Source of the DNA: Paramacrobiotus metropolitanus
Taxonomy: Eukaryota > Tardigrada > Eutardigrada > Parachela > Macrobiotidae
Length of the DNA: 64,000 nucleotides
Direction of reading: 5' to 3'
Assembly: GCF_019649055.1 (NCBI RefSeq)
Contig: NW_026570276.1
Span: 496,001 to 560,000, forward strand
Made by a program: the position numbers and the translations under genes. The notes beneath the pieces are model-generated. The model did not search any database and was not told the DNA's origin. It was given only the letters and a program-made list of their open reading frames with translations. Positions 1-64,000 of this stretch are shown here, one piece after another (positions within the stretch are counted from its first letter, which is position 1; each line of letters begins with the position of its first letter).

Positions 1-2
1 CG

Positions 3-3000
3 GCTCCAGTTTGCACTACGGCATATGTTAATGGTATGGCCGTGCCTGCTGTGATTGACACCGGCTCCGCTGTAACGATTATGAGTGTGCACTGTGCACA
101 GATGTTAGATCTGTGTATTCAGTCATATACCGGGCGGCCCGTTAAAGGTGTTAGTGGCAAATTGATATCGCCTGTCGGCACTATTTGTGTTGATGTGTTA
201 TTGGCAAACTGTTCGCACCAAATTAACGTACTTGTGCTAGACACGTACGATCGTGAATTATTGGTCGGTAATGATTTTCTGATGCGAACGGATCTAGTAA
301 TTGATTATGCCGGTCGTACTATACGGCGCTTTGATGAACGTGATGGCGAACAGTTCAGGCCATGGAAAGCGCGGAATCTTGTTGCAAGTCGCAAAGTGCA
401 CATTCCCGCTGGTCACGTAGCTTGGGTGAAATGTCAACTAAACCGTAATCTATTTCCTGGCCGTGTGAAACCAGAAAATATGGAGTTTATAGTTTCCCCA
501 AACGCTAACACGTTCGCTCAAAAAGGGTTACGTACATCAAACGCGCTAGTCAAAATTGTCAACAATGTGTGTTATTTGGCGTGTGCAAATTTCTCTCGCA
601 TGACCCAAACAATCGGTAAGGGTCAGAATATTGCGTCTGCGACACCAATGTATGTTGACCGCGTTCCAGAGTGCTCGGTGGTTGAAACGTGTGAACTCCC
701 AGAACTTCAGTGTGGTGCAAATTTAACTGCCGATCAAACTGAACAGTTGCACGCTGTGTTGCGCAAACACGTAAGCGTGTTTCCCACTGCTGAACGCCCT
801 ATTGGCGAAGTAAAAGGAGTTTCGCATGTTATAGACACAGGCAGTGCATTGCCAGTGTCCCAACCTCCTTACCGGCGATCGTGGGCCGAGCGTATTGTCA
901 TTCGTACAGAAGTTGATAAAATGCTCCGCCAAGGCATTGTGACCCCATCCTGTAGCCCGTGGTCGTCTCCCATTGTACTCGTACACAAGCGAGACGGCAC
1001 AACGAGGTTTTGTGTTGATTATCGCCGGGTCAATGCTGTTACCAAGAAGGACGTGTACCCAATGCCCCGCTTGGACGACGCGCTTGATCAGTTAGGTGGG
1101 TGCGCTTATTTTACTTCCTTAGATATGGCGTGGGGATACTGGTAGATCCCCGTAGCGGAGTCCAGCAAGGACCGTACCGCTTTTGTGACGCCTGACGGCT
1201 TATATGAATTCAGCCGTATGCCCTTCGGCTTGTGTAACGCCGGGGCGACCTTTCAAAGGTCAATGGACAAAATACTGAATGAATTCAGATGGCAGTTTGT
1301 TATAGTGTACATAGATGATGTACTCATCTATTCGAAGACGTTTGAAGAGCACATGGAGCACCTTGATGCCGTACTGCGCAAGCTTCGCCACGCAGGTATT
1401 GTGCTTAAACCATCAAAATGTGTTTTCGCGTCCGATTGCACCAAATACCTTGGTCATGTCGTTGACCGTAATGGTATTAGTCCCGATCCCGATAAACTGT
1501 TGGCAATCGCAGATTATCCAGTACCAGAAAATGTCACGGACATAAAGTCGTTCTTAGGACTTTGTTCGTATTTTCGTCGGTTTGTACGGGATTTTGCCGG
1601 TCTATCGGAACCGCTGGTACGGTTAACGAGAAAAACCGAACCGTTTGTGTGGTCTTCCGAACAGATGGTTGCTTTCGAAAAACTCAAACACGCACTAATT
1701 AGTTCGCCGATTTTAGCTCATTATGATCCAAATGCTGAGATCGAGCTACACTGCGATGCTAGCGGCCTTGGAATAGGCGCATGTTTAGTATCTAAACTGG
1801 GTGACTGCGAACGGGTGTTGGCGTACGTTAGCAAAGTTTCAGTCCCGCAGAACGTAATTATGCGGTCACTGAACAAGAGTGTCTGGCAATTGTTTGGTCG
1901 GTTAAAAAGTTACGACCTTATTTGTATGGTAAGATGTTTCGCATTGTGACAGACCACTGTGCACTGTGTTGGCTTATGAGCCGGCGTGAATTAGCCGGTC
2001 GTCTGAGCAGGTGGGCGGTCTTGTTACAAGAATACAATTTTGAAATTGTATACCGTAGCGGCAAACGTCACCAGAATGCGGATGCGCTATCGCGACATCC
2101 CGTCGAACCAGCTGACAGTGCTGATGTCGAAATGGACATGTTAGTAGCCATGACCGACACTCCAGATTTCCACTATGAACAGGTGCAAGACCCACGACTG
2201 TGTGATGTGATTGACAAGTTGGCAATCGGTTTGGTGTCTCGCGACACTGTGTGTTATACCATGAAAAACAACTTGTTGTATCGCAAAGCGTTAGTTGACG
2301 GGAAGACGTACTGCTCCTCGTAGTACCAAAACATTTGCGACGTGACATATTGTTCGCTTGTCATGACGAGCGTACATCCGGTCATTTGGGATTTTGGCGC
2401 ACGTATACTCGTGTGCGTCAGCGCTACTTTTGGCCGCGCATGCGTGATCATGTGCGTAAGTACATACGCGGCTGTCGACAATGTCAACTTCGTAAAGTCC
2501 CAACTGATAAACCCGGTGGTCTTATTGAACCAATTCCAGTGGGCACTGCATTCGAGATGGTGGGAGTGGATGTTTTTGGTCCTGTTCCCCGTACCGCTAA
2601 AGGCAACCGGTATGTCATAGTCTGTACTGACTATTTGACAAAATATGTGGAAACAAAGCTATTCCGGCGCAGACCGCTATTGCAGTTGCTAATTTCTTGG
2701 TGCATCAAGTAATACTGCGTCACGGTGCGCCGTCAAGAATTTTGAGTGACCAAGGTGGTCCATTTCTGTCAGATGTAGTTCAGGAAGTTCTAGTGCTATG
2801 TCAAACGCGGCATCTGAACACAACAGCGTACAATCCACAGTGTAATGGATTGACTGAGCGGTTCAATAAAACTTTAGCCGTTATGCTTAGCCTGTATGTC
2901 AGTGATAATCAAAAAGATTGGGACCTACATCTCCCATATGTCACTACAGCTTACAACACCAGTAAGCAAGCCTCGACAAATAAAACACCATTTTATTTGT

Positions 3001-3613
3001 TGTACGGGCGTGAGTGCCGTTCAGTCATGGACGCACAGCTTGGTGCACTTCCGAATAACAATTTGAATAACATGCACGAATACAGTCAGGCTCTCGTTGA
3101 GCGTCTTAAACTGGCTAGTGATGTTGCAAAAGCTAATATTGAGAATGTCCAAGCTGGTTATATGTTGACCGGCAATATCAAAAGAGAACCGCGTGAATTC
3201 CAAATCGGTGATTTGGTGTTATTGTATACGCCGGTAACTCCTGTTGGTTTGTCTCCAAAATTAATCGCACATTACTTTGGACCGTACAAAGTGGTTAGCC
3301 GTAAATCAAAGCTTAACTACGAGATCCAGTCTGTGCGTACTAAAAACGTGGTGAAAACACTCTTGTTGTCCACGTAAAGAGACTAAAACTGTTCACGGAG
3401 CCTCTGTCTGATTTGGATTTAATGGGTGACACTGATTCACAGTGGGACATTCCCGTCGAGGACGTGGATCCCGAGCTGCGCGTGGAAATTGAGCGGGACT
3501 GCGTCACCAAACCTCGTCGTCCTGCCAGGAAACCGGACGAGCCCGTCGACGAAACCGATCGCCCCGTTATCCGGACACTTCGTAACCGGACCCTACGGGA
3601 ACCCTCGCCGTAA
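3..3613 (+). pseudogene. pol: Ty3/gypsy retrotransposon pol, decayed, 5' end outside window
   Basis: Polyprotein of a Ty3/gypsy LTR retrotransposon. Domains in order: aspartic protease with DTGSA (about 57-71); reverse transcriptase with the first catalytic Asp in LDMAWGYW (about 1120-1142) and a YIDD box (about 1306-1317); RNase H (CDASG about 1752, later TDH about 1950); integrase H2C2 zinc finger (2360-2500); integrase core with VDV, SDQGG and the Glu of TERF (2567-2870); GPYKVV tail (about 3280-3300). The frame is already open at base 3. Breaks: an in-frame amber stop right after GYW at 1143-1145, frame changes near 1855-1870 and 2323-2335, another near 2690-2700, and one near 3370-3413. 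It therefore cannot encode a complete polyprotein as read. Gag and the 5' LTR would lie left of the window. Confidence 0.93.
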
Positions 3614-3759
3614 TGCCTTGCCTTAACGCTTGCACCTCTTCTTTCATGTAATTTTTATATAGCGTTTTCCTTCATTACGGTCATCCAATCGTTCAAGTTA
3701 TGTTCCGTTTCTCAAAGTGATTGGTTTTCGCCGTGCTTCAAACTTAAGAACGGGAGTGC

Positions 3760-4067
3760 TGTGTGACGCATAGTCATGTATACAGTGTTGCTCACCGGCG
3801 TAATCCGGCGTTTATGCAATTGTTGTGAACTATCTTCACGTAGCTATCTGTGTCTAAAGACGTCTGTTTTCTATGCTGATTTCTCAGCGCCATGATGAAG
3901 TTGTGATTGAGCGAATCATTATCTATCGTGTGCGGCTACAGTAAAGATCATTGAGGGGATTTGGCGGTATTCTCCGTTACGTATAGTGTAGGAGAAACGA
4001 TCATATATTACACGTACTGTACAAGTAACAGATACGTTAAATATTCAGCTGTATACCTGTCCGGACA
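3760..4067 (+). repeat. candidate 3' LTR of the Ty3/gypsy element
   Basis: Follows the pol relic and a purine-rich tract (about 3745-3757) that could be the polypurine tract. It starts TGTGTGACGC and could end at ACA (4067) or CCA (4071), just before the splice donor of astacin copy 1 at 4085. The partner LTR is outside the window, so the boundaries rest on TG...CA ends and position only. The 146 bp between pol and this block show no ORF. Confidence 0.4.
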
Positions 4068-4085
4068 ACCAAACTGGCGACCTAC

Positions 4086-4644
4086 CCCGGACGAGAGCGT
4101 ATAATGTCCAAATATTCGTCTTCATTCCTGCGTTCCCGAAAACGGATACAGTGATTGGTCTCCCGACTAATGTTTCTCATTGCCGCTAGAAGGGTGTCTC
4201 TGGTTGTATTATCTGCGGGGACACCGACGCATGGTAAAATTCCCCATGAGTACCTCAGGCACTTTAGAACCCACCAATTTTATCCTGCACGGCGTATGCA
4301 ATCGTTCCGTTTGGCCATCGGTAGCGTTCGCTTGTTATAATATTGCGCGCCATCTGCGAGGCACAAACCCGAAAATTATTGGCATGACAAATAGATACAA
4401 TATCCAGTACGCAATAATTATGTACAGTAGTTAAAAAACGAACCCGGTGACTGCGGATAGCCATCCCGCCTGTTACGGTTTCTGCATCCGTTGATCCTGT
4501 AAATTAATAGAATTTTCTAGAGGGCCCAAAACGTATTTAATAACGTTGGCATGGTTCAAAGAAGTAAGCTGTTTTCACCTTGTGCCAATATTGGTTACAG
4601 CAAACGACAAAACTACCCATCACGACCCAGAATGTGAAACTCAT
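4086..4644 (-). pseudogene. Astacin-like metalloprotease copy 1, exons 1-4 only
   Basis: Minus-strand paralogue of the astacin gene at 7350-8555. Exons by homology: 4579-4644 (start, signal peptide), 4444-4496, 4275-4353 (RWPNG, mature N-terminus) and 4086-4212 (MRNIS, CIRF). Exons 2-4 have exactly the same lengths as in copy 2 (53, 79, 127 bp) and GT-AG borders at the same codon phases. Exon 1 is 66 bp instead of 67, so its frame no longer joins exon 2. Exons 5-6, which hold the zinc site, are not present: the Ty3/gypsy element begins within 20 bp of the exon 4 donor, so they are either beyond the window edge or lost. Probably a pseudogene. Confidence 0.72.
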
Positions 4645-4683
4645 GGCAAACACGCCAAACAGAAAATTAGGTATCAGGGACGA

Positions 4684-5238
4684 GTACTGTAGTGGCTCGC
4701 ACATCTTGTACCACAGAGTTAGTGTACGGGAAAAATGTGCATCCAATATACACACTCTAACCGGGCAAAACGCACGATTCGCAGTTGGCGTGCATTGATA
4801 AATTTCTGATGTTTCTCAACATCTGGTCTGGAGAACCTTCTTGATTATTAAAAAAATTAGAGCTCGAATAATTATTAACTAAATTTATGCTCAAAAGCAG
4901 CCATTAACTTAAATCTTTGCTGTCAGCTCGAATTCAAACACTGATTTGTTGTGGTTTTTGGGGGGCCCCTGCAGAGTGAGGGGTACGTTCAGCGTTAACA
5001 TTCTGCAGCTACAGAACAGTTCGTGTTCTCAGATACAGAGCTTCTTTTCTAGGGTGAATTACAATTTTAAAGAAAATGTTTGATTGACTGGACAGATTCA
5101 GAAGGAGAGTTCATCTTGAAGTCAAATCAAGCATAATTTCGTAGGCGTGCATTTTGCCCGGTTAGAGTGTGTATATTGGATGCACATTTTTCCCGTACAC
5201 CAACTCTGTGGTACAAGATATGCGAGCCACTACAGTAT
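4684..5238. repeat. inverted repeat pair, arms about 93 bp
   Basis: 4684-4776 and 5146-5238 are near-identical in opposite orientation (shared text includes ACTCTAACCGGGCAAAA and its complement). About 370 bp lie between the arms. The pair sits directly upstream of exon 1 of astacin copy 1. No ORF of note inside. Confidence 0.7.
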
Positions 5239-5844
5239 AAAAAGCATTCATGCAGTACGTACCGGCGCAAATAAATCAATGTGGGGTTGCTTTAAATACG
5301 GCGTGAATTCAGCAGTGTTGATAAAGTTCTGTTTGACGCTAGTCTTAGAAAACACGTTAAATCATTTCCGCAACGAATCCGATTGTCTGGAAAAAAGCGA
5401 TCAGATTGGTTATTTTCCACGGAATTGTATTGAAAATGTGAGTATTCCTCAGTTGACTCTGTCATACAAAGTCTGATCACGACTTAATGATTAATTGCTA
5501 ATCACTTAATCGTAAGATCTCCATGCACCGGCTCTGTTTACAGTCGGCGGCTTCATTTGTACATGCAATGTGCAATACTCGTACATCGGAAGCATGTATT
5601 CGAGCGCTAAATGGGAAATTTATTTCATGCCATGTACATCGGAAGTTGATTCGAGCGACAGACAGTGGGAATTTATTTCGGACAATACAACTTGCTTAAA
5701 GCAAAGAGTCTTCTGTCCAAACCTTTGCTGACGTTTAGTCCCAAAAATATTTGCAACATTGCAACATTTAAGGAAAGTGTTGCAATGTTGCAAATATTTT
5801 TGATTCCGGTGCGCGATAGTAAGGCGCTTGTATGGGACGCCACA
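5239..5844. other. no gene seen; upstream DNA similar to that of astacin copy 2
   Basis: The stretches near 5358-5470 (ATTTCCGC, GATCAGATT, GAAAATGTGAGTATTC) recur in loosely matching form at 8750-8810 and 9615-9660. This suggests that the astacin unit was duplicated with its upstream DNA. Nothing coding recognised. Confidence 0.35.
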
Positions 5845-6145
5845 TGCTGGGACACGGTGGCTGTATCTCATGTGCATGCTAGCTCGAAGACAGCGGGAAG
5901 TGTAGCACAACTGGCAGAAGCAAGCAAGCGCCGGACATACGATTTTATCAAATATATGGGTTATCTGTTTTACCCGCTGGCAGTCGAGACGTTCGGGACT
6001 TTCGGAACGCCTTTCGCCGAGCTGATCCGTTTTGTCGGCAGAAAGATTCGTGAAGTTACCGGGGAACCTCGGTCTACCGCCTTTTTAAGACAACGTTGCA
6101 GTCTAGCGGTAGTCCGTGGAAATGCAGCGGTTGTTTTGGGTTCAC
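5845..6145 (+). pseudogene. C-terminal fragment of a retroelement ORF
   Basis: Residues encoded from about 5848 on (DTVAVSHVHASS, then YPLAVETFGTFG, FLRQR and VRGNAA) match the conserved C-terminal tail of RT-bearing retroelement ORFs common in invertebrates, where the pattern is roughly F-P-A-E-T-F-G, G-R-I, R-T-F-L-R-Q-R, Q-R-G-N-A. No RT core precedes it; the upstream codons of the same frame (5665-5847) look unrelated. A truncated, dead fragment. The family is assigned from memory of the motif only. Confidence 0.55.
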
Positions 6146-6628
6146 TTAACGCACGTCCCAAGATCATGCGTGACACTAACGATTTTGGATGTTTTTTTAA
6201 TGTTTAAAAATTTGATGCTTTTAATTAGTGTAAACCTGCGCAGGCGATTTGTTATGTATGCTGGCTGAAGCCGTATAAAATCGGTTAGTCAAGAAAGTGT
6301 TTATATGGGGCCGACTACAAAAGCGACTATCTGTTACAGAAATCTAGCAAATGTGCTTTGTCGGACAATGCAGCAGACCGGTCTCGTCGCTTTGCAATTC
6401 AGAGTCAGCCCTAGGATGCACGCAGCGTTTTAATTTTCTATCCGTTGAAATGAGCTTTAAAATATTTGTCGGCAAATGGTTGCCGGGTGTACGCCATGCC
6501 GCAATTCGTTCTACCGTCTACCGAGGAACATATTGAACATATTCCATATTGCAACACACAGATATACACAGGCCGTGCATGACAAAAAAAGCTAAAAGCG
6601 ACAGGTCGGTCCGCGGTCGCGCCTCGAC

Positions 6629-6680
6629 TTATGACGGACTGATCGTAACGACGCGCCTCGTTACGATCAGTCCGTCATAA
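6629..6680. repeat. perfect 23-bp hairpin, 6-nt loop
   Basis: Arms 6629-6651 and 6658-6680 are perfectly complementary around CGCGCC. No flanking U-run and no gene nearby, so not a bacterial-type terminator. 6146-6628 and 6681-7349 hold nothing else I can name. Confidence 0.9.
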
Positions 6681-7349
6681 ATACCAGCCGGAGGCGAACG
6701 CTTTCCACAACTCTCCAGTTGCTTCAAAATTGATTTGTGCTTCCAGTTTTTAGACCTCAAAATTCTGCTCGCAGAGTAAGATGTAGAACATGTTAGTACG
6801 CTGGTATTTGTACAGTTCAGCCGTTTTTGGATTACTTTTTTCTCACAAACATACGTACGGAAAATTTTCGCCTAAAATTTTTGACTTTTAACAGTTTTTA
6901 TCTCTGATGGTGTTAATATTCAAAATTATAAATACTATAATATAACGTTATAGCGATATTCCCAATTGTAATGCAGAGTCGTTGCACTTTTGTAAACAGT
7001 ACTGTATTGTATCTGTTATACATACAACTGCAGAAACGAGTACAAAATATTCAATCACGTTGTCACTGTCAGTCTGGAACGGGGCACTGGAGCTAGACAA
7101 CCCGTAAGATTCGTACCACGTTTAAGTGATATGCATCCTAGTTGACTTATTTTTTGTCAGAAGCAAGCAAGTATGCTGTGATTTTCAACGTTTATGACGA
7201 ACTGACGACAAAGTCAGCAAGATTATGTACGAAACGATTGTGTACGAATCGAACAGGGAACTAACATATTATCTTGTTAACACAAAGCGCGCTCTATGAC
7301 AAACCCGATTCGCTGGAGCGTCTAATAAACAAAAGGTGTATCTAAATTG

Positions 7350-8555
7350 CTAACATCCGTAAACTCGTAAGATTTTCTTGATGTCCAAATCACTGAGACG
7401 CAGATTCTTGGTCAGTTTTTGGTTGGGATTCACGGGTGTCATCACTGGCTGCCTCAAACCGTACGCATATTCTTCACCATGCATGAGAGACGAAAAATCG
7501 TAAGGCAATCCCGAAACGGTAACGTCGTCATCTCCACGCTTGCGATAATTGTGCTCAAATCCTTCTGCAAAATACGTTGTAGTAAATTCACATAGAAACC
7601 TCAGAGCTTTAAAAATTCTACTACAAGAATATAATCCCAAAAACGTTGTACCGGGTTTTCTAGCGAGGCTGCATAGTTATGAATTATGGTTTACTATACC
7701 GAATCAGGTCAGAACTGAGTCGGATAACAATATTCACGCTACCTGGAATATTCTCCCAGTTGATGTTTACGTAGTTATCCCGATCGGGTCGTGTGTGCTC
7801 GTGAAGGAAGCCGAGAACATGCAGAAAGCCATGGAGAATGTCGGCAAACGAACAATGCGCACTGACGAACATTTGGCTCCGACGTCGTTGTCTGCCCACT
7901 TCTGCCGCGCAGATACTGCAAACGAAAAAAAAGGGTTTGGGTCTGCTTGTACTGGGAAGGGCTTGGAGGTCATCACCAGAACGTTCGATGGCTTACATTG
8001 GGCGAGAGCGTGTAATCCATAAATATTCAGTTTCATTGGTGCGTTCCCGAAAGCGGATGCAGTTATTTGTCTCCAGGCTGATGTTTCTCATAGCTGTTAG
8101 AACGTTTTTTTTGGTGGTGTTATCTGTTGCAACACCGGCACAGTTACTTTCACCCCGATATTCTCAAGCACTTCACAACCCACCGATTTTGTCTTGCAAT
8201 ACGTAGACAACCATTCCGTTTGGCCATCGACTGTATTCGTTGGATAAAATATTGCGCGCAATCTATAAACATTAAATTCGAAATTAAGTAATTGTGGAAA
8301 TTAAAGGATTACAGATGCAACGTGGTCAGCGATAATACGCTACGGACGTACCCGGTCACTGCGGATGTTCTGCCATCCTGTTACAGTCTTCCCGTCTGCC
8401 GAGGCTGTAAATTAAAGACCTTTTCAACGACTTCCTAAAGTATTTTTTCTTTGTTTTCACGTGATTCGTGGGAATACATTATTTTTACCTTGTGCCACCT
8501 GTTGATTATTACAAACAATAAAAATACCCAAGACGATCCAGATTGCGGAACTCAT
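7350..8555 (-). CDS. Astacin-family (M12A) protein, six exons, catalytic Glu and Met-turn Tyr replaced
   Basis: Secreted astacin-like protein, 237 aa. Exons: 8489-8555, 8352-8404, 8184-8262, 7997-8123, 7743-7915, 7350-7564. All five introns (60-178 bp) are GT-AG, every phase matches, and the last exon ends in TAG, so the model is clean. Order: signal peptide (first ~20 residues), short propeptide, RWPNG mature start, MRNIS and CIRF, a cysteine pair in ICAA and HCSF, zinc motif, DFSSLMHG Met-turn, terminal YGC. The four cysteines of the two conserved disulphides are present. The zinc motif reads HGFLHVLGFLHEH: all three His are kept but the general-base Glu is Gly. The Met-turn Tyr (normally MHY) is also Gly. 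An active peptidase is therefore unlikely; a pseudo-enzyme or a young pseudogene is more likely. No C-terminal EGF, CUB or ShK domain follows. Confidence 0.86.
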
Positions 8556-9326
8556 GCTGAAAGGGAAATCAAAGGTTCCTGGTTCCAATAACAGGCACTA
8601 CCCACTTAATTAAACTGCTGATTAAGATCCTTTAAAAAAGAACTGTAGTCTCAACGCAGTATTCACTATGTGGCCGATTTATATATGGTACTCGGTGGAT
8701 ATCGGTTTGCTGGTGAATATTATTTTACGCCAGTCGCAAAGACAGTTTCATCATTTCCGCTGGAAAGTCGATTGCTTGAGTGATAGACGATCAGATTATT
8801 CGTTGTGATCCTCAGCATAACACTGTAGATGAAAATATGATTCCCTGACAAACGTATTGGTCAATCGTCACTGATCCGCATGTCGCGATTAACTGCTTAT
8901 CAAGTCTTTTACCCGGCACTGTTTTCGGTTGGCTACACGATTTATGCAAAAGTAGTACGGTATAGCTGTCAAAAGACTGAATTCGACAGACAAACACCAA
9001 AAATATCGGTATGTGCTGAGTTTGGAGATCACTTTAGGTGATCCGAAACCAGATGAAGGAAACAATAATGGGAATATGTAGTAGTAATTTTATTTCGTTG
9101 TAACTTATAAGTGGTTGCCTTATCGTCCATCGCGCCGTTTAACGCAGCTTAGGAAATGCGTAACACCGCTACACTTCTGCTATATGGATATTGTACATCA
9201 CCGATCTCACCACTTAGCATCGCAGACCATTCAAGAGGTTTATAACAGAGGTTGACCACATTATATTTGGTGAACCAGTTTTTACTGGTCACACTTTTAG
9301 CATATTCCTTGCGAATAACTTTTTAC

Positions 9327-9386
9327 CTTGCGTTTGTTGTTAGAAAGGGCAGAAATACCCAGCAGGATTTACGCTGACAAGCTCAT
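9327..9386 (-). pseudogene. relic of astacin exon 1 (third copy)
   Basis: A start codon, hydrophobic codons and a GTAAAA donor align with exon 1 of astacin copy 2 (8489-8555): both begin ATGAG, share CTGGGTATTT or CTTGGGTATTTT, and end in AAG before GTAAAA. An early stop follows the fifth codon. I found no further exons of this copy. The rest of 8556-10628 shows no gene I can support. Confidence 0.5.
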
Positions 9387-10628
9387 GAAGTACAGATAAG
9401 CATTGTTAATAATATTAGTTTTAGAAGCACCTACTCTTGGTAAATTGTTACTGATATGCCATGCAAGAACAACACTGGAGCAGTATAAGCGGAATAATTA
9501 GCATGCGGCTGCGTCGTTACGAAGTGATCTACTCGATTTGTCGAGGCGGGGAAATTCGCTGCAAAAACAGATCTGGGGGAATAAATTATCAGACTAATTG
9601 GGATAGGATGCGTTCTAAATGAAAATGTGAGTATTCGTCACTTGACATACATATATAAAATTTAAAAGAACTTATCACGTTGTAGTATGCTAATCAATAC
9701 AATGTGAATAATAACAGAACAACTATATTTTCCACCCATCATTACCTACGGTCTGTTGTTTTTTTAATACTAGCGGGGACGCATTGGAAGATTATTTGGA
9801 CAAAGAAAACAACACATAAAGAAGAAGGCTGATAGCTGCTCGGTTGGTTTGTAATGGCGATCATTCTGTTTATTTCTACATAAGTAAAGCTAAAAAATCA
9901 TTTAGAATTTTCATTTGTAGCATTTATTCGAATTTTCATTGTAGTAGTTATTTCGTTGTAGTTTTTTTATTGTAGAAATTATTATTGCAGTATCGTTCAT
10001 CGTGACGCAGGGCGCAGCATGGGATCGGAATGAGTAATATCACTGCACTTCGCTGATCGCATCAGTCAGCAATGCAGCTTGATAAGCTCTATTCATAGCT
10101 TATACGGGAAATGTACGAGAACGCCGCATGACGTGGTTTGGCATGGCAAGCATCGTGTAACAAAAATAGCCGTCCTGCCTGTTATCGCCGGCAGCGGCGT
10201 GCGCTCTGTGATTACCGTACCAGTAAAACAGCAAATATGTTGATAAAAATAAGAGAACGCATTCGTGTTTGCATGCTTCGACGGCGTTCAGTGTTAGCCG
10301 TCTGCAAGCGATAGACTGACGAGCAGAAAACGATATCAACGTTCTCTAGTTGTGCACGTACGGCAACGCTGGCCTATTAATGCGGATGTTTACGGTCGCA
10401 GATTCTGTCTTCCCTAATAGCTTTGTTTGTAAAATGCTGCAATCCACAGAAAGCTTTGTTTTGCAATGAACCTGCGCTAGAACCGGTCACCAAATTATTA
10501 TTCCAGCGAACGGTCTTCTGCTTTCATGGCAAAATGCATCGTCGTAGCCAGTTTCTCAATCCCAATAATTTTAAAATTTAGGCTGACTTCATTAACTGAT
10601 TAATGAAAATCACTTCGACCTTGTTATT

Positions 10629-12292
10629 ATGTTGCACCTCATCGAGATGGATTGTCTCCGCGCGGCTTCCCAGCCTTCTCTTGATGACAGCCAATGCAGT
10701 CAGCCGTTCGAACAACAATCCAGAAGCGTACCAGATTTGCCGGGGCTCCTCCGGCCTCAGCTACTGCATCTGCGTTCCCACACGCTTCCCGACATGACAA
10801 CCGCCCTGCAGCGGCACTTTCCCTACACATTGGGCGCACCGTTCGCCAGCGGAGAGAATTTAACGATTCCCCTTATTAATTTCGAGGAGGAGTCCTTGCT
10901 GCAGGAGCAGCCATTAGCCACTGCTACCGAGCCCAAAGAGTGTCCGGTTTGCAAGCTTCGTCCGCCAAAGACACCTAGTCCTTTGATATTTTTCACAGTT
11001 TTTGTGCTATGCGTTCACCTCGCCGACACATTTATTCACTGGTAAACCGACTTGGCAGTGATGATAAAAACTACCAGATCCTCGAAAATTGCCTGTTGCG
11101 CTTTGCAGGGTGCTGGTTGTAACGTTCTGTGCAGTGAAGCAATTTACCTGGTTTGGACTAACGGCGACCATTTTACTATTCTCTCATTTTCTGGTAATCT
11201 GCTTCAATTATTTGTGGACAAGGGCGGCTTTCACGGCAGTACTGCAGGATGATAGTTCCATAGATGGGAAACCGGTGATACGGTCAAGAAAGCCGGCTCC
11301 GCTTCGGCGATGTGCTCAGCTCTCGTTGCGGATTATTGCTCAATCACCTTTAGCGGTCATTATGAAAAGGCACGAGCAGCGTGTATAATACTTAGTGATT
11401 GATTTCAAAATAATACTTTTCTGGTAAAAAACAGTTACAAAAATCCGTGTTAAGATTTACCTTGAATTCCAGACATTGGGAGTATATGCGCTTAACCACC
11501 CATCGGCACGGTTCTCCCTCCTCACATGACAAATGCTTCCAGTGGCATTACTTGAATGCCTACCTCTCCCAGTTCCACACTCTTTCATCACACACGGAAT
11601 CCCTGCCACAAATATTATTGCATTTATACATCCTGGCGGAAACCTATCGCAATACCCAACCGTTCCAGTACCAGACTGTCCAGTTCTGTCAGGTCCTGTC
11701 CATCGGAACGTCATTACTCCGCACTTTATGCAGTATTCTCAGCGTCTGCGTTTATCAGAAAGAGCGCGTTAATGGACTGCGCTACTTCACCGGACATCTC
11801 TTGGTGGCGGGAGTTCGCCTCGTGACCTTAGCTCTGTTCCTCATCCAGTTCAGTCCGCACAGTCTAATCTTTGTTGGAGTGCATCTGCTCCTTATAATCG
11901 CTATTTGCTCACTGCGACCTCGGATTTCCTGGCTCCAGAAACGGAAGCCGAGAGCCAACTTGTTGCCAGTTTTCAATCCTCTGCAGCTAACGTTATCTCG
12001 CCAGACAAAGTTCCTGGAAAGGCTGCTGCATTTTTTTTCCATGCCTGTTATTGGCACTTTTGACTACCTACAAGAAAACGAGGATCGGGTCTTTTCAAAG
12101 TTGTATTTTTTGTTAGTGTACGTTGAGAATGTTGCCTGGATAACGCTGTGGATGGCGCTGGTTGATGTGGATTATACGAAGCATATTTTCGGCTATCGTT
12201 TGTTGGTGGCATTTATCGTCTGTGTTGGTTTTGTATTAGGAATTTTGATACTCGATATTTATAGATCAGAGAATGATAGTGACACAATCTGA
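10629..12292 (+). CDS. XK-related (XKR) multi-pass membrane protein
   Basis: Member of the XK/XKR family, some of which scramble phospholipids at the plasma membrane; the function here is not shown. Exon 1 is 10629-11041 (start ATG 10629; a later ATG at 10794 is possible). Exon 2 starts at 11109 after a 67-bp GT-AG intron that joins in phase at a Trp codon. Exon 3 starts about 11460 and ends in TGA at 12290-12292. Evidence: a cysteine motif CPVCKLRPP before the first membrane segment (LIFFTVFVLCV), a second around 11170-11210, and in exon 3 the family hallmark ESLPQILLHLYIL, where XKR proteins have E-S-x-P-Q-L-x-L-Q-x-Y, followed by S-L-L-R-T and several long hydrophobic segments. Total about 500 aa, within family range. 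The exon 2/3 junction (about 11385-11460) is not settled: the best acceptor, TTCCAG before ACATTGG, does not match the obvious donor phase. Confidence 0.78.
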
Positions 12293-14192
12293 ATTCAGCA
12301 ACACATCATGGACTTATGTAACAAGAGTCAAAGAGCTGTTTGAAGAAAATGCTGTAAACTCTGATGTACAGTAGTCATCGAATCCACAATTTCCGCAGAC
12401 AACAGAGTCGACGGTGTTGTTAACTTGCTGCACATGCCTTATTACGTACCACCCATAGTTACAACTTACACCCATAGTTACAACTTTCACCAGTCACCAG
12501 ATGATACCGTTGTCTGCACTTCCTGGGTGGGAGTGACCACTGACCAGTTCATTGTACAAAATCTTTTCACACAGATATGAACGGAAACTTTCTCTTTCAC
12601 GCGCTCCAGAACACGTGTATGCATTGTTTTGTGACTATTTGGTGCGTAATATCCGGTTCAGGAGTTCTGGGTGGGATAAGATCCAAAATTGTCAATGCAA
12701 GCAGGTGTATCCATAGCCCCGTTCCGATCTTTTCCACTCTTCCTGAAATCTGCAGACAAATATAAAGGTTATTTTGGCCTGGAGTCATAATTTTGGTATT
12801 TTATTTTCACAATTTTTTGCTCGGATTTAATTTGGCTGTTGTCACATGATTTTCATTGCCATTTGGCTCACATTACACCGCCGGTACTACTAGTACCGCT
12901 TTCTGCTAAAAAACTATAATATTATTGTACTATGTAATGTAATTGGCTGCATTTGTTAAAGGACTCATCAACAATTTTTTGAACAACTTTCCAGTTTTGT
13001 GTGAAGTTCGGCTTATGCATTAGCCATAATATGAGAGATATCACGATAGAACTAGAAAATCTTGTCATCCATAAATGTAATGTATGCCTATGGGGATGCA
13101 GAGAAAATTTTTAGTCAGCTGCAAAATTTGCTGATTTACAGTACAAGTTTAAGTTTAATGGTTTAACGTCCGCACACATTCAGGGAAAAATCCCAATTCG
13201 GGGCAGCAGACACTGTCAGACACTTCGGGGCAGCAAGTTGCCATTAATTTATGATCGCAATGCTACCTCAAATTAAAGCTCGAATTAAGGCTGGGGCAAA
13301 ACATCCCGACCGTCATTACATTAATTCATGTTTGCTTAGTCAGTTTGTAACCATTCATAAATCACGCACTGCCGGCTGGAGGAGAAAGGGATGTCTGAAA
13401 GCGTTTCTTGGGTTCTATCTGCATCTGCAAAACACTATTTAGGGTAAAAGGAGGTATTAAATTAATTTGATGCACTCGAGCAAACCCTGCCATGACTTAA
13501 TTAACCTTGACATTGTGTTGTAACAAGTTGGCAGCCAGCAAGCACCAGCCTGCAACGTTCGCGGTCGTACTAACTTTTAAAAGCACACGGCCAGCCACCC
13601 AACGGCAGGAAAGTTTGTTAATCAACGCACTGCCGACCCTTGGTGGCTGGTCTGTCACCATGTTGTAAGGGAGTCTAGGGCTGAAAATTAGCGCTTTGTT
13701 TCGTTACGAAGTTTATGGGAGCCTGCTTACAAAGCAGACTAGAAAACAATAAATTAACAGGCGCCGGGCGGCAACCATTACAGTAACGTGCAAAAGTCAG
13801 GAAATAATTTAGCCCAAGGGTTGAAAATCGGAGACGAACGTGATAGTGATACTGGAAACAGTTGCCGGTGGTATATGTACTTGTACGTAGCCAGCAAAAT
13901 TAGACTAAGTACACGTTTTGTGAGTTAATGTGGATGCTCGTATGTGGCTGTCTGATGACGGCGGCCGAATAGTATTAGACCCCTGAGCATGATGGGACAA
14001 AGCCGATTATTTGGATTTTACCGTGATTTGCAGTTCTTTAAACCACGAGGTACGCGCATAGTTGCTAATTGCTGCATTGAAAGTTATTTTGCTGTAACTG
14101 TAGCAATAAAACATGTAGGCGTTTGATGTTATTTTATGCGAGCGAGTTTACTGCATCTTCCCTACATTGCTGTATTTATTTGAATTTCTTAG
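12293..14192. other. about 1.9 kb without a gene I can support
   Basis: AT-rich intergenic DNA between the XKR gene and the first GPCR. A small duplicated phrase (TTCGGGGCAGCA at about 13198 and 13223) is the only structure noticed. The region ends in a TTCTTAG acceptor-like site (14192) that begins the GPCR transcript exon. Confidence 0.5.
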
Positions 14193-17100
14193 GTTCACCT
14201 TGAATTGAAAGAAGTAGTAGACAAGTTTCCTGCCAGTTTCGCCATGGACAACAGGAAAGCGCTTTTATCCGTGTTCGCGGCCATAATAGGCATGAATGAA
14301 TCTTCCTGGAACGAGATTGCAAACGCCATCGACAGTCGAAATGATACTCCGCAGTTTCTTTACACTGACAAACAAATCCGCGATGCTTACTTAGCATGCC
14401 GAGCTGTGTACTTCTGCCAGTTGTTCCTATGCACTCTTGGAAATGGACTGAACCTGTGGACGCTGATACGTAGTGCACCCACATGGAAGACGTCAGCGTG
14501 TCACTACATGATCGCCACTGCCATCGCTGATTTGGTTGCACTGTAAGTTCGCAATTAAAATTGATGTACCTCGAGGAAACTTACTGCTGCACCGTCTTGT
14601 ATAAGAGTTAAACCGCGTACAGTAAGTAATACTACGTCTATACAGAGTACTTCGATTTTGCTCAGGTTTCGAGCACTTTGCATAAACGTGAATTACGTGA
14701 CCATAAATCGGTCACCTACGTATCTTAATTCTAAACAAAACCAAGATTCAGAAATGAGTGTTGCCACGTCGTAACTGCATTTACTGCCGTTTATGGTTTA
14801 ATCACCATAACATCATTATAACTATTTAAAAGTAAAAACCAGCGCATATTAAATCCGACTCGTCAATTATACAGATCAATAGGTTTTCATAACAAACAAA
14901 TTGAAACTGGAAATCTCGAGGCCGGATGTACTTTAAAAAGATACGCGATCGGCTGTGATTCAAGCAACACGCCACATAGGTGGAGACCGGCGAGCAATTT
15001 GGGAAAGCCAAAAGCGCAAATGATCGAAACAGCACGAGAAAATCGAAAGTGACCGAAACAGCCAAGTGAGCTGCAAAACCGGCTTACAATGATACGATTA
15101 TATATACCCGGCAGGGTGTCAGGTGTATATACCCAATGTATTACGGTTGAAACGGATTTGGTAGAAATTAGAGATTTTTTGCCATACGTACACAAGACGA
15201 ACACAGCAAATTGTACCCCTAGGAGAAATCTCCTACAGTAGGGGTACAATTTGCTCTTGATTACCGGATCCCGGATACCTTGCACGAATATGCAGTTCTA
15301 AAAAATTTATTTGAAAAGCTTCTTTGATATTCTCACTATGTTAATCAATTCCGCTGTAGAAGTTTTTTCGTTACCAACAACTCAACTTTCCCCATGTTGG
15401 AATTTTAAAAACAAATTTTCTGCATTTACATAAATAAATATTACAACTCCTGGGAATATTTATTAGCAAAACAGGACAATGGAAACAGTAAGAAATTCGA
15501 GCATGATTCCGGTAACCATCACAGGACTACCGGCTTTACTAGTATCTCTTCAGAAAAATTAACAGGTGACCATCACCACTCTAACGGAAACATTTCAATA
15601 AAAAAAGAAATCATTTTCTTTCAGTGTTATGGCGGTTATAGAAGCAAAAAAACCCAAAATAAGCACGGAAGCCCAGCGGATCCTGTTAAGTTAAGTGAAA
15701 TCCATAATGCGGATTGCAATGCAAAAACGATCGCAAATGCTTAGTGCACTGACTGCATTTCAGTCAGTCATGGTTGTTCATGTAGGCGCCCGCTACAGAG
15801 GCTTTCAATTCAGTCAGTAGATTGAAATATTGATCTCTACCGTCTACAGCGGAATCGATTACAATAATATGAGAATGCCGAGGTATGCCAAATCACGTAA
15901 AAATGCTGAGATCTCCGAATGTGCAGGCTGCAACTGGCACACCTACTGTGTAAAGCGTATTTTAAACTGCTTTCCTCCTCTTTTTATAGATGGTCTGGTT
16001 TTTACTGCTTCTTGACGGATATTCAGTTTGGCGGCTTTGCGGACGAATATACTGATACATATCGACAGGATGTCCCTTCCGTTCGATATGTATATAAACT
16101 ATTCCTCCCATGGTTTTCTGATGCGTCGATGAGTTTATCCGATTGGTATGGTTACTGGAGATTACAAAATGTTCGATTCTGCATGAACGAATGCAGACAC
16201 ACATTGGCTGCTGGGGCGGGTGTTCATACGGGCGACCACAACTCCATAAGGTTACCCGTACATGCAGCCAGTAGGCTCAGTGCCCGTTTTTCCTGTGCCG
16301 CCAGCTCATAAACAAGTTTACAAGATGTTTTAATAACTTTTCAGGATTCTGGCTGTTTTCTCCTGGGAACGGCTGCTTGTGATTCTGAGTCCTTTTCGGT
16401 TTCGGTTTCTCCAGCGGGTGTTCACGGCGCGTCTTATCATTGTTCCTCTCGTCATCCTGTCGCTCGCATGCTACGTATACGATTTTGCAGGCAACTATTG
16501 TATGTATTCGTATACGCTGTATGAAATGGAACGAAACCCCCCTTGGACTTGCTCCCAAGTGATAACTTCACGATCGTGGTGGCCATTGGACAGGCGCGCC
16601 CATGTATGTGCTGTAGAGGGGGCAACGGACAACGGACCCTTATTTCAATATTAGGCAATGTGTTCTAAACTCTTTACCATAATTCAGAATTACCCATTGT
16701 GATGTACGTAGCGGCGGTGTATACTTTATTAATACAACTGCTCGCTACCGAGCCAACCAGACAACTAATCGCTAAACAAGGCGACAACAAGGGACAATAG
16801 ATACGCCGTTGCTACGGCACATTAGCCATAGCCACAGGATAACAATTCACGAGATGCTTTGCACTCGTACGTCACTGTACCAGTACGTACAGTCATACAC
16901 TACCCCCACTTTGCCATCACATTCCAAACAATATGGGTAACGAACAGCAGAGCGATTGCAGCAAGTGATCTCAGGTCATCAAAGCAGTTCGGGTTGCAGT
17001 TACCAGCATTGAGATTTTTTACTGAATGTCGCTGATAAACTTTCTTGAAACACGCTGGGATTCATACGAATCATACTAATTCATTCGATTTGCTTTAATT

Positions 17101-17639
17101 TGCAGGCAGCGGTTCATGTTCTGATATTTCTGCTGATCCTGATTCCGAGTGTATTCCTGATTGCTTTTCTTGCTCGCCAAAGACATTCGGAGTTCGGGAA
17201 GATGCGTCGCTTGCAGAAACAGGCTGGCAACAATGCAGCCGTGTCACAGGTGTCACCGTCTCCCGACAAATCCCAGCACGGAATTAACATCATCCTACTG
17301 AGCAGTGCACTGCTCTATCTCATCACGAGGACCCCCAAAATCTTTGACCAGTGTGCATTATTACTACCGCCAAGCGTTAAATTGTCTTACAAGGATGATC
17401 ACGGCGCGTATGCTCTATCGCAGCCAATCATCGTGGTAACAACCTACTTGGGCTATTCGTTAAATTTTTACATTTACTTGTTAACTGAATATCAATACCG
17501 ACGCCGCTTCATCGAACTAGTAGTCCGTCCAGTGTGCCGTCCATGCTGTCCCACCTTGTTTACTGGGGAAAGGACTGAACGACGAGCCATTGCTGGAGAA
17601 ATTAGCCCAAATCCGACGACACATACTACTCAGCTGTAG
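14193..17639 (+). CDS. Rhodopsin-like GPCR (copy 1), four exons, intact, 415 aa
   Basis: Seven-transmembrane receptor of class A type. Coding exons: 14244-14542 (extracellular N-terminus, TM1 with L-G-N, TM2 with ADL), 15990-16145 (first extracellular loop into TM3), 16345-16603 (TM3 end, TM4, second loop), 17106-17639 (TM5-TM7, tail). Phases 2-2-0 join without a stop; donors GTAAGT, GTATGG, GTATGT. Start ATG 14244; an acceptor at 14192 implies an intron in the 5' UTR. The E/DRY motif is replaced by WER (SWERLLVILSPFR). The TM6 CWxP signature is not seen; the segment reads LLYLITRTPK. TM7 ends in LNFYIYLL in place of NPxxY. Asn-rich N-terminus with glycosylation sequons. The ligand is unknown; it resembles the peptide-receptor side of class A, but that is inference. 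Confidence 0.85.
15205..15255. repeat. near-perfect hairpin in intron 1 of GPCR copy 1
   Basis: A 17-bp outer stem beginning AGCAAATTGTACCCCTA, with an inner GGAG/CTCC stem. Same style as the hairpins at 6629 and 59405. The rest of this intron (14543-15989) shows no gene. Confidence 0.85.
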
Positions 17640-19289
17640 GGTTGCTCTTTCCTGCTGCAAGATCAAAACGAGTTTGATATAGCGCATGTTGTTAAAGTCA
17701 ACAGCAGCTTCTTTATGAGCAAATAATGGTTCTTACCCTACGGGTAGTACTTTTTACGTTGCTGATATTTGCATTGACTGTTAAATTTTTGGAATTGTAA
17801 TCTCTTAGCTCTCTTGGTATCCCACTATCTACCTCCATTAGTACTCTAGGCAATAACGATCAAAATAACAAATGGTGCACAGGCACGGTACGACACAGAC
17901 TCACAATTAAAATGTAGTACTAGTACGTTATTCGTTTACTTGACCGATCGCTTACTTTTCCTCGGCTGTTTCCCTGTCGGCTCTGCGACAGGTTTTGAAC
18001 TGAGTTCCCGTTGGGCACTCACTGGAGAAAAATTTAGAAAAACCGCAGTACAATGTACATACACAGACTTCAACTATAATGATCCTTCAAACAGCAATGT
18101 CGCTCTTATATATAGAGTCACGGCACTGGCCACAACAGGAACTTGCAAGCAGCTGCAGAGTACACAGAGAAATCCGGATCTTTCGCGTACAAAATAAAAC
18201 ACAAATTTTCTTGCTCTAAAATCTTACACATTTGAGATGTACATATTAAAATAATTTCCAGTTCACCGTAGGGCGGTGGTTACGAAATATTAAATTTGAT
18301 ATATAACGGTATAAGTAAATTTTGTTAGGTACATATATCAACCTGTTTCACGTCACCGTGCTTTTTCGTTCACGGCCACCGGGGTTATCTTTCGAATGGT
18401 GGTGTACGTGTTACCTATCAATGTTGCGCGAGCATAAATTAGTAAAGGCAGCAAAAACTAAAGCGATGTCATACTGGAGTAGGATGTAATAAGGGTCTAA
18501 TGAGTACCAATATGATGATTACCATTATCAGAACCGAGCAATCACTGGATCCAGTGGCCGATCGCAGCCGTACCCCGCAGCCGGGATTTATTGGACCATA
18601 CCATACGTAAACACTAAAATAAGCCACCGAAACTAATGTCAGCTTTCGAAACTGCATGTAAATCTGCAAAGTTTGCTGTCCTCATGAACGTTGGTGGGAA
18701 CACGCAGTCAATCGATGATTACCGGTTAGGCAATATTAATGTTCTGCTTAGCACTGTATTTATTTACAAAATATGCTCTGTGCCGCTGTGCGTACCGTGT
18801 TCGAAACACTCGTAGCCTCGTACAATTACGGAATGGTACCCAGTACGATTAACATACATTGCATTTTTTGCGCGTCGCGAAGGCAGAACCGGCTAGCTTT
18901 CTGAAAACCAGTTCATAACAGCGCAGTTATTGTTTCCTCTTGCTTAAATCTGCCAGAAGTGGCATGTAACCAGTTGTACAATTCATGCACTATGGACGCA
19001 AAAATACTGTACTTAATAGTAAAAGGCGTGATATTGTGTGTTAAAAGGGTCAAAAATCGTTAAAGCGCCTGAAGGTACATTTTGCTGTAAAATTCTGCCA
19101 TGATAGTTCAGCATGGTAAAAACTGAATTTCAAGTAAGTATAGTAATATACCTCGATCTTCAATATCTTAACCGGCGATCTGCTATATATCCACGGTCTA
19201 CGTTTTTTAAGGTAGCAATGCACCGTTGGTTCTTATTACGGACAATACCGTGGCGGTGTTTTCCTCTTCCACACCGTTTTTCAATATAT
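17640..19289. other. about 1.65 kb intergenic, nothing recognised
   Basis: Between GPCR copies 1 and 2. Contains short open frames without family similarity and a TATATATAG string at about 18109 with no gene after it. Confidence 0.5.
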
Positions 19290-21035
19290 ATGAATACCTC
19301 GAGCTGGAATCCGAATGGACACACTTTGCACGATATCAGTATGAACATCTTCAACAAAAGTCAAGAAAACGATCAACCAACCGGTAACACCTCAGCACAG
19401 CTGCTGCCAGCGCGATATACTGGCGATCAGGTGCGTCACGCTTATCTGGCGTGTCGCCCTGTGTTTTTTTGCCTCTTGGTCCTGTGCACCGTGGGCAATG
19501 TGCTGAATTTGGCGGTCTTATTACGTAGTGCGTCGACGTGGAGAACATCCGCTTCTCATTACATGATCGCCACCGCGGTCTCTGATTTGGTAGCTTTATA
19601 AGTTTGCTAGCGAATTTTATTCTGTGCAAGCGTACTTCATTGCGAACTGCGTATGGATATACGGTAATGTATTGTAAAGACAGACTGCTCGCAAAATTTT
19701 GGATACAAAGTATATATAGATACGGCACTTTTAAAAGGTATGCATGTATAATGAACCTAAAAATTTTGAAGCGCAGTGCAGTTGCTTCCAGTAATACTTA
19801 TATCTAGATATAATTATATATACAGATCTGTATAGTAGGTACTTTTCTTGCTAAGGCACACTGGAATGCGCTGGAATTCATTGAGCTGAACAAAAAGTCA
19901 AGTTTGACCTTTATGTACTCTGTATATGTACCCTGCCTTTTAGATGGCTTAGCTTACCCGACTTCTTATCCGATCAAGCAGTGGTTGCTATATGCCTCAG
20001 TCCAGAGTACATTTCAAGCGGAGCAAATCTCGTCCTTCCATGGTTCTCGAACGCTTCCATGATTTTAGCTGATTGGTGAGGTTTTTAGCACTAAAAGCAA
20101 AACTCGGTTGGCACTGTTCCATTTTCAGGATCATGGTGGTATTCTCGTGGGAGCGTTTACTTGTGATTCTCAGTCCGTTTCGGTACGGCTTCCTGCAGCG
20201 CGTCGTAACAGCGCGCATTATTATTGTCGCCCTTGTCATTTTCTCGCTTGCCAGCTACATGTACGAATTTGCAGCGAACTACGATTTTATCGAACGCCCT
20301 GAGTGGCTCTCGGAGTGGGCCGAACAGAACCAAGTGGCATTAGTAGGTACTACATTGATATAACTAAATGTTGGCAAAAACAAGAATCATCAATGTCATT
20401 TAGCTAATAACAGCGATTTAAGGTGTTTAATTTAACCAGAAACAGTTGATTGCATTTGAACATCTGTTAAGTGCATAATCTGCAGATTGCAGCGCGCATT
20501 CTGACGTTTCTCTTGATCCTTATCCCCAGCATAATTTTAATCATCATTCTTGCACGGCATCAAAAATCGGAGTTCAGCAAGATGCGCCGCTCGCAGAAAG
20601 CCAGCATCGCGGCTTCGGCATCGACACATGGCGCCCCCATGCCGACCGATAGATCCTTATCCCAACATGCCACCAACATCATCCTGCTGAGCAGTGCACT
20701 GCTGCATCTCATCACGCGAACTCCAAAGTTTTTCGATTTGTGTGCATGGGCGATACCGGGAGACAGCCGTATCTTATGTCACGGATCTTAGCGTGTTCTT
20801 TCTCGCGCAACCAGTTATCAGTGTAATATCATACATGGGTTATTCCCTTAATTTCTATATTTACTTATTAACTGAACGTCAGTATCGCCGCCGTTTCATC
20901 CAGCTAGTTCTTCGTCCAGTATTCCGCTCATGCTTCCCCTCACAGTTGACGGCTGGGAGCAGTGAACGGCGAACTGAAAACCTGGAGCTAAGCGTGAGAC
21001 GGTCAGCGGATAACAATCATAACACCCAGCTGTAA
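19290..21035 (+). pseudogene. Rhodopsin-like GPCR (copy 2), probably inactivated
   Basis: Paralogue of copy 1 with the same four-exon plan: 19290-19597, 19944-20075, 20129-20342, 20486-21035. TM1 (LCTVGNVLNLAVLL), TM2, WER motif (SWERLLVILSPFRYG), TM5, TM6 and a TM7 ending LNFYIYLL are all recognisable. Two lesions: the exon 1 donor reads ATAAGT where copy 1 has GTAAGT, and exon 4 is one base out of frame (the TM5-TM6 frame ends at about 20791; the TM7 frame opens before it). Exons 1-3 are otherwise in phase. A non-canonical AT donor plus an indel suggests a pseudogene, but a sequencing error in exon 4 is possible. Confidence 0.78.
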
Positions 21036-21653
21036 GTCTGCGATTCGTCCACAAAAACTTACCAATACTTCGATTAATGTTAATAAAGTGGGTCTGAACC
21101 GTCTGCACGGCAGATCGTGCGCGGAAAGGTCACTAAAGTTGATACGAGAGCCCGCTAGAAAAACAGACAAATCCTTGCGATATTCAGAATCTACTGTCAA
21201 ACCGCAAATGAAAGTAACATGCTATTTGGAAAAAGTGCTCCGGTGCAGACTGTTCAGAACTGCGATAAGGCGCGAAAAAGGCGGAAAAGGCTGGCACAAC
21301 GCGTCACTGGTTTCGAACAAAAATTAGAAGTGTTATTTTTCTTGTTCTGACCGTGGGGTTTTTTAAAGTTTAAGTGTAAATGGCATCTGCTTGTACAAAT
21401 TGAAAATAAAGTTACACATAAACGAAATTGCCGCTCATTGTGGTTGAGTTATCCGTTCTCTCGATATCTTGAGACGACTGAATGATGGGTCTGATACTAC
21501 CGCCGTCTTACAGTCACTTGGACAAACACAAAAAGAGCGCTGCCGATTACGATACCCGTCTTACATGTTACGGTACCAGCAACTTTTAATGCTTATCGAA
21601 CGATAACCATGAAATTTATCTCGCTAAAAATGTAACGGAACACAGTCGATTCT

Positions 21654-22405
21654 TCTCTGCAAAAAAATATCCTTCTCGTATATATATGTACGAATACACC
21701 CAAGGAAATATTTAGCTTGTTAGTGCCATTTACCGAGTCACTTCCAAGTTGTTAACCACTACAAACAAGTGGCCAACGCAACCGGCCACGCCCCCTCAGC
21801 CGTCGCACAAAGCTGAAACAATTGTTTAGGTGACAGAAGCATTACAAGGATAATTCAATCGTGACGTTAAACAGCTCGGTGTCAACCAGGGACTACACTG
21901 TCGGTTGTTACCGAGACAGGTCTCGTGCCGAATTGACGCGCGAAGACGGAATGTCGTGATAATAATACTATTACTCATCCGGTTATGACTATACATTTTC
22001 TTTTTACTGCTGTTTATGGGCGCCTGCTTGTTCGTGTTTAAGTCCGCAGTCTTAACACAGTATTTCAGAAAAGGCCGGCAGGTGTCTCTTTCTTGTTTAC
22101 TTCGATATAACGGATATAGTGTGATTTATGTTGTTTGTTATTCGACTGATCGTTACACTCTATGGGGAACGTTGCTGATTTTCAGTTCCCCTTAAAGTCG
22201 GGCATTTAGCAAAAGGGCAGGCATGCCCTTTTGCTAAAATAATAAGGTGGTTGTTAGATTACTGAAAATAATATGGCGGTTGTTAGATTACTGCAGCAGC
22301 GTTATTCGGAAATGAAAAATCACAACTTTGAGCAAATTCAACGGATTTCACCATGCAAGACAATATTACCTTGTGTATATATAGAATTTCACTGTAACCA
22401 TCATT
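21654..22405 (+). repeat. duplicated upstream region of GPCR copies 3 and 4
   Basis: Matches 62336-63237 upstream of GPCR copy 4 in the same order. Shared phrases include CCCAAGGAAATRTTTAGCTTGTT, GACGTTAAACAGCTCGGTG and GTTACCGAGACAGGTCTCGTG. The two receptor genes were duplicated with at least 750 bp of 5' DNA. Confidence 0.85.
22376..22384 (+). promoter_or_regulatory. TATA-like box of GPCR copy 3
   Basis: TATATATAG lies 22 bp before the ATG at 22406. GPCR copy 4 has TATAAATAG at the equivalent spot (63208). Conserved between the duplicates, but a TATA box usually lies ~30 bp before the transcript start, which would put the start at or after this ATG. Either the real start codon is further in, or this is not a TATA box. 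Confidence 0.3.
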
Positions 22406-22661
22406 ATGGCTGCACACGATAGGCTGAATCGAGATCCTCACCATCCGTCCAACAATTCAAATGGCACGAGTTGGATCACTTATACCGAGGATAACGCAGT
22501 TCACGACTTTGGTCACCACCAGTACTCTAACCATTCTCAACACGATCTCTACAATGATGACCAGATTGATGAGGCGAATTATATCTTTGCCTGCCTTTGG
22601 GTGTGCATGTTGATCCTGTGCACCGTCGGCAATGCGCTTAATCTGTCCGTATTATTGCGTA

Positions 22662-23619
22662 CCGGGTGGCTGAGCAAAATGGCGGTCTGATTCAAGGTGG
22701 TGCGCTGGATGCGTCTGTTGCTTGATTGACATCATCTTAGGTTCATTCGAAAGAGCAATGCTTTTAACATAAAAAAGTTAAGTCGAGGCAAGATTTTCCT
22801 AAGTCTCGACGTTTTCTAAGATTTTTTCGAAAAACTGGGTGGGTTTAGGGGCTGTCCTGGAAGGGAAAATTTAAAAATACCCGCTTCTAAACCAAAAATT
22901 GCTGCTAATCAGCTGAGCAGAAAAAATTTTCTCGGGTTAGTGTTTCCGATAGAGGGGTTCATCCTTGTTTTTTTACTGTATGGAATTGCAGTATTCTAGC
23001 AACGGTGCTCGGCCAGCAGACGGAATAACTGAGACTCTGCACGACTAATTCTCATGAAATCCGCTAGAAGGAGTTTTGAAATCGAATTCTAAATCAACGC
23101 TTCGAAAACTTGTCTGGTTTGATCTTGTTCCTGGAAGCGCAATGTGTCAGCTACATTTTGAAATAAAACCGACATTTCTTGTTGCTTCCTAACACGCAGC
23201 CAAAAATTTTAACGAAAAATGGTCATAAAAATAAAATTAAAAACCGGCATTTTTTGGGAAAGTCACAAAGTGCGCCGACCGCATAACTCGTCCAGCGCAT
23301 GCAATATGTCAACAACTGTTTTTTAATTGAAAGAAGGTGTGTTTCTCTTGACAAAGCAGTTAAAGATATTCAAAAAGTCCATACTGGAAAGAAATGCCAC
23401 GAAATTCTAAGTTTGGAAAGCTGGGACACGAAAAATTTACACACGACCTTGGATTGCGCCATTGCAAGCGATCACGGCTTACGTTTTCCAAAAACGTTTT
23501 GTTGATTCTGATAGCCAAAAAAATTTCCTATTGAACGAGTCTTATCAATTTACGGTCGAACCACAGGCTGACGAGAAACAAACTAAAACATGAGACCGCC
23601 ATTTTTTTCAGCCACCCGG
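22662..23619. mobile_element. 958-bp TIR DNA element in GPCR copy 3 exon 1
   Basis: Terminal inverted repeats of about 27 bp, starting CCGGGTGGCTGA and containing AATGGCGGTCT, with 2-3 mismatches. Flanked on both sides by GTA (22659-22661 and 23620-23622), a 3-bp target duplication. No complete transposase; a short plus-strand stretch near 23115-23190 with AMCQLHF faintly recalls a THAP-type C-x-x-H-F, but too little remains. Non-autonomous, family not assigned. Confidence 0.8.
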
Positions 23620-23892
23620 GTAAATTTAAAAACGTGGAAAACGTCCGCTTGTCATTATACGTATGATCCCTACCGCCGTAGCTGATCTTGTCTCTCTGTA
23701 ATTGTCAGAATTATTAGTTAACAGGAAGGGTAGGTGGAATACATTTGTACTTCAATTTTCGTCATATTTCGGTCATTTATTAAACGTTTTCATGAACCGG
23801 TCAGGGTGTGCTTTTGCAGCGACCCCATTCGGCTCGCTAAATCCTTTGTTTTGTTTGCAAAATTTTTATAAGGATGTTTCTGCTTCGAAACA

Positions 23893-24410
23893 TTCGGCAC
23901 CGCGACATTTCACCTAGGATAATTAGTCCCAGGACATCAAGGCGCAGACATTTCGCCGCGAGTTCATTTTACCGCGCTTCGTTTTCCGCCGGGACAGTTA
24001 GTCGTCGGGACATCACGCCACCGGACATTTCTTCCCGTAGCCGTTTTGGCGCCGACAATTTCGTTTTCTTGAGCCGGCCACATAAGAAAACATGAGAAAA
24101 CATAAGAAATATCTATGAAAACTTATGAAAACCTGGGTGAAAAAAAAAACAAAAACCTAAAAAACCTGTTACAACTAAGCGTGTCGAATTCGTTCGCGGT
24201 AAATTGACGCATGATTCGAGAGCTCCGAGACGGATTTTCCGCGATCGGATATCCTGCGTCAAAATTTCACAGAATTGAAATGTCTCAAAGCAATATGTTC
24301 TAAGGCGAGGTGTCGCAGTATCTCCGTCGCAGTGTCTTCGCGGCGAAAAGTCGCGCGTTGAACTTGAGTGCGGCGAAATATCGCACTCCCAGTTGCCCGG
24401 GTACGGAAAA
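23893..24410. repeat. GACATTTCGCCG-module repeat, copy A (intron 1 of GPCR copy 3)
   Basis: The left part repeats variants of GACATTTCGCCG separated by 10-15 bases. The middle is A-rich. The right part begins AAGCGTGTCGAATTCG and carries the complement GGCGAAATRTCGC. The same architecture recurs in the copy that flanks the giant element (24548-24686 plus 49279-49753). It is absent from the corresponding intron of GPCR copy 4, so it is an insertion. Confidence 0.7.
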
Positions 24411-24547
24411 ATTCACAAGCGATGTTTTACTATAAAAGAATCATTTCTGAAAATTCGTTTTGTTACAGTACGTACTTTTGGCACATGGGGGCCAACTTAT
24501 GGAGTTCTACACTTACAGTGACCAAAGTATAAGAAAAAACCGAAGTA

Positions 24548-24686
24548 CAATCCGTATACCAAATGATATTGGCACCGCGGCATTTCGCCGAGGACAACTA
24601 GTCGCAGGACTTTTGGTCGGAAACATTTCGTCGCGGGACATTTAGTCGGCAGGCCGTTTAAACGCCGAGACACTTCGCTGTGAGTC
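24548..24686. repeat. GACATTTCGCCG-module repeat, copy B, left half
   Basis: Starts GGCACCGCGGCATTTCGCCG and repeats the module four or five times before being cut at AGTC by the 3' LTR of the giant element. The right half is at 49279-49753. Confidence 0.7.
24683..24686. other. 4-bp target-site duplication AGTC (left)
   Basis: AGTC directly before the LTR start at 24687, matched by AGTC at 49275-49278 directly after the other LTR. Confidence 0.85.
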
Positions 24687-25258
24687 TGTCGTGTATAAGC
24701 GTTCACGCCGGTTAGGGCTCCATGAACAATCTTTACTCTTCCACGCCTGTAATGCTCAGTCAGTAGGCACTCGTACTCTCAAACTGTAACAGATAAACTA
24801 CGGTGGAAACGACGGACGACTCGGGAACACGGGAACTCAGGAATCCCTAACGAAGAGTCCAACTACAATCTCCGGTCGCAGTTTCTACGAGGATCAACAA
24901 GAGCTAGGACGATGGTGTCACGAGCAAACCTGTATACTAAGCGATAATCCGGGAACGACTATGCACTTCCGTAGGAACAAGTATTGCTGCCTCTTTATTA
25001 ATACACTTCGTAGTCCACAACACAAGGAAATCGTAATTAGAAAGCAGTCTCAGAAGTAAATCTCAGACTACTGATACCGATATTAGAAGTGACAGGAACT
25101 TATATAGACTCTGCGCTATGACATCACTTACACCACTAGTAAAAGAGAACAGCAAATCACAGCATTGATTGACTAGATTATCCGTATGTTGCAGGTGGAA
25201 GGCGGACAGTCAGCATCCGTACGTACATCCCGGCGTGTGATCCTACTCCCACACGTCA
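24687..25258 (-). repeat. 3' LTR of the giant element (572 bp)
   Basis: Plus-strand ends TGTCGTG...CACGTCA. Compared by eye base for base with 48703-49274, it shows one substitution and no indel. On the minus strand it reads TGACGTGTGG...ACACGACA, so TG...CA holds in both directions. The minus-strand sequence just before it (25259-25266, CGTGGGGG) is a short candidate polypurine tract. Confidence 0.97.
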
Positions 25259-25934
25259 CCCCCACGAACGATGCTTGGCCGTGCCAATATAAACAATCCA
25301 TCCCCGCAACATCTCCGTGCGATTGTGCACTTCCATCCATCCTGATCCCGATCCACCGCACAATCCACGTGTCCATCCGATGCCCAATGTGACTGTACGC
25401 CGCGATTCCGAGAGAGTTAGTGTAAGGAATCCTTGGCGAGATGGCATCCGGAAGTCCACGGGTTTGGCAAAGCGGAGGTCCAAAGATCCAGGAAGGCGAA
25501 CTATGAATTACTTGTACTGTGCCGTTTCAAATGGTGTGATTATATGTACAGCGTACGGCATAAAACTTTATCGATGGTAAGATTAAAAGTGAAAATTATA
25601 ATGATGTTCGATGCTGTTGTACTGTTACTACTATGCAAGAAACAAGCGAAACAGCAAAGGCAACCAGCTGGTATTCTTACGAATTCTCGAAGACCAGTGA
25701 CACAGCAACAAGATCAATCAACAATAACAACCAAGCTAAGCCTAGTGATATAAAGATCATAAGTGCATAATATGGGTCAACCAACACGAAAGTAGAAACC
25801 AATAAAAGAGCAACAACAATGGAAAAATGATACAGTTCCAGTGCATTAAAGTGATATACAAAACAGCACAATAACCAGTAATACCGGTGAGATCAAAAGG
25901 AAACAACAACAGATCATCGAAAGGTTATTTAAGG
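25259..25934. other. non-coding between 3' LTR and last sense ORF
   Basis: 676 bp with only short unrelated frames; starts with the candidate polypurine tract (minus strand). Presumably the 3' untranslated part of the element. Confidence 0.5.
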
Positions 25935-26720
25935 TTACTTGCCAGCGCTAGGAGCCAATGAGAACAATCCAGTGATACCAGAACCAGATGCTGCAGCGGC
26001 ATCCAAACGGCGAGAAACATCCGCAGCCATCTGGCGTCGGCGATCTGCATCCAATTCACGCTGCTGCTGCTGAGCCAAATATCCAGGCACGAAATTATGC
26101 TCAGCTGAACCAACAGGGCCGGAAGGCGCAGACGGCGCACGTGGACGATCAGCTGGAGAACGGTCACGGGCATCACGGATAAGCGGCACCTCAGCAAGTG
26201 GCAACACATTAGGCGGCAAACCTGGAAATTCAGCGTTCTGCTGTACCTGCACTGGCGGAATTACAGCCGGAGGGATGACAACATTCAAGGCTGGCGGGCC
26301 AGGTAAATTGACAACAGGGTCGACACCATGGGGCTGACCTGGAACCATAACTCCGCCGCCTTGGACCGGATTCGGTGCGTTCGGCGCTTGGTTTCCCGGG
26401 AGATCAACCTCCATGTCTGCGGCGGCAGCTTCCACTGGTGCAACTGCGTTAGGAGCTCCATCAGGTATTTCAATAATCTCCGGTGCGCCCAAATGTCGGC
26501 CATTACGACGCCAGTGATCGTTTCCGCGACGGAGATTATTGTCTCCAAAATTCCGATGATTTCCTCTGCCGTACGGACGAAAGTTGCCACGGAAAGAACC
26601 ACGGCCTCCACCCCTTCCTCGGTGACTATAACCGGCATTATACTGCTGTTGGTTGGAAGACGAGTGAAAAATAGCGTCTACCAGCTTATCAAAGGCTCGG
26701 TTGGGATCAATAGGCGGCAT
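25935..26720 (-). CDS. unknown RGG/proline-rich protein, 261 aa (cargo ORF e)
   Basis: Not recognised. Start chosen at the ATG 26720 (MPPIDPNRAFDKL). Residues about 25-70 are rich in Gly-Arg (GRGGGRGSFRGNF, YGRGN), an RGG-box type RNA-binding composition. The middle is Pro/Ala/Val-rich and low in charge; the C-terminus has a Gln run and an Arg-rich helix. The same RGG-plus-Gln style is seen in the element's own Gag tail (44139-45062), so a Gag-tail-derived nucleic-acid binder is possible. Sense with gag-pol, last gene before the 3' LTR. Confidence 0.6.
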   Translation of the reverse strand: MPPIDPNRAFDKLVDAIFHSSSNQQQYNAGYSHRGRGGGRGSFRGNFRPYGRGNHRNFGDNNLRRGNDHWRRNGRHLGAPEIIEIPDGAPNAVAPVEAAAADMEVDLPGNQAPNAPNPVQGGGVMVPGQPHGVDPVVNLPGPPALNVVIPPAVIPPVQVQQNAEFPGLPPNVLPLAEVPLIRDARDRSPADRPRAPSAPSGPVGSAEHNFVPGYLAQQQQRELDADRRRQMAADVSRRLDAAAASGSGITGLFSLAPSAGK

Positions 26721-27186
26721 GCCCAAACTAAAGAAAACTAATGACCTTTAACGCTAAAAGTGTAAAGAGAAAAAGCGTCAAAATCGCAGCTTACACACAG
26801 TGAAAATCCAACATGCCGGAAGGCCGAAACGAAAAATCCACAATGCCGATTTCTGCACGCTATGCGCAAGCGATTTTATACCGGTCTGACAGAGTGAAAA
26901 TTTAAAATGCGGCAGATTCCACAGGTAAGAGAAACGACCAATCAGCGCTTCGCGCTATATCCTTTTAATTCAACTTAATCAAGAGATCAGATCTAATCTA
27001 GGCACAACGGAAGATTCGGCAGTGACGCTTACACAACTACATAGTACGTACAACGACCAGCTCATTGACTCAAAGCGTATAAAATGGCGAAATAAAAGTT
27101 GAAGAAAATAAGGGACACAATTTCTTCCATCCTCGATAATGCAGAGTACAAACGAAAATGTATTAACAAAAGCGGCCAGCGCAATA

Positions 27187-28076
27187 CTAAATAAAGGAAC
27201 AAATCATAGGGAAAATGGCAAAAACAACACTACAGAATTGCAACTCTTCCGAATGCGGCTGCTGTTGATCGTAACCTGCCGGTTCCGCAAATTCAGGCGA
27301 ATCCTCATGAATAAGAGCTGCAATAGGCGGCGCTGCAGGTGCAACAGGTTGCATTGATGGCAACGGGTCTACATCCATCTTCTCCAAATCGGACCCATCA
27401 TCATCATTTTCTTCGTCATTGTTAGCTTCATTATCCGCGTTTTCGTCAGCAGAGAGCACCGCAGCAGGATCGTCACTGTCGCCACCATTGTCCGAAACCG
27501 AGACTTCGCTTTCCGGTGAAGACGAGGACGGTGACACCTCCTTGTACTTGCGCTTTTCTCCACGAGTACGAAAATTATAGGGACTAGCAGAAGTGGATGA
27601 TTCAGCATCTTCCCTATTTCCAGCCACGACAGTCGCTTGACGAGCAGCTGCATCCGCCCGCTGATGCTTGGCGATTCCTTTAAACAGACCAATAAAAACA
27701 GGATTTAAATACAAATATTGCCTCCGAAGTTCTAATGCGATGGGCGTGGGCAACCGTGCAGTAACAACACAAAGATCAAAACGATGAATCAAGGCTCCAT
27801 TCGGATATGAAAATGTGATAAGTATAAGTCCGAATAACGTGGATGAAAACGATTAAGACCAGAGAAATAGGCCTGCGAAATAACCACATCCTCACCATTC
27901 TTGTTGGCAATAGCCATTCGTGGAAATAGTCCGGAATGAGCTCGCTTGCGGGCCGTCTGTTTGGTCTTATAAATCGGCCGCGGTGCCTTTGGATCGTACG
28001 GCACATATAAAATCCCGCCACGATTTAAATGCTCTTCATCTAGCAACAATGAAAGCCAGCAATTAGCTCTACACAT
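27187..28076 (-). pseudogene. unknown acidic-tailed protein, one frame break (cargo ORF d)
   Basis: Not recognised. The upstream frame (28076-27789) starts MCRANCWLS and has a tidy basic section (TKQTARKRAHSG). It runs into a stop at 27789-27791. The next frame over, from about 27792 down, continues without delay with IHRFDLCVVTARLPT, followed by a nuclear-type basic patch (GEKRKYK), a Ser run and a long acidic tail rich in D/E/N, ending at 27187. One missing base at the joint would explain both parts as a single ~295-aa protein. 26721-27186 between this and ORF e holds nothing. Confidence 0.55.
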
Positions 28077-28238
28077 TACGCGTATGCAACACAGTGACGA
28101 TGGCTTAACATCAGCTAAATATCATAACTGAGCATACAGATTCGCAAATGGTCATGACTGCAAGTGCGGGTAAAAACAACACAGGAAGAACCGAGCAAAA
28201 TGCGGTTCTCGTTGTTATTCCACGAAAACAGACTACCA

Positions 28239-28763
28239 CTACCCAATTTTTGCGAAAATACCTCGCTTTGCCCGCACAGACGGAGTTTCAGACGACGGTG
28301 GTTCCTCGTCCGTAAGATCCGGCGTACCCAACTGTTTCTCCGCTTTCGTCTGCAATTTCTTTGGAGCTGGCGAGCGGATCTCAACGTCAGGATCGGCAGG
28401 AAATGATCCGCGGCGATCATGACGGCGAACCACAGCTGCATTACGTCGAGCAATAGTGCGTCGCTTTGCTTCGCGATATCGGTTCTTTAGCGCACCAACT
28501 ATGGCCTCCGTCCTACTAGTTGAAGATTTAGGACTCTTTGCTGCCGTCCGACTTCCCGATGGCTCAGCCGACTGGGCAGAAAACGCTGGCTGCGACGACG
28601 TGCGCCGAGAAACTTGTGATCGAGTGACTCTGCTGGAGGAGCGAGCTTCATTGCTGTCAGGCGAATAACCAAACGACAAGCTTGACACTTCTCTGCGAGA
28701 GCGAGCCACAGGTGTAACCGTTTTACGCGCAGTCGGAGCGGGTTTCTTCGGAGTGGAAGACAT
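28239..28763 (-). CDS. unknown Ser/Arg-rich basic protein, 174 aa (cargo ORF c)
   Basis: Not recognised. ATG at 28763 (MSSTPKKPAPTARK). Almost the whole length is low-complexity and strongly basic: Ser/Thr/Arg-rich first half, then a likely helix (AIVGALKNRYREAKRRTIARR), then DPDVEIRSPAPKK and a more acidic patch (DLTDEEPP). Composition suits a nucleic-acid binder. It ends in the same orientation 160 bp before ORF d; a splice joining the two was tested and does not keep phase. Confidence 0.55.
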   Translation of the reverse strand: MSSTPKKPAPTARKTVTPVARSRREVSSLSFGYSPDSNEARSSSRVTRSQVSRRTSSQPAFSAQSAEPSGSRTAAKSPKSSTSRTEAIVGALKNRYREAKRRTIARRNAAVVRRHDRRGSFPADPDVEIRSPAPKKLQTKAEKQLGTPDLTDEEPPSSETPSVRAKRGIFAKIG

Positions 28764-29361
28764 ATTGGTAACTCTTAGCGTCAAGAACGAAAAATGCCAG
28801 AAGAAGGCAAAGATCCAGAAATATGCACAAGGCGAAAAACCACAACAAAAAGTGACCAAGTTGCAATACGGTTAATCCGGCACCGCCACCGGAAGTTGAA
28901 AACACAAGTAGTCAACCACACAGCGGTTGACAGGCGACAAGCCGATTTTCCGAATTTTTACTGTTTAGAGTGTCGGAGGCTAACAATGAATATCCTCGAT
29001 TCTTTCCTTAAAAGTATTAGGGATTTAGAGAGGAAAAACTATAATTTCCACGAACGTACAGCTTCACAGCAAAAGAGGCAATAAAAATAGAGGAACAAAG
29101 CTCAGAACACGCGGCTGGGAAATATTCAGAACACAGACCGGAAACTACGTAGTTTCCGACGAAGTTGCCAGCGCGAGGCGATCGACAGGCGACAGAGTGC
29201 CGCATCGCAAGCGCAACAATTATCAGCTGTTCATTACTTCATATCCCGAAAAGTGAAGAACCCTACAATACTTTATTCTTCTGTGGTGACGGTTTTTCCT
29301 CTGTTTATTACTATCCTTCTTTATTTATTTCATTTCGTATTTTAACCAATCTTATAGTGTA

Positions 29362-30729
29362 ATGGCTGCATTACCCGGAGAACCATCAGCAGAGACAGAT
29401 GCGATTGAACACGCTCGATATTGGAAGGAGCGCACGCGAGAATCCGTGCAGTTTGCGATGGATGCACCTTTTGTGGAGAACGAGACCGCTGAAAGCCGTC
29501 GTCAACTGGCTATGCACACAGCCGCGCACGCCTGCATTCTCGAAGCGGATATTACCGGTTTCTATGTGGATTTCGCGAACATCAAGCAGTTCATACAGGA
29601 TATGCACACGGACTTTACCGCGGATCGCGTGAAGTTTTCTTAGAAGATGCGATTAATGCTGGAATTTTACTGAAGAAAATGGCACGCGACGGGCGCTTCG
29701 TTTTGGAAGTCGCAGAAGATGTGTATAACAACCGCAAGGTAAAAATCGTGGATACTTACAGCAAACTACGGTGTATGGTTCGTGCAATTCTCTACCACGC
29801 CCGCTACGCCATGAGTCGACCGGAAATTCAGCAGTGGGCTACCGGAACATACGATCTCCAGCTCGAGAACTATGAGTACTGGTTCAACCGTGGCCTACAT
29901 CGGCTGCTAGGAAAGAAACAAGTCGTGATGGTTTATGGGAATCTTTACGTCCACAGCTGCATTGATCTATGGTTGCGGAGTATTCGCGGTTGCTGTCTGT
30001 GTGACACTTTGGCGCAAACAATTAGTAAGTGATTTCCTGTATTTACAAACACGGAGCGAGGCGTCTTGTCTATACTCTGTCTGCGAGTCTGCAGTAATAT
30101 TACTCATTTGGACAAACAGAGAAAACCTTCACTTTTCTTCAATTTGATAACTATATGATTTGCAGATGAAGATGGCAACGTTAAAGATCGAAAAGAACGG
30201 AAAAGAGCTGGAACAGCAAGTAACCGATGCTAGTTTCGGCCATGTTGGCGAAGACGTGGAGTTAATCATTGACGGAGTGATGGAGCGCCTGGACGCCATC
30301 GAGCCAGCGAAAAACAACACTATCGGAGCCAACCTGCTCGTTCGCTCGAGCAAAGACGCTCGGATCGAGCGAGAGCCAATTATAACATTGAGTCAGCTGA
30401 AGGAGATGAATGCTCGTCCGCGATATGTGACGGAGAAAAAGAACGAACAGCGTGAAAAAAGCAAAAAGAACAAGGAACGTGGCGCCACAAAAGCTGAAAA
30501 AGCCAAGGCCAAAGCTGAAAAACCAGGCGATGAGAACGCCGAAGACATCGATAAGCTGCTGAGGATGGTCGAAAGTGAGCAGGACATCATGAAGAACTGT
30601 AAAGCGCTGGTGAACACTCTAAAAGCACGCGTGTACACCGGCATCGATCACATCAAGTATGTGCGCGAGGCTTTGGAACAACGTGTGGCCAATATCAACA
30701 ATGCCAAGGAAGATGCGGATTTAGATTAA
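29362..30729 (+). CDS. antisense cargo gene: one membrane segment, intron, coiled-coil tail
   Basis: Opposite in direction to gag-pol. Frame 1 opens at ATG 29362 (MAALPGEPSAETD) and ends at 29641. The next frame continues at once (EVFLEDAINAGILLKK, to about 29925). The original frame then resumes with a hydrophobic stretch (ALIYGCGVFAVAVCVTLW, about 29955-30008) and a basic WRKQL that ends exactly at a GTAAGT donor (30024). The acceptor TTTGCAG (30165) precedes ATGAAGATG, and both sides are in phase 0. Exon 2 (30166-30729) encodes 187 residues: acidic/basic, with a Lys/Glu/Ala-rich coiled coil (EKAKAKAEKPG and LKARVYTGIDHIKYV). About 400 aa in all, with two single-base frame breaks (near 29630 and 29930). 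No family recognised. A type of single-pass membrane protein is inferred. Confidence 0.6.
30024..30165 (+). other. candidate intron of the antisense gene
   Basis: GTAAGT...TTTGCAG, 142 bp, phase 0 on both sides. In the direction of gag-pol it is not an intron, so reverse transcription of the genomic RNA would keep it. Confidence 0.6.
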
Positions 30730-31147
30730 TTTACGGCGTTTTTGCATCTCCGGCGGCTGTTAAATAATTTGTTGGTAGCTGGGCCGGTTGTTTGTATATC
30801 CCAGTTGTGTCTTAACTTTGGATCTGAGTTTAATTTTACCAATTTTGCTCATATAATTTCTGATTATCCTGGTCGTACAGATCTCATCCTTTGAGTTTAA
30901 CATGAATTTTTATCAAGAGAATGTAATTGCCGGTCGGTAATAATGTTGCCGGAATCAATTAAAAGAATTTTAGCCGTAGACCTTGTGCATTACTAGGCTG
31001 TAGTACATTAATAAGAAAATTAACCGTACTTTGTAATCGGTACAAATTTAATTCCCAAAGATACAACACATCCGCATAAATCAGCGTCGGCAAAGACCAA
31101 AAAAAGATAAAAAGAAATTTTATAAGTTGCAAAATAGGTCTTAACGT
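30730..31147. other. spacer before the tRNA-like array
   Basis: AT-rich, no ORF of note; probably the 3' end of the antisense gene (TAA 30727-30729) followed by spacer. Confidence 0.45.
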
Positions 31148-33442
31148 GGAGTTGAACTTGAGAACTAGCTGCACGGCTACATCCTGTTCTTGCCACTACG
31201 CTAGCGTGACTACGCACATTTCCAACGATTATCTAGACACCGTAAGCGGCATGCGTATATATGATATGACTACATTAAAGCGTTGAGCAATTTATACGTT
31301 GCTTTTCCAGTTGAGACACCAAGTTCAGTATCTCTTTGTGGCATAATTTCGTTCCACAATTATGCAAAAATATAGAACCGAAAAAGAGAGCTCTGAACAT
31401 GCAACATGCAACCTGAGATTATCAAAGAGGTAGTAATTGTAATGAATGGCCATCATTCCAGCCACTGTACTACGAAGTCATTCGATTACAAGTGAAGACA
31501 CGAGCGTGCGCACTGTCACTTCAAGAATATACGCATAGATGCGCCGCTCTTCCAATTTAATTCTGCAAGTCCAGAAACTATTGTCAGTGCTTTTCAAAGC
31601 GCTTATAAAAATATAAAACAAGAAAAAGTAAATTTCAGAAAGTGCAAATAACTGTGAAGGACTTGAACCCGAAACCTTTTAGTTTCCCCGTTGCAGTAGT
31701 TCAACAGTGCTGAGCGCTACACTACGACATTTTACGACGGTAACTTTTTAAATTGCTCAGCCGAAATGATCGCGAAATTATCGTTGTCAATGCCAACACG
31801 TTATACTACATTATCATAAAAATATAAATCCAAAAAAGGAAGGTTTTCAAAATTCGCAATTTTAACTTTAGGGATTTGAACTCTAGACCTTGAAGCAGTT
31901 GGAGAACGAGAATTCCCGGCCGAGCCACTATGCTACGAGGTGCCGCTCTACAAAGCCCCGTTGACTTTGACACCGGAAGCGCCATGTCGTGTATAATATG
32001 TGATAGCTCATCTGGTGGCTAAATTCAGCGTTCAGGTACAAAAATACTGCGAGAACAAAAAATTTTGTAAGTACAATTTCAAAAGAGTTTCGATTAAACG
32101 GTGTGGACTAGCTCCTTCTTGTGGCTCTGCAAGTGAGCCACTATACTACAAATGAACCCGAGACTTCAGTAAGTAATTTCCTTGATTATTTGCTCGGCCA
32201 CCACACTACGAAATCATCCGACAAAAGACAACGAAACTGCCGTACTGCAATGTGAGGTTTATGAGGCGACTTCGTTCAAAAAATCACAAAACTCAAACCG
32301 CCGGTGCGAATATTTTAGGCAGTAGACCAGTAAAGATATAAAAACGAAAAAGTAAGTTTTCCAAAATTGCAAGTCAACTCTAAGGGGTTTCGAACCCGAA
32401 GCCTTCCAGTTAACCATTGTCGTAGTTCAACAGGTCAAAGCACTATACTACGGCGTTCTACGATGTTGATTTTGAATTCTTCTAACGGAAATGACCGTAA
32501 AATTGTATTCATCAGAGAGAACGCATTTGTCAGCATTAATGTAAAAATATGAGACCCCAAAAAGAAAATTCTCGAAATACGCAATTTAATTTGAGAGACT
32601 TGAACTCTAGACCTTGACACAGCTGATTAGCGTGGATTGTCGGTCTAACCACTACACCGCGGATTATTCTATGCCGTAAATAGTTTAAACGAGACACCGG
32701 AAGCGCCATGCATTATAACAATATAGCCGTTCAAGATTGTAAGGTCCGATACACCCGCTCATCCATTGTAATGATAATATTCAAACCGGCAACACCAGCA
32801 CATTGATATATATTAGACTACAATAATATAAAATCGAAAAAGAAGGTGTGGCAAAATGTGCATTAATTATGGGGGTTTGAACCCAAAGCCTTAGATTGAC
32901 CGGGTGGTTGCAGAAATTGGCTACTCAACCACTACACTACGAAATCTTTCAACGAAAACGACATAAACAAGACGCTAAAGATTGTACATTTGTGCGCCGC
33001 TCATTGATGCTTACAATAAAATTAGCACCACCGAAGAGAATACGCAAGGCATAACCGCTTGAAAAACATAAACCCAAAAAAAGAAGGTTTATGAAAATGC
33101 TTTTACAATTGTTGTAGGTTAGAACCCAGGACCTAGCAGAGAGTCGCCTAGTATTGTTCTCCTGTCTAGTCTACTACGCCACACAAGGCATCGACAAAAA
33201 CTATTGTCATGTAATATCGTACAGTTAACACCGCTAGAGTTTCACTTTTGTAGTGATCGTTCTCAGTGTAGAATAACCCATAATTTACAATATGTGACGC
33301 AGCGTACAAAAATGTAAAAACATAAATAATAAAAGCAAAAAAAAGAAAGTATATGTACAAAATTACATTTTCATATGGACTAGAACCTCCGACCAGCACG
33401 AAGCCAGTAACGGGAGCCACTACTATACCAGCGGGGTCGCTC
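31148..33442 (-). repeat. array of about eleven tRNA-like units with pol III boxes
   Basis: On the minus strand, units of 65-80 bp at about 31148-31210, 31410-31480, 31659-31728, 31871-31948, 32085-32158, 32152-32215, 32383-32458, 32593-32670, 32871-32946, 33115-33188 and 33375-33442. Each starts with a box A-like string (for example TAGCGTAGTGGC, TAGCATAGTGGC, GTAGTGTAGTGGTT) and most end in a box B (GAGTTCAAATCC, GGGTTCGAAACCC, GGGTTCAAACCCC). The box A to box B gap (~44 nt) is as in tRNAs with a long variable arm. T-arm pairing is partial and acceptor stems do not pair, so these are not ordinary tRNA genes. A shared downstream block follows each (TTGC..ATTTTG.AAA, a T5-T6 run, then TTTATATTTTTA). 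The bodies differ far more than the boxes. Confidence 0.75.
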
Positions 33443-34738
33443 TACACAAAAATAGAATTAACAGCAGTGCCAAAGACGTGCTGCTGCTGTTAATGAGAAA
33501 TGCGCAACGTGCGTATCGACCACCTGCCCGAGTGAGGGACTTCGTGAATAGCACTGGGGAAAAACTAACGTAAACAAGAGATTGTGTGGTTGCAGGCTAC
33601 AGCGTCCGAAATTTGCAACAAAACAGCGGAGACAGCAACTACATGAGTTTCATTGAATTCACAGTCCGCATAGTAACAAGACATTTGAACGAACCGAAAA
33701 ACAAAACGCAGGAGCCATAGTGTTGTTCACACAGAAAACTGAACAGCAAGAACTCGCAGGAAAGGACTAAACTAACAGAAACCATACGATTAGTCAGGAG
33801 ATAAAATTCTAAAAGAGACCCGAAAAATGTGAGATCGTAAGCGAACTTGCAGCCAGACTGCAACTGAACAACGAGACTAGTACGTGCGACAAACCAAGGC
33901 AGAAGTATCCAACTAATTACCATAAGATGAAGGAACATAAGACAGAATTCCGCTCAAAGACTCCATTGAGGCGATCCAGCACTACGGATTCCTCAGCGGA
34001 AGCTTGGAAACAGCCTCCCTAACAGCAATCTTTTTCCGTTCGAAGCGATGTTGGGCTTCAGTGCGTAGGGCCATCTTCTGCGCGACCGACGCAGTCCACC
34101 CGAAACACGGTTTCGAGCGCCTGTTTGGCTTTTCCTTCGTCTCGCGAGCAGGGGAGTCATCTTGTTAGAATGGTATCACGCGCAGGTATTCAACAAGATA
34201 CACCGTGACTTTATGTAAGGATAATGTAGAATTAAAGTGGATAAAAAGATGATAACGAGAAAAACTAGCTGGGATACATTCAGGATACTAGCGGAACCTG
34301 CAACCGCCCACTTATGACAGTGACAAATTGTCGGACTTCGCTGGCTGCGAAGTTAACGCTAACGGAATCGCCACCTTCGGTAGGGAGCACAAAGTAATTC
34401 TCACCGTTTTACCACTAAACCCAGATTTTCGGTGGTTTTGAATTCGATTTCCGCTATGACGCGATGATATTAAAAGCCAGAAGAATTACGAGACGGCATC
34501 AGCCAAATTATAATGCCATTGGGTTACTACATTTGCACCCAAAGGAAAGCCCTTAACAATCAGGCTTTATCACAACTTAACAAGAGGACACCATCCTATT
34601 AAAAGCAAGATTTCAACATCAAAATTTACCGTGCAAGGAGAATCATCAGCACGTAAAATGACAACATTTAGAAAACCTGTACAAAGTCTATGCACGTCGC
34701 CGTTCACAAAATACTCCAACGGCCGATGGTGGAAGACA
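33443..34738. other. 1.3 kb with no firm gene
   Basis: A minus-strand open stretch at about 33990-34180 (contains KPCFGWTASVAQKMALRTEA) has protein-like composition but no start codon. It could be an exon or a relic. Otherwise nothing recognised. Confidence 0.35.
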
Positions 34739-35377
34739 TCACTTCCAATAATTATAGGGAATTCCACGCAAAGCGTGACGCTGAATAACAACATGCTTAC
34801 GCTTTTTCTTCTTCGGCGACTCTGGAATCGGAGGTTTCACGTTCACCCAGAGCATCTCTACTGACAAAATCTTAGTTGGATCTAACATATGAGCCTTCTC
34901 ATTCCACCAATCCGCAAAATCTGGATCAGGTCCCTTCCAGTCATCGAGACTACCAGATCCCCACAGTTTCGGGACAGGCTCATCGTCAATGGTCCACAGG
35001 ATACGGCCACAAGAACCTGGGCCGTTATTGTTGCACTCCACACAACAGAGCTCCTCTTCCAAAATACGGTTGTTCTCTTCGATTCGACGCCTACGACGCG
35101 TACGGGGAGATTCTGGCTTGGGAGGCATCGGAGAAAGACCTAGATCTGCACGAATGCGATCCATTGCAGCGCGAACCACCAGAGTATCGGGTCCAGGCCA
35201 GATTCCACGACGGACGTAGAAAAACTCCGTCTGATCCGCACGGATCTCATCCTCCGCGTAGTTAACCAACATTTCATACCGTTCAGGGTTTTCCAAACGT
35301 AATTTCTCGGCGTACTCATCCGAAATGATGCGGCCGAAACTACCTTTGTAGCTAAGAGTGCCTTTTAAAGGATCCAT
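34739..35377 (-). CDS. unknown 212-aa protein with a Cys cluster (cargo ORF b)
   Basis: Not recognised. ATG at 35377 (MDPLKGTLSYKGSFG); the open frame extends 58 codons upstream of it but without protein-like composition. First third mixed charge (YAEDEIRADQTEFFYVRR); middle basic patch (SPRTRRRRRIEENN) followed by CCVECNNNGPGSCG, a possible metal-binding cysteine cluster; then Trp-rich acidic sequence (DDWKGPDPDFADWW); and a Lys-run nuclear-type signal near the end (SPKKKKRKH). One intact frame, which is notable given the broken pol. Sense with gag-pol. Confidence 0.6.
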   Translation of the reverse strand: MDPLKGTLSYKGSFGRIISDEYAEKLRLENPERYEMLVNYAEDEIRADQTEFFYVRRGIWPGPDTLVVRAAMDRIRADLGLSPMPPKPESPRTRRRRRIEENNRILEEELCCVECNNNGPGSCGRILWTIDDEPVPKLWGSGSLDDWKGPDPDFADWWNEKAHMLDPTKILSVEMLWVNVKPPIPESPKKKKRKHVVIQRHALRGIPYNYWK

Positions 35378-35870
35378 TGTCAAAACACAACTGTGCAACT
35401 GTGCAGATATAAGTTTTACATCAACAAATGAAGATTTAGAATTTAAAAACTGAGAGAGTGTAAAGGAAGTCGAAATGACAAGTTTGTGCAGGAAAACTGC
35501 TGACACACACTGCAGACAGACCGGAAATGGCTGTGCAGCCCAAACTGCCACTGCCCTAACTTTTAATCGACATACAGGCGGTTGCCACCACTACTACTGC
35601 ACATGTTAGGACGTGAAAATAGGAGTTTTCTGGTTGATTCTAAATGCGTTACGGCTTTCAACAATATAAACGATATTTCTATAAAAGTTAGCTTTATTTT
35701 GGTTCAGGATTAAACCTTCCGTCATTCTTCATCAATTCTATTGATCAGCAAGCAGATGTAGCTGCCACAGAAGCAACGGTAAGCTGACTGCACAAAACAG
35801 TGTAACGTCGTAAAACTGTGCCAAAAGGTTGTAAACTAAAAGAAAAGCTGTACCAGAATTTTAAAACTAG

Positions 35871-35988
35871 GAAGACCATTTCAGCCAGCAAAATAACAGT
35901 ATTTAAAACCGAAAGAATGTGGCACTGAGAACTAAGGAAGACCATTTCAGCCAGCAAAATAACAGTATTTAAAAACCGAAAGAATGGC
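35871..35988. repeat. direct repeat, two copies, 63-bp period
   Basis: The phrase GGAAGACCATTTCAGCC plus about 35 more bases occurs at about 35871 and 35934 with almost no change. Lies between cargo ORFs a and b. Confidence 0.85.
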
Positions 35989-36047
35989 AACTGAGAGATC
36001 GTACCACGTAGAAACAACTTATTACCAGGGATTTACAGCGGTCTTTT

Positions 36048-36889
36048 ACGCTACAGCGCCCGGTTATCGTCATCATCACGGCGTGGACGGTGTCGTTTAG
36101 CAATCGAAGCATCCAACCTGCCTGGGCCACGCTTCTCCTGTCCTTCTTCCCAACAGCCACGGGCTTGTTGTAATTCTTGCCATCGTTGATCTGGGAACGC
36201 GGGTCCGCTGCATTCAAACGATCATTCAGACGATCATAGAAACGTTGCTCCTTCCAAACGTAAGTGCTCATCTACATAGGACAATTCTTCCTCAATATGT
36301 TGATTATACGCATCAACCAGTGTGACTACAGCACCACGATCTCCTGTTTCCCCTGGAACATAATCCAACGCGGTGAGAAACTCAATAGGATTACGCACAA
36401 CATTAATTCCGTAGTTTCGACGGAGTTCGCAGACAATCTGCCCAATGAGCCATCCTTGACGGAAATCCACCCGTAGGTAACGAAGTAAGGCATAATGCAT
36501 CCTTTGACAGATCCAATGTACAAAGCGGTTATACTTATCCAGCGTCATTTCAGAGCCATTATGATAGATCTTGCCACGGAAACGCAGGCGAGTTTCAGGA
36601 TGAAGCTCCACGTAATCAGTGTCTGGATTGTGGGAGAATGAATCAGACCAGACGGAGGAACGTAACTCTTTCCTCCACGAGCATAATCATATGGAGACGG
36701 TGGAATACAATCAACCATGCGAGTCGACCATTCAAATGTTGGTTCTGGCCATCCGACATGAGGATCAGGATACATTGGCGGCTGAACATCCGTCAAAACA
36801 TCTGCCAAAACCTGCACCGAATCCTCCGAGGAACTGGTGGTATCCTCGTGCTGATAAGAAGGATGTAACGGCACTTTCGGGCGATGCAT
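36048..36889 (-). pseudogene. unknown protein with frame breaks (cargo ORF a)
   Basis: Not recognised. ATG 36889 (MHRPKVPLHPSY). The first frame covers an acidic/Pro-rich N-terminus (PPMYPDPHVGWPEPTFEW, PPSPYDYARGGKSY) and loses sense near 36640. The next frame picks up at HNPDTDYVELHPETR and runs through a well-formed, mostly helical region (NRFVHWICQRMHYALLRY, LIGQIVCELRRNYG) to 36234. A third frame then continues (KEQRFYDRLNDRLNAADPR) and a short basic-acidic end (HRPRRDDDDNRAL) closes at about 36052. About 280 aa if read through three breaks. Possibly one gene. Confidence 0.5.
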
Positions 36890-37224
36890 TATAACGGTAT
36901 GCCAGAAATTGTTAGGCGAAGAGTCAGAGTAGAGAAGGAGCAAACCCGCACGAGACTAAGAGGGACACATGGATAACACCAATTTTGCAGGTTCAAATTT
37001 CGCTTGACTACCATCCTACAATTTCAACGCAGCTAAGACCAAATGGAAGCAACGAACGCTACGTCACTACAGACTATCCAATGGCGAGTGCGCACACGCA
37101 AGCTGTACGTACACATAAGTTTTGGGAAATTTTCCAGGTAATTGATAGATTAAAATATGAAATTTGCATTTTTAAAATTCAAAGATAAAAATAAATGTAC
37201 AAATTTACACGGCCGCTCAGCCGT

Positions 37225-37609
37225 TTAATCCAAGTTACATAACGTACAAATCCGACTGAATTTCACTAAATCCGATTTCATTTCTGGCCAAAAGAATCTC
37301 AGGTTAGAATAAAGATAATCGTATGGTGATGTCACGCTGTTATATTTATGTACGAGCCGACGATGCACCGATTCAACTAAGATTTTACGCCATTGAAACG
37401 GAATTAGGATTCTGGGGATTCTTTTACTGATATCTTCTTTTTCTCCGTAATGACAAATAATGCCATTTATTTTCAGAACTAAAGGAAGATGCCGAGCCGC
37501 ATAAGGGGATTCTTCCAAGATGCAATCGCCATCCAGGATCTGCGTCCCACAACATGGTGTCGCTACACTCCATTTGCCGATACTTCCAAAATTCCTGTTT
37601 GTCCAACAT
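37225..37609 (-). pseudogene. extra integrase-type H2C2 zinc module, frame-broken
   Basis: Two overlapping minus frames give one domain: an FWKYRQM...W lead-in, then GIICHYG, PRILIPFQWRKILVE, VHRRLVH (the two His), FFWPEM, and CTLC (the two Cys). This is the N-terminal H2C2 zinc-binding domain of retroviral-type integrases, but it has no catalytic core after it. It is most like the extra module inside the protease/RT ORF at about 42230-42500 (FWRETQQM, PRIFVPHQWRQKLI, FHDILVH, FYWPD, CDVC), more so than the module of the element's own integrase. 36890-37224 between it and ORF a is empty. Confidence 0.65.
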
Positions 37610-37683
37610 CGTCAGTGATTACGCCTTGGGGGCCAAAACTGCTCAATTGGACACGCCCAAGCCGGAAAATTCTGTCTTCTACC

Positions 37684-38481
37684 TTAACCGGAAGTTTTCA
37701 CTGGCTGTGCCGGGCCGATTTCCATTGCATTACAGGTAATTGGCGGGGTGTTACTGGCCAGTGGCTCAACTGATTCAGATTGGCCCCCTCCCGGCTGAGA
37801 TACATTCAGGACAGCCGGGTTTCTATTATTCGTAACCATACGCTTTTTAATATCAAGCGACGGGTCTCTTTTGCGTTTTTTGTCGTTGTTCTCATTAATA
37901 AATCTCTCCACAGGTTTCACCACACGCCCAGAGCGGGTCTTCAAAAGCGGTACCTCTTCCAATTGTTTATCCAGATATTCCGCATACTCAGCATCAAGGC
38001 GCGACGATGCTGAGTCAACGAACGGAACCACCGGCGGCGGCGCGGGCGCCTCAACAATTTCATCGGGACATTCCCTTCTCCACGCAATCCAGTAATTTAG
38101 GTAACTGTTCATCTTGTAGGATAGTATCAACATCGCGGAAGTTGTAGGGTTTCAAACGGCTAACGTGGGCTGTGTCAGTTTGACATTCCCGCGCCGATTA
38201 CTCTTCACAACATAATGCACCGGTCCTGACGGGCGAACAATTTCCCATCCTGCAGTCCAACGGGGCATAAGCGGATTTTGCCCACTTTTCGGTGAAGGAC
38301 GTAAACCAGCACCTGATCCCCGGTTTATACATAACTGCGATATTATATTCATAACAATTTTGTCTTTTAGTTTATGCCGGAACTCCTCGGCGTTTACCAA
38401 ATCCAAAGCTCTCACCAAGGCCGCGCTGCATTTGCTGTACGAAAACGTGAGCGGGGACGACAAAGTCTTCTTCAAAGGCAA
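37684..38481 (-). pseudogene. pol: integrase C-terminal part and tail of pol
   Basis: Two successive frames (38152-38481 and 37684-38133). The first holds a GPxxY-like C-terminal domain of integrase (PRWTAGWEIVRPSGPVHYVV); the second an acidic linker and a typical basic end, LKTRSGRVVKPVERF. Frame changes near 38135-38150 and within 38290-38340. Confidence 0.6.
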
Positions 38482-39868
38482 AAGTTGTCTACAGGTAATC
38501 GCATCTCGGTGCCGTGCATCATGAAAAATGGTGTGCGGCCCGTTCGTTCCACAACTTTACTGTTAAAGGCAGCGCAAAGTGCCGGGAGGAAAATATCCCA
38601 GTCTTTGTTGCTCATTAACATATTTCGCCAATGCCTTCTTAATTTCTCCGACGCTTCTCGACAAACCATTCCCCCTGCTGGTGTCCTGACGCCGTGGTGC
38701 GTGAGCAACACCCGCAAGAGCAAGAAGCTCCCGAACATTTCTGACATGAAATTGCTGCCACGATCTGACGTAATGTGAATAGGCATCCGAAGACCGTTAA
38801 TATCCTTTAAAAAGAATAATGCCAATGTAGCGGCATCATTTCTTTCTACAGCTTCTGCCACGATATATTTACTCCCCAATCGACAGCTATAATTATGTTT
38901 TATTTCCAGATTCCGTCGTTGGAAGAGCCGGAGCGACATCGATTGCCCACTAAACGTGGAGGAACTGTCGGGTTCGACTGCAAAGCCCCAGCCGGAGCTG
39001 TAGCGGGGACATTCTGAGCAAGACATGCCGCACAGGATGCACAGTAGTTCCTGACTGACTCAAACATCCGTGAATAGAAATTATACTTATACATCCGTTT
39101 GTAAGTAGCCAAGACTCCCAAATGTGCTGCTAAAGGTGAGTCGTGATTATCCTGAAGAAATTGAAGGCGCCAATGCACAGGCACGTACATACAGTAATAG
39201 ATTTTCCGGTTTAATTCAAACTTGTAATAAACAACTCCCTGTTTAACAACAAACTTATTAAGATGTAATTGCTCATGCTCTGACATTTTTTCCTTTTTAT
39301 TTTCTAGGAGCAACCGCCATCGGACAATCCGCGCGTCCCGAGACTGCTCTTCAGCCCAGTAGGAGGCTTTATCATCTGTAATCAACTTCTGCACTTTATC
39401 TGCGTCAAAGGCTTTCATGTCTTCCTCCGAAATGACTTTCACTTCGGCCGACATCATCTCAAAGCGGATATCCGCATAGTCTCTTTCCAAAACCGCAAAA
39501 CAGCATTCAATCATCGCTGCATCACCGGCAAAAGGGTAAGTCTGCCGATAATCAAACTCAATATCCGAATCGTCAGAGTCGGGTTCCGGTTGTTCTCCAG
39601 GGTTTCTGCTTAAAGCGTCAGCGATAACATTCTCTTTGCCCGGGATATGGACCGGTTTAGTATTAAACTGCTGTATGTATAGTGCCCAGCGCCCAAGGCG
39701 GCCAGCGGCATCGCGCATATTATTAAGGAAAACCAGAGCCTGATGATCGGTCTGGACTTCAAACTGGTAGTCAGACAGATAATGTTTCCACTTCTTTAAG
39801 GCGCAAATGACTGCATAAGCTTCAAGTTCTGTAGGGAAGTACAACCTTTTCTGGGTCTCTGTTAACAC
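38472..39868 (-). pseudogene. pol: pol: RNase H end and integrase
   Basis: Frame 39868-38900 carries RNase H (ELEAYAV with the Glu, TDHQAL with the Asp) and the integrase H2C2 module (VPVHWRLQFL, HDSPLAAHLG, CASCAAC). The core is split. Its first catalytic Asp lies in frames that change twice between about 38945 and 38885. From there frame 39026-38472 has the second Asp (ITSDRGSNF) and the expected Glu region (REASEKL), then TGRTPFFMMHG. The upstream RNase H Asp (VDAST) is at about 39960, in a frame ended by a stop at 39869-39871. Confidence 0.8.
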
Positions 39869-40183
39869 GACTTAAATATAGGCCTCCAGTTCGTTGCCAC
39901 GTCCGTCGGGTGATCGAGGGCACTGCATAAGCACTGCACCCACAGCGATAGTGCTGGCATCCACAACAACTCGCGATAAAGCCTCTGGATCATAACGGGC
40001 CAAACCGGCGCCGTCACTAAGCTTCCTTCAACTGTTCGACTGCGCGACACTGATCAACTCCCCACTCAAAGGTAACTTTTTTCGAAATCAACTTTTGAAG
40101 CGGTTCTGCAATTTCTTGAAAGTTCTTAATAAATTGACGATAATATCCTACCATGCCCAAAAGCGCAAAATGTCTTTTTATCT

Positions 40184-40615
40184 TTATAGGGCCAATTCCT
40201 TAACCGCCTGGATCTTCTCTGGGTCTGTGCTGATACCAAACTGGTCTACAGTGTGTCCCAAAAATGTTATTGAATTAACAAATAATTCAGTTTTTTCAGG
40301 ATTAATGGTCCAGCCGCATTCCTGGAGCCTCAGAAAAAGCTCCTGCAAATCCCGCATATGATCGGCTAAATTTTTGCTAAAGACGATAATGTCGTCTATG
40401 AAAACAAGGACGTTTCTCCATTTCATGTTGGCAAGCGTGAAGTCCATTGCACGCTGAAAAGCGGAAGGCGCATCCTTTAGACCAAAAGGTAAGACTTTGT
40501 ATTGAAAGGTGAACTCTTCTCCGACCATCGTAGTTTTACAACGGTCTTCCGGCTTAATCTTTATCTGCCAAAACCCCGACTTAAGATCTATTTTACTAAA
40601 CACTGCTACTGGCAT
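40184..40615 (-). pseudogene. pol: pol: reverse transcriptase core, upstream part deleted
   Basis: Holds the first catalytic Asp (FSKIDLKSGFWQI), LPFGLKDAPSAFQ and the FIDD box (VLVFIDDIIVFSK), then LGHTVDQFGI. It starts abruptly: the upstream ORF ends at AWGSPIWR and a stop, and only about ten codons separate it from this block, where related RTs have about 45-50, including the R-F-x-V-D-Y-R-x-L-N motif. So roughly 40 codons of the RT fingers are missing. Downstream, thumb and connection continue in another frame to about 40025. Confidence 0.85.
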
Positions 40616-40619
40616 TTAT

Positions 40620-43600
40620 CTAACGCCAAATAGGACTTCCCCACGCCGAATTAGTCGGTTCTATGATGCCATCCTTAATCATTTCTTGTGTTTTTGCTTG
40701 GAGCCACTTCCTATCCTCAAACGATGTGCGATACGGAGGAGTTCGAACCGGCAAACTCGTTCCCGTGTCTACCGAGTGCTCATAAATGGTACAACATCCG
40801 ACTGGACGAGTTTTCGTTGGTAGAACTGACTTTGCTTGATAGAAGATCTGTTTAAGCTCTTCTTTGCTTGGGCAAATCTCACCGACTTTAATTTTGGCAA
40901 ACGTTTCTTCCGTTTCAGGATCGACGGCACAGGGAGCGGAAGACTGCGACTGCATCGCGACACATTCATTAATTTTGTTCGGTACCGGAACACCTTTTTC
41001 ATCGCGTGAAACGCCGCAAGAGTCACCGTGACAGCTTTCCTGAAATTCTGGAGAGTCCATCTGATACACAGCATCAACTAGTGCTACTTCACCAAGGTTA
41101 GTTTCTTCGTTTAAAACCAGTGGTTTGTCGGAAACGTTGACGACACAGACCCGACAGTTGCCATATTCGTTAAGCGTCAAAACGCCATCCAATAAGACAG
41201 CGTTTTTATTTGATTCTGGTATTTTTCCTTCGTAGAGAAATGGCTGAGTATATAAATACTCATCCTGGAATTCCATAAATTGTTCGTCCGACATGGCTGT
41301 TGTCGCCCGAATAATTCCCTGCGAATGGGGCTGAATTATCACCGGTGAAGCCGGAAAGAGCTCCATTTTGAAACAATCAATTGGACCAGGTTCAGGCTCG
41401 AAACGGTAAATATCCTGTTCTGCTAAATTTACCTCAGCCTGTGCTTGAGCTTGTTTCAGATGGGCGTCTCTATATGCCAGTTCGATGACATCCTTTGTGT
41501 ACACGCATGCCGGGATATCTGTGGATTCACGGACATCCTGAGACCGTTTCGGTAAGTCTTTAGCCGTCGGTTGTTGTAAGACCGGTGCCGGCTGCACTGT
41601 CTCGGCGGACATCTGGCTTGCCGCATCTCTTTCCGCATATTCGCGTTTAATTCTACGGCTATAACTGGACTTTTTGCGCCGAGGAGAATTCCTTGCCGAA
41701 CCTTCCGATAACTGTTCAAAACTTCCCACGGTAGGTTGCACTGAATTAACACTTGTCGATTCTCTTTCCGCTTTCCGTTTTTGTATCTCGTTCCAGATTG
41801 CCCACTGTTCGTTTATATTTACATCGGTGGGGGTATCATATGTTGCCCTGACAGCCGGAGGAAGCAAGTCTGACATTTGGTCACTAATCAACTTATGCTC
41901 CTGCGGTGAGTTGCCAATCAATTGAGAGTTAACTTCCCTTTGCTTCTCCGCCTGTTTATCTTTGTAGGAGACCGGACAAGGACCAATATCAATGGGCCGC
42001 ATCTCATCAGCAGGAATAAAGCTACCGTTGTCAAATTCACCTGCCGGTGCCGGATTATCCTGTGAAAAGGTAACCTTACGTTTCCCAGTTGCTTTCTGCG
42101 CGTGTAATTGTTCCTTCCGTTTAATTAATTCAAGGTGCCGCCGATCGTTTACCGAATTACGACATACATCGCAGTTCTTTTCGTAACGTTCAATTTCGAT
42201 AATGCAATCCGGCCAGTAAAAGACCTTAATTAGATATGGATACAACTTTTCGCACCGGCCGTATACCTGTTTATGCACCAAAATGTCGTGGAAGCAAGCT
42301 ATTAATTTTTGCCGCCATTGGTGTGGCACAAAAATCCTCGGGCATGCACCAGAGTGATCGGGCACTCTGCACAGAATTCCTTCACAAATTATCATCCGAT
42401 TAATTTCATATTTGGTATAATTCGTATTTGCATGCGCCGGGTTCTTGTACATTTTGTACCACATTCTGCTATCGACGCACATTTGTTGAGTTTCTCTCCA
42501 GAACTGTGGATCACGAAACATTTTTTCTGTAGGAAACAAGCCTTTATCCTGCGGTCTATCCATCGGTGACATCCACCTTTTCAACTCTGGATTCCGTGCC
42601 ATGAAGGACGGATAATCGTGAACTTCATCAACATCTCTGCGGTCACGTTCAACAGGTATAACGTTAAGTAATTTGTTGTCCATACTAAGACATTCCACTG
42701 ATTTAGATGATTTTTCCAAAACACCTAAATACAGATATTTTGCTGCAGGATGCTGCTGTAGGACTGCGTCCAAAGATGAAATCTGAATGGGAAGTTGTAA
42801 GGGGTCGTCACCCCCACGAACTTGACGTGAGCCAGAATTGGGCACGGGACTGACCGATACGGAAGACGAGGTACTCGAACTGCATGCCGGCGACGGGTGA
42901 CAGATTTTTTCTTGTTTAATTGGCGGCTGGGGAGACACTTGTTCTCTCCCCCGCGAACTTGACTGCATATTATGTACAATTATTTCGCCGCCTCCCCCAC
43001 GAACTTGACTTGGTTCTGGGATTTTTTCCGTCTTAATTTCTTTTTTAATTACAGGTTTGACCGGTTCGTCAGCGACGGAAGCCGCTTTCGGAAGATATTG
43101 ACGAATCATTTCCTGAACAACTCCTCGTACAAACTCAACATCCCGCTGATCGGATCCCGTTTTAAGTGGTGCTGCCGGCACGGGCACAATTTCTTTAATT
43201 TCCACTTTTACAGGAACATCCGGGACTTTTATCGCCGGTGACGATTGAACTGGACGAGGCCACGACTGTTTTGCTTTTTGTAAATGTAAAATGCAAATTT
43301 CTGGATCAGCCTTTGCTAGGATTAAATGTGCAGATTCGTATGGCACAAACTTTGCCTCTTTAGCGACACCAATTCGCTCAGTCAGCATCAGTGCTGGGAT
43401 CAGAGGAGACGGCTTAACTCCCGGGGGAATTAAAGGGTCGAAGTCGTGTGAACGGATAACATCCGACATGAGGTGAGTTTCGCGACGAAGGAATGCCGGG
43501 GCATTGGGCCGTCTACGCGAGAGACGCCAAGTCATCGTGTTCATGTCAAGGACAAACGGTTTTGTAGCTAAAAAGTCTAAACCTAAAACAACGTGGTCCC

Positions 43601-44138
43601 TATCAAAAGTGGAACTCACCAGAACTGCATGCTCAAAAGCCATCCCGAATTCATGGATGGTGACCACCACCGACAATGGCTCAATCAGCTGTCTTCCCTG
43701 ATAAGCTGTATGGACGACCCTACCTTTAGTATGATCAGGACAGCGGTGAATATTTAATTTCAAATCATTAGCCATCTTTAATGACATAACGGAAATGCTA
43801 GAACCGGTATCTAACATTGTCTTCACTTTCTGATAATTTATATCGATTACAGAATACCTGGCTTGTGCATCCAACGTCGGCAACAAGCATACATGGTCTG
43901 CTAACGGATACTGCGAGAAATCTTGGACTTCCATTTTATGGCACTGAGGCGTCGGCGACGACAGACCTGCTGGTAAGTCTAACTCCATCATATTAATTTG
44001 CTGCTGAGGGTTGTTATATTTTGCCAATAATTCTGCGGACGGTTCATACTGACGAGGAAGTACAAACTGATTTGTACAACCTGCTGCCGGATGTAGCCCA
44101 TGGCAGCGGAAACAAATCTCAACTCCGCGGTTTGTTCG
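40620..44138 (-). CDS. pol: pol N-terminal half: CCHC knuckle, protease, extra H2C2, RT start
   Basis: The frame is open from just below the gag stop (44139-44141). Order: a CCHC-like knuckle with spacing C-x2-C-x3-H-x4-C (CFRCHGLHPAAGC, about 44080-44120); aspartic protease DTGSS (about 43800) with a VLGLDFLA second half; Pro/Lys-rich linkers containing a three-times-used phrase (S)xVRGGG/D; an integrase-like H2C2 module in the wrong place (about 42230-42500, see the 37225-37609 entry); a long acidic/basic linker of about 400 residues; and the RT entrance (PVRTPPYRTSFEDRKWLQ, GIIEPTNSAWGSP). About 1,170 residues. The ORF as a single frame from 44027 is 1,135 codons. RT itself is cut short by the deletion next to 40620. 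Confidence 0.85.
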   Translation of the reverse strand, partial: RTNRGVEICFRCHGLHPAAGCTNQFVLPRQYEPSAELLAKYNNPQQQINMMELDLPAGLSSPTPQCHKMEVQDFSQYPLADHVCLLPTLDAQARYSVIDINYQKVKTMLDTGSSISVMSLKMANDLKLNIHRCPDHTKGRVVHTAYQGRQLIEPLSVVVTIHEFGMAFEHAVLVSSTFDRDHVVLGLDFLATKPFVLDMNTMTWRLSRRRPNAPAFLRRETHLMSDVIRSHDFDPLIPPGVKPSPLIPALMLTERIGVAKEAKFVPYESAHLILAKADPEICILHLQKAKQSWPRPVQSSPAIKVPDVPVKVEIKEIVPVPAAPLKTGSDQRDVEFVRGVVQEMIRQYLPKAASVADEPVKPVIKKEIKTEKIPEPSQVRGGGGEIIVHNMQSSSRGREQVSPQPPIKQEKICHPSPACSSSTSSSVSVSPVPNSGSRQVRGGDDPLQLPIQISSLDAVLQQHPAAKYLYLGVLEKSSKSVECLSMDNKLLNVIPVERDRRDVDEVHDYPSFMARNPELKRWMSPMDRPQDKGLFPTEKMFRDPQFWRETQQMCVDSRMWYKMYKNPAHANTNYTKYEINRMIICEGILCRVPDHSGACPRIFVPHQWRQKLIACFHDILVHKQVYGRCEKLYPYLIKVFYWPDCIIEIERYEKNCDVCRNSVNDRRHLELIKRKEQLHAQKATGKRKVTFSQDNPAPAGEFDNGSFIPADEMRPIDIGPCPVSYKDKQAEKQREVNSQLIGNSPQEHKLISDQMSDLLPPAVRATYDTPTDVNINEQWAIWNEIQKRKAERESTSVNSVQPTVGSFEQLSEGSARNSPRRKKSSYSRRIKREYAERDAASQMSAETVQPAPVLQQPTAKDLPKRSQDVRESTDIPACVYTKDVIELAYRDAHLKQAQAQAEVNLAEQDIYRFEPEPGPIDCFKMELFPASPVIIQPHSQGIIRATTAMSDEQFMEFQDEYLYTQPFLYEGKIPESNKNAVLLDGVLTLNEYGNCRVCVVNVSDKPLVLNEETNLGEVALVDAVYQMDSPEFQESCHGDSCGVSRDEKGVPVPNKINECVAMQSQSSAPCAVDPETEETFAKIKVGEICPSKEELKQIFYQAKSVLPTKTRPVGCCTIYEHSVDTGTSLPVRTPPYRTSFEDRKWLQAKTQEMIKDGIIEPTNSAWGSPIWR

Positions 44139-45062
44139 TTATTTATCTTTTAAAATGTTACGCTCATCAAACGGAGGTTGATTACCAGCCTGCTGTTGCG
44201 GGCGATAATTCTGATTTTGATACTGCTGACGATTATTATTGTTATTATTACCACCACGTTGGTTATTGTTTCCACGATAATTATTATTTGGGCGGTAATT
44301 CCCACGATTATAACCGCCGTTATTATTATTATTTACAGGACCATCCTGCTGATACTGCGGATCGAAATTCTGGACCGGCTGCTGAAATTGCGGCTGCATA
44401 ACCGGCATCATCGGATTCATCATCTGTACAGGGACTGGCATAGCAGCTTGCATCGGAATGGGCTGCTGGAACGTCTGCGCAAATTGCACTGGATGCTGCT
44501 CGACAAATTGCGGTTGCCGGTATACCGGGACCGGGACAAACTGCGGCTGGGGTACATTCAGGACGGGCTGCGCTGGAGCCGCAGGATTTTGTTGCTGTGG
44601 AATTACCGTTTCAGTGTATGAACGGGAATATCCTCCGCGGGTATTCCCATAATTTCCACGACCTCCCCGATTCGAGTAATAATTACCTCTTTGAGACGAG
44701 CCACCACGGCCGCCTCGGTTTTCGTAATTCGAGTTATTTCCAGCACTCCTTGGCTCTGTCGGTATATTCTTTTGAGTGGGTTCAGGTGTTTTCTTATCTT
44801 TATTCATCCGCTTCCACAATTTTTCACAATCTTGCAATTTCTTTTCGAATTCTGAGTAATTCTTTGGTGATGCGTTGTAGATCTCGCGGAACCATGCCGG
44901 CCGGTGATCCTGAACACCCTCCAAGAGCGCTTCAACCTGCTCTTCATCTGAGATTCTTAACTCCTCAAACCATGGGAGGAAACTATCCAGGTAAGCACGG
45001 ACCGGCTCGTAAAAATCCAGTTTGCGATTATTCATTTTTCTGCGCATATCCGCTTTAGACAA
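44139..45062 (-). CDS. gag: gag, C-terminal part (capsid end, RGG/Asn-rich tail)
   Basis: Continues the capsid of the upstream gag ORF after a single-base frame change near 45040-45060: KADMRRKMNNRKLD, then ...YLDSFLPWFEELRI...DEEQVEALLEG..., a usual retrotransposon Gag pattern. The tail is Arg-Gly rich (NRGGRGGSSQRGN), then Gln/Pro/Met-rich, then Asn-rich. Ends in TAA at 44139-44141. The pol frame that follows is the same frame, so gag and pol are separated by one stop codon rather than a -1 shift. Suppression of that stop, or its being a mutation, cannot be told apart. Confidence 0.75.
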   Translation of the reverse strand: MSKADMRRKMNNRKLDFYEPVRAYLDSFLPWFEELRISDEEQVEALLEGVQDHRPAWFREIYNASPKNYSEFEKKLQDCEKLWKRMNKDKKTPEPTQKNIPTEPRSAGNNSNYENRGGRGGSSQRGNYYSNRGGRGNYGNTRGGYSRSYTETVIPQQQNPAAPAQPVLNVPQPQFVPVPVYRQPQFVEQHPVQFAQTFQQPIPMQAAMPVPVQMMNPMMPVMQPQFQQPVQNFDPQYQQDGPVNNNNNGGYNRGNYRPNNNYRGNNNQRGGNNNNNNRQQYQNQNYRPQQQAGNQPPFDERNILKDK

Positions 45063-47731
45063 CGAGCCATTAAAATGCTAATTGCCGGTTTAAAGTAATC
45101 GGACCATGACTTTCCTTTATTGTCTTTCCAGAATTTTTCGAACCATTGGAAGGAGGCTCCGGTGAAAGCGCCGGTTACTCTACGACAAGTAACCTCATCA
45201 TTCCAATTGTTCGTGGTTCGACACTGCTCCACATTCATGAGCCACTTCTGAATTTTTTCTGGATGGGAATCATCGAAGGTAAAGAGTTTCATACTGCCTT
45301 CGGCTTTATCGTTTCCTTTTTCCGCGAGCTTCGTGATTAATTCAACAACGCATTCTTGTGTAAGTGCTGCCCTGTCCGATATTTGCGTCTGCTTAATTAA
45401 CCATTCTTCCAGATTTAAATTTCTGGACGTGGATTCGTTACTGGCCGTGCTACTAGGACGACGAAGTTCGTCATCAAGCGGCAAATCGTCCATTAATTCA
45501 TTCTCAATGTCAGAACCGTCTCTGTTTTCAGATCTACGCGCATGACGGCTAACATCATCGGACTGCCTTTTGAATATCTCTTGACGCAAGTCTGTTGACC
45601 GGTTTTTCTTTTGATTGGGCAGCACCGTTTCCTTGGGAACCTGACCTTCGGAAGACGAGCGCGGCATAGCATGGGCTTCTGAAAATTCGACCCGTGATTC
45701 CTGTCTGGGTTTCCGGAGAATACTGGCCGGATTAGTTACGGGAGCTGAAGGCTGTTCATTAGACGCCGAAAAATTCTGGGGATCAAACAGGGGAAATGAG
45801 GTGGACCGTAATACGTCTCCTGTCGCTACCGGGGCTTCCTTTTGAAACTGTCTTTGACCTCCTCCAAGAGCAACACCAGAATTTCTGAACTGGAGAAGCT
45901 CGCTGCACGCTTGTTTAAATTCATCCTCCAATTTGGTAAGTTGATCTTGCTTTTCATACCACTCATCTCGCAACTGCTTGTTTTCTTCGTATAGTCGATT
46001 ACAATTTTGATCCTTCTCGAAGGCGACGGCTTGTGCTTCCTTCTTCGCCTGCATCGCTTTTTCACAATTTACACATTTTTTATCATGTTTAATATCGCTC
46101 AGCTCCTTCTGGGCTTTGCGATTATTTTCCTTTTCCGTATCCAATAATCCTTCAAGCCGTTCAATTTCTTTTTGTGCTGCTTCATCATTTTCCTTAGGAA
46201 TATGCATCGGGCCAACAGTAGACAGTTTGTTAAGCTGTACATTAGCTTTTGTTAGATCCCGCTGGAGGGTATCCTCTCTGTCTTTAGCGCGCTTCTTTTC
46301 ATCATCTAAATCCTTAGCAAGCTTTTGAGACAGATTTTGCGCATCCGCTAAGTTTTTATTGGTCAACTTGTGCGCGTCTTTTTCCGCATTCAGGTCCCGC
46401 TGGGCTTTCGATAATTTCTGGTCTAAATCTGCAACTTGCTTCGCCGTATCAGGGAGTGTTTGGGCTTTAAAGCCGTCGATAGTAGTTCTCGCTGCCGACA
46501 GCTCTCTCTGTGCTTCCTCTAATTGTTTTTCCAAATGCCGGTTTGCATCCTTTAATCCATCACGCTCATCTTTCATAGCATTAAGAGCATTTTGTGCGTT
46601 TCTACCAGCATCTCTTGACCGAGACAAATTATCAGCCGCAATACGCAATTCGTTTGTCAGGCGATCATTTTCGGTTTGTTCATTTTCAAATTTAATACGC
46701 ATTTCGTTGTAATCAGATTGAAATTTTAATTTCAGGTTACGTTCTGCATCCACACGAGCGTCCAGGGACATAGAGTTCCCCATTTCGTCTACTTTTGATT
46801 TCGTAGTTGCAATCCATGTCCGCAGACCCTGGAGCAGCACGGGCATCGTCTTCCGGGCGACTAATCCCACATCTTGATCGGTCTGTGTAAGGGCTAGGAG
46901 CTCATCAACTTCCTTTGCCTTAGCCAGAAATTCCTCATCAGGTTGTTCGAAGTCTTTTTCCGAAACAAACGCATGTAATTTCAATTGTGTCGGGTGAAAA
47001 GACATCCCGCCCCCCATGATACTTTTCTTTCTTGCAGATGCTTCCGGAGCTATATCCGCATTTTCACCAAACGCCATGTGAATGGGCGTATCATCCTCTG
47101 ATCGGCTATCCTCATCCATATCGAAATCTGGAAGAGGTTGTTCCTTGTTAAAGAGGCTTTCCTCTGAAAGTGGCTCTACGAGCTTAAGCGGTTCTGTATT
47201 TGGTTCACTACGAGTAATTTGTTCTGTATTCTCGGTAGTTTTCGATTTTGCCGCCACCGCTCTCTTGGGTCGATCGTCAGAAACGGACTCCTTTGGTTTT
47301 ACACCAACTTTTGCAGCTGCTTCAAGCGCAATGGTGGGCGCTTTTCTACGATCTTCCATATTTTTCTTGTATTCAGGTAACCACTTATAAGCCTTTTTAA
47401 CTGCTTCATTAAACTGTTCATCAGTGATATCCAGGTAGGCTTCTGGAATACACCGTTCAGTCTCATACCATCCATTGTAGTAAAAGGGTGCCCTTTTGTT
47501 TGGGTCCACCGATTTCCCCAACTCCTGGAAATCTACCCACGGCTTACCACAATAAGCTCTGGAACCTTTGGGTGGTTCCAGATTGAGTGCGAAATACATC
47601 AAACCTAACGGTATTTCGTCGGGTTTGAATTTAAACCTGGTTTGTGTCGCCGCGCCTTCATATGGACCTTGTATAACCTTATCTTCTGGAACTTGGCTTA
47701 GCGCCTTGTTCTTATTTTCTGGGTTGGACAT
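45032..47731 (-). CDS. gag: gag, N-terminal 899 residues with long coiled coil
   Basis: ATG 47731 (MSNPENKNKALSQ). The N-terminal part has a W-rich region (KPWVDFQELGKSV, FYYNGWYE) with no family assigned. About residues 290-640 form a near-continuous heptad-type coiled coil (LRIAADNLSRSRD, LEKQLEEAQRELSAA, ADLDQKLSKAQRDL). After a Ser/Arg-rich linker, about residues 800-899 match a retrotransposon capsid: HPEKIQKWLMNVEQ and GASFQWFEKFWKD. Gag proteins of Ty3/gypsy elements are usually 250-500 residues; this one, with its continuation in the next frame, reaches about 1,200. Self-assembly through the coiled coil is a fair inference. Confidence 0.8.
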   Translation of the reverse strand: MSNPENKNKALSQVPEDKVIQGPYEGAATQTRFKFKPDEIPLGLMYFALNLEPPKGSRAYCGKPWVDFQELGKSVDPNKRAPFYYNGWYETERCIPEAYLDITDEQFNEAVKKAYKWLPEYKKNMEDRRKAPTIALEAAAKVGVKPKESVSDDRPKRAVAAKSKTTENTEQITRSEPNTEPLKLVEPLSEESLFNKEQPLPDFDMDEDSRSEDDTPIHMAFGENADIAPEASARKKSIMGGGMSFHPTQLKLHAFVSEKDFEQPDEEFLAKAKEVDELLALTQTDQDVGLVARKTMPVLLQGLRTWIATTKSKVDEMGNSMSLDARVDAERNLKLKFQSDYNEMRIKFENEQTENDRLTNELRIAADNLSRSRDAGRNAQNALNAMKDERDGLKDANRHLEKQLEEAQRELSAARTTIDGFKAQTLPDTAKQVADLDQKLSKAQRDLNAEKDAHKLTNKNLADAQNLSQKLAKDLDDEKKRAKDREDTLQRDLTKANVQLNKLSTVGPMHIPKENDEAAQKEIERLEGLLDTEKENNRKAQKELSDIKHDKKCVNCEKAMQAKKEAQAVAFEKDQNCNRLYEENKQLRDEWYEKQDQLTKLEDEFKQACSELLQFRNSGVALGGGQRQFQKEAPVATGDVLRSTSFPLFDPQNFSASNEQPSAPVTNPASILRKPRQESRVEFSEAHAMPRSSSEGQVPKETVLPNQKKNRSTDLRQEIFKRQSDDVSRHARRSENRDGSDIENELMDDLPLDDELRRPSSTASNESTSRNLNLEEWLIKQTQISDRAALTQECVVELITKLAEKGNDKAEGSMKLFTFDDSHPEKIQKWLMNVEQCRTTNNWNDEVTCRRVTGAFTGASFQWFEKFWKDNKGKSWSDYFKPAISILMARCLKRICAEK

Positions 47732-48685
47732 TCTTACGGTAAGTACAGTAACTATTGTGCTACAGCTTACCGTAACTTGGAAAGTTACAATTATGCAACT
47801 CTATTTCGCTGGACAGTCCTCCTTTAAGGTTTGAACTGCTCAGTGAAAGATTCAATCACAGCCGACCTTTGCGGTTCGGCTGCAAAACTAACTCTTAAAA
47901 TTCTTTGCTGCACTTTGTGTGCTGCCGTAATTTTAACTCACAGGTCAATCCTACGGTACATACAGTAACTATTGTGCTACTGTTTTCCCGTAAAGTTCTG
48001 ATATTGCGATTGTGCAATTCAGTTTCCACTAGACAGTCCTCCTTTAAGGTTTGAACCGTTTAGTAGAAAATTAATTACAGCCAACCTTTGCGGTTTGACT
48101 GAAAAACTAGATGCTAAAATTACCTTGCTGCACTTTGCGTGCTGCTGTAATTTTAACTTGCAGGTCAATCACCGTTTGCCGGTGTTTACCTTTTCACGAT
48201 CAACTATCTCTAGCTGCTGATTTTGGCTACCGCTTGCGGCTTGCCTTTATCAGACTGCTAGAGATCGTTATCTCACTTGGCCACTGACAATGGCTCGGTG
48301 CTCACTATCTAATTGATCTGCAGGCCAGACACACTGACGCAACAGTTCACAGTTTATTCGCCGCGGTTACTGCTTTGCGCAGACAACCCGGAAATTACCC
48401 ACAAAACACCACTCAATTCACACAGTCGACCTTTAAGGTTTCGACTGTTTTCCCTACGGTCCGATTAAATTAAATTTAAATTTAATTGGCGAGGAAGCTC
48501 ACCAGTGAGGAAGCTCACGATTGCGAGGAAGCTCGCCAAAATAAATTAACTAGGCCAGGTCAGGAACGCTGACCTCCTTCGGCGCACCTTTGCGGTTCGA
48601 CGCCTTTCCTATACGGACCACTTTTACTGTAAATTACCACCAAACTTTCCACCAATAATTTTCTGTTACATCGGGAAAATTAAAA
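47732..48685 (-). other. 5' leader with a 215-bp duplication and repeated stem-loops
   Basis: Between the PBS and gag. 47734-47949 and 47950-48172 are diverged direct repeats (shared: ACAGTAACTATTGTGCTAC, CCTCCTTTAAGGTTTGAAC, ending GGTCAATC). Within and beyond them lie six stem-loops, most with loop core CCTTTGCGG or CCTTTAAGG: 47813-47838, 47859-47882, 48033-48057, 48078-48101, 48423-48447, 48581-48604. No long ORF. Confidence 0.7.
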
Positions 48686-48702
48686 GACACCGGTGGGCGC
48701 CA
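48686..48702 (-). other. primer binding site of the giant element
   Basis: Directly after the 5' LTR, the minus strand reads TGGCGCCCACCGGTGTC. TGG fits the CCA end of a tRNA, and TGGCGCCCA plus most of the following bases matches the 3' end expected of a metazoan tRNA-Lys. The tRNA identity is from memory; the position and TGG are seen. Confidence 0.75.
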
Positions 48703-49274
48703 TGTCGTGTATAAGCGTTCACGCCGGTTAGGGCTCCATGAACAATCTTTACTCTTCCACGCCTGTAATGCTCAGTCAGTAAGCACTCGTACTCTCAAAC
48801 TGTAACAGATAAACTACGGTGGAAACGACGGACGACTCGGGAACACGGGAACTCAGGAATCCCTAACGAAGAGTCCAACTACAATCTCCGGTCGCAGTTT
48901 CTACGAGGATCAACAAGAGCTAGGACGATGGTGTCACGAGCAAACCTGTATACTAAGCGATAATCCGGGAACGACTATGCACTTCCGTAGGAACAAGTAT
49001 TGCTGCCTCTTTATTAATACACTTCGTAGTCCACAACACAAGGAAATCGTAATTAGAAAGCAGTCTCAGAAGTAAATCTCAGACTACTGATACCGATATT
49101 AGAAGTGACAGGAACTTATATAGACTCTGCGCTATGACATCACTTACACCACTAGTAAAAGAGAACAGCAAATCACAGCATTGATTGACTAGATTATCCG
49201 TATGTTGCAGGTGGAAGGCGGACAGTCAGCATCCGTACGTACATCCCGGCGTGTGATCCTACTCCCACACGTCA
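48703..49274 (-). repeat. 5' LTR of the giant element (572 bp)
   Basis: Partner of 24687-25258, one mismatch. Followed at 49275-49278 by AGTC, the target duplication. Confidence 0.97.
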
Positions 49275-49278
49275 AGTC

Positions 49279-49753
49279 TGTTGAGAGGAAAAGTCTTTCT
49301 TAGCAGACACATTTTTTATCAGACCTAGAAACCAAAGAAACCGAAGAGAAATATAAGACATAAGAAACGTAAGAAACCTAAACGAAATCTAAGAACAAAC
49401 TGAAAATAACTTAAGAAATAGTAAAAATAACCTAAGATTACCCTGAAAATAACCTAAGAATAACTTAAAAAACCGAAGAAACCTAAGAAACCTAAGAACT
49501 CTAAGAAATCTAAGAAGCCTAAGAAAAACTCCTAAGAAACCCGGAACACTCGCAAAAAATAAGCGTGTCGAATTCATTTGCGGCGAAGTGTCATCGACCA
49601 GACGTTTTGCATCAAAATGTCGTTAAGTTAAAATGTCTTAATGCAAATTGTCCCAAACCGACGTGTCCCAGCGTCAAAATCTCCCGCGGCGGAAAGTCGT
49701 GCGTTGAATTTAATTGCGGCGAAATGTCACACTCCCTAATGTTCGGGTGCGAA
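49279..49753. repeat. GACATTTCGCCG-module repeat, copy B, right half
   Basis: Starts after the target duplication. 49330-49555 is a low-complexity run of CCTAAGAA variants. From 49560 the right-hand module follows, beginning AAGCGTGTCGAATTCATTTG and ending GGCGAAATGTCACACTCCC, aligning with 24178-24395 of copy A. Another CCTAAGAA run lies at 50060-50150. Confidence 0.7.
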
Positions 49754-50730
49754 TGATATAAGCCTTTATTCGCAAAATCGCAAACTGGCTGTTGTAGGCG
49801 GTAGACGCTTCCGTATCTCCTCCAGCTGATAACTCGAGGAGGGATCGCTCATACACCATCGATTGCTTTTGAATTCGTCCCGTGGCTGGTTGAAACAAGC
49901 ATGTGGTTATCTGATTGGTTAGTGGACAAATTATGTGAACTTGATATATCCATGCGATTGATATGATTTTTGCAGTTACTTTCCGGTGGTTCGAAACCGG
50001 CTGCTCCGTTGTTGTGTAGTAACAAATGTTAGTTAACAACAACAAGTTAAATGTAACAAATGGTTTCTTAGGATAACCTTAAAACCTAAGCAACCTAAGA
50101 TAACCTAAGAAACTTAAGAATAACCTAAGAAACCTAAGAATACCATGAGAAAATAAAAAGAATAAACACGAGAAAACGGTACAAAGAAAACGTAATCCAA
50201 GCCCAAAAATATGTAATCCAAGTTTAGTAATCCAAATCAAGTAAACCAAATTAAGTAATCCAACTTAAGAGATCCAAGTCCAAGTATGAGTAATCCAACT
50301 CCGAATCCGAATCCAAGGTTCCGCGCGGGCCACACTGCACAGCAATCAGGCGCGGCTGGTAAATATTTTATCAGTCTCACTTTTATTACCGCACATTTGT
50401 TCGTGACGCTACTGGGAATTTGTACACCTACAAAACGGTAAGACAGTTTTTGATGTTCAGTCGGCGTCATAATTGCCGGCTGTCCACACACGCGTGTCAT
50501 TTTACATTAGATTGACTGCCTCTGATTTGGGTTTGTCTCGTGACTATCAGCGAACACGACATAATTTTTGTATTAAAGGATTTTGGTGGTGTTTTCTTGG
50601 GAGCGCCTATTGGTGATCCTCAGCCCGTTTCGTTTGCGGTGGCTGCAACGTGTGTCGGTAGCGCATATTGCCATCCTCGTCCTGCTGATTTTATCGCTCG
50701 TCTTCAAAATGATTGATTTTGTGAACTACG

Positions 50731-50793
50731 CGTACGGCACACGTTACGGCGTCGATGCCGAGTCGGCATCGATGCCGTAACGTGCGCCGTACG
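50731..50793. repeat. 63-bp near-perfect palindrome inside a GPCR exon
   Basis: CGTACGGC...GCCGTACG, arms about 31 bp with two or three mismatches. It lies in exon 3 of GPCR copy 3 and brings a stop codon. Without it (about 57 bp, whole codons) the frame would run on from NYAY into AWISGYADLSALP to the donor at 50911, so it is an insertion in coding sequence. Confidence 0.8.
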
Positions 50794-51820
50794 CTTGGAT
50801 AAGCGGGTACGCGGATTTGTCGGCATTGCCGACAAATCTGTGGGCTGGATTCATCGATGGCTTTCTGTCCACGGAACAGCAACAAGTGCGTTATCAACAG
50901 AATTTCGGCAGTAGATTTTGATTTTTGATTTAGAACAGGCACGCACAACGCCATTTCTAAAGAAATGAAATTCAAAACTACCCATTTTTGTTGCAGTGTT
51001 CCTTTTTGCAGGTCGTTATGCGCCTTTTTCAACCTTTTTTCTTGTCCTCATTCTAACCTTTGGCTTGATCGGCTCTCTCGCATTAGTCGCATACTATCGT
51101 CAATCCGAAATCAGCAAAATGCACGTTTTTCCAAACACCCGTAAAGAGTCCTGTGCTTCGACGTCGACGAGAAGCGCCCATAACAACATTAACTTCAGAT
51201 TGCTCAGTAGTGCCGCGCTGTTTCTCGTGATGCGCGCACCGCAGACGTTCCAGAGGTGCGTGCATGTTGGCCGGAAACAGGACAGTTGCTCTGTACTCGT
51301 ATAATGCCGATAATTCGGTTACGGTGATAACAGATGATTTCATTAACCTGGGCAGTCTGGCTGGTTGCACGTTTAATTTCTATGTCTACCTGATGACCGA
51401 GCGTTATCGCAAGCGATTTATAGGCGTCGTCGTCCGCCCGCTGTTATCCTGCTGTATAACAACACTGCCGTTACCCGACAAAGAAACATGCCAAGTGGAA
51501 GAATGCAACCGGATTAGCTCATCGACGTCGGTTTAATGCCGGCATCCCTTGTTATCGACTTCTTTCATTCCGGGGCAGGAGCATCCGACTATGGCTGGAT
51601 GTCAGTTGTGATCTACGAGTACAGTCTACGGCAAAACTATAAGACAGCTGGTAGTGGAAACGGAAGAACAAAGATAGAGAAGCACGACTGCTCGATTTTT
51701 GCAATGGAGGCGGCGTCTTTAATGCGTTTATGGGCGGCATCTGTAGATTGCGCACAGACTCATTCCCAGACTGTGACGTAGTACGCACTTGCATGTCACG
51801 AGATTGTGCATATCATCCCT

Positions 51821-51860
51821 GGTAGAATATCTCCTGGCAACTGCCATGAGATATTCTACC
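51821..51860. repeat. 13-bp hairpin with inner stem
   Basis: GGTAGAATATCTC and its complement around a 14-nt loop that itself pairs (TGGCA/TGCCA). Lies about 285 bp after the GPCR copy 3 stop. Confidence 0.8.
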
Positions 51861-51929
51861 TATTATTGTTGTTGTTGTCTTGTCATTGTTTTGGTGGTAT
51901 TTAGTTCACAGTTAATAAAGACCGAGTAC

Positions 51930-53580
51930 GGTTATATAACTTACAAGTATCGGTCGCGCTAGCGCGCGACCAGTTGTGTTTGAGGTATGGAAGTATGAAA
52001 GAAATACAAAATATACTTCGTAAAGCAATAAAAAAAAATTTGAGGAATATTTCAAATATGAAACCCAGCGAGGCCAGCTGCGAAAACATTTTAAACATGA
52101 AGAAATGCGGAATTTTTTCAAGCTTTCCGGTTAAATTCGACCATTTTCTGAAAACTGTGAAAGCCCCCGTAAGTTTTCCTTTTTTCATGGTTCTTTATCG
52201 CGTTTTTAATGTAACCTTATATTACAGATCTAACGAACTGAAAACTTGAATTTTTTGGTTCCACAGATAATATTTTAACAGTGATAAATGGATTGAGTGG
52301 GGTCATATACAGGTCGATCACACCAAGTGTGGGCAGTTGCAAAAAATAAATTAAAAATATTTCTGTAAGTCGTTTTATTGCTTTTTCGGCATATTTCTAA
52401 GAAAATTGTTTTTTGCGAATCCAGCACCATCAAAACTAATATCTTTTAATGTGCTAGTAGGCAGCCGAGCGGTGTTTTTGGGGAAGGGGCAGCTGTCAGT
52501 TTTTTTATGGTTGTAACTACCCTTGGGAAAATCTCAGCGTTAAGATTGTTGCCTGGAGTTTTCTGGAAGTTATTGTACAGCCCCTAAGATGTTCGTTACG
52601 CGTTATTAGCAAAATCTTGCGTGATCAGTGGTCGAGGGGATCTCGAAGCAAAGGGCATCTCCCATAAACTTGTATGGTAGAAAGCACCTACCGAGAAATG
52701 TGGTTGCCAAGCGCAAGGAGCGGGGAATCTCATACTAATAATTTCCATGAATTAGACATGGACTACCTGAGTTAATTTTGGGGTATCGACAAATATCTAC
52801 AACACAGGAAAGGAGATAAAAGTCCTGGACGAATGGAGAAAAAAATTAATGAAGCGATGACTAAAAAAAGTCATGACTGCTGGAGAAAGTGGGCGGATTG
52901 GAACGTCTCGAGCCTTTTGTTTTGATGAAAAGTTTTAAGCGGACAGTGAACACTTTCTCAACGTGATTTTGTCAAGAATGCACATTTGAGACACTCCATG
53001 GCTGCACTGAGACGGCGGAAGTGGGGTTGCCCACCCTTTTAACGGTGCCCGCACTGACTCTGCAAAAGTCAGGCGGGTTTGGTGAAACTCGGTTCATGGC
53101 AGGCATGTTTCGCAAGAGTATTGGTTGGGCAACAGCCCAAACTTATCACTGTAGCGATAAGACGTCAACGAAAGCTCTAAACAAATTTAAAGTCGGAAGA
53201 CTGCAACCACGGCCGATGGGTCAAGCCCCATTTGCAAGACGGTCGGAAACAATTTCGATATCACTGGGATTCGAAACACGTTCTCAACAGGGCGATTCAA
53301 GTGCAAAACATGTTAGACACATGCTGCAACCATGTTAAAATGAAATAATTATTTATTTGTTGACGGCTGACATTTTATAATTTTTTTGAAAAAACTGCAA
53401 ACACTTGGCGCGATCGACCTGTATCTGTACACGATGCCCATAAAATACCATTTTTTCAGCGCAGAATTTATGGAAAATTGCGGGGAACAGTTAACGGTCG
53501 CCCAAGGTGTACTCGCATGCTGCATCTTTAGATACTAATTATAAGATTTTTTCAGCCATCAGTCAAGCTCTTCAGTATTT
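51930..53580. repeat. dispersed repeat B, copy 1, split by a TIR element
   Basis: 51930-52307 plus 53424-53580 match the uninterrupted 55648-56160 in order: CGGTCGCGCTAGCGCGCGACC, AAGCTTTCCGGTTAAA, then CCCATAAA..., CAGTTAA and TTTCAGCCAT. No coding content. Confidence 0.75.
52310..53421. mobile_element. 1,112-bp TIR DNA element flanked by TA
   Basis: Ends CAGGTCGATCACACCAAGTG and the complement of CAGGTCGATCGCGCCAAGTG, about 27 bp with a few mismatches, bracketed by TA on both sides. It interrupts dispersed repeat B, whose other copy (about 55985-56010) shows the empty site. TA duplications are typical of Tc1/mariner-type elements. No intact transposase. Confidence 0.75.
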
Positions 53581-53589
53581 ATTAAAATA

Positions 53590-55645
53590 AAATAAATACA
53601 TGTTTATTAGATTTCGAGGTTGGTGAATGCCCAAGCTACCACCAGTATCACAGAGCCGCCATGTGAGTGAATACGGTAAACGGGCCGCGGGCCGGCTTTT
53701 AGATACTTAGAAATTACATATAAATACTTAGAAATACTAGAATAATATTAGAATTACTACATATAAATACTCAGTAATACTTATAAATTACATATAAATT
53801 ATTAGACAATTAAGGGATTTGGCCCGGTACATAGTACCAAATTCGGGTAAATACACGGGAACTTCCGCTGTCGCAAAATCCTAAACACTTTTTTGCATGG
53901 CTAGCCAGGCTAGGTATGTACCTAATATTCATAACGGCTCTCATACTCATACTCATAATCCTACTTCTAATTCCGAATTCATACTCATAACGGCCCTTAT
54001 AATCATAATCATACTTTGGTCCTACCGGTGATTATATTAATTTATTTATAATTATTGCTCATATCTTAACCATTACTCATGCTGGTGTGTCAAAAATGTA
54101 ATATTCAATTACAACCATGTGTTCATGTAAGTCTACTCAACCGCCCGCTTTCGTCCACTCGTAAAAATTATGTCATCTGAATTAGTAGCGAAAAAATATT
54201 TATTAGAAAATAGCTTCATTACAAAATGGCTTCAGTAAACTTGAACTGAGTAACGAAAGCTAAGTAATTTAATCTGCATATAAAAACTGAGCAAGAAAAT
54301 CCACCGTTGTCCACTTTCGTCCATTTTTTAAACTAGTGCTAATGAAAAAAAACCTGAAATGTTAATGGGCTTATTACGTAGCTTCCACCAAACAAAAAGT
54401 GAATGGGCCGTTAACTTTTCATTTCCACAAAACTAAATTTCGACAAAAGCATCGTGCACACTGTAAAGCAATGGAACACAGGAACAGTAATAACGCAGTT
54501 TGCTACCCAGGACAAAAGCAGATATCAAAAAAAATTTTTTTTAAAAATTTAAGAACGGTGCACAATTTGCGCAACAGTTATTAAAACTTAGTGTCAATAT
54601 TACGGTTTTTACGATTAATAAATACTATAATGCTTTTACTCATAACATTAAGCGCAGTAGCGCACTGGTATGAGTAGCGGTAAAGGTTTGAGTTATGAAT
54701 ATGAACAAAAATATGATAACCGGTAGGATCAAAGTATGATTATGATTACGAAAGCCGTTTTGAGTAGGAATTCTGAATTAGAAATAGGGCTATGAGTACG
54801 AGGACCGTTATGAGAATTAGGGTTAAGGAGCGCGCGACAGCGCAAGTTGTCGTGAATATATACAAATTTGGTGCTATGTAGTATGTACCGGGCCAAATCC
54901 CTTAAGACCGCGAGATACTGAGGTAATCCGACATTTCTAGACATTTTTAAAATTTCGAAACTCTGGAGGCTAAAAAAATTAGAGGTAACGGCCCCGCTGC
55001 GCGGGGCTGAGTCGAAATATTTAGAAATTCTGGAAATGTAATAGCTTTGGAGCCGACTTTGGAAAAATTAATAGTTATTTTCAGGTATTCGAACATGTTT
55101 TAAAACCGTCTTAAACGTTTCAAAAATTTAAAAAAGTTATAATTTTGAATTTTTGATGGATTTGACAATTTAAATAACATACACAGATCTGTAGTTCAGG
55201 TTGCTAAGCTGCGAAATTTGTATTTGCTCATTCGAGACGTTTCCAGAATTTACTGGAAATTTCTATGAACTTTAAACGCTAAGTACAGAAAGTTTGAAAG
55301 GGTTTCTGAAAACGTTCCGGAAAGCAGAAATTTTTTTCCAAGCTGCAGGTAGGAAGCTTTGGAAGATGCTTTATTTTATAAATTTAACAACTTAGTGGAA
55401 AAATTAACGTTGAATTAGGAGATAATTTCCAAAACTAGCAACCGTTAAGTACTAACAACCCTTAAGAACTACAACTTTTAAAATTTTTTTAGACCTTCTC
55501 CAAAACTTAAGATTTTTTTAAAGATACAGGTAGAAACGTTTGTGCGATGCTTTATTTTATAAAGTTATAAACTTACTGAAGAAAACAATCTTGATTTAGG
55601 AGATAATTTCCGAAAAATTAGGACGTAAGGATATATGAATCTATT
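53590..55645. repeat. dispersed repeat A, copy 1, with a TTAA element inside
   Basis: Matches 60870-62233: AATGCCCAAGCTACCACCAG, AACGGGCCGCG, GGTAACGGCCCCGCTGCGCG, GATTTAGGAGATAATTTCC, ending GGACGTAAGGATATATGAAT. The shared ~1.3 kb has no long ORF. Copy 1 is interrupted at TTAA by the element at 53814-54901. Confidence 0.75.
53814..54901. mobile_element. 1,088-bp TIR element with TTAA target duplication
   Basis: Ends GGGATTTGGCCCGGTACATA and its complement; inverted similarity reaches about 200 bp in from each end (53930-54050 against 54700-54830). TTAA at 53810-53813 and 54902-54905. The other copy of repeat A has the unoccupied site (TTTA at about 61016). TTAA is the piggyBac-type target; no transposase is present, so non-autonomous. 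Confidence 0.75.
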
Positions 55646-55647
55646 GA

Positions 55648-56160
55648 CAAGTATCGGTCGCGCTAGCGCGCGACCAGTTGTGTTCAAGGTATGGAAGAAC
55701 GAAAGAAATTACAAAATATACTTCGTGCAGCAATAAAATATTTCAAATATAAAACCCCACCGAGGCCAGCCACGAAAATATTTTAAACACGTAGAAATGC
55801 GGACAGCTTTCAAGCTTTCCGGTTAAAATCGATCAGTTTACAAAAATCACAATAATCTCTGTAATTTTTCTTGTTTGTCTTTTTCATGTTTTTAATGTAA
55901 CTTTATATTGCTGATCTAGCCAACTGAAAACTTTAATTTTTTGGTACGACAGGTAGTATTTAAACGGTGATAAAATGGATGGCGTGGTATCACTTACACG
56001 ATTGCCCATAAATGATAAAACACCATTCAGCCGATATTTCAGCGGAGAATTAATGGAAACTTGTGGGAAACAGTTAATATTTACTCAAAGTGACCTCGCA
56101 GACTGCATCTTTAGCTACTATTAACTGCAAGATTTTCAGCCATTCAGCCAGCTGTTCAGA
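55648..56160. repeat. dispersed repeat B, copy 2 (uninterrupted)
   Basis: Contains the same CGCGCTAGCGCG palindrome as copy 1 (55661-55673). Directly follows repeat A copy 1. 56161-56664 holds no gene of its own; it may include the 3' end of the non-LTR element. Confidence 0.7.
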
Positions 56161-56664
56161 AAAAAACACAGCCTTTATTGCGGCTTCGTGTCCCTACGCA
56201 TTATAGATTAAATACTGTATGCAGGCGCGCAGGCCAGCTGAGCGAAAATTTACGGTTGCGAGAATATACTGATCTAAAATAACTGAGCATGGAAGGGTAG
56301 GCGATCGCGCTGGGGTCTATGCATAAAACCAAAAGCCCACTTAAAAATAACTAGATTTAATAGTTTAATCGTTAGCGTTAATTCGAAATTTAATTTAGGA
56401 AATAAATTTCAAAAATTATAAAAATTTTATTGTGGGAAAAGGAAAGCATAGACACTTACGCACGTAATCGTCTGTTGTAGTATTACTGCATCTCGCAACC
56501 GTATTTCTATGATGGTAAAATACTAATACAAACAATGCGCAATAAAGGTAAAGTAAGAAAACATCGCACAAGCCAGTTATCGACATCAGAAGTGTAGTAA
56601 ACAGCAAAACAGGACAGCATCGTTTTCGACCGTGCTGAGGTCGACTGGACATGAGGAAAACATA

Positions 56665-59231
56665 TCAGTATCTAAACAATTCGCTTGGGCCCGGGACTGC
56701 CCAGTTAACATTCGATTTATTTAAAAAAATTACGTAGCTGCAGCTAAGGGCGATAGATGCGAGCGACTCTGGCAGTTGTTTGGCCTTCACGTACTTCCCT
56801 CCAACGGCTACCGTATTGGCTATGCGGTGCATGGCATTTACGGCTTTAGAGGGAATCATGCCTCTAGAGCCGATGGCGAGGTGGTGGTATTCAACTGTCC
56901 ACCCTTCTACCTCCAGTTCCGTGCATAGGCGGGAATAGCGCTCCTTCTTCCGTGTGTCGGCATTAGCGAACCCTGGGTGGACTCGAAAGGGGCTGTAACC
57001 TCTGCTAAAATAATTCGCCTCTCGGTTTGGTTAATGCATGTAAGGTCAGGGTAAAGAGTAGTAGGAAGAATGTCAGCTGGGATAGTTGTAGAATGGCGTT
57101 CGTAGCTTTCGTTATCTAGGTCGCAACGAATCTCCCACTTACCATTCCCAGCCGCACTGGTAAGACATTCGAAAATAGCTTTAAGAATGCTGTTATGTCG
57201 CCATGTGTAACGAGCACCAGAGAGAGCGATAGGGCAGTAATTGAGAATATGACCGAGGGTACCGCTTTCACCACCACAAAGATCACACTTAGGTGAAACA
57301 GACATGCCCCACTTACATAGATTAGTGAAAGAAGGAGCAATGTCAAGGGCCGCCTTAATCATAAAGGAAACGGTCTTCTCTGGTAAGTTGCAAAAAATTA
57401 TATCAATATCAATACGCTGCAAAAAATTATCAAAAATTTCGCAAAGCTTATTACCAGCAGACGTTGACTGATGTTTTTCAAAAATCCACGTACCCAAAAA
57501 TTTCATTGGCTCTTCAGAGATTTTTTTAATTCGCTGACCTTTAATTGAAAATTCACATTCAGTGGACACGCCTTTCTTTAACGAAAAACTTCGACATTTA
57601 CTCGGCTGCAGTTGCAGACCCAGTGAATTTAATTTGCGGTCAACATCAGTCAGAAGGCGCTGCATAGTTAATTTATTGTTAGCAATTAATGTAAGGTCGT
57701 CGGCAAAACTGAGAGAAACTATCTTGTCATTAGGTAGTTTATCGAAGGCGATACCATGTTTTTGGTTTTCTTCTAAAAATTCCAAAACCGGGTTAAACAC
57801 AATTAAAAACAGCGCACAGCTCATTGTGTCGCCCTGAAACAATCCTACATTAAACGGAATTTCACTAGTAAAAGAATCATTATTTTGAATTTTAATAGAC
57901 AAACCCGTGTAATAATTATTAATATAATTAATAATTTCCGTAGGAAGCCCATAATGTTTAAGTGCAGCCAGCATAACTTCTTTCCTTACTGAGCCATAAG
58001 CATTAGCAACATCCAGCCATGCGACGTGCATGGCTTGCGTCTTAGTACGCTGCTGGTCGATAAGCTTCAACAGTTTTAAAGAATGCTCACCACACCCATT
58101 CATCTCTTCCACAAAACCTTTTTGTACACCCGTGTTAATTATTCCGTTTTTTACGCAGAAAGACATTAAACGTTTCGAAATAACGGAGTGAAAAATCTTA
58201 CCTACACAGCTAGTCAGTGTGATGGGACGATAGTTTTCGACCGAATTTAAATCGCCTTTCTTATGCAGAAGGATCGTCTTACCAGTTTGCCATGACTTAC
58301 ACGGAATTCCAGATTTTAAAATTTTGTTAAAAAGAAATGCAAGAAATCTATGGATAACAGGAAACGGTTTCAAAAAAGCATAATTCAACCCGTCCAGCCC
58401 TGAGCCGCATGAGGGATTTTTCTCCCTCAAGATGTTTTCAATATCGGAAGGCTGGATATCTGAAGAATTAAAATTAACAGTCACCGGCTTCTTATTTAGT
58501 TTACTGAACCAAGAACAATTAACTGGTGTTAATTCGGCTGGGTTACAGACCTGTTTAAAATAATTTTCAATATCACAAGTTTTAATGCGCTGTTGGAGGT
58601 GTTGTTAGAGCGCTTGAGTTTGCAATCAATAAAGCTAAACATTTTTCGGCGAAACCAGCTGTCGTTTTCCTTCCTCTCAACTGAAGATTTAAGTTGCGAA
58701 ATTTTTTCAGAAAGGGTTTTCTTTAATAATTTAGGTGACTAAGGTTATTGGCGTAATCAAAAGATAACTCACGGAGATTTGCCCTAAGCCTGCGCTTCGT
58801 CCGCTTGAGCTTATTAATTTCTGTTTAATTGAAGAAAGACGAGAGAGGAGTTCACGAGGAACGGGATTATGCTTTTTATTGAAAAATTTGCCTTTAGAAG
58901 TTGTACAGCGTAGAACACATAGAGAATATTCAGCCAGTCCCCATAAAAATAATTCACCGCATTCATTTGGAGCCCAAAGGTCATACTTGCATGCATAGGT
59001 AAATTGATTAGTGAAATCGCCAAGGAAAGACTGAAACCTTACCAGTGCGGATGAGGGGAGACTGCCCCATGCTGGAGGAAGGATTTTCTGACGAGATGAG
59101 TTAGCCAAGATTAATGTGGAGAAATTTACTGGGAGTTTGCGGTAAATAACATCGTATAAAAACCGGGAAAGATATGCTTCTTCATGTCCAGGTTGGCAGC
59201 GGGTAAATCGGTACCATTTCTGAACATCCAT
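56665..59231 (-). pseudogene. R2-like non-LTR retrotransposon ORF with restriction-like endonuclease
   Basis: Minus-strand ORF in pieces. 59231-58731: an N-terminal part without known domain. 58484-56907: 525 aa with RT motifs LHKKGDLNSVENYRPI, GVQKGF, WLDVANAYGSV (first Asp), GLFQGDTMSC, SFADDLTL (F-A-D-D) and FLGTW; then a CDLCGG...H...C zinc knuckle; then PDLTCINQTERRIILAEVTAPFE, the PD-x-K-like start of a restriction-like endonuclease. The following frame (through 56859-56665) continues with KKERYSRLCTELEVEGW and GMIPSKAV. RT, then CCHC, then endonuclease after RT is the order of the R2 group. Frame breaks near 58590, 58735 and 56990. No 28S or other specific target visible. Confidence 0.82.
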
Positions 59232-60865
59232 GGTGACAGGGGGACTGATGTCGATAATTAACAGGGGTGTTCAAATTCGGGTGATGATACGGCAGTTTTC
59301 TCAATTGAAAACGCCAGTTTAATTCGAAAACCGCTATGTTGTTACCTGGGGGTAATCTACATAGCAAAGTCTCAACCGGCCAGCTCAAGCAGCGATCGAG
59401 AAGTGGAGCGGTGCACTTCCCTAGTTTAATAAAACTAGGGAAGTGCACCGCTCCTTGCTAGCACTAAAAGACCGAAGCCAAGCTAGAAATATTTCGAGAA
59501 GTATTTAGAACTGGGAAAGTGAATTACACGCAGGGATGTCGATGCACTGCGCAATTTTTCCTTTACTGACTCTAATATCCATAATAGTGACTATCAGAAG
59601 ATTGCATATTATCAGACACTTTATTGGATTCATTTATACCTAACATCTACGAACGATATATTATGTATACTTAGTTAAAAAAGCTGGCGCAGGCGTTCTG
59701 TTTTAACTGTCCAGTTATCTTTACTTTTGAGCGGTAGCATTTTGCTGCTTGAAAGAACTGAAGAAGATTCAAAGGAAAACTCGATCTATTGCCAATCTAC
59801 CCCAGTTCTTATGCGGGAAAAGCCGACATAGAAATGCCGACATTAGCGCCTCTCGCCGCAGACTTTACATACGTTCTGTAACTTCTGTAAAAGTGCCGGA
59901 AGTTCTGTAAAAGTGAACCAAACAATGGTGTAGTGCTGAATCTTACAGAGCGCTACAGAACAACGACACAGAAACTTAAAATGAAGTATCCAGTGTCCAA
60001 TTCCAGTATATTTTTTTATGAATTTATGCGATTTTTTATGAATTACTATTTGGAAAAACTATACAGTGCCAAATGGCTCAGTTCCGATGCGTGTCATTTC
60101 GGCATCATGGTATCCGGCTTGACCTATGGTCAGAAAAATTATACAAACAGTGACTTTCGTAATTGACATTTTTGGTCGATGAATACTAATTTTCAGATGG
60201 CTATTCCCACTCCTTCTGGTACCCGGCGTTAATAGGTTAAAGTGCGCGGCGAGACGGGATGTATTATATATGCGTAAAGTACTGCACTTCTATATTACTT
60301 GTATTATAAATTTGTATTATAAATTTCTGGATAGAAGAACCTTACAGAAAGTACTGTATATTACAGTGCATACGTATATGAACTATGTAACCATTACCGT
60401 ACACTGCCTTTCCTTATCTTTTACTTCGTACACTACCATTCGGCACTACCTTTATCTGCGTTCGCGACCTTTTATTGTTTTAAATTTCTTCACGTTAACG
60501 CTATTTCCGGAACTGCCGTTTTGGTTAACAGCTGCCATTGCCGCGTAAGTTCACGCATTATCACCAGCTGTACGTAAGTAACTTTCGGCTCCCGGATACC
60601 GGTTTTTCTTCGCACAGGGCTTTGAAACGTTGGCATTGCCGTTTTCATTTTTGAACGAAGTTTCGACCAGTTTCGCAGGTTTCTTCTGTACTAGAAATTG
60701 CCGCTTGGTCTTTTCAACGTACAGGGCGAAAGGCAATGTACGGAGTGAAAGGTAGGTGAAGGTAGTTTAAGGAGTGGTCACCTTAAGTTATTCTGGGTAG
60801 CCACGATTGCGCAATAATTTCTGTGTTCGTGACCGACGTGACAGAAAGTCCTGCCAAACTGCCAA
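59232..60865. other. about 1.6 kb, one perfect hairpin, no gene recognised
   Basis: Short frames only. Besides the hairpin at 59405-59454 I see no repeat shared with the rest of the window. Confidence 0.4.
59405..59454. repeat. perfect 23-bp hairpin, 4-nt loop
   Basis: Arms 59405-59427 and 59432-59454, loop AATA; no mismatch. Lies about 170 bp upstream of the non-LTR ORF start. Confidence 0.95.
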
Positions 60866-60869
60866 AGCT

Positions 60870-62233
60870 GCCACCAGTATTACAAAGTAACGTAGGTTTG
60901 TGAATGCCCAAGCTACCACCAGTACCACAGAGCCGCTACGTTGGTGAATACAGTAAACGGGCCGCGGACCGGCTCTTAGACATTAAGGAATTAAATACTC
61001 GTATAAATTAGACACTTTAGACCGTGAGATATTGAGATACTCAGATTTCTAGATATTTTTAAAATTTAGAAACTCTGGAGGCTAAAAATATTTAGAGGTA
61101 ACGGCCCCGCTGCGCGGGGCCGAGTCGAAATATTTAGAAATTTTTGAAATGAAAAAGCTTTAAAGCCGACTTTGAAGAATTTATAGTTATTTCGAGGTAA
61201 TCGAACGGATTTATCATTTAATAACGTATTAAAGGTTTCAAGAATTAGAAAAAATAAAATTATGCTTGATGTAAGTGGCAATTTTAAATAACATTGTTTA
61301 GGTTGCTAAGTTGCGAGTTCTCTAAAAGCTAACAGCATTTAAGTACTACATTACGTAGTATTACATTGTATTTACGCTGTATGTTTATGCAACAACAACA
61401 ACAACAACAACAACGTAGTATAGGGGGAAAAATGTGTCTAGCCGAACCAATCCCTTGTATTTCTGATGTAAGCCAGCTGGTGGTTTACGTTGTGGCTGCA
61501 CAGCGTTTTATGTAAAGCGCTGCTTTTAAGGCTGTGCGGCATTGACGGTACATGTGGTATTAGCTGCACCAGGCAGGTCCGGGCTATAATACAGTTTTAG
61601 CCTGTTCACCTGCAGTTGTACGAGTGCTGCTTACCTGTTATCAGTACCTGCAATCTTAATAGCAGCGCTTTACATAAAACGCTGTGCAGCCACAACGTAA
61701 ACCACCAGCTGGCTTACATCAGAAGTACAAGGGATTGGTTCGGCTAGACACATTTTTCCCCTTATATTACATTAAAGATTAAAGTACTAACAACATTGAT
61801 TTTAAGTACTTACTACTACACTGCCACATTTAAGTACTACAACCTTAAGTACTGACAACCCTTAAGTACTACAACTTTCAAAAAATTTTTTTGGACCTTC
61901 TCCAAAACCTAAGATTTTTTTTAAGATGAAGGTAGGAACGTTTGTGCAATGCTCTATTTTATAAAATTAGCAACTTATTGAAAAAATCAGTGTTGATTTA
62001 GGAGATAATTTCCAAAACTAGCAACCTTTAAGTACTAACAATCCTTAAGTACTACAATTTTTAAAAATTTTTTTAGACCTTCTCCAAAACTTAAGATTTT
62101 CTCAAAGATAAAGGTAGGAACGTTTGTGCGATGCCTTATTTTATAAAATTATGAACTTATTGAAAAAATCAATCTTGATTTAGGAGATAATTTCCAAAAA
62201 ATAAGGACGTAAGGATATATGAATCTATTGATA
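60870..62233. repeat. dispersed repeat A, copy 2, with a foldback element inside
   Basis: See 53590-55645. Interrupted by the foldback element at 61421-61766, next to a (CAA)8 microsatellite at about 61390-61413. Confidence 0.75.
61421..61766. mobile_element. 346-bp foldback element, arms about 110 bp
   Basis: 61421-61531 and 61655-61766 are complementary almost throughout (AAAAATGTGTCTAGCCGAACC at the ends, GCGCTGC near the loop). Central ~120 bp unique. TATA-type flanks suggest TA insertion. No coding capacity. Confidence 0.85.
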
Positions 62234-62335
62234 TTGGTAATACGTGACACAGACGTTTTGCAATATTAACTTATATTTTTAATGGGATAAGTTCTTTAAT
62301 TATCATTTAATAAACATTAAGACTGAATATAGATA

Positions 62336-63237
62336 ATTTTTCCTTACAAAAAGATGTCCTTCGTGTATATATTTGTATTTGCACGAATATGCCCAAGGAA
62401 ATGTTTAGCTTGTTTGTGCCTAGTTCCGAGTCATTTCCAATCCCTGCAAGGCAGTGGCCAATGCATTTAAGCCACGCCCGGTAGCCATTGAACAAATCTA
62501 ACACAAGAACAGCCACGACTTCGTTGGTAGAATGGGCGTTACAAGTAGAATTCCATTATGACGTTAAACAGCTCGGTGTCAACCAGGGAATACATAGCCG
62601 AAGACGCCGGAGCGATTGTTCAGGACGTGCTCGACAGCATCGTTCCCGCCCGCACCAAATATGCGGTGCCTATTATGGAGTCACTAACACGCGTTAATCC
62701 TGGCGAAGGCTAAACGCCCTCCCAAATACAACAGCGGGTTTAACAAAACATATTTTGCTTGTATAAGTGAATAGTAAGAAATGATGAAACTATCGGCTGT
62801 TACCGAGACAGGTCTCGTGCTTAATTTACGAGCGAAGGAAGAATGTCGTGATATTACTCATCCGGTATGATTGTGCAATTTCTTTTTACTGCTGTTTCTG
62901 AGCGTCTGATTGTTCGTGGTATGGCCTCAGTCGTAATACGGTATTTCAGAAAGCGCCGACATTTGTCTTTTTGTTGTTTACTTCAGTAACGGATATGGTG
63001 TCATTTAGGGTGTTTGTTATTCGACTGATCGTCTAACTCGATGTTATTAATTTGAGATCCGCTTAATGTCGGAAATTTAGCCAAAGGGCAAGCATGCCGT
63101 TGTAAATAGTATGCCGATTGCTAGATTACTGAAACAGCGTTATTAGAAAATTAATAATCACAACTTTGAGCAACGGATTATTCCACGCATGACAATATTA
63201 TCTTGTCTATAAATAGAATTTCACTGTAATCATCATT
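62336..63237 (+). repeat. upstream region of GPCR copy 4, duplicate of 21654-22405
   Basis: Same phrases in the same order as upstream of copy 3, plus about 170 bp near 62610-62785 that copy 3 lacks. Includes a conserved TATA-like box at 63208-63215. Confidence 0.85.
62558..62713 (+). CDS. 51-codon ORF of unknown nature upstream of GPCR copy 4
   Basis: ATG 62558 to TAA 62711-62713 (MTLNSSVSTREYIAED...). The part from EYIAEDAGAIVQDVLDS to TRVNPGEG has the balanced composition of real protein. It lies in the 170 bp that the duplicate at 21860-21905 lacks, where the ATG reads GTG. Possibly a fragment of a gene, not recognised. Confidence 0.25.
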   Translation: MTLNSSVSTREYIAEDAGAIVQDVLDSIVPARTKYAVPIMESLTRVNPGEG

Positions 63238-63566
63238 ATGGCTGCTGCATACGATAGGCTGAATGGAGATCCGCACCATCCGTCCAACAATTCAAATGGC
63301 ACGAATTGGATCATTTATGCCGAGGATAACGCAGTTCTCGGCTTTGGTCAACACAAGGATTCTAACCATTCACGTCACGGGAAATACAATGATGCCCAGA
63401 TTAATAATGCACACTATATCTTTGGCTGTCTATGGGTGTGTTTGCTGATCCTGTGCACCGTCGGCAATGCGCTTAACTTGGCCGTGCTGCTACGGAGTGT
63501 GAAAACATGGAAAATGTCCGCTTGTCATTATATGATCGCTACCGCCGTAGCCGATCTGGCATCACT
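63238..63566 (+). CDS. Rhodopsin-like GPCR (copy 4), exon 1 only in window
   Basis: ATG 63238 (MAAAYDRLNGDPHHPS), Asn-rich extracellular part with NNSNGT sequons, TM1 (LILCTVGNALNLAVLL), K-T-W-K-M-S-A loop and TM2 (HYMIATAVADLASL). Ends in phase 2 at a GTAAGC donor (63567), exactly as copy 1. Frame intact. Intron 1 continues to the window edge, so exons 2-4 are unseen. It is the closest relative of copy 3 (about 80% of exon 1 residues the same by eye) and lacks that copy's insertions. Confidence 0.85.
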
Positions 63567-64000
63567 GTAAGCGTGCAAATTAATTGCATGCAAGGGAAAT
63601 GTAATACTTCGATTTTTCTCATATTTTGGTCAGTTTAGTTATACGTTTTCATAAACTGGTCAGCGTCCCGTGCACCGTCCCCATTTGGTGCGCTAATTCC
63701 TGTGGTTTGTTTTTGAAAATTTTTAAGTAGGTGACTGTAGGTCTATGCTTGGGAAAATTTACGAGCGATTTTTGTTACATTAAGAAAAAATTTCTGAAAA
63801 CGTCGTTTTGCTGTGTAATTTTTGGTACATGGGATGGAATTTTACACTTGCAGTGACCAAAGTACGTGTACGAAGACGAAATGTTATAGGGAGAATGTTA
63901 GTAAAAGCGCAAATTGGATGTGTTGTAGGTGGTTGACGCTTCCGTATCTCCTCCAGGTGATAACTCTAGGACGGACTGTTCATACACCATCGATTGCTTT

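What the first reader, a model, noticed from the sequence alone, without database searches (positions are those of the whole stretch)
31148..33442. Tandem array of about eleven tRNA-like, pol III-type units inside the retroelement
Seen: box A and box B strings on the minus strand every 210-280 bp, with a shared T-run and TTTATATTTTTA block after each, while bodies between differ strongly. T-arms pair partly; acceptor stems do not. Known: this is the promoter layout of tRNA genes and tRNA-derived SINE heads. Inferred: the element carries an array of small pol III transcripts, or decayed tRNA genes, or stacked SINE heads. Conserved boxes with free bodies favour transcription being kept. I know of no LTR element described with such an array.
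Basis: partly seen in the sequence, partly recalled or inferred. Interest (0 to 1): 0.92.

Follow-up and report, generated by a model that had tools for sequence, protein, structure and literature searches.

The report
Pol III gene array in retrotransposon
A 24.6-kb jumping element in what is probably an animal genome carries about ten small tRNA-like gene units in a row, each with its own start and stop signals, and relatives of this array lie in at least 55 places in the genome, which suggests that the element makes a set of its own small RNAs.

Summary
The array is real. On the minus strand of the window, the element's sense strand, 33444-31109 holds eleven box A sites, ten paired with a box B. 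A T5-8 run lies 28-34 nt past box B in nine of eleven units. It sits in a 24.6-kb Ty3/Gypsy-type element with 571/572-identical LTRs, a 4-bp target duplication and a tRNA-Lys primer site. Searches give 55 array loci; 13 of 13 elements that could be paired from 40 listed LTR matches hold one. Host-tRNA box matrices find 169 A-B pairs in sense and 3 in antisense over 29 array loci. Boxes and T-runs are best conserved, bodies next, spacers least, in two clades. Early T4 runs between the boxes are depleted, 4 against 28. A sibling family without detected DNA similarity has the same layout. Standard searches find no tRNA; no SINE or miRNA-hairpin signal was seen. Best reading: a set of distinct pol III small-RNA genes of about 106-120 nt. 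Transcription and function are untested. The nearest precedent is the pol III miRNA cluster of bovine leukemia virus.

The parts
24687..25258 (-). 3' LTR (TG...CA), followed by target duplication GACT
   Evidence: 571/572 identical to the other LTR; GACT on both outer sides; same boundaries in the 30 LTR loci printed
48703..49274 (-). 5' LTR
48690..48702 (-). primer-binding site TGGCGCCCACCGG, 13 nt complementary to the 3' end (with CCA) of a host tRNA-Lys(CTT) gene
   Evidence: match read by eye
38475..47800 (-). gag/protease/RT/RNase H/integrase region, in interrupted frames in this copy (described only)
   Evidence: Pfam: aspartic protease, then RNase H, H2C2, rve (rve below cut-off); RT itself gave no Pfam match in these frames, its start was judged by eye
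33337..33444 (-). unit 1 (body class 4): A 33430, B 33387, T8 33344-33337
   Evidence: a 21-nt pattern over its lead and box A has 55 matches in the genome at up to 2 mismatches
33076..33195 (-). unit 2 (class 12): A 33181, B 33126, T7
32837..32953 (-). unit 3 (class 5): A 32939, B 32883, T5
32559..32673 (-). unit 4 (class 8): A 32659, B 32606, T5
32347..32464 (-). unit 5 (class 7): A 32450, B 32396, T5
32057..32222 (-). units 6a/6b fused: A 32208 with a truncated B at 32158, then A 32148 with B 32115 (class 1), shared T6 at 32062
31832..31949 (-). unit 7 (class 8): A 31935, B 31882, T6
31623..31738 (-). unit 8 (class 7): A 31724, B 31669, T5
31381..31486 (-). unit 9: A 31472, degenerate B near 31424, T5
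31109..31217 (-). unit 10 (class 3): A 31203, B 31158, T5
31969..31996 (-). 28-nt copy of the LTR end plus a PBS-like stretch, 61 nt upstream of box A of unit 7; weaker copies at 32685-32718 and 31235-31261

Best explanation
The stretch is an array of separate RNA polymerase III type-2 (tRNA-type) genes carried in sense, downstream of the integrase region of a giant Ty3/Gypsy-type LTR element. TFIIIC would bind box A and box B of each unit; pol III would start a little upstream of box A (about 14 nt assumed here) and stop at the T5-8 run some 33 nt past box B, giving about eight to ten different RNAs of about 106-120 nt. The RNAs most likely serve a trans-acting task of the element, such as counter-defence or sequestering host RNA-binding or small-RNA factors, as some retroviral and herpesviral pol III RNAs are thought to do (recalled). 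Shown: anatomy, constraint on boxes, T-runs and bodies, spread with the element. Inferred: transcription (about 0.85) and an RNA-level task (about 0.65). Which task is open.
For: 29 array loci: 223 A-B pairs sense, 1 antisense, 1.8 in shuffles (matrix trained on the arrays). Independent host-tRNA matrices at threshold 15: 169 sense, 3 antisense, and 9 in 268,908 strand-bases of 38 non-array loci. In 208 units the first T5 run lies at a median of 33 nt after box B (quartiles 32, 34), none inside A..B; T4 from 15 nt before A to the end of B: 7 against 69; between the boxes only: 4 against 28, while spacer has 140 against 116. Mean pairwise identity, 8 close / 16 more distant copies: A .923/.944, B .927/.911, T .937/.948, between boxes .881/.881, tail .821/.865, spacer .792/.804. 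Body classes and order largely kept. 55 array loci; 13 of 13 paired elements hold one. A sibling family without detected DNA similarity has three A-B units in a 1-kb probe and a 98% copy in a second element.
Against: No RNA data. Predicted RNAs show no unusual fold (class mean z from -1.3 to 0.7 in the 9 of 13 classes with five or more members) and little covariation. Unit 9 lacks a good box B and units 6a/6b are fused. Downstream flank is as well kept as unit tails in the close clade (.831 against .821). Units were chosen by box score in the reference copy, which favours the boxes somewhat, with all eleven hand-listed units, still gives A .924, B .939, between .915, spacer .790. DNA binding alone could explain boxes. 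Only 27 of 150 listed RT matches have an array 5-11 kb downstream; most others are presumably other families and were not probed.
Confidence: 0.7

Rival explanations
1. DNA-level role: the A/B boxes bind TFIIIC and serve as an insulator, boundary or open-chromatin platform, or as an integration decoy; RNA is a by-product.
For: A and B boxes are, with the T-runs, the best-kept parts; TFIIIC sites act as boundaries in other systems (recalled; only listings seen).
Against: T5 runs stand at a fixed distance and T4 runs are depleted between the boxes but not in spacers, which a binding site does not need; bodies are better kept than spacers in both clades.
Confidence: 0.17
2. Relic: an old tRNA or SINE cluster caught by the element and multiplied by unequal exchange, now decaying without a task.
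For: No intact tRNA; fused and degenerate units exist; the 730-bp higher-order period shows block duplication.
Against: Boxes and T-runs keep 91-95% mean pairwise identity where spacers keep 79-80%; the array is in 13 of 13 paired elements and in a diverged sibling family.
Confidence: 0.07
3. Replication module: sense pol III RNAs prime or assist plus-strand synthesis, and LTR-end/PBS-like copies upstream of some units serve as internal primer sites in a 24-kb genome.
For: 28-nt LTR-end/PBS-like motif, mostly 58-64 nt upstream of a box A, scoring above the shuffled maximum in 28 of 29 arrays; identity .96 against .76-.86 in its flanks; the RNAs would be in sense.
Against: Its PBS part lacks one base against host tRNA-Lys(TTT) and differs from the element's own site (by eye); the two further copies in the window array are kept at .744 and .897 only, and 4-6% of array windows are as well kept.
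Confidence: 0.06

Closest known systems
Bovine leukemia virus pol III miRNA cluster (PMC4267658, passages read)
   Same: Several compact, separately transcribed type-2 pol III genes with A-like and B-like boxes and terminators inside a retroelement, in the 3' untranslated part of gag-pol
   Different: There five pre-miRNA hairpins with a B box downstream of the hairpin; here ten or eleven tRNA-type units with both boxes inside the predicted RNA, no hairpin signal, in a Ty3/Gypsy-type element of an unidentified host
Foamy virus pol III miRNAs (PMC7693620, one abstract passage)
   Same: Retroelement-borne pol III small RNAs
   Different: Some have double-hairpin, dumbbell-shaped precursors
TRIMp3: Cassandra, Helenus, Ajax (PMC10886601, abstract and sections 13 and 19)
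   Same: LTR elements that carry tRNA- or 5S-like pol III promoters
   Different: There the promoter sits in the LTRs of short non-autonomous elements; here it is an internal array in a large element with its own gag-pol region
Giant Gypsy elements Burro and Ogre (PMC6431247, passages read)
   Same: LTR elements of up to 25-30 kb; Burro has a very long polyprotein
   Different: In the main text of that review 'tRNA' and 'pol III' occur 0 times
Murine gammaherpesvirus 68 tRNA-like/miRNA genes (recalled; PMC8223928 seen in a search listing only)
   Same: A cluster of tRNA-like pol III genes in a parasite genome (recalled)
   Different: DNA virus; tRNA-like fold joined to hairpins (recalled)

Membership tests
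Pol III type-2 gene | box A and box B at tRNA-like spacing | tested here: met
   A-B distance mostly 43-56 nt (host tRNAs 42-45); host-tRNA matrices find them
Pol III type-2 gene | T-run terminator after box B and rarely before | tested here: met
Pol III type-2 gene | TFIIIC/pol III occupancy and a transcript | not testable with these tools
   no expression or binding data
tRNA gene | scored as a tRNA | tested here: not met
   0 by ARAGORN defaults in the window and in 29 array loci; no RF00005 match to E 10 in 30900-33700
tRNA-derived SINE | dispersed copies elsewhere | tested here: not met
   81 strict A-B matches form 50 clusters: 37 have RT or LTR in the capped lists, nine more an LTR-end/primer-site match by eye, the other four are arrays
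tRNA-derived SINE | target duplications around single units | not tested
   no dedicated test was run
TRIMp3 (Helenus, Ajax, Cassandra) | pol III promoter inside the LTR of a short non-autonomous element | tested here: not met
   array is internal, 5.9 kb from the 3' LTR; element 24.6 kb with pol domains
Retroviral pol III miRNA cluster | separate pol III units inside the element | tested here: met
   by sequence signals only
Retroviral pol III miRNA cluster | stable pre-miRNA hairpins | tested here: not met
   class mean fold z from -0.38 to 0.67 in eight classes and -1.31 in class 1 with five members
Ty3/Gypsy LTR retrotransposon | LTRs, target duplication, tRNA primer site, integrase after RNase H | tested here: met
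   no RT tree was made

The most novel reading that the evidence does not exclude
The array is a replication and counter-defence module: the element makes a fixed set of distinct sense pol III RNAs, and copies of its own LTR-end/primer-site junction stand about 60 nt upstream of some of these genes, so that tRNA priming or RNA-primed plus-strand starts can occur inside a genome too long to copy in one piece.
Probability: 0.07. Interest if true: 0.95.

Novelty: new variant of a known kind. Interest (0 to 1): 0.82.

Why it matters
Clusters of pol III small-RNA genes are known in a few retroviruses and herpesviruses. A family-wide array of about ten units in giant Ty3/Gypsy-type elements would widen that strategy to retrotransposons, give dozens of natural replicates in one genome in which promoters, bodies and terminators can be compared, and make it directly testable what such RNAs do for an LTR element. 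It also warns annotators that such units look like tRNA or SINE heads but behave as neither.

Tried and rejected
tRNA genes: ARAGORN and Rfam gave none at standard settings. A very lax ARAGORN run (70% score, introns to 60) returned 759 calls on both strands of 29 loci and is meaningless. The tRNA-family search of the genome scored 63 of 6550 first-look candidates and listed 60, so it says nothing on weak ones.

miRNA-like hairpins: rejected on fold z-scores. Covariation: two-sided changes in classes 8 (17 cells), 3 (17) and 12 (2) of the eight classes tested, each resting on few pairs; too little to claim a structure.

SINE or host targets: a 21-nt core of body class 7 gives 65 matches at up to 3 mismatches against 4 for the reversed control; two, on C6, are by eye not near an array.

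U6-type upstream element: four U6 upstream regions do not carry the -60 motif.

Organism: not identified. A nematode-type TTR family gave no match, with no positive control; a paper search by assembly size gave nothing usable. An XK-related match points to an animal (that the family is animal is recalled). A search with the gag-like frame scored 7994 candidates and found only the window's own protein.

Coding sequence: 9 of 29 array loci have a sense frame of 100-180 residues overlapping the array, at differing places by eye, so no shared frame. Frames beside the array gave no Pfam match.

A C9 probe lay just upstream of the array and held no A-B pair; one search then placed the array further on.

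Not in print: searches of the held open-access library showed, in the rows listed (up to 20 of 3-87 papers each), no LTR element with an internal pol III array; subscription papers are not covered.

Full report
Setting. The window is part of a 169.8-Mb genome in 533 contigs. An XK-related match at 11414-12292 points to an animal host (recalled). The species was not identified.

The element. Two LTRs of 572 bp at 24687-25258 and 48703-49274 are 571/572 identical, run TG...CA and are flanked by the duplication GACT. The element lies on the minus strand and spans 24,588 bp. After the 5' LTR comes TGGCGCCCACCGG, complementary over 13 nt to the 3' end, with CCA, of a host tRNA-Lys(CTT) gene. Pfam finds an aspartic protease, RNase H and integrase domains (rve below its cut-off) in interrupted frames; RT gave no match there and its start was judged by eye. 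Some sibling elements have open frames of over 3,000 residues around the RT. The LTR search scored 40 of 182 candidates, so family size is a lower bound.

The array. Box A sites on the minus strand start at 33430, 33181, 32939, 32659, 32450, 32208, 32148, 31935, 31724, 31472 and 31203; box B sites at 33387, 33126, 32883, 32606, 32396, 32158 (truncated), 32115, 31882, 31669, 31424 (degenerate) and 31158. T5-8 runs begin 28-34 nt past box B in nine of eleven; units 6a and 6b are fused and share one run. Segments recur at about 724-733 bp, so blocks of three units were duplicated.

More than chance. A matrix refined on the arrays finds 223 A-B pairs in sense, 1 in antisense and 1.8 in shuffles over 29 array loci. 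As that matrix was trained on the arrays, I repeated the scan with matrices from 20 host tRNA genes. At thresholds 12, 15 and 18: 200, 169 and 151 sense; 9, 3 and 0 antisense; 22, 9 and 5 in 38 non-array loci (268,908 strand-bases). In the whole window at 15: 9 on minus, 7 in the array, 0 on plus.

Terminators. In 208 units (score 19 or more) the first T5 run lies at a median of 33 nt after box B, quartiles 32 and 34, and none between 15 nt before box A and the end of box B; T4 runs there number 7 against 69 in shuffles. The boxes themselves hold no T4, so I recounted between the boxes alone: 4 against 27.9, while a spacer stretch has 140 against 116.2. A weaker T4 is common 10-20 nt past box B.

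Constraint. With 8 close copies, identity of seven to the window copy is 92.4% in box A, 93.9% in box B, 91.5% between them, 79.0% in spacers, 69.8% in the upstream and 84.6% in the downstream flank, all eleven hand-listed units counted. Mean pairwise identity, 8 close / 16 more distant copies: A .923/.944, B .927/.911, T .937/.948, between boxes .881/.881, lead .841/.857, tail .821/.865, block after the T-run .833/.806, spacer .792/.804, upstream flank .666/.780, downstream flank .831/.795. There the units were chosen by box score in the reference copy, which favours the boxes somewhat. In the close clade the downstream flank is as well kept as the unit tails, which tells against strong constraint on tails; boxes, T-runs and between-box bodies stand out in both clades.

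Identity of units. The bodies of 208 units fall into 13 classes, and their order along the array is largely kept: 4, then 12/11/10, 5, 8, 7, 1 or 2, 8, 7, 3, with losses and duplications. A 21-nt pattern over the lead and box A of unit 1 matches 55 places at up to 2 mismatches, control 1.

Spread. 81 exact matches to a strict A-B pattern (control 0) form 50 clusters; with the array similarity search (40 of 58 candidates scored) this makes 55 array loci. Of the 50, 28 have an RT match 2-14 kb upstream in the capped list of 150, 24 of them at 7.4-8.6 kb; 13 have neither an RT nor a 3' LTR in the capped lists. For nine of those 13 I find by eye an LTR-end/primer-site match 15-17 kb upstream on the same strand (the list was cut); the other four are arrays. 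LTR matches 15-50 kb apart pair into 13 elements, two of them longer than 31 kb, and each contains an array. In the other direction, 27 of 150 listed RT matches have an array 5-11 kb downstream; several other long-frame elements, such as the one on C76 at 464689, were not probed. LTRs of subfamilies are about 89-90% alike while their arrays are mostly 65-75% alike.

Sibling family. Two elements with RT frames over 3,200 residues, on C13 and C9, had no unit-1 match. A 1-kb probe of the C13 element has no blastn match to four array loci at E 1e-3, yet holds three sense A-B pairs 167-170 bp apart, none in antisense, with host-tRNA scores of 16.0, 28.8 and 28.0; its tails resemble the array tails by eye. 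A first probe of the C9 element lay just upstream and held no pair; a 98% identical copy of the C13 array stretch follows there, although 430 bp just upstream are only 75% alike. That suggests exchange of arrays between elements. Both have the same LTR-end/primer-site 19-mer.

LTR-end/primer-site copies in spacers. A 28-nt stretch with the last 12 nt of the LTR and a PBS-like sequence lies mostly 58-64 nt upstream of a box A, before class 8 in most arrays and class 3 in others; its score exceeds the shuffled maximum in 28 of 29 arrays and equals it in one. Identity is .958 and .960 against .76-.86 around it, but two further copies in the window array are kept at .744 and .897, and 4-6% of array windows are as well kept. 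In the window there are two matches at up to 3 mismatches to its first 17 nt, both exact: this one and the real primer site. By eye its PBS part resembles the complement of host tRNA-Lys(TTT) less one base rather than the element's own tRNA-Lys(CTT) site. A weak form sits 57 nt upstream of one sibling unit (1 of 300 shuffles as good). I cannot explain it; an inherited leader fragment, an upstream promoter element and an internal primer site are all open.

What it is not. No tRNA call at standard settings; no miRNA-like fold; no shared open frame; no dispersed SINE in the patterns searched.

Reading. The simplest account of sense-oriented, fixed-distance A box, B box and T-run signals, kept with their bodies while spacers drift, over 24 aligned copies and present in a diverged sibling family, is a set of pol III genes of the element. 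That they are transcribed is inferred; that the RNAs act in trans is a further inference resting on body conservation. The nearest published case is the BLV cluster of five compact pol III pre-miRNA genes (PMC4267658, passages); TRIMp3 elements carry a pol III promoter in the LTR instead (PMC10886601, abstract and two sections).

Noticed in passing
31969-31996 (-), and the LTR end/primer site at 48686-48714 (-): A 28-nt copy of the LTR end plus a PBS-like stretch sits about 60 nt upstream of a box A in most arrays and is better kept than its flanks.
   Followed up: partly
G000:C50:194970, 195020, 195073 and C86:252291, 252346: The LTR-end/primer-site 19-mer recurs in tandem every 50-55 bp at two other places in the genome.
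   Followed up: no
L105 (C13), L106 (C9) and C9:742855-743372: Two sibling elements share a 98% identical array stretch although 430 bp just upstream are 75% alike, which suggests exchange of arrays.
   Followed up: partly
40620-44135 (-): An integrase-type H2C2 zinc-binding match, below the Pfam cut-off, lies between the protease and the start of RT in this frame (RT start by eye).
   Followed up: no
11414-12292 (+): XK-related protein match, probably a host gene exon.
   Followed up: no
1146-3377 (+) and 56907-58604 (-): Other retroelements: an LTR-type RT/RNase H/integrase stretch and an RT with zf-RVT.
   Followed up: no
35865-35996: Two copies of a 66-bp tandem repeat inside the element, upstream of the array.
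   Followed up: no
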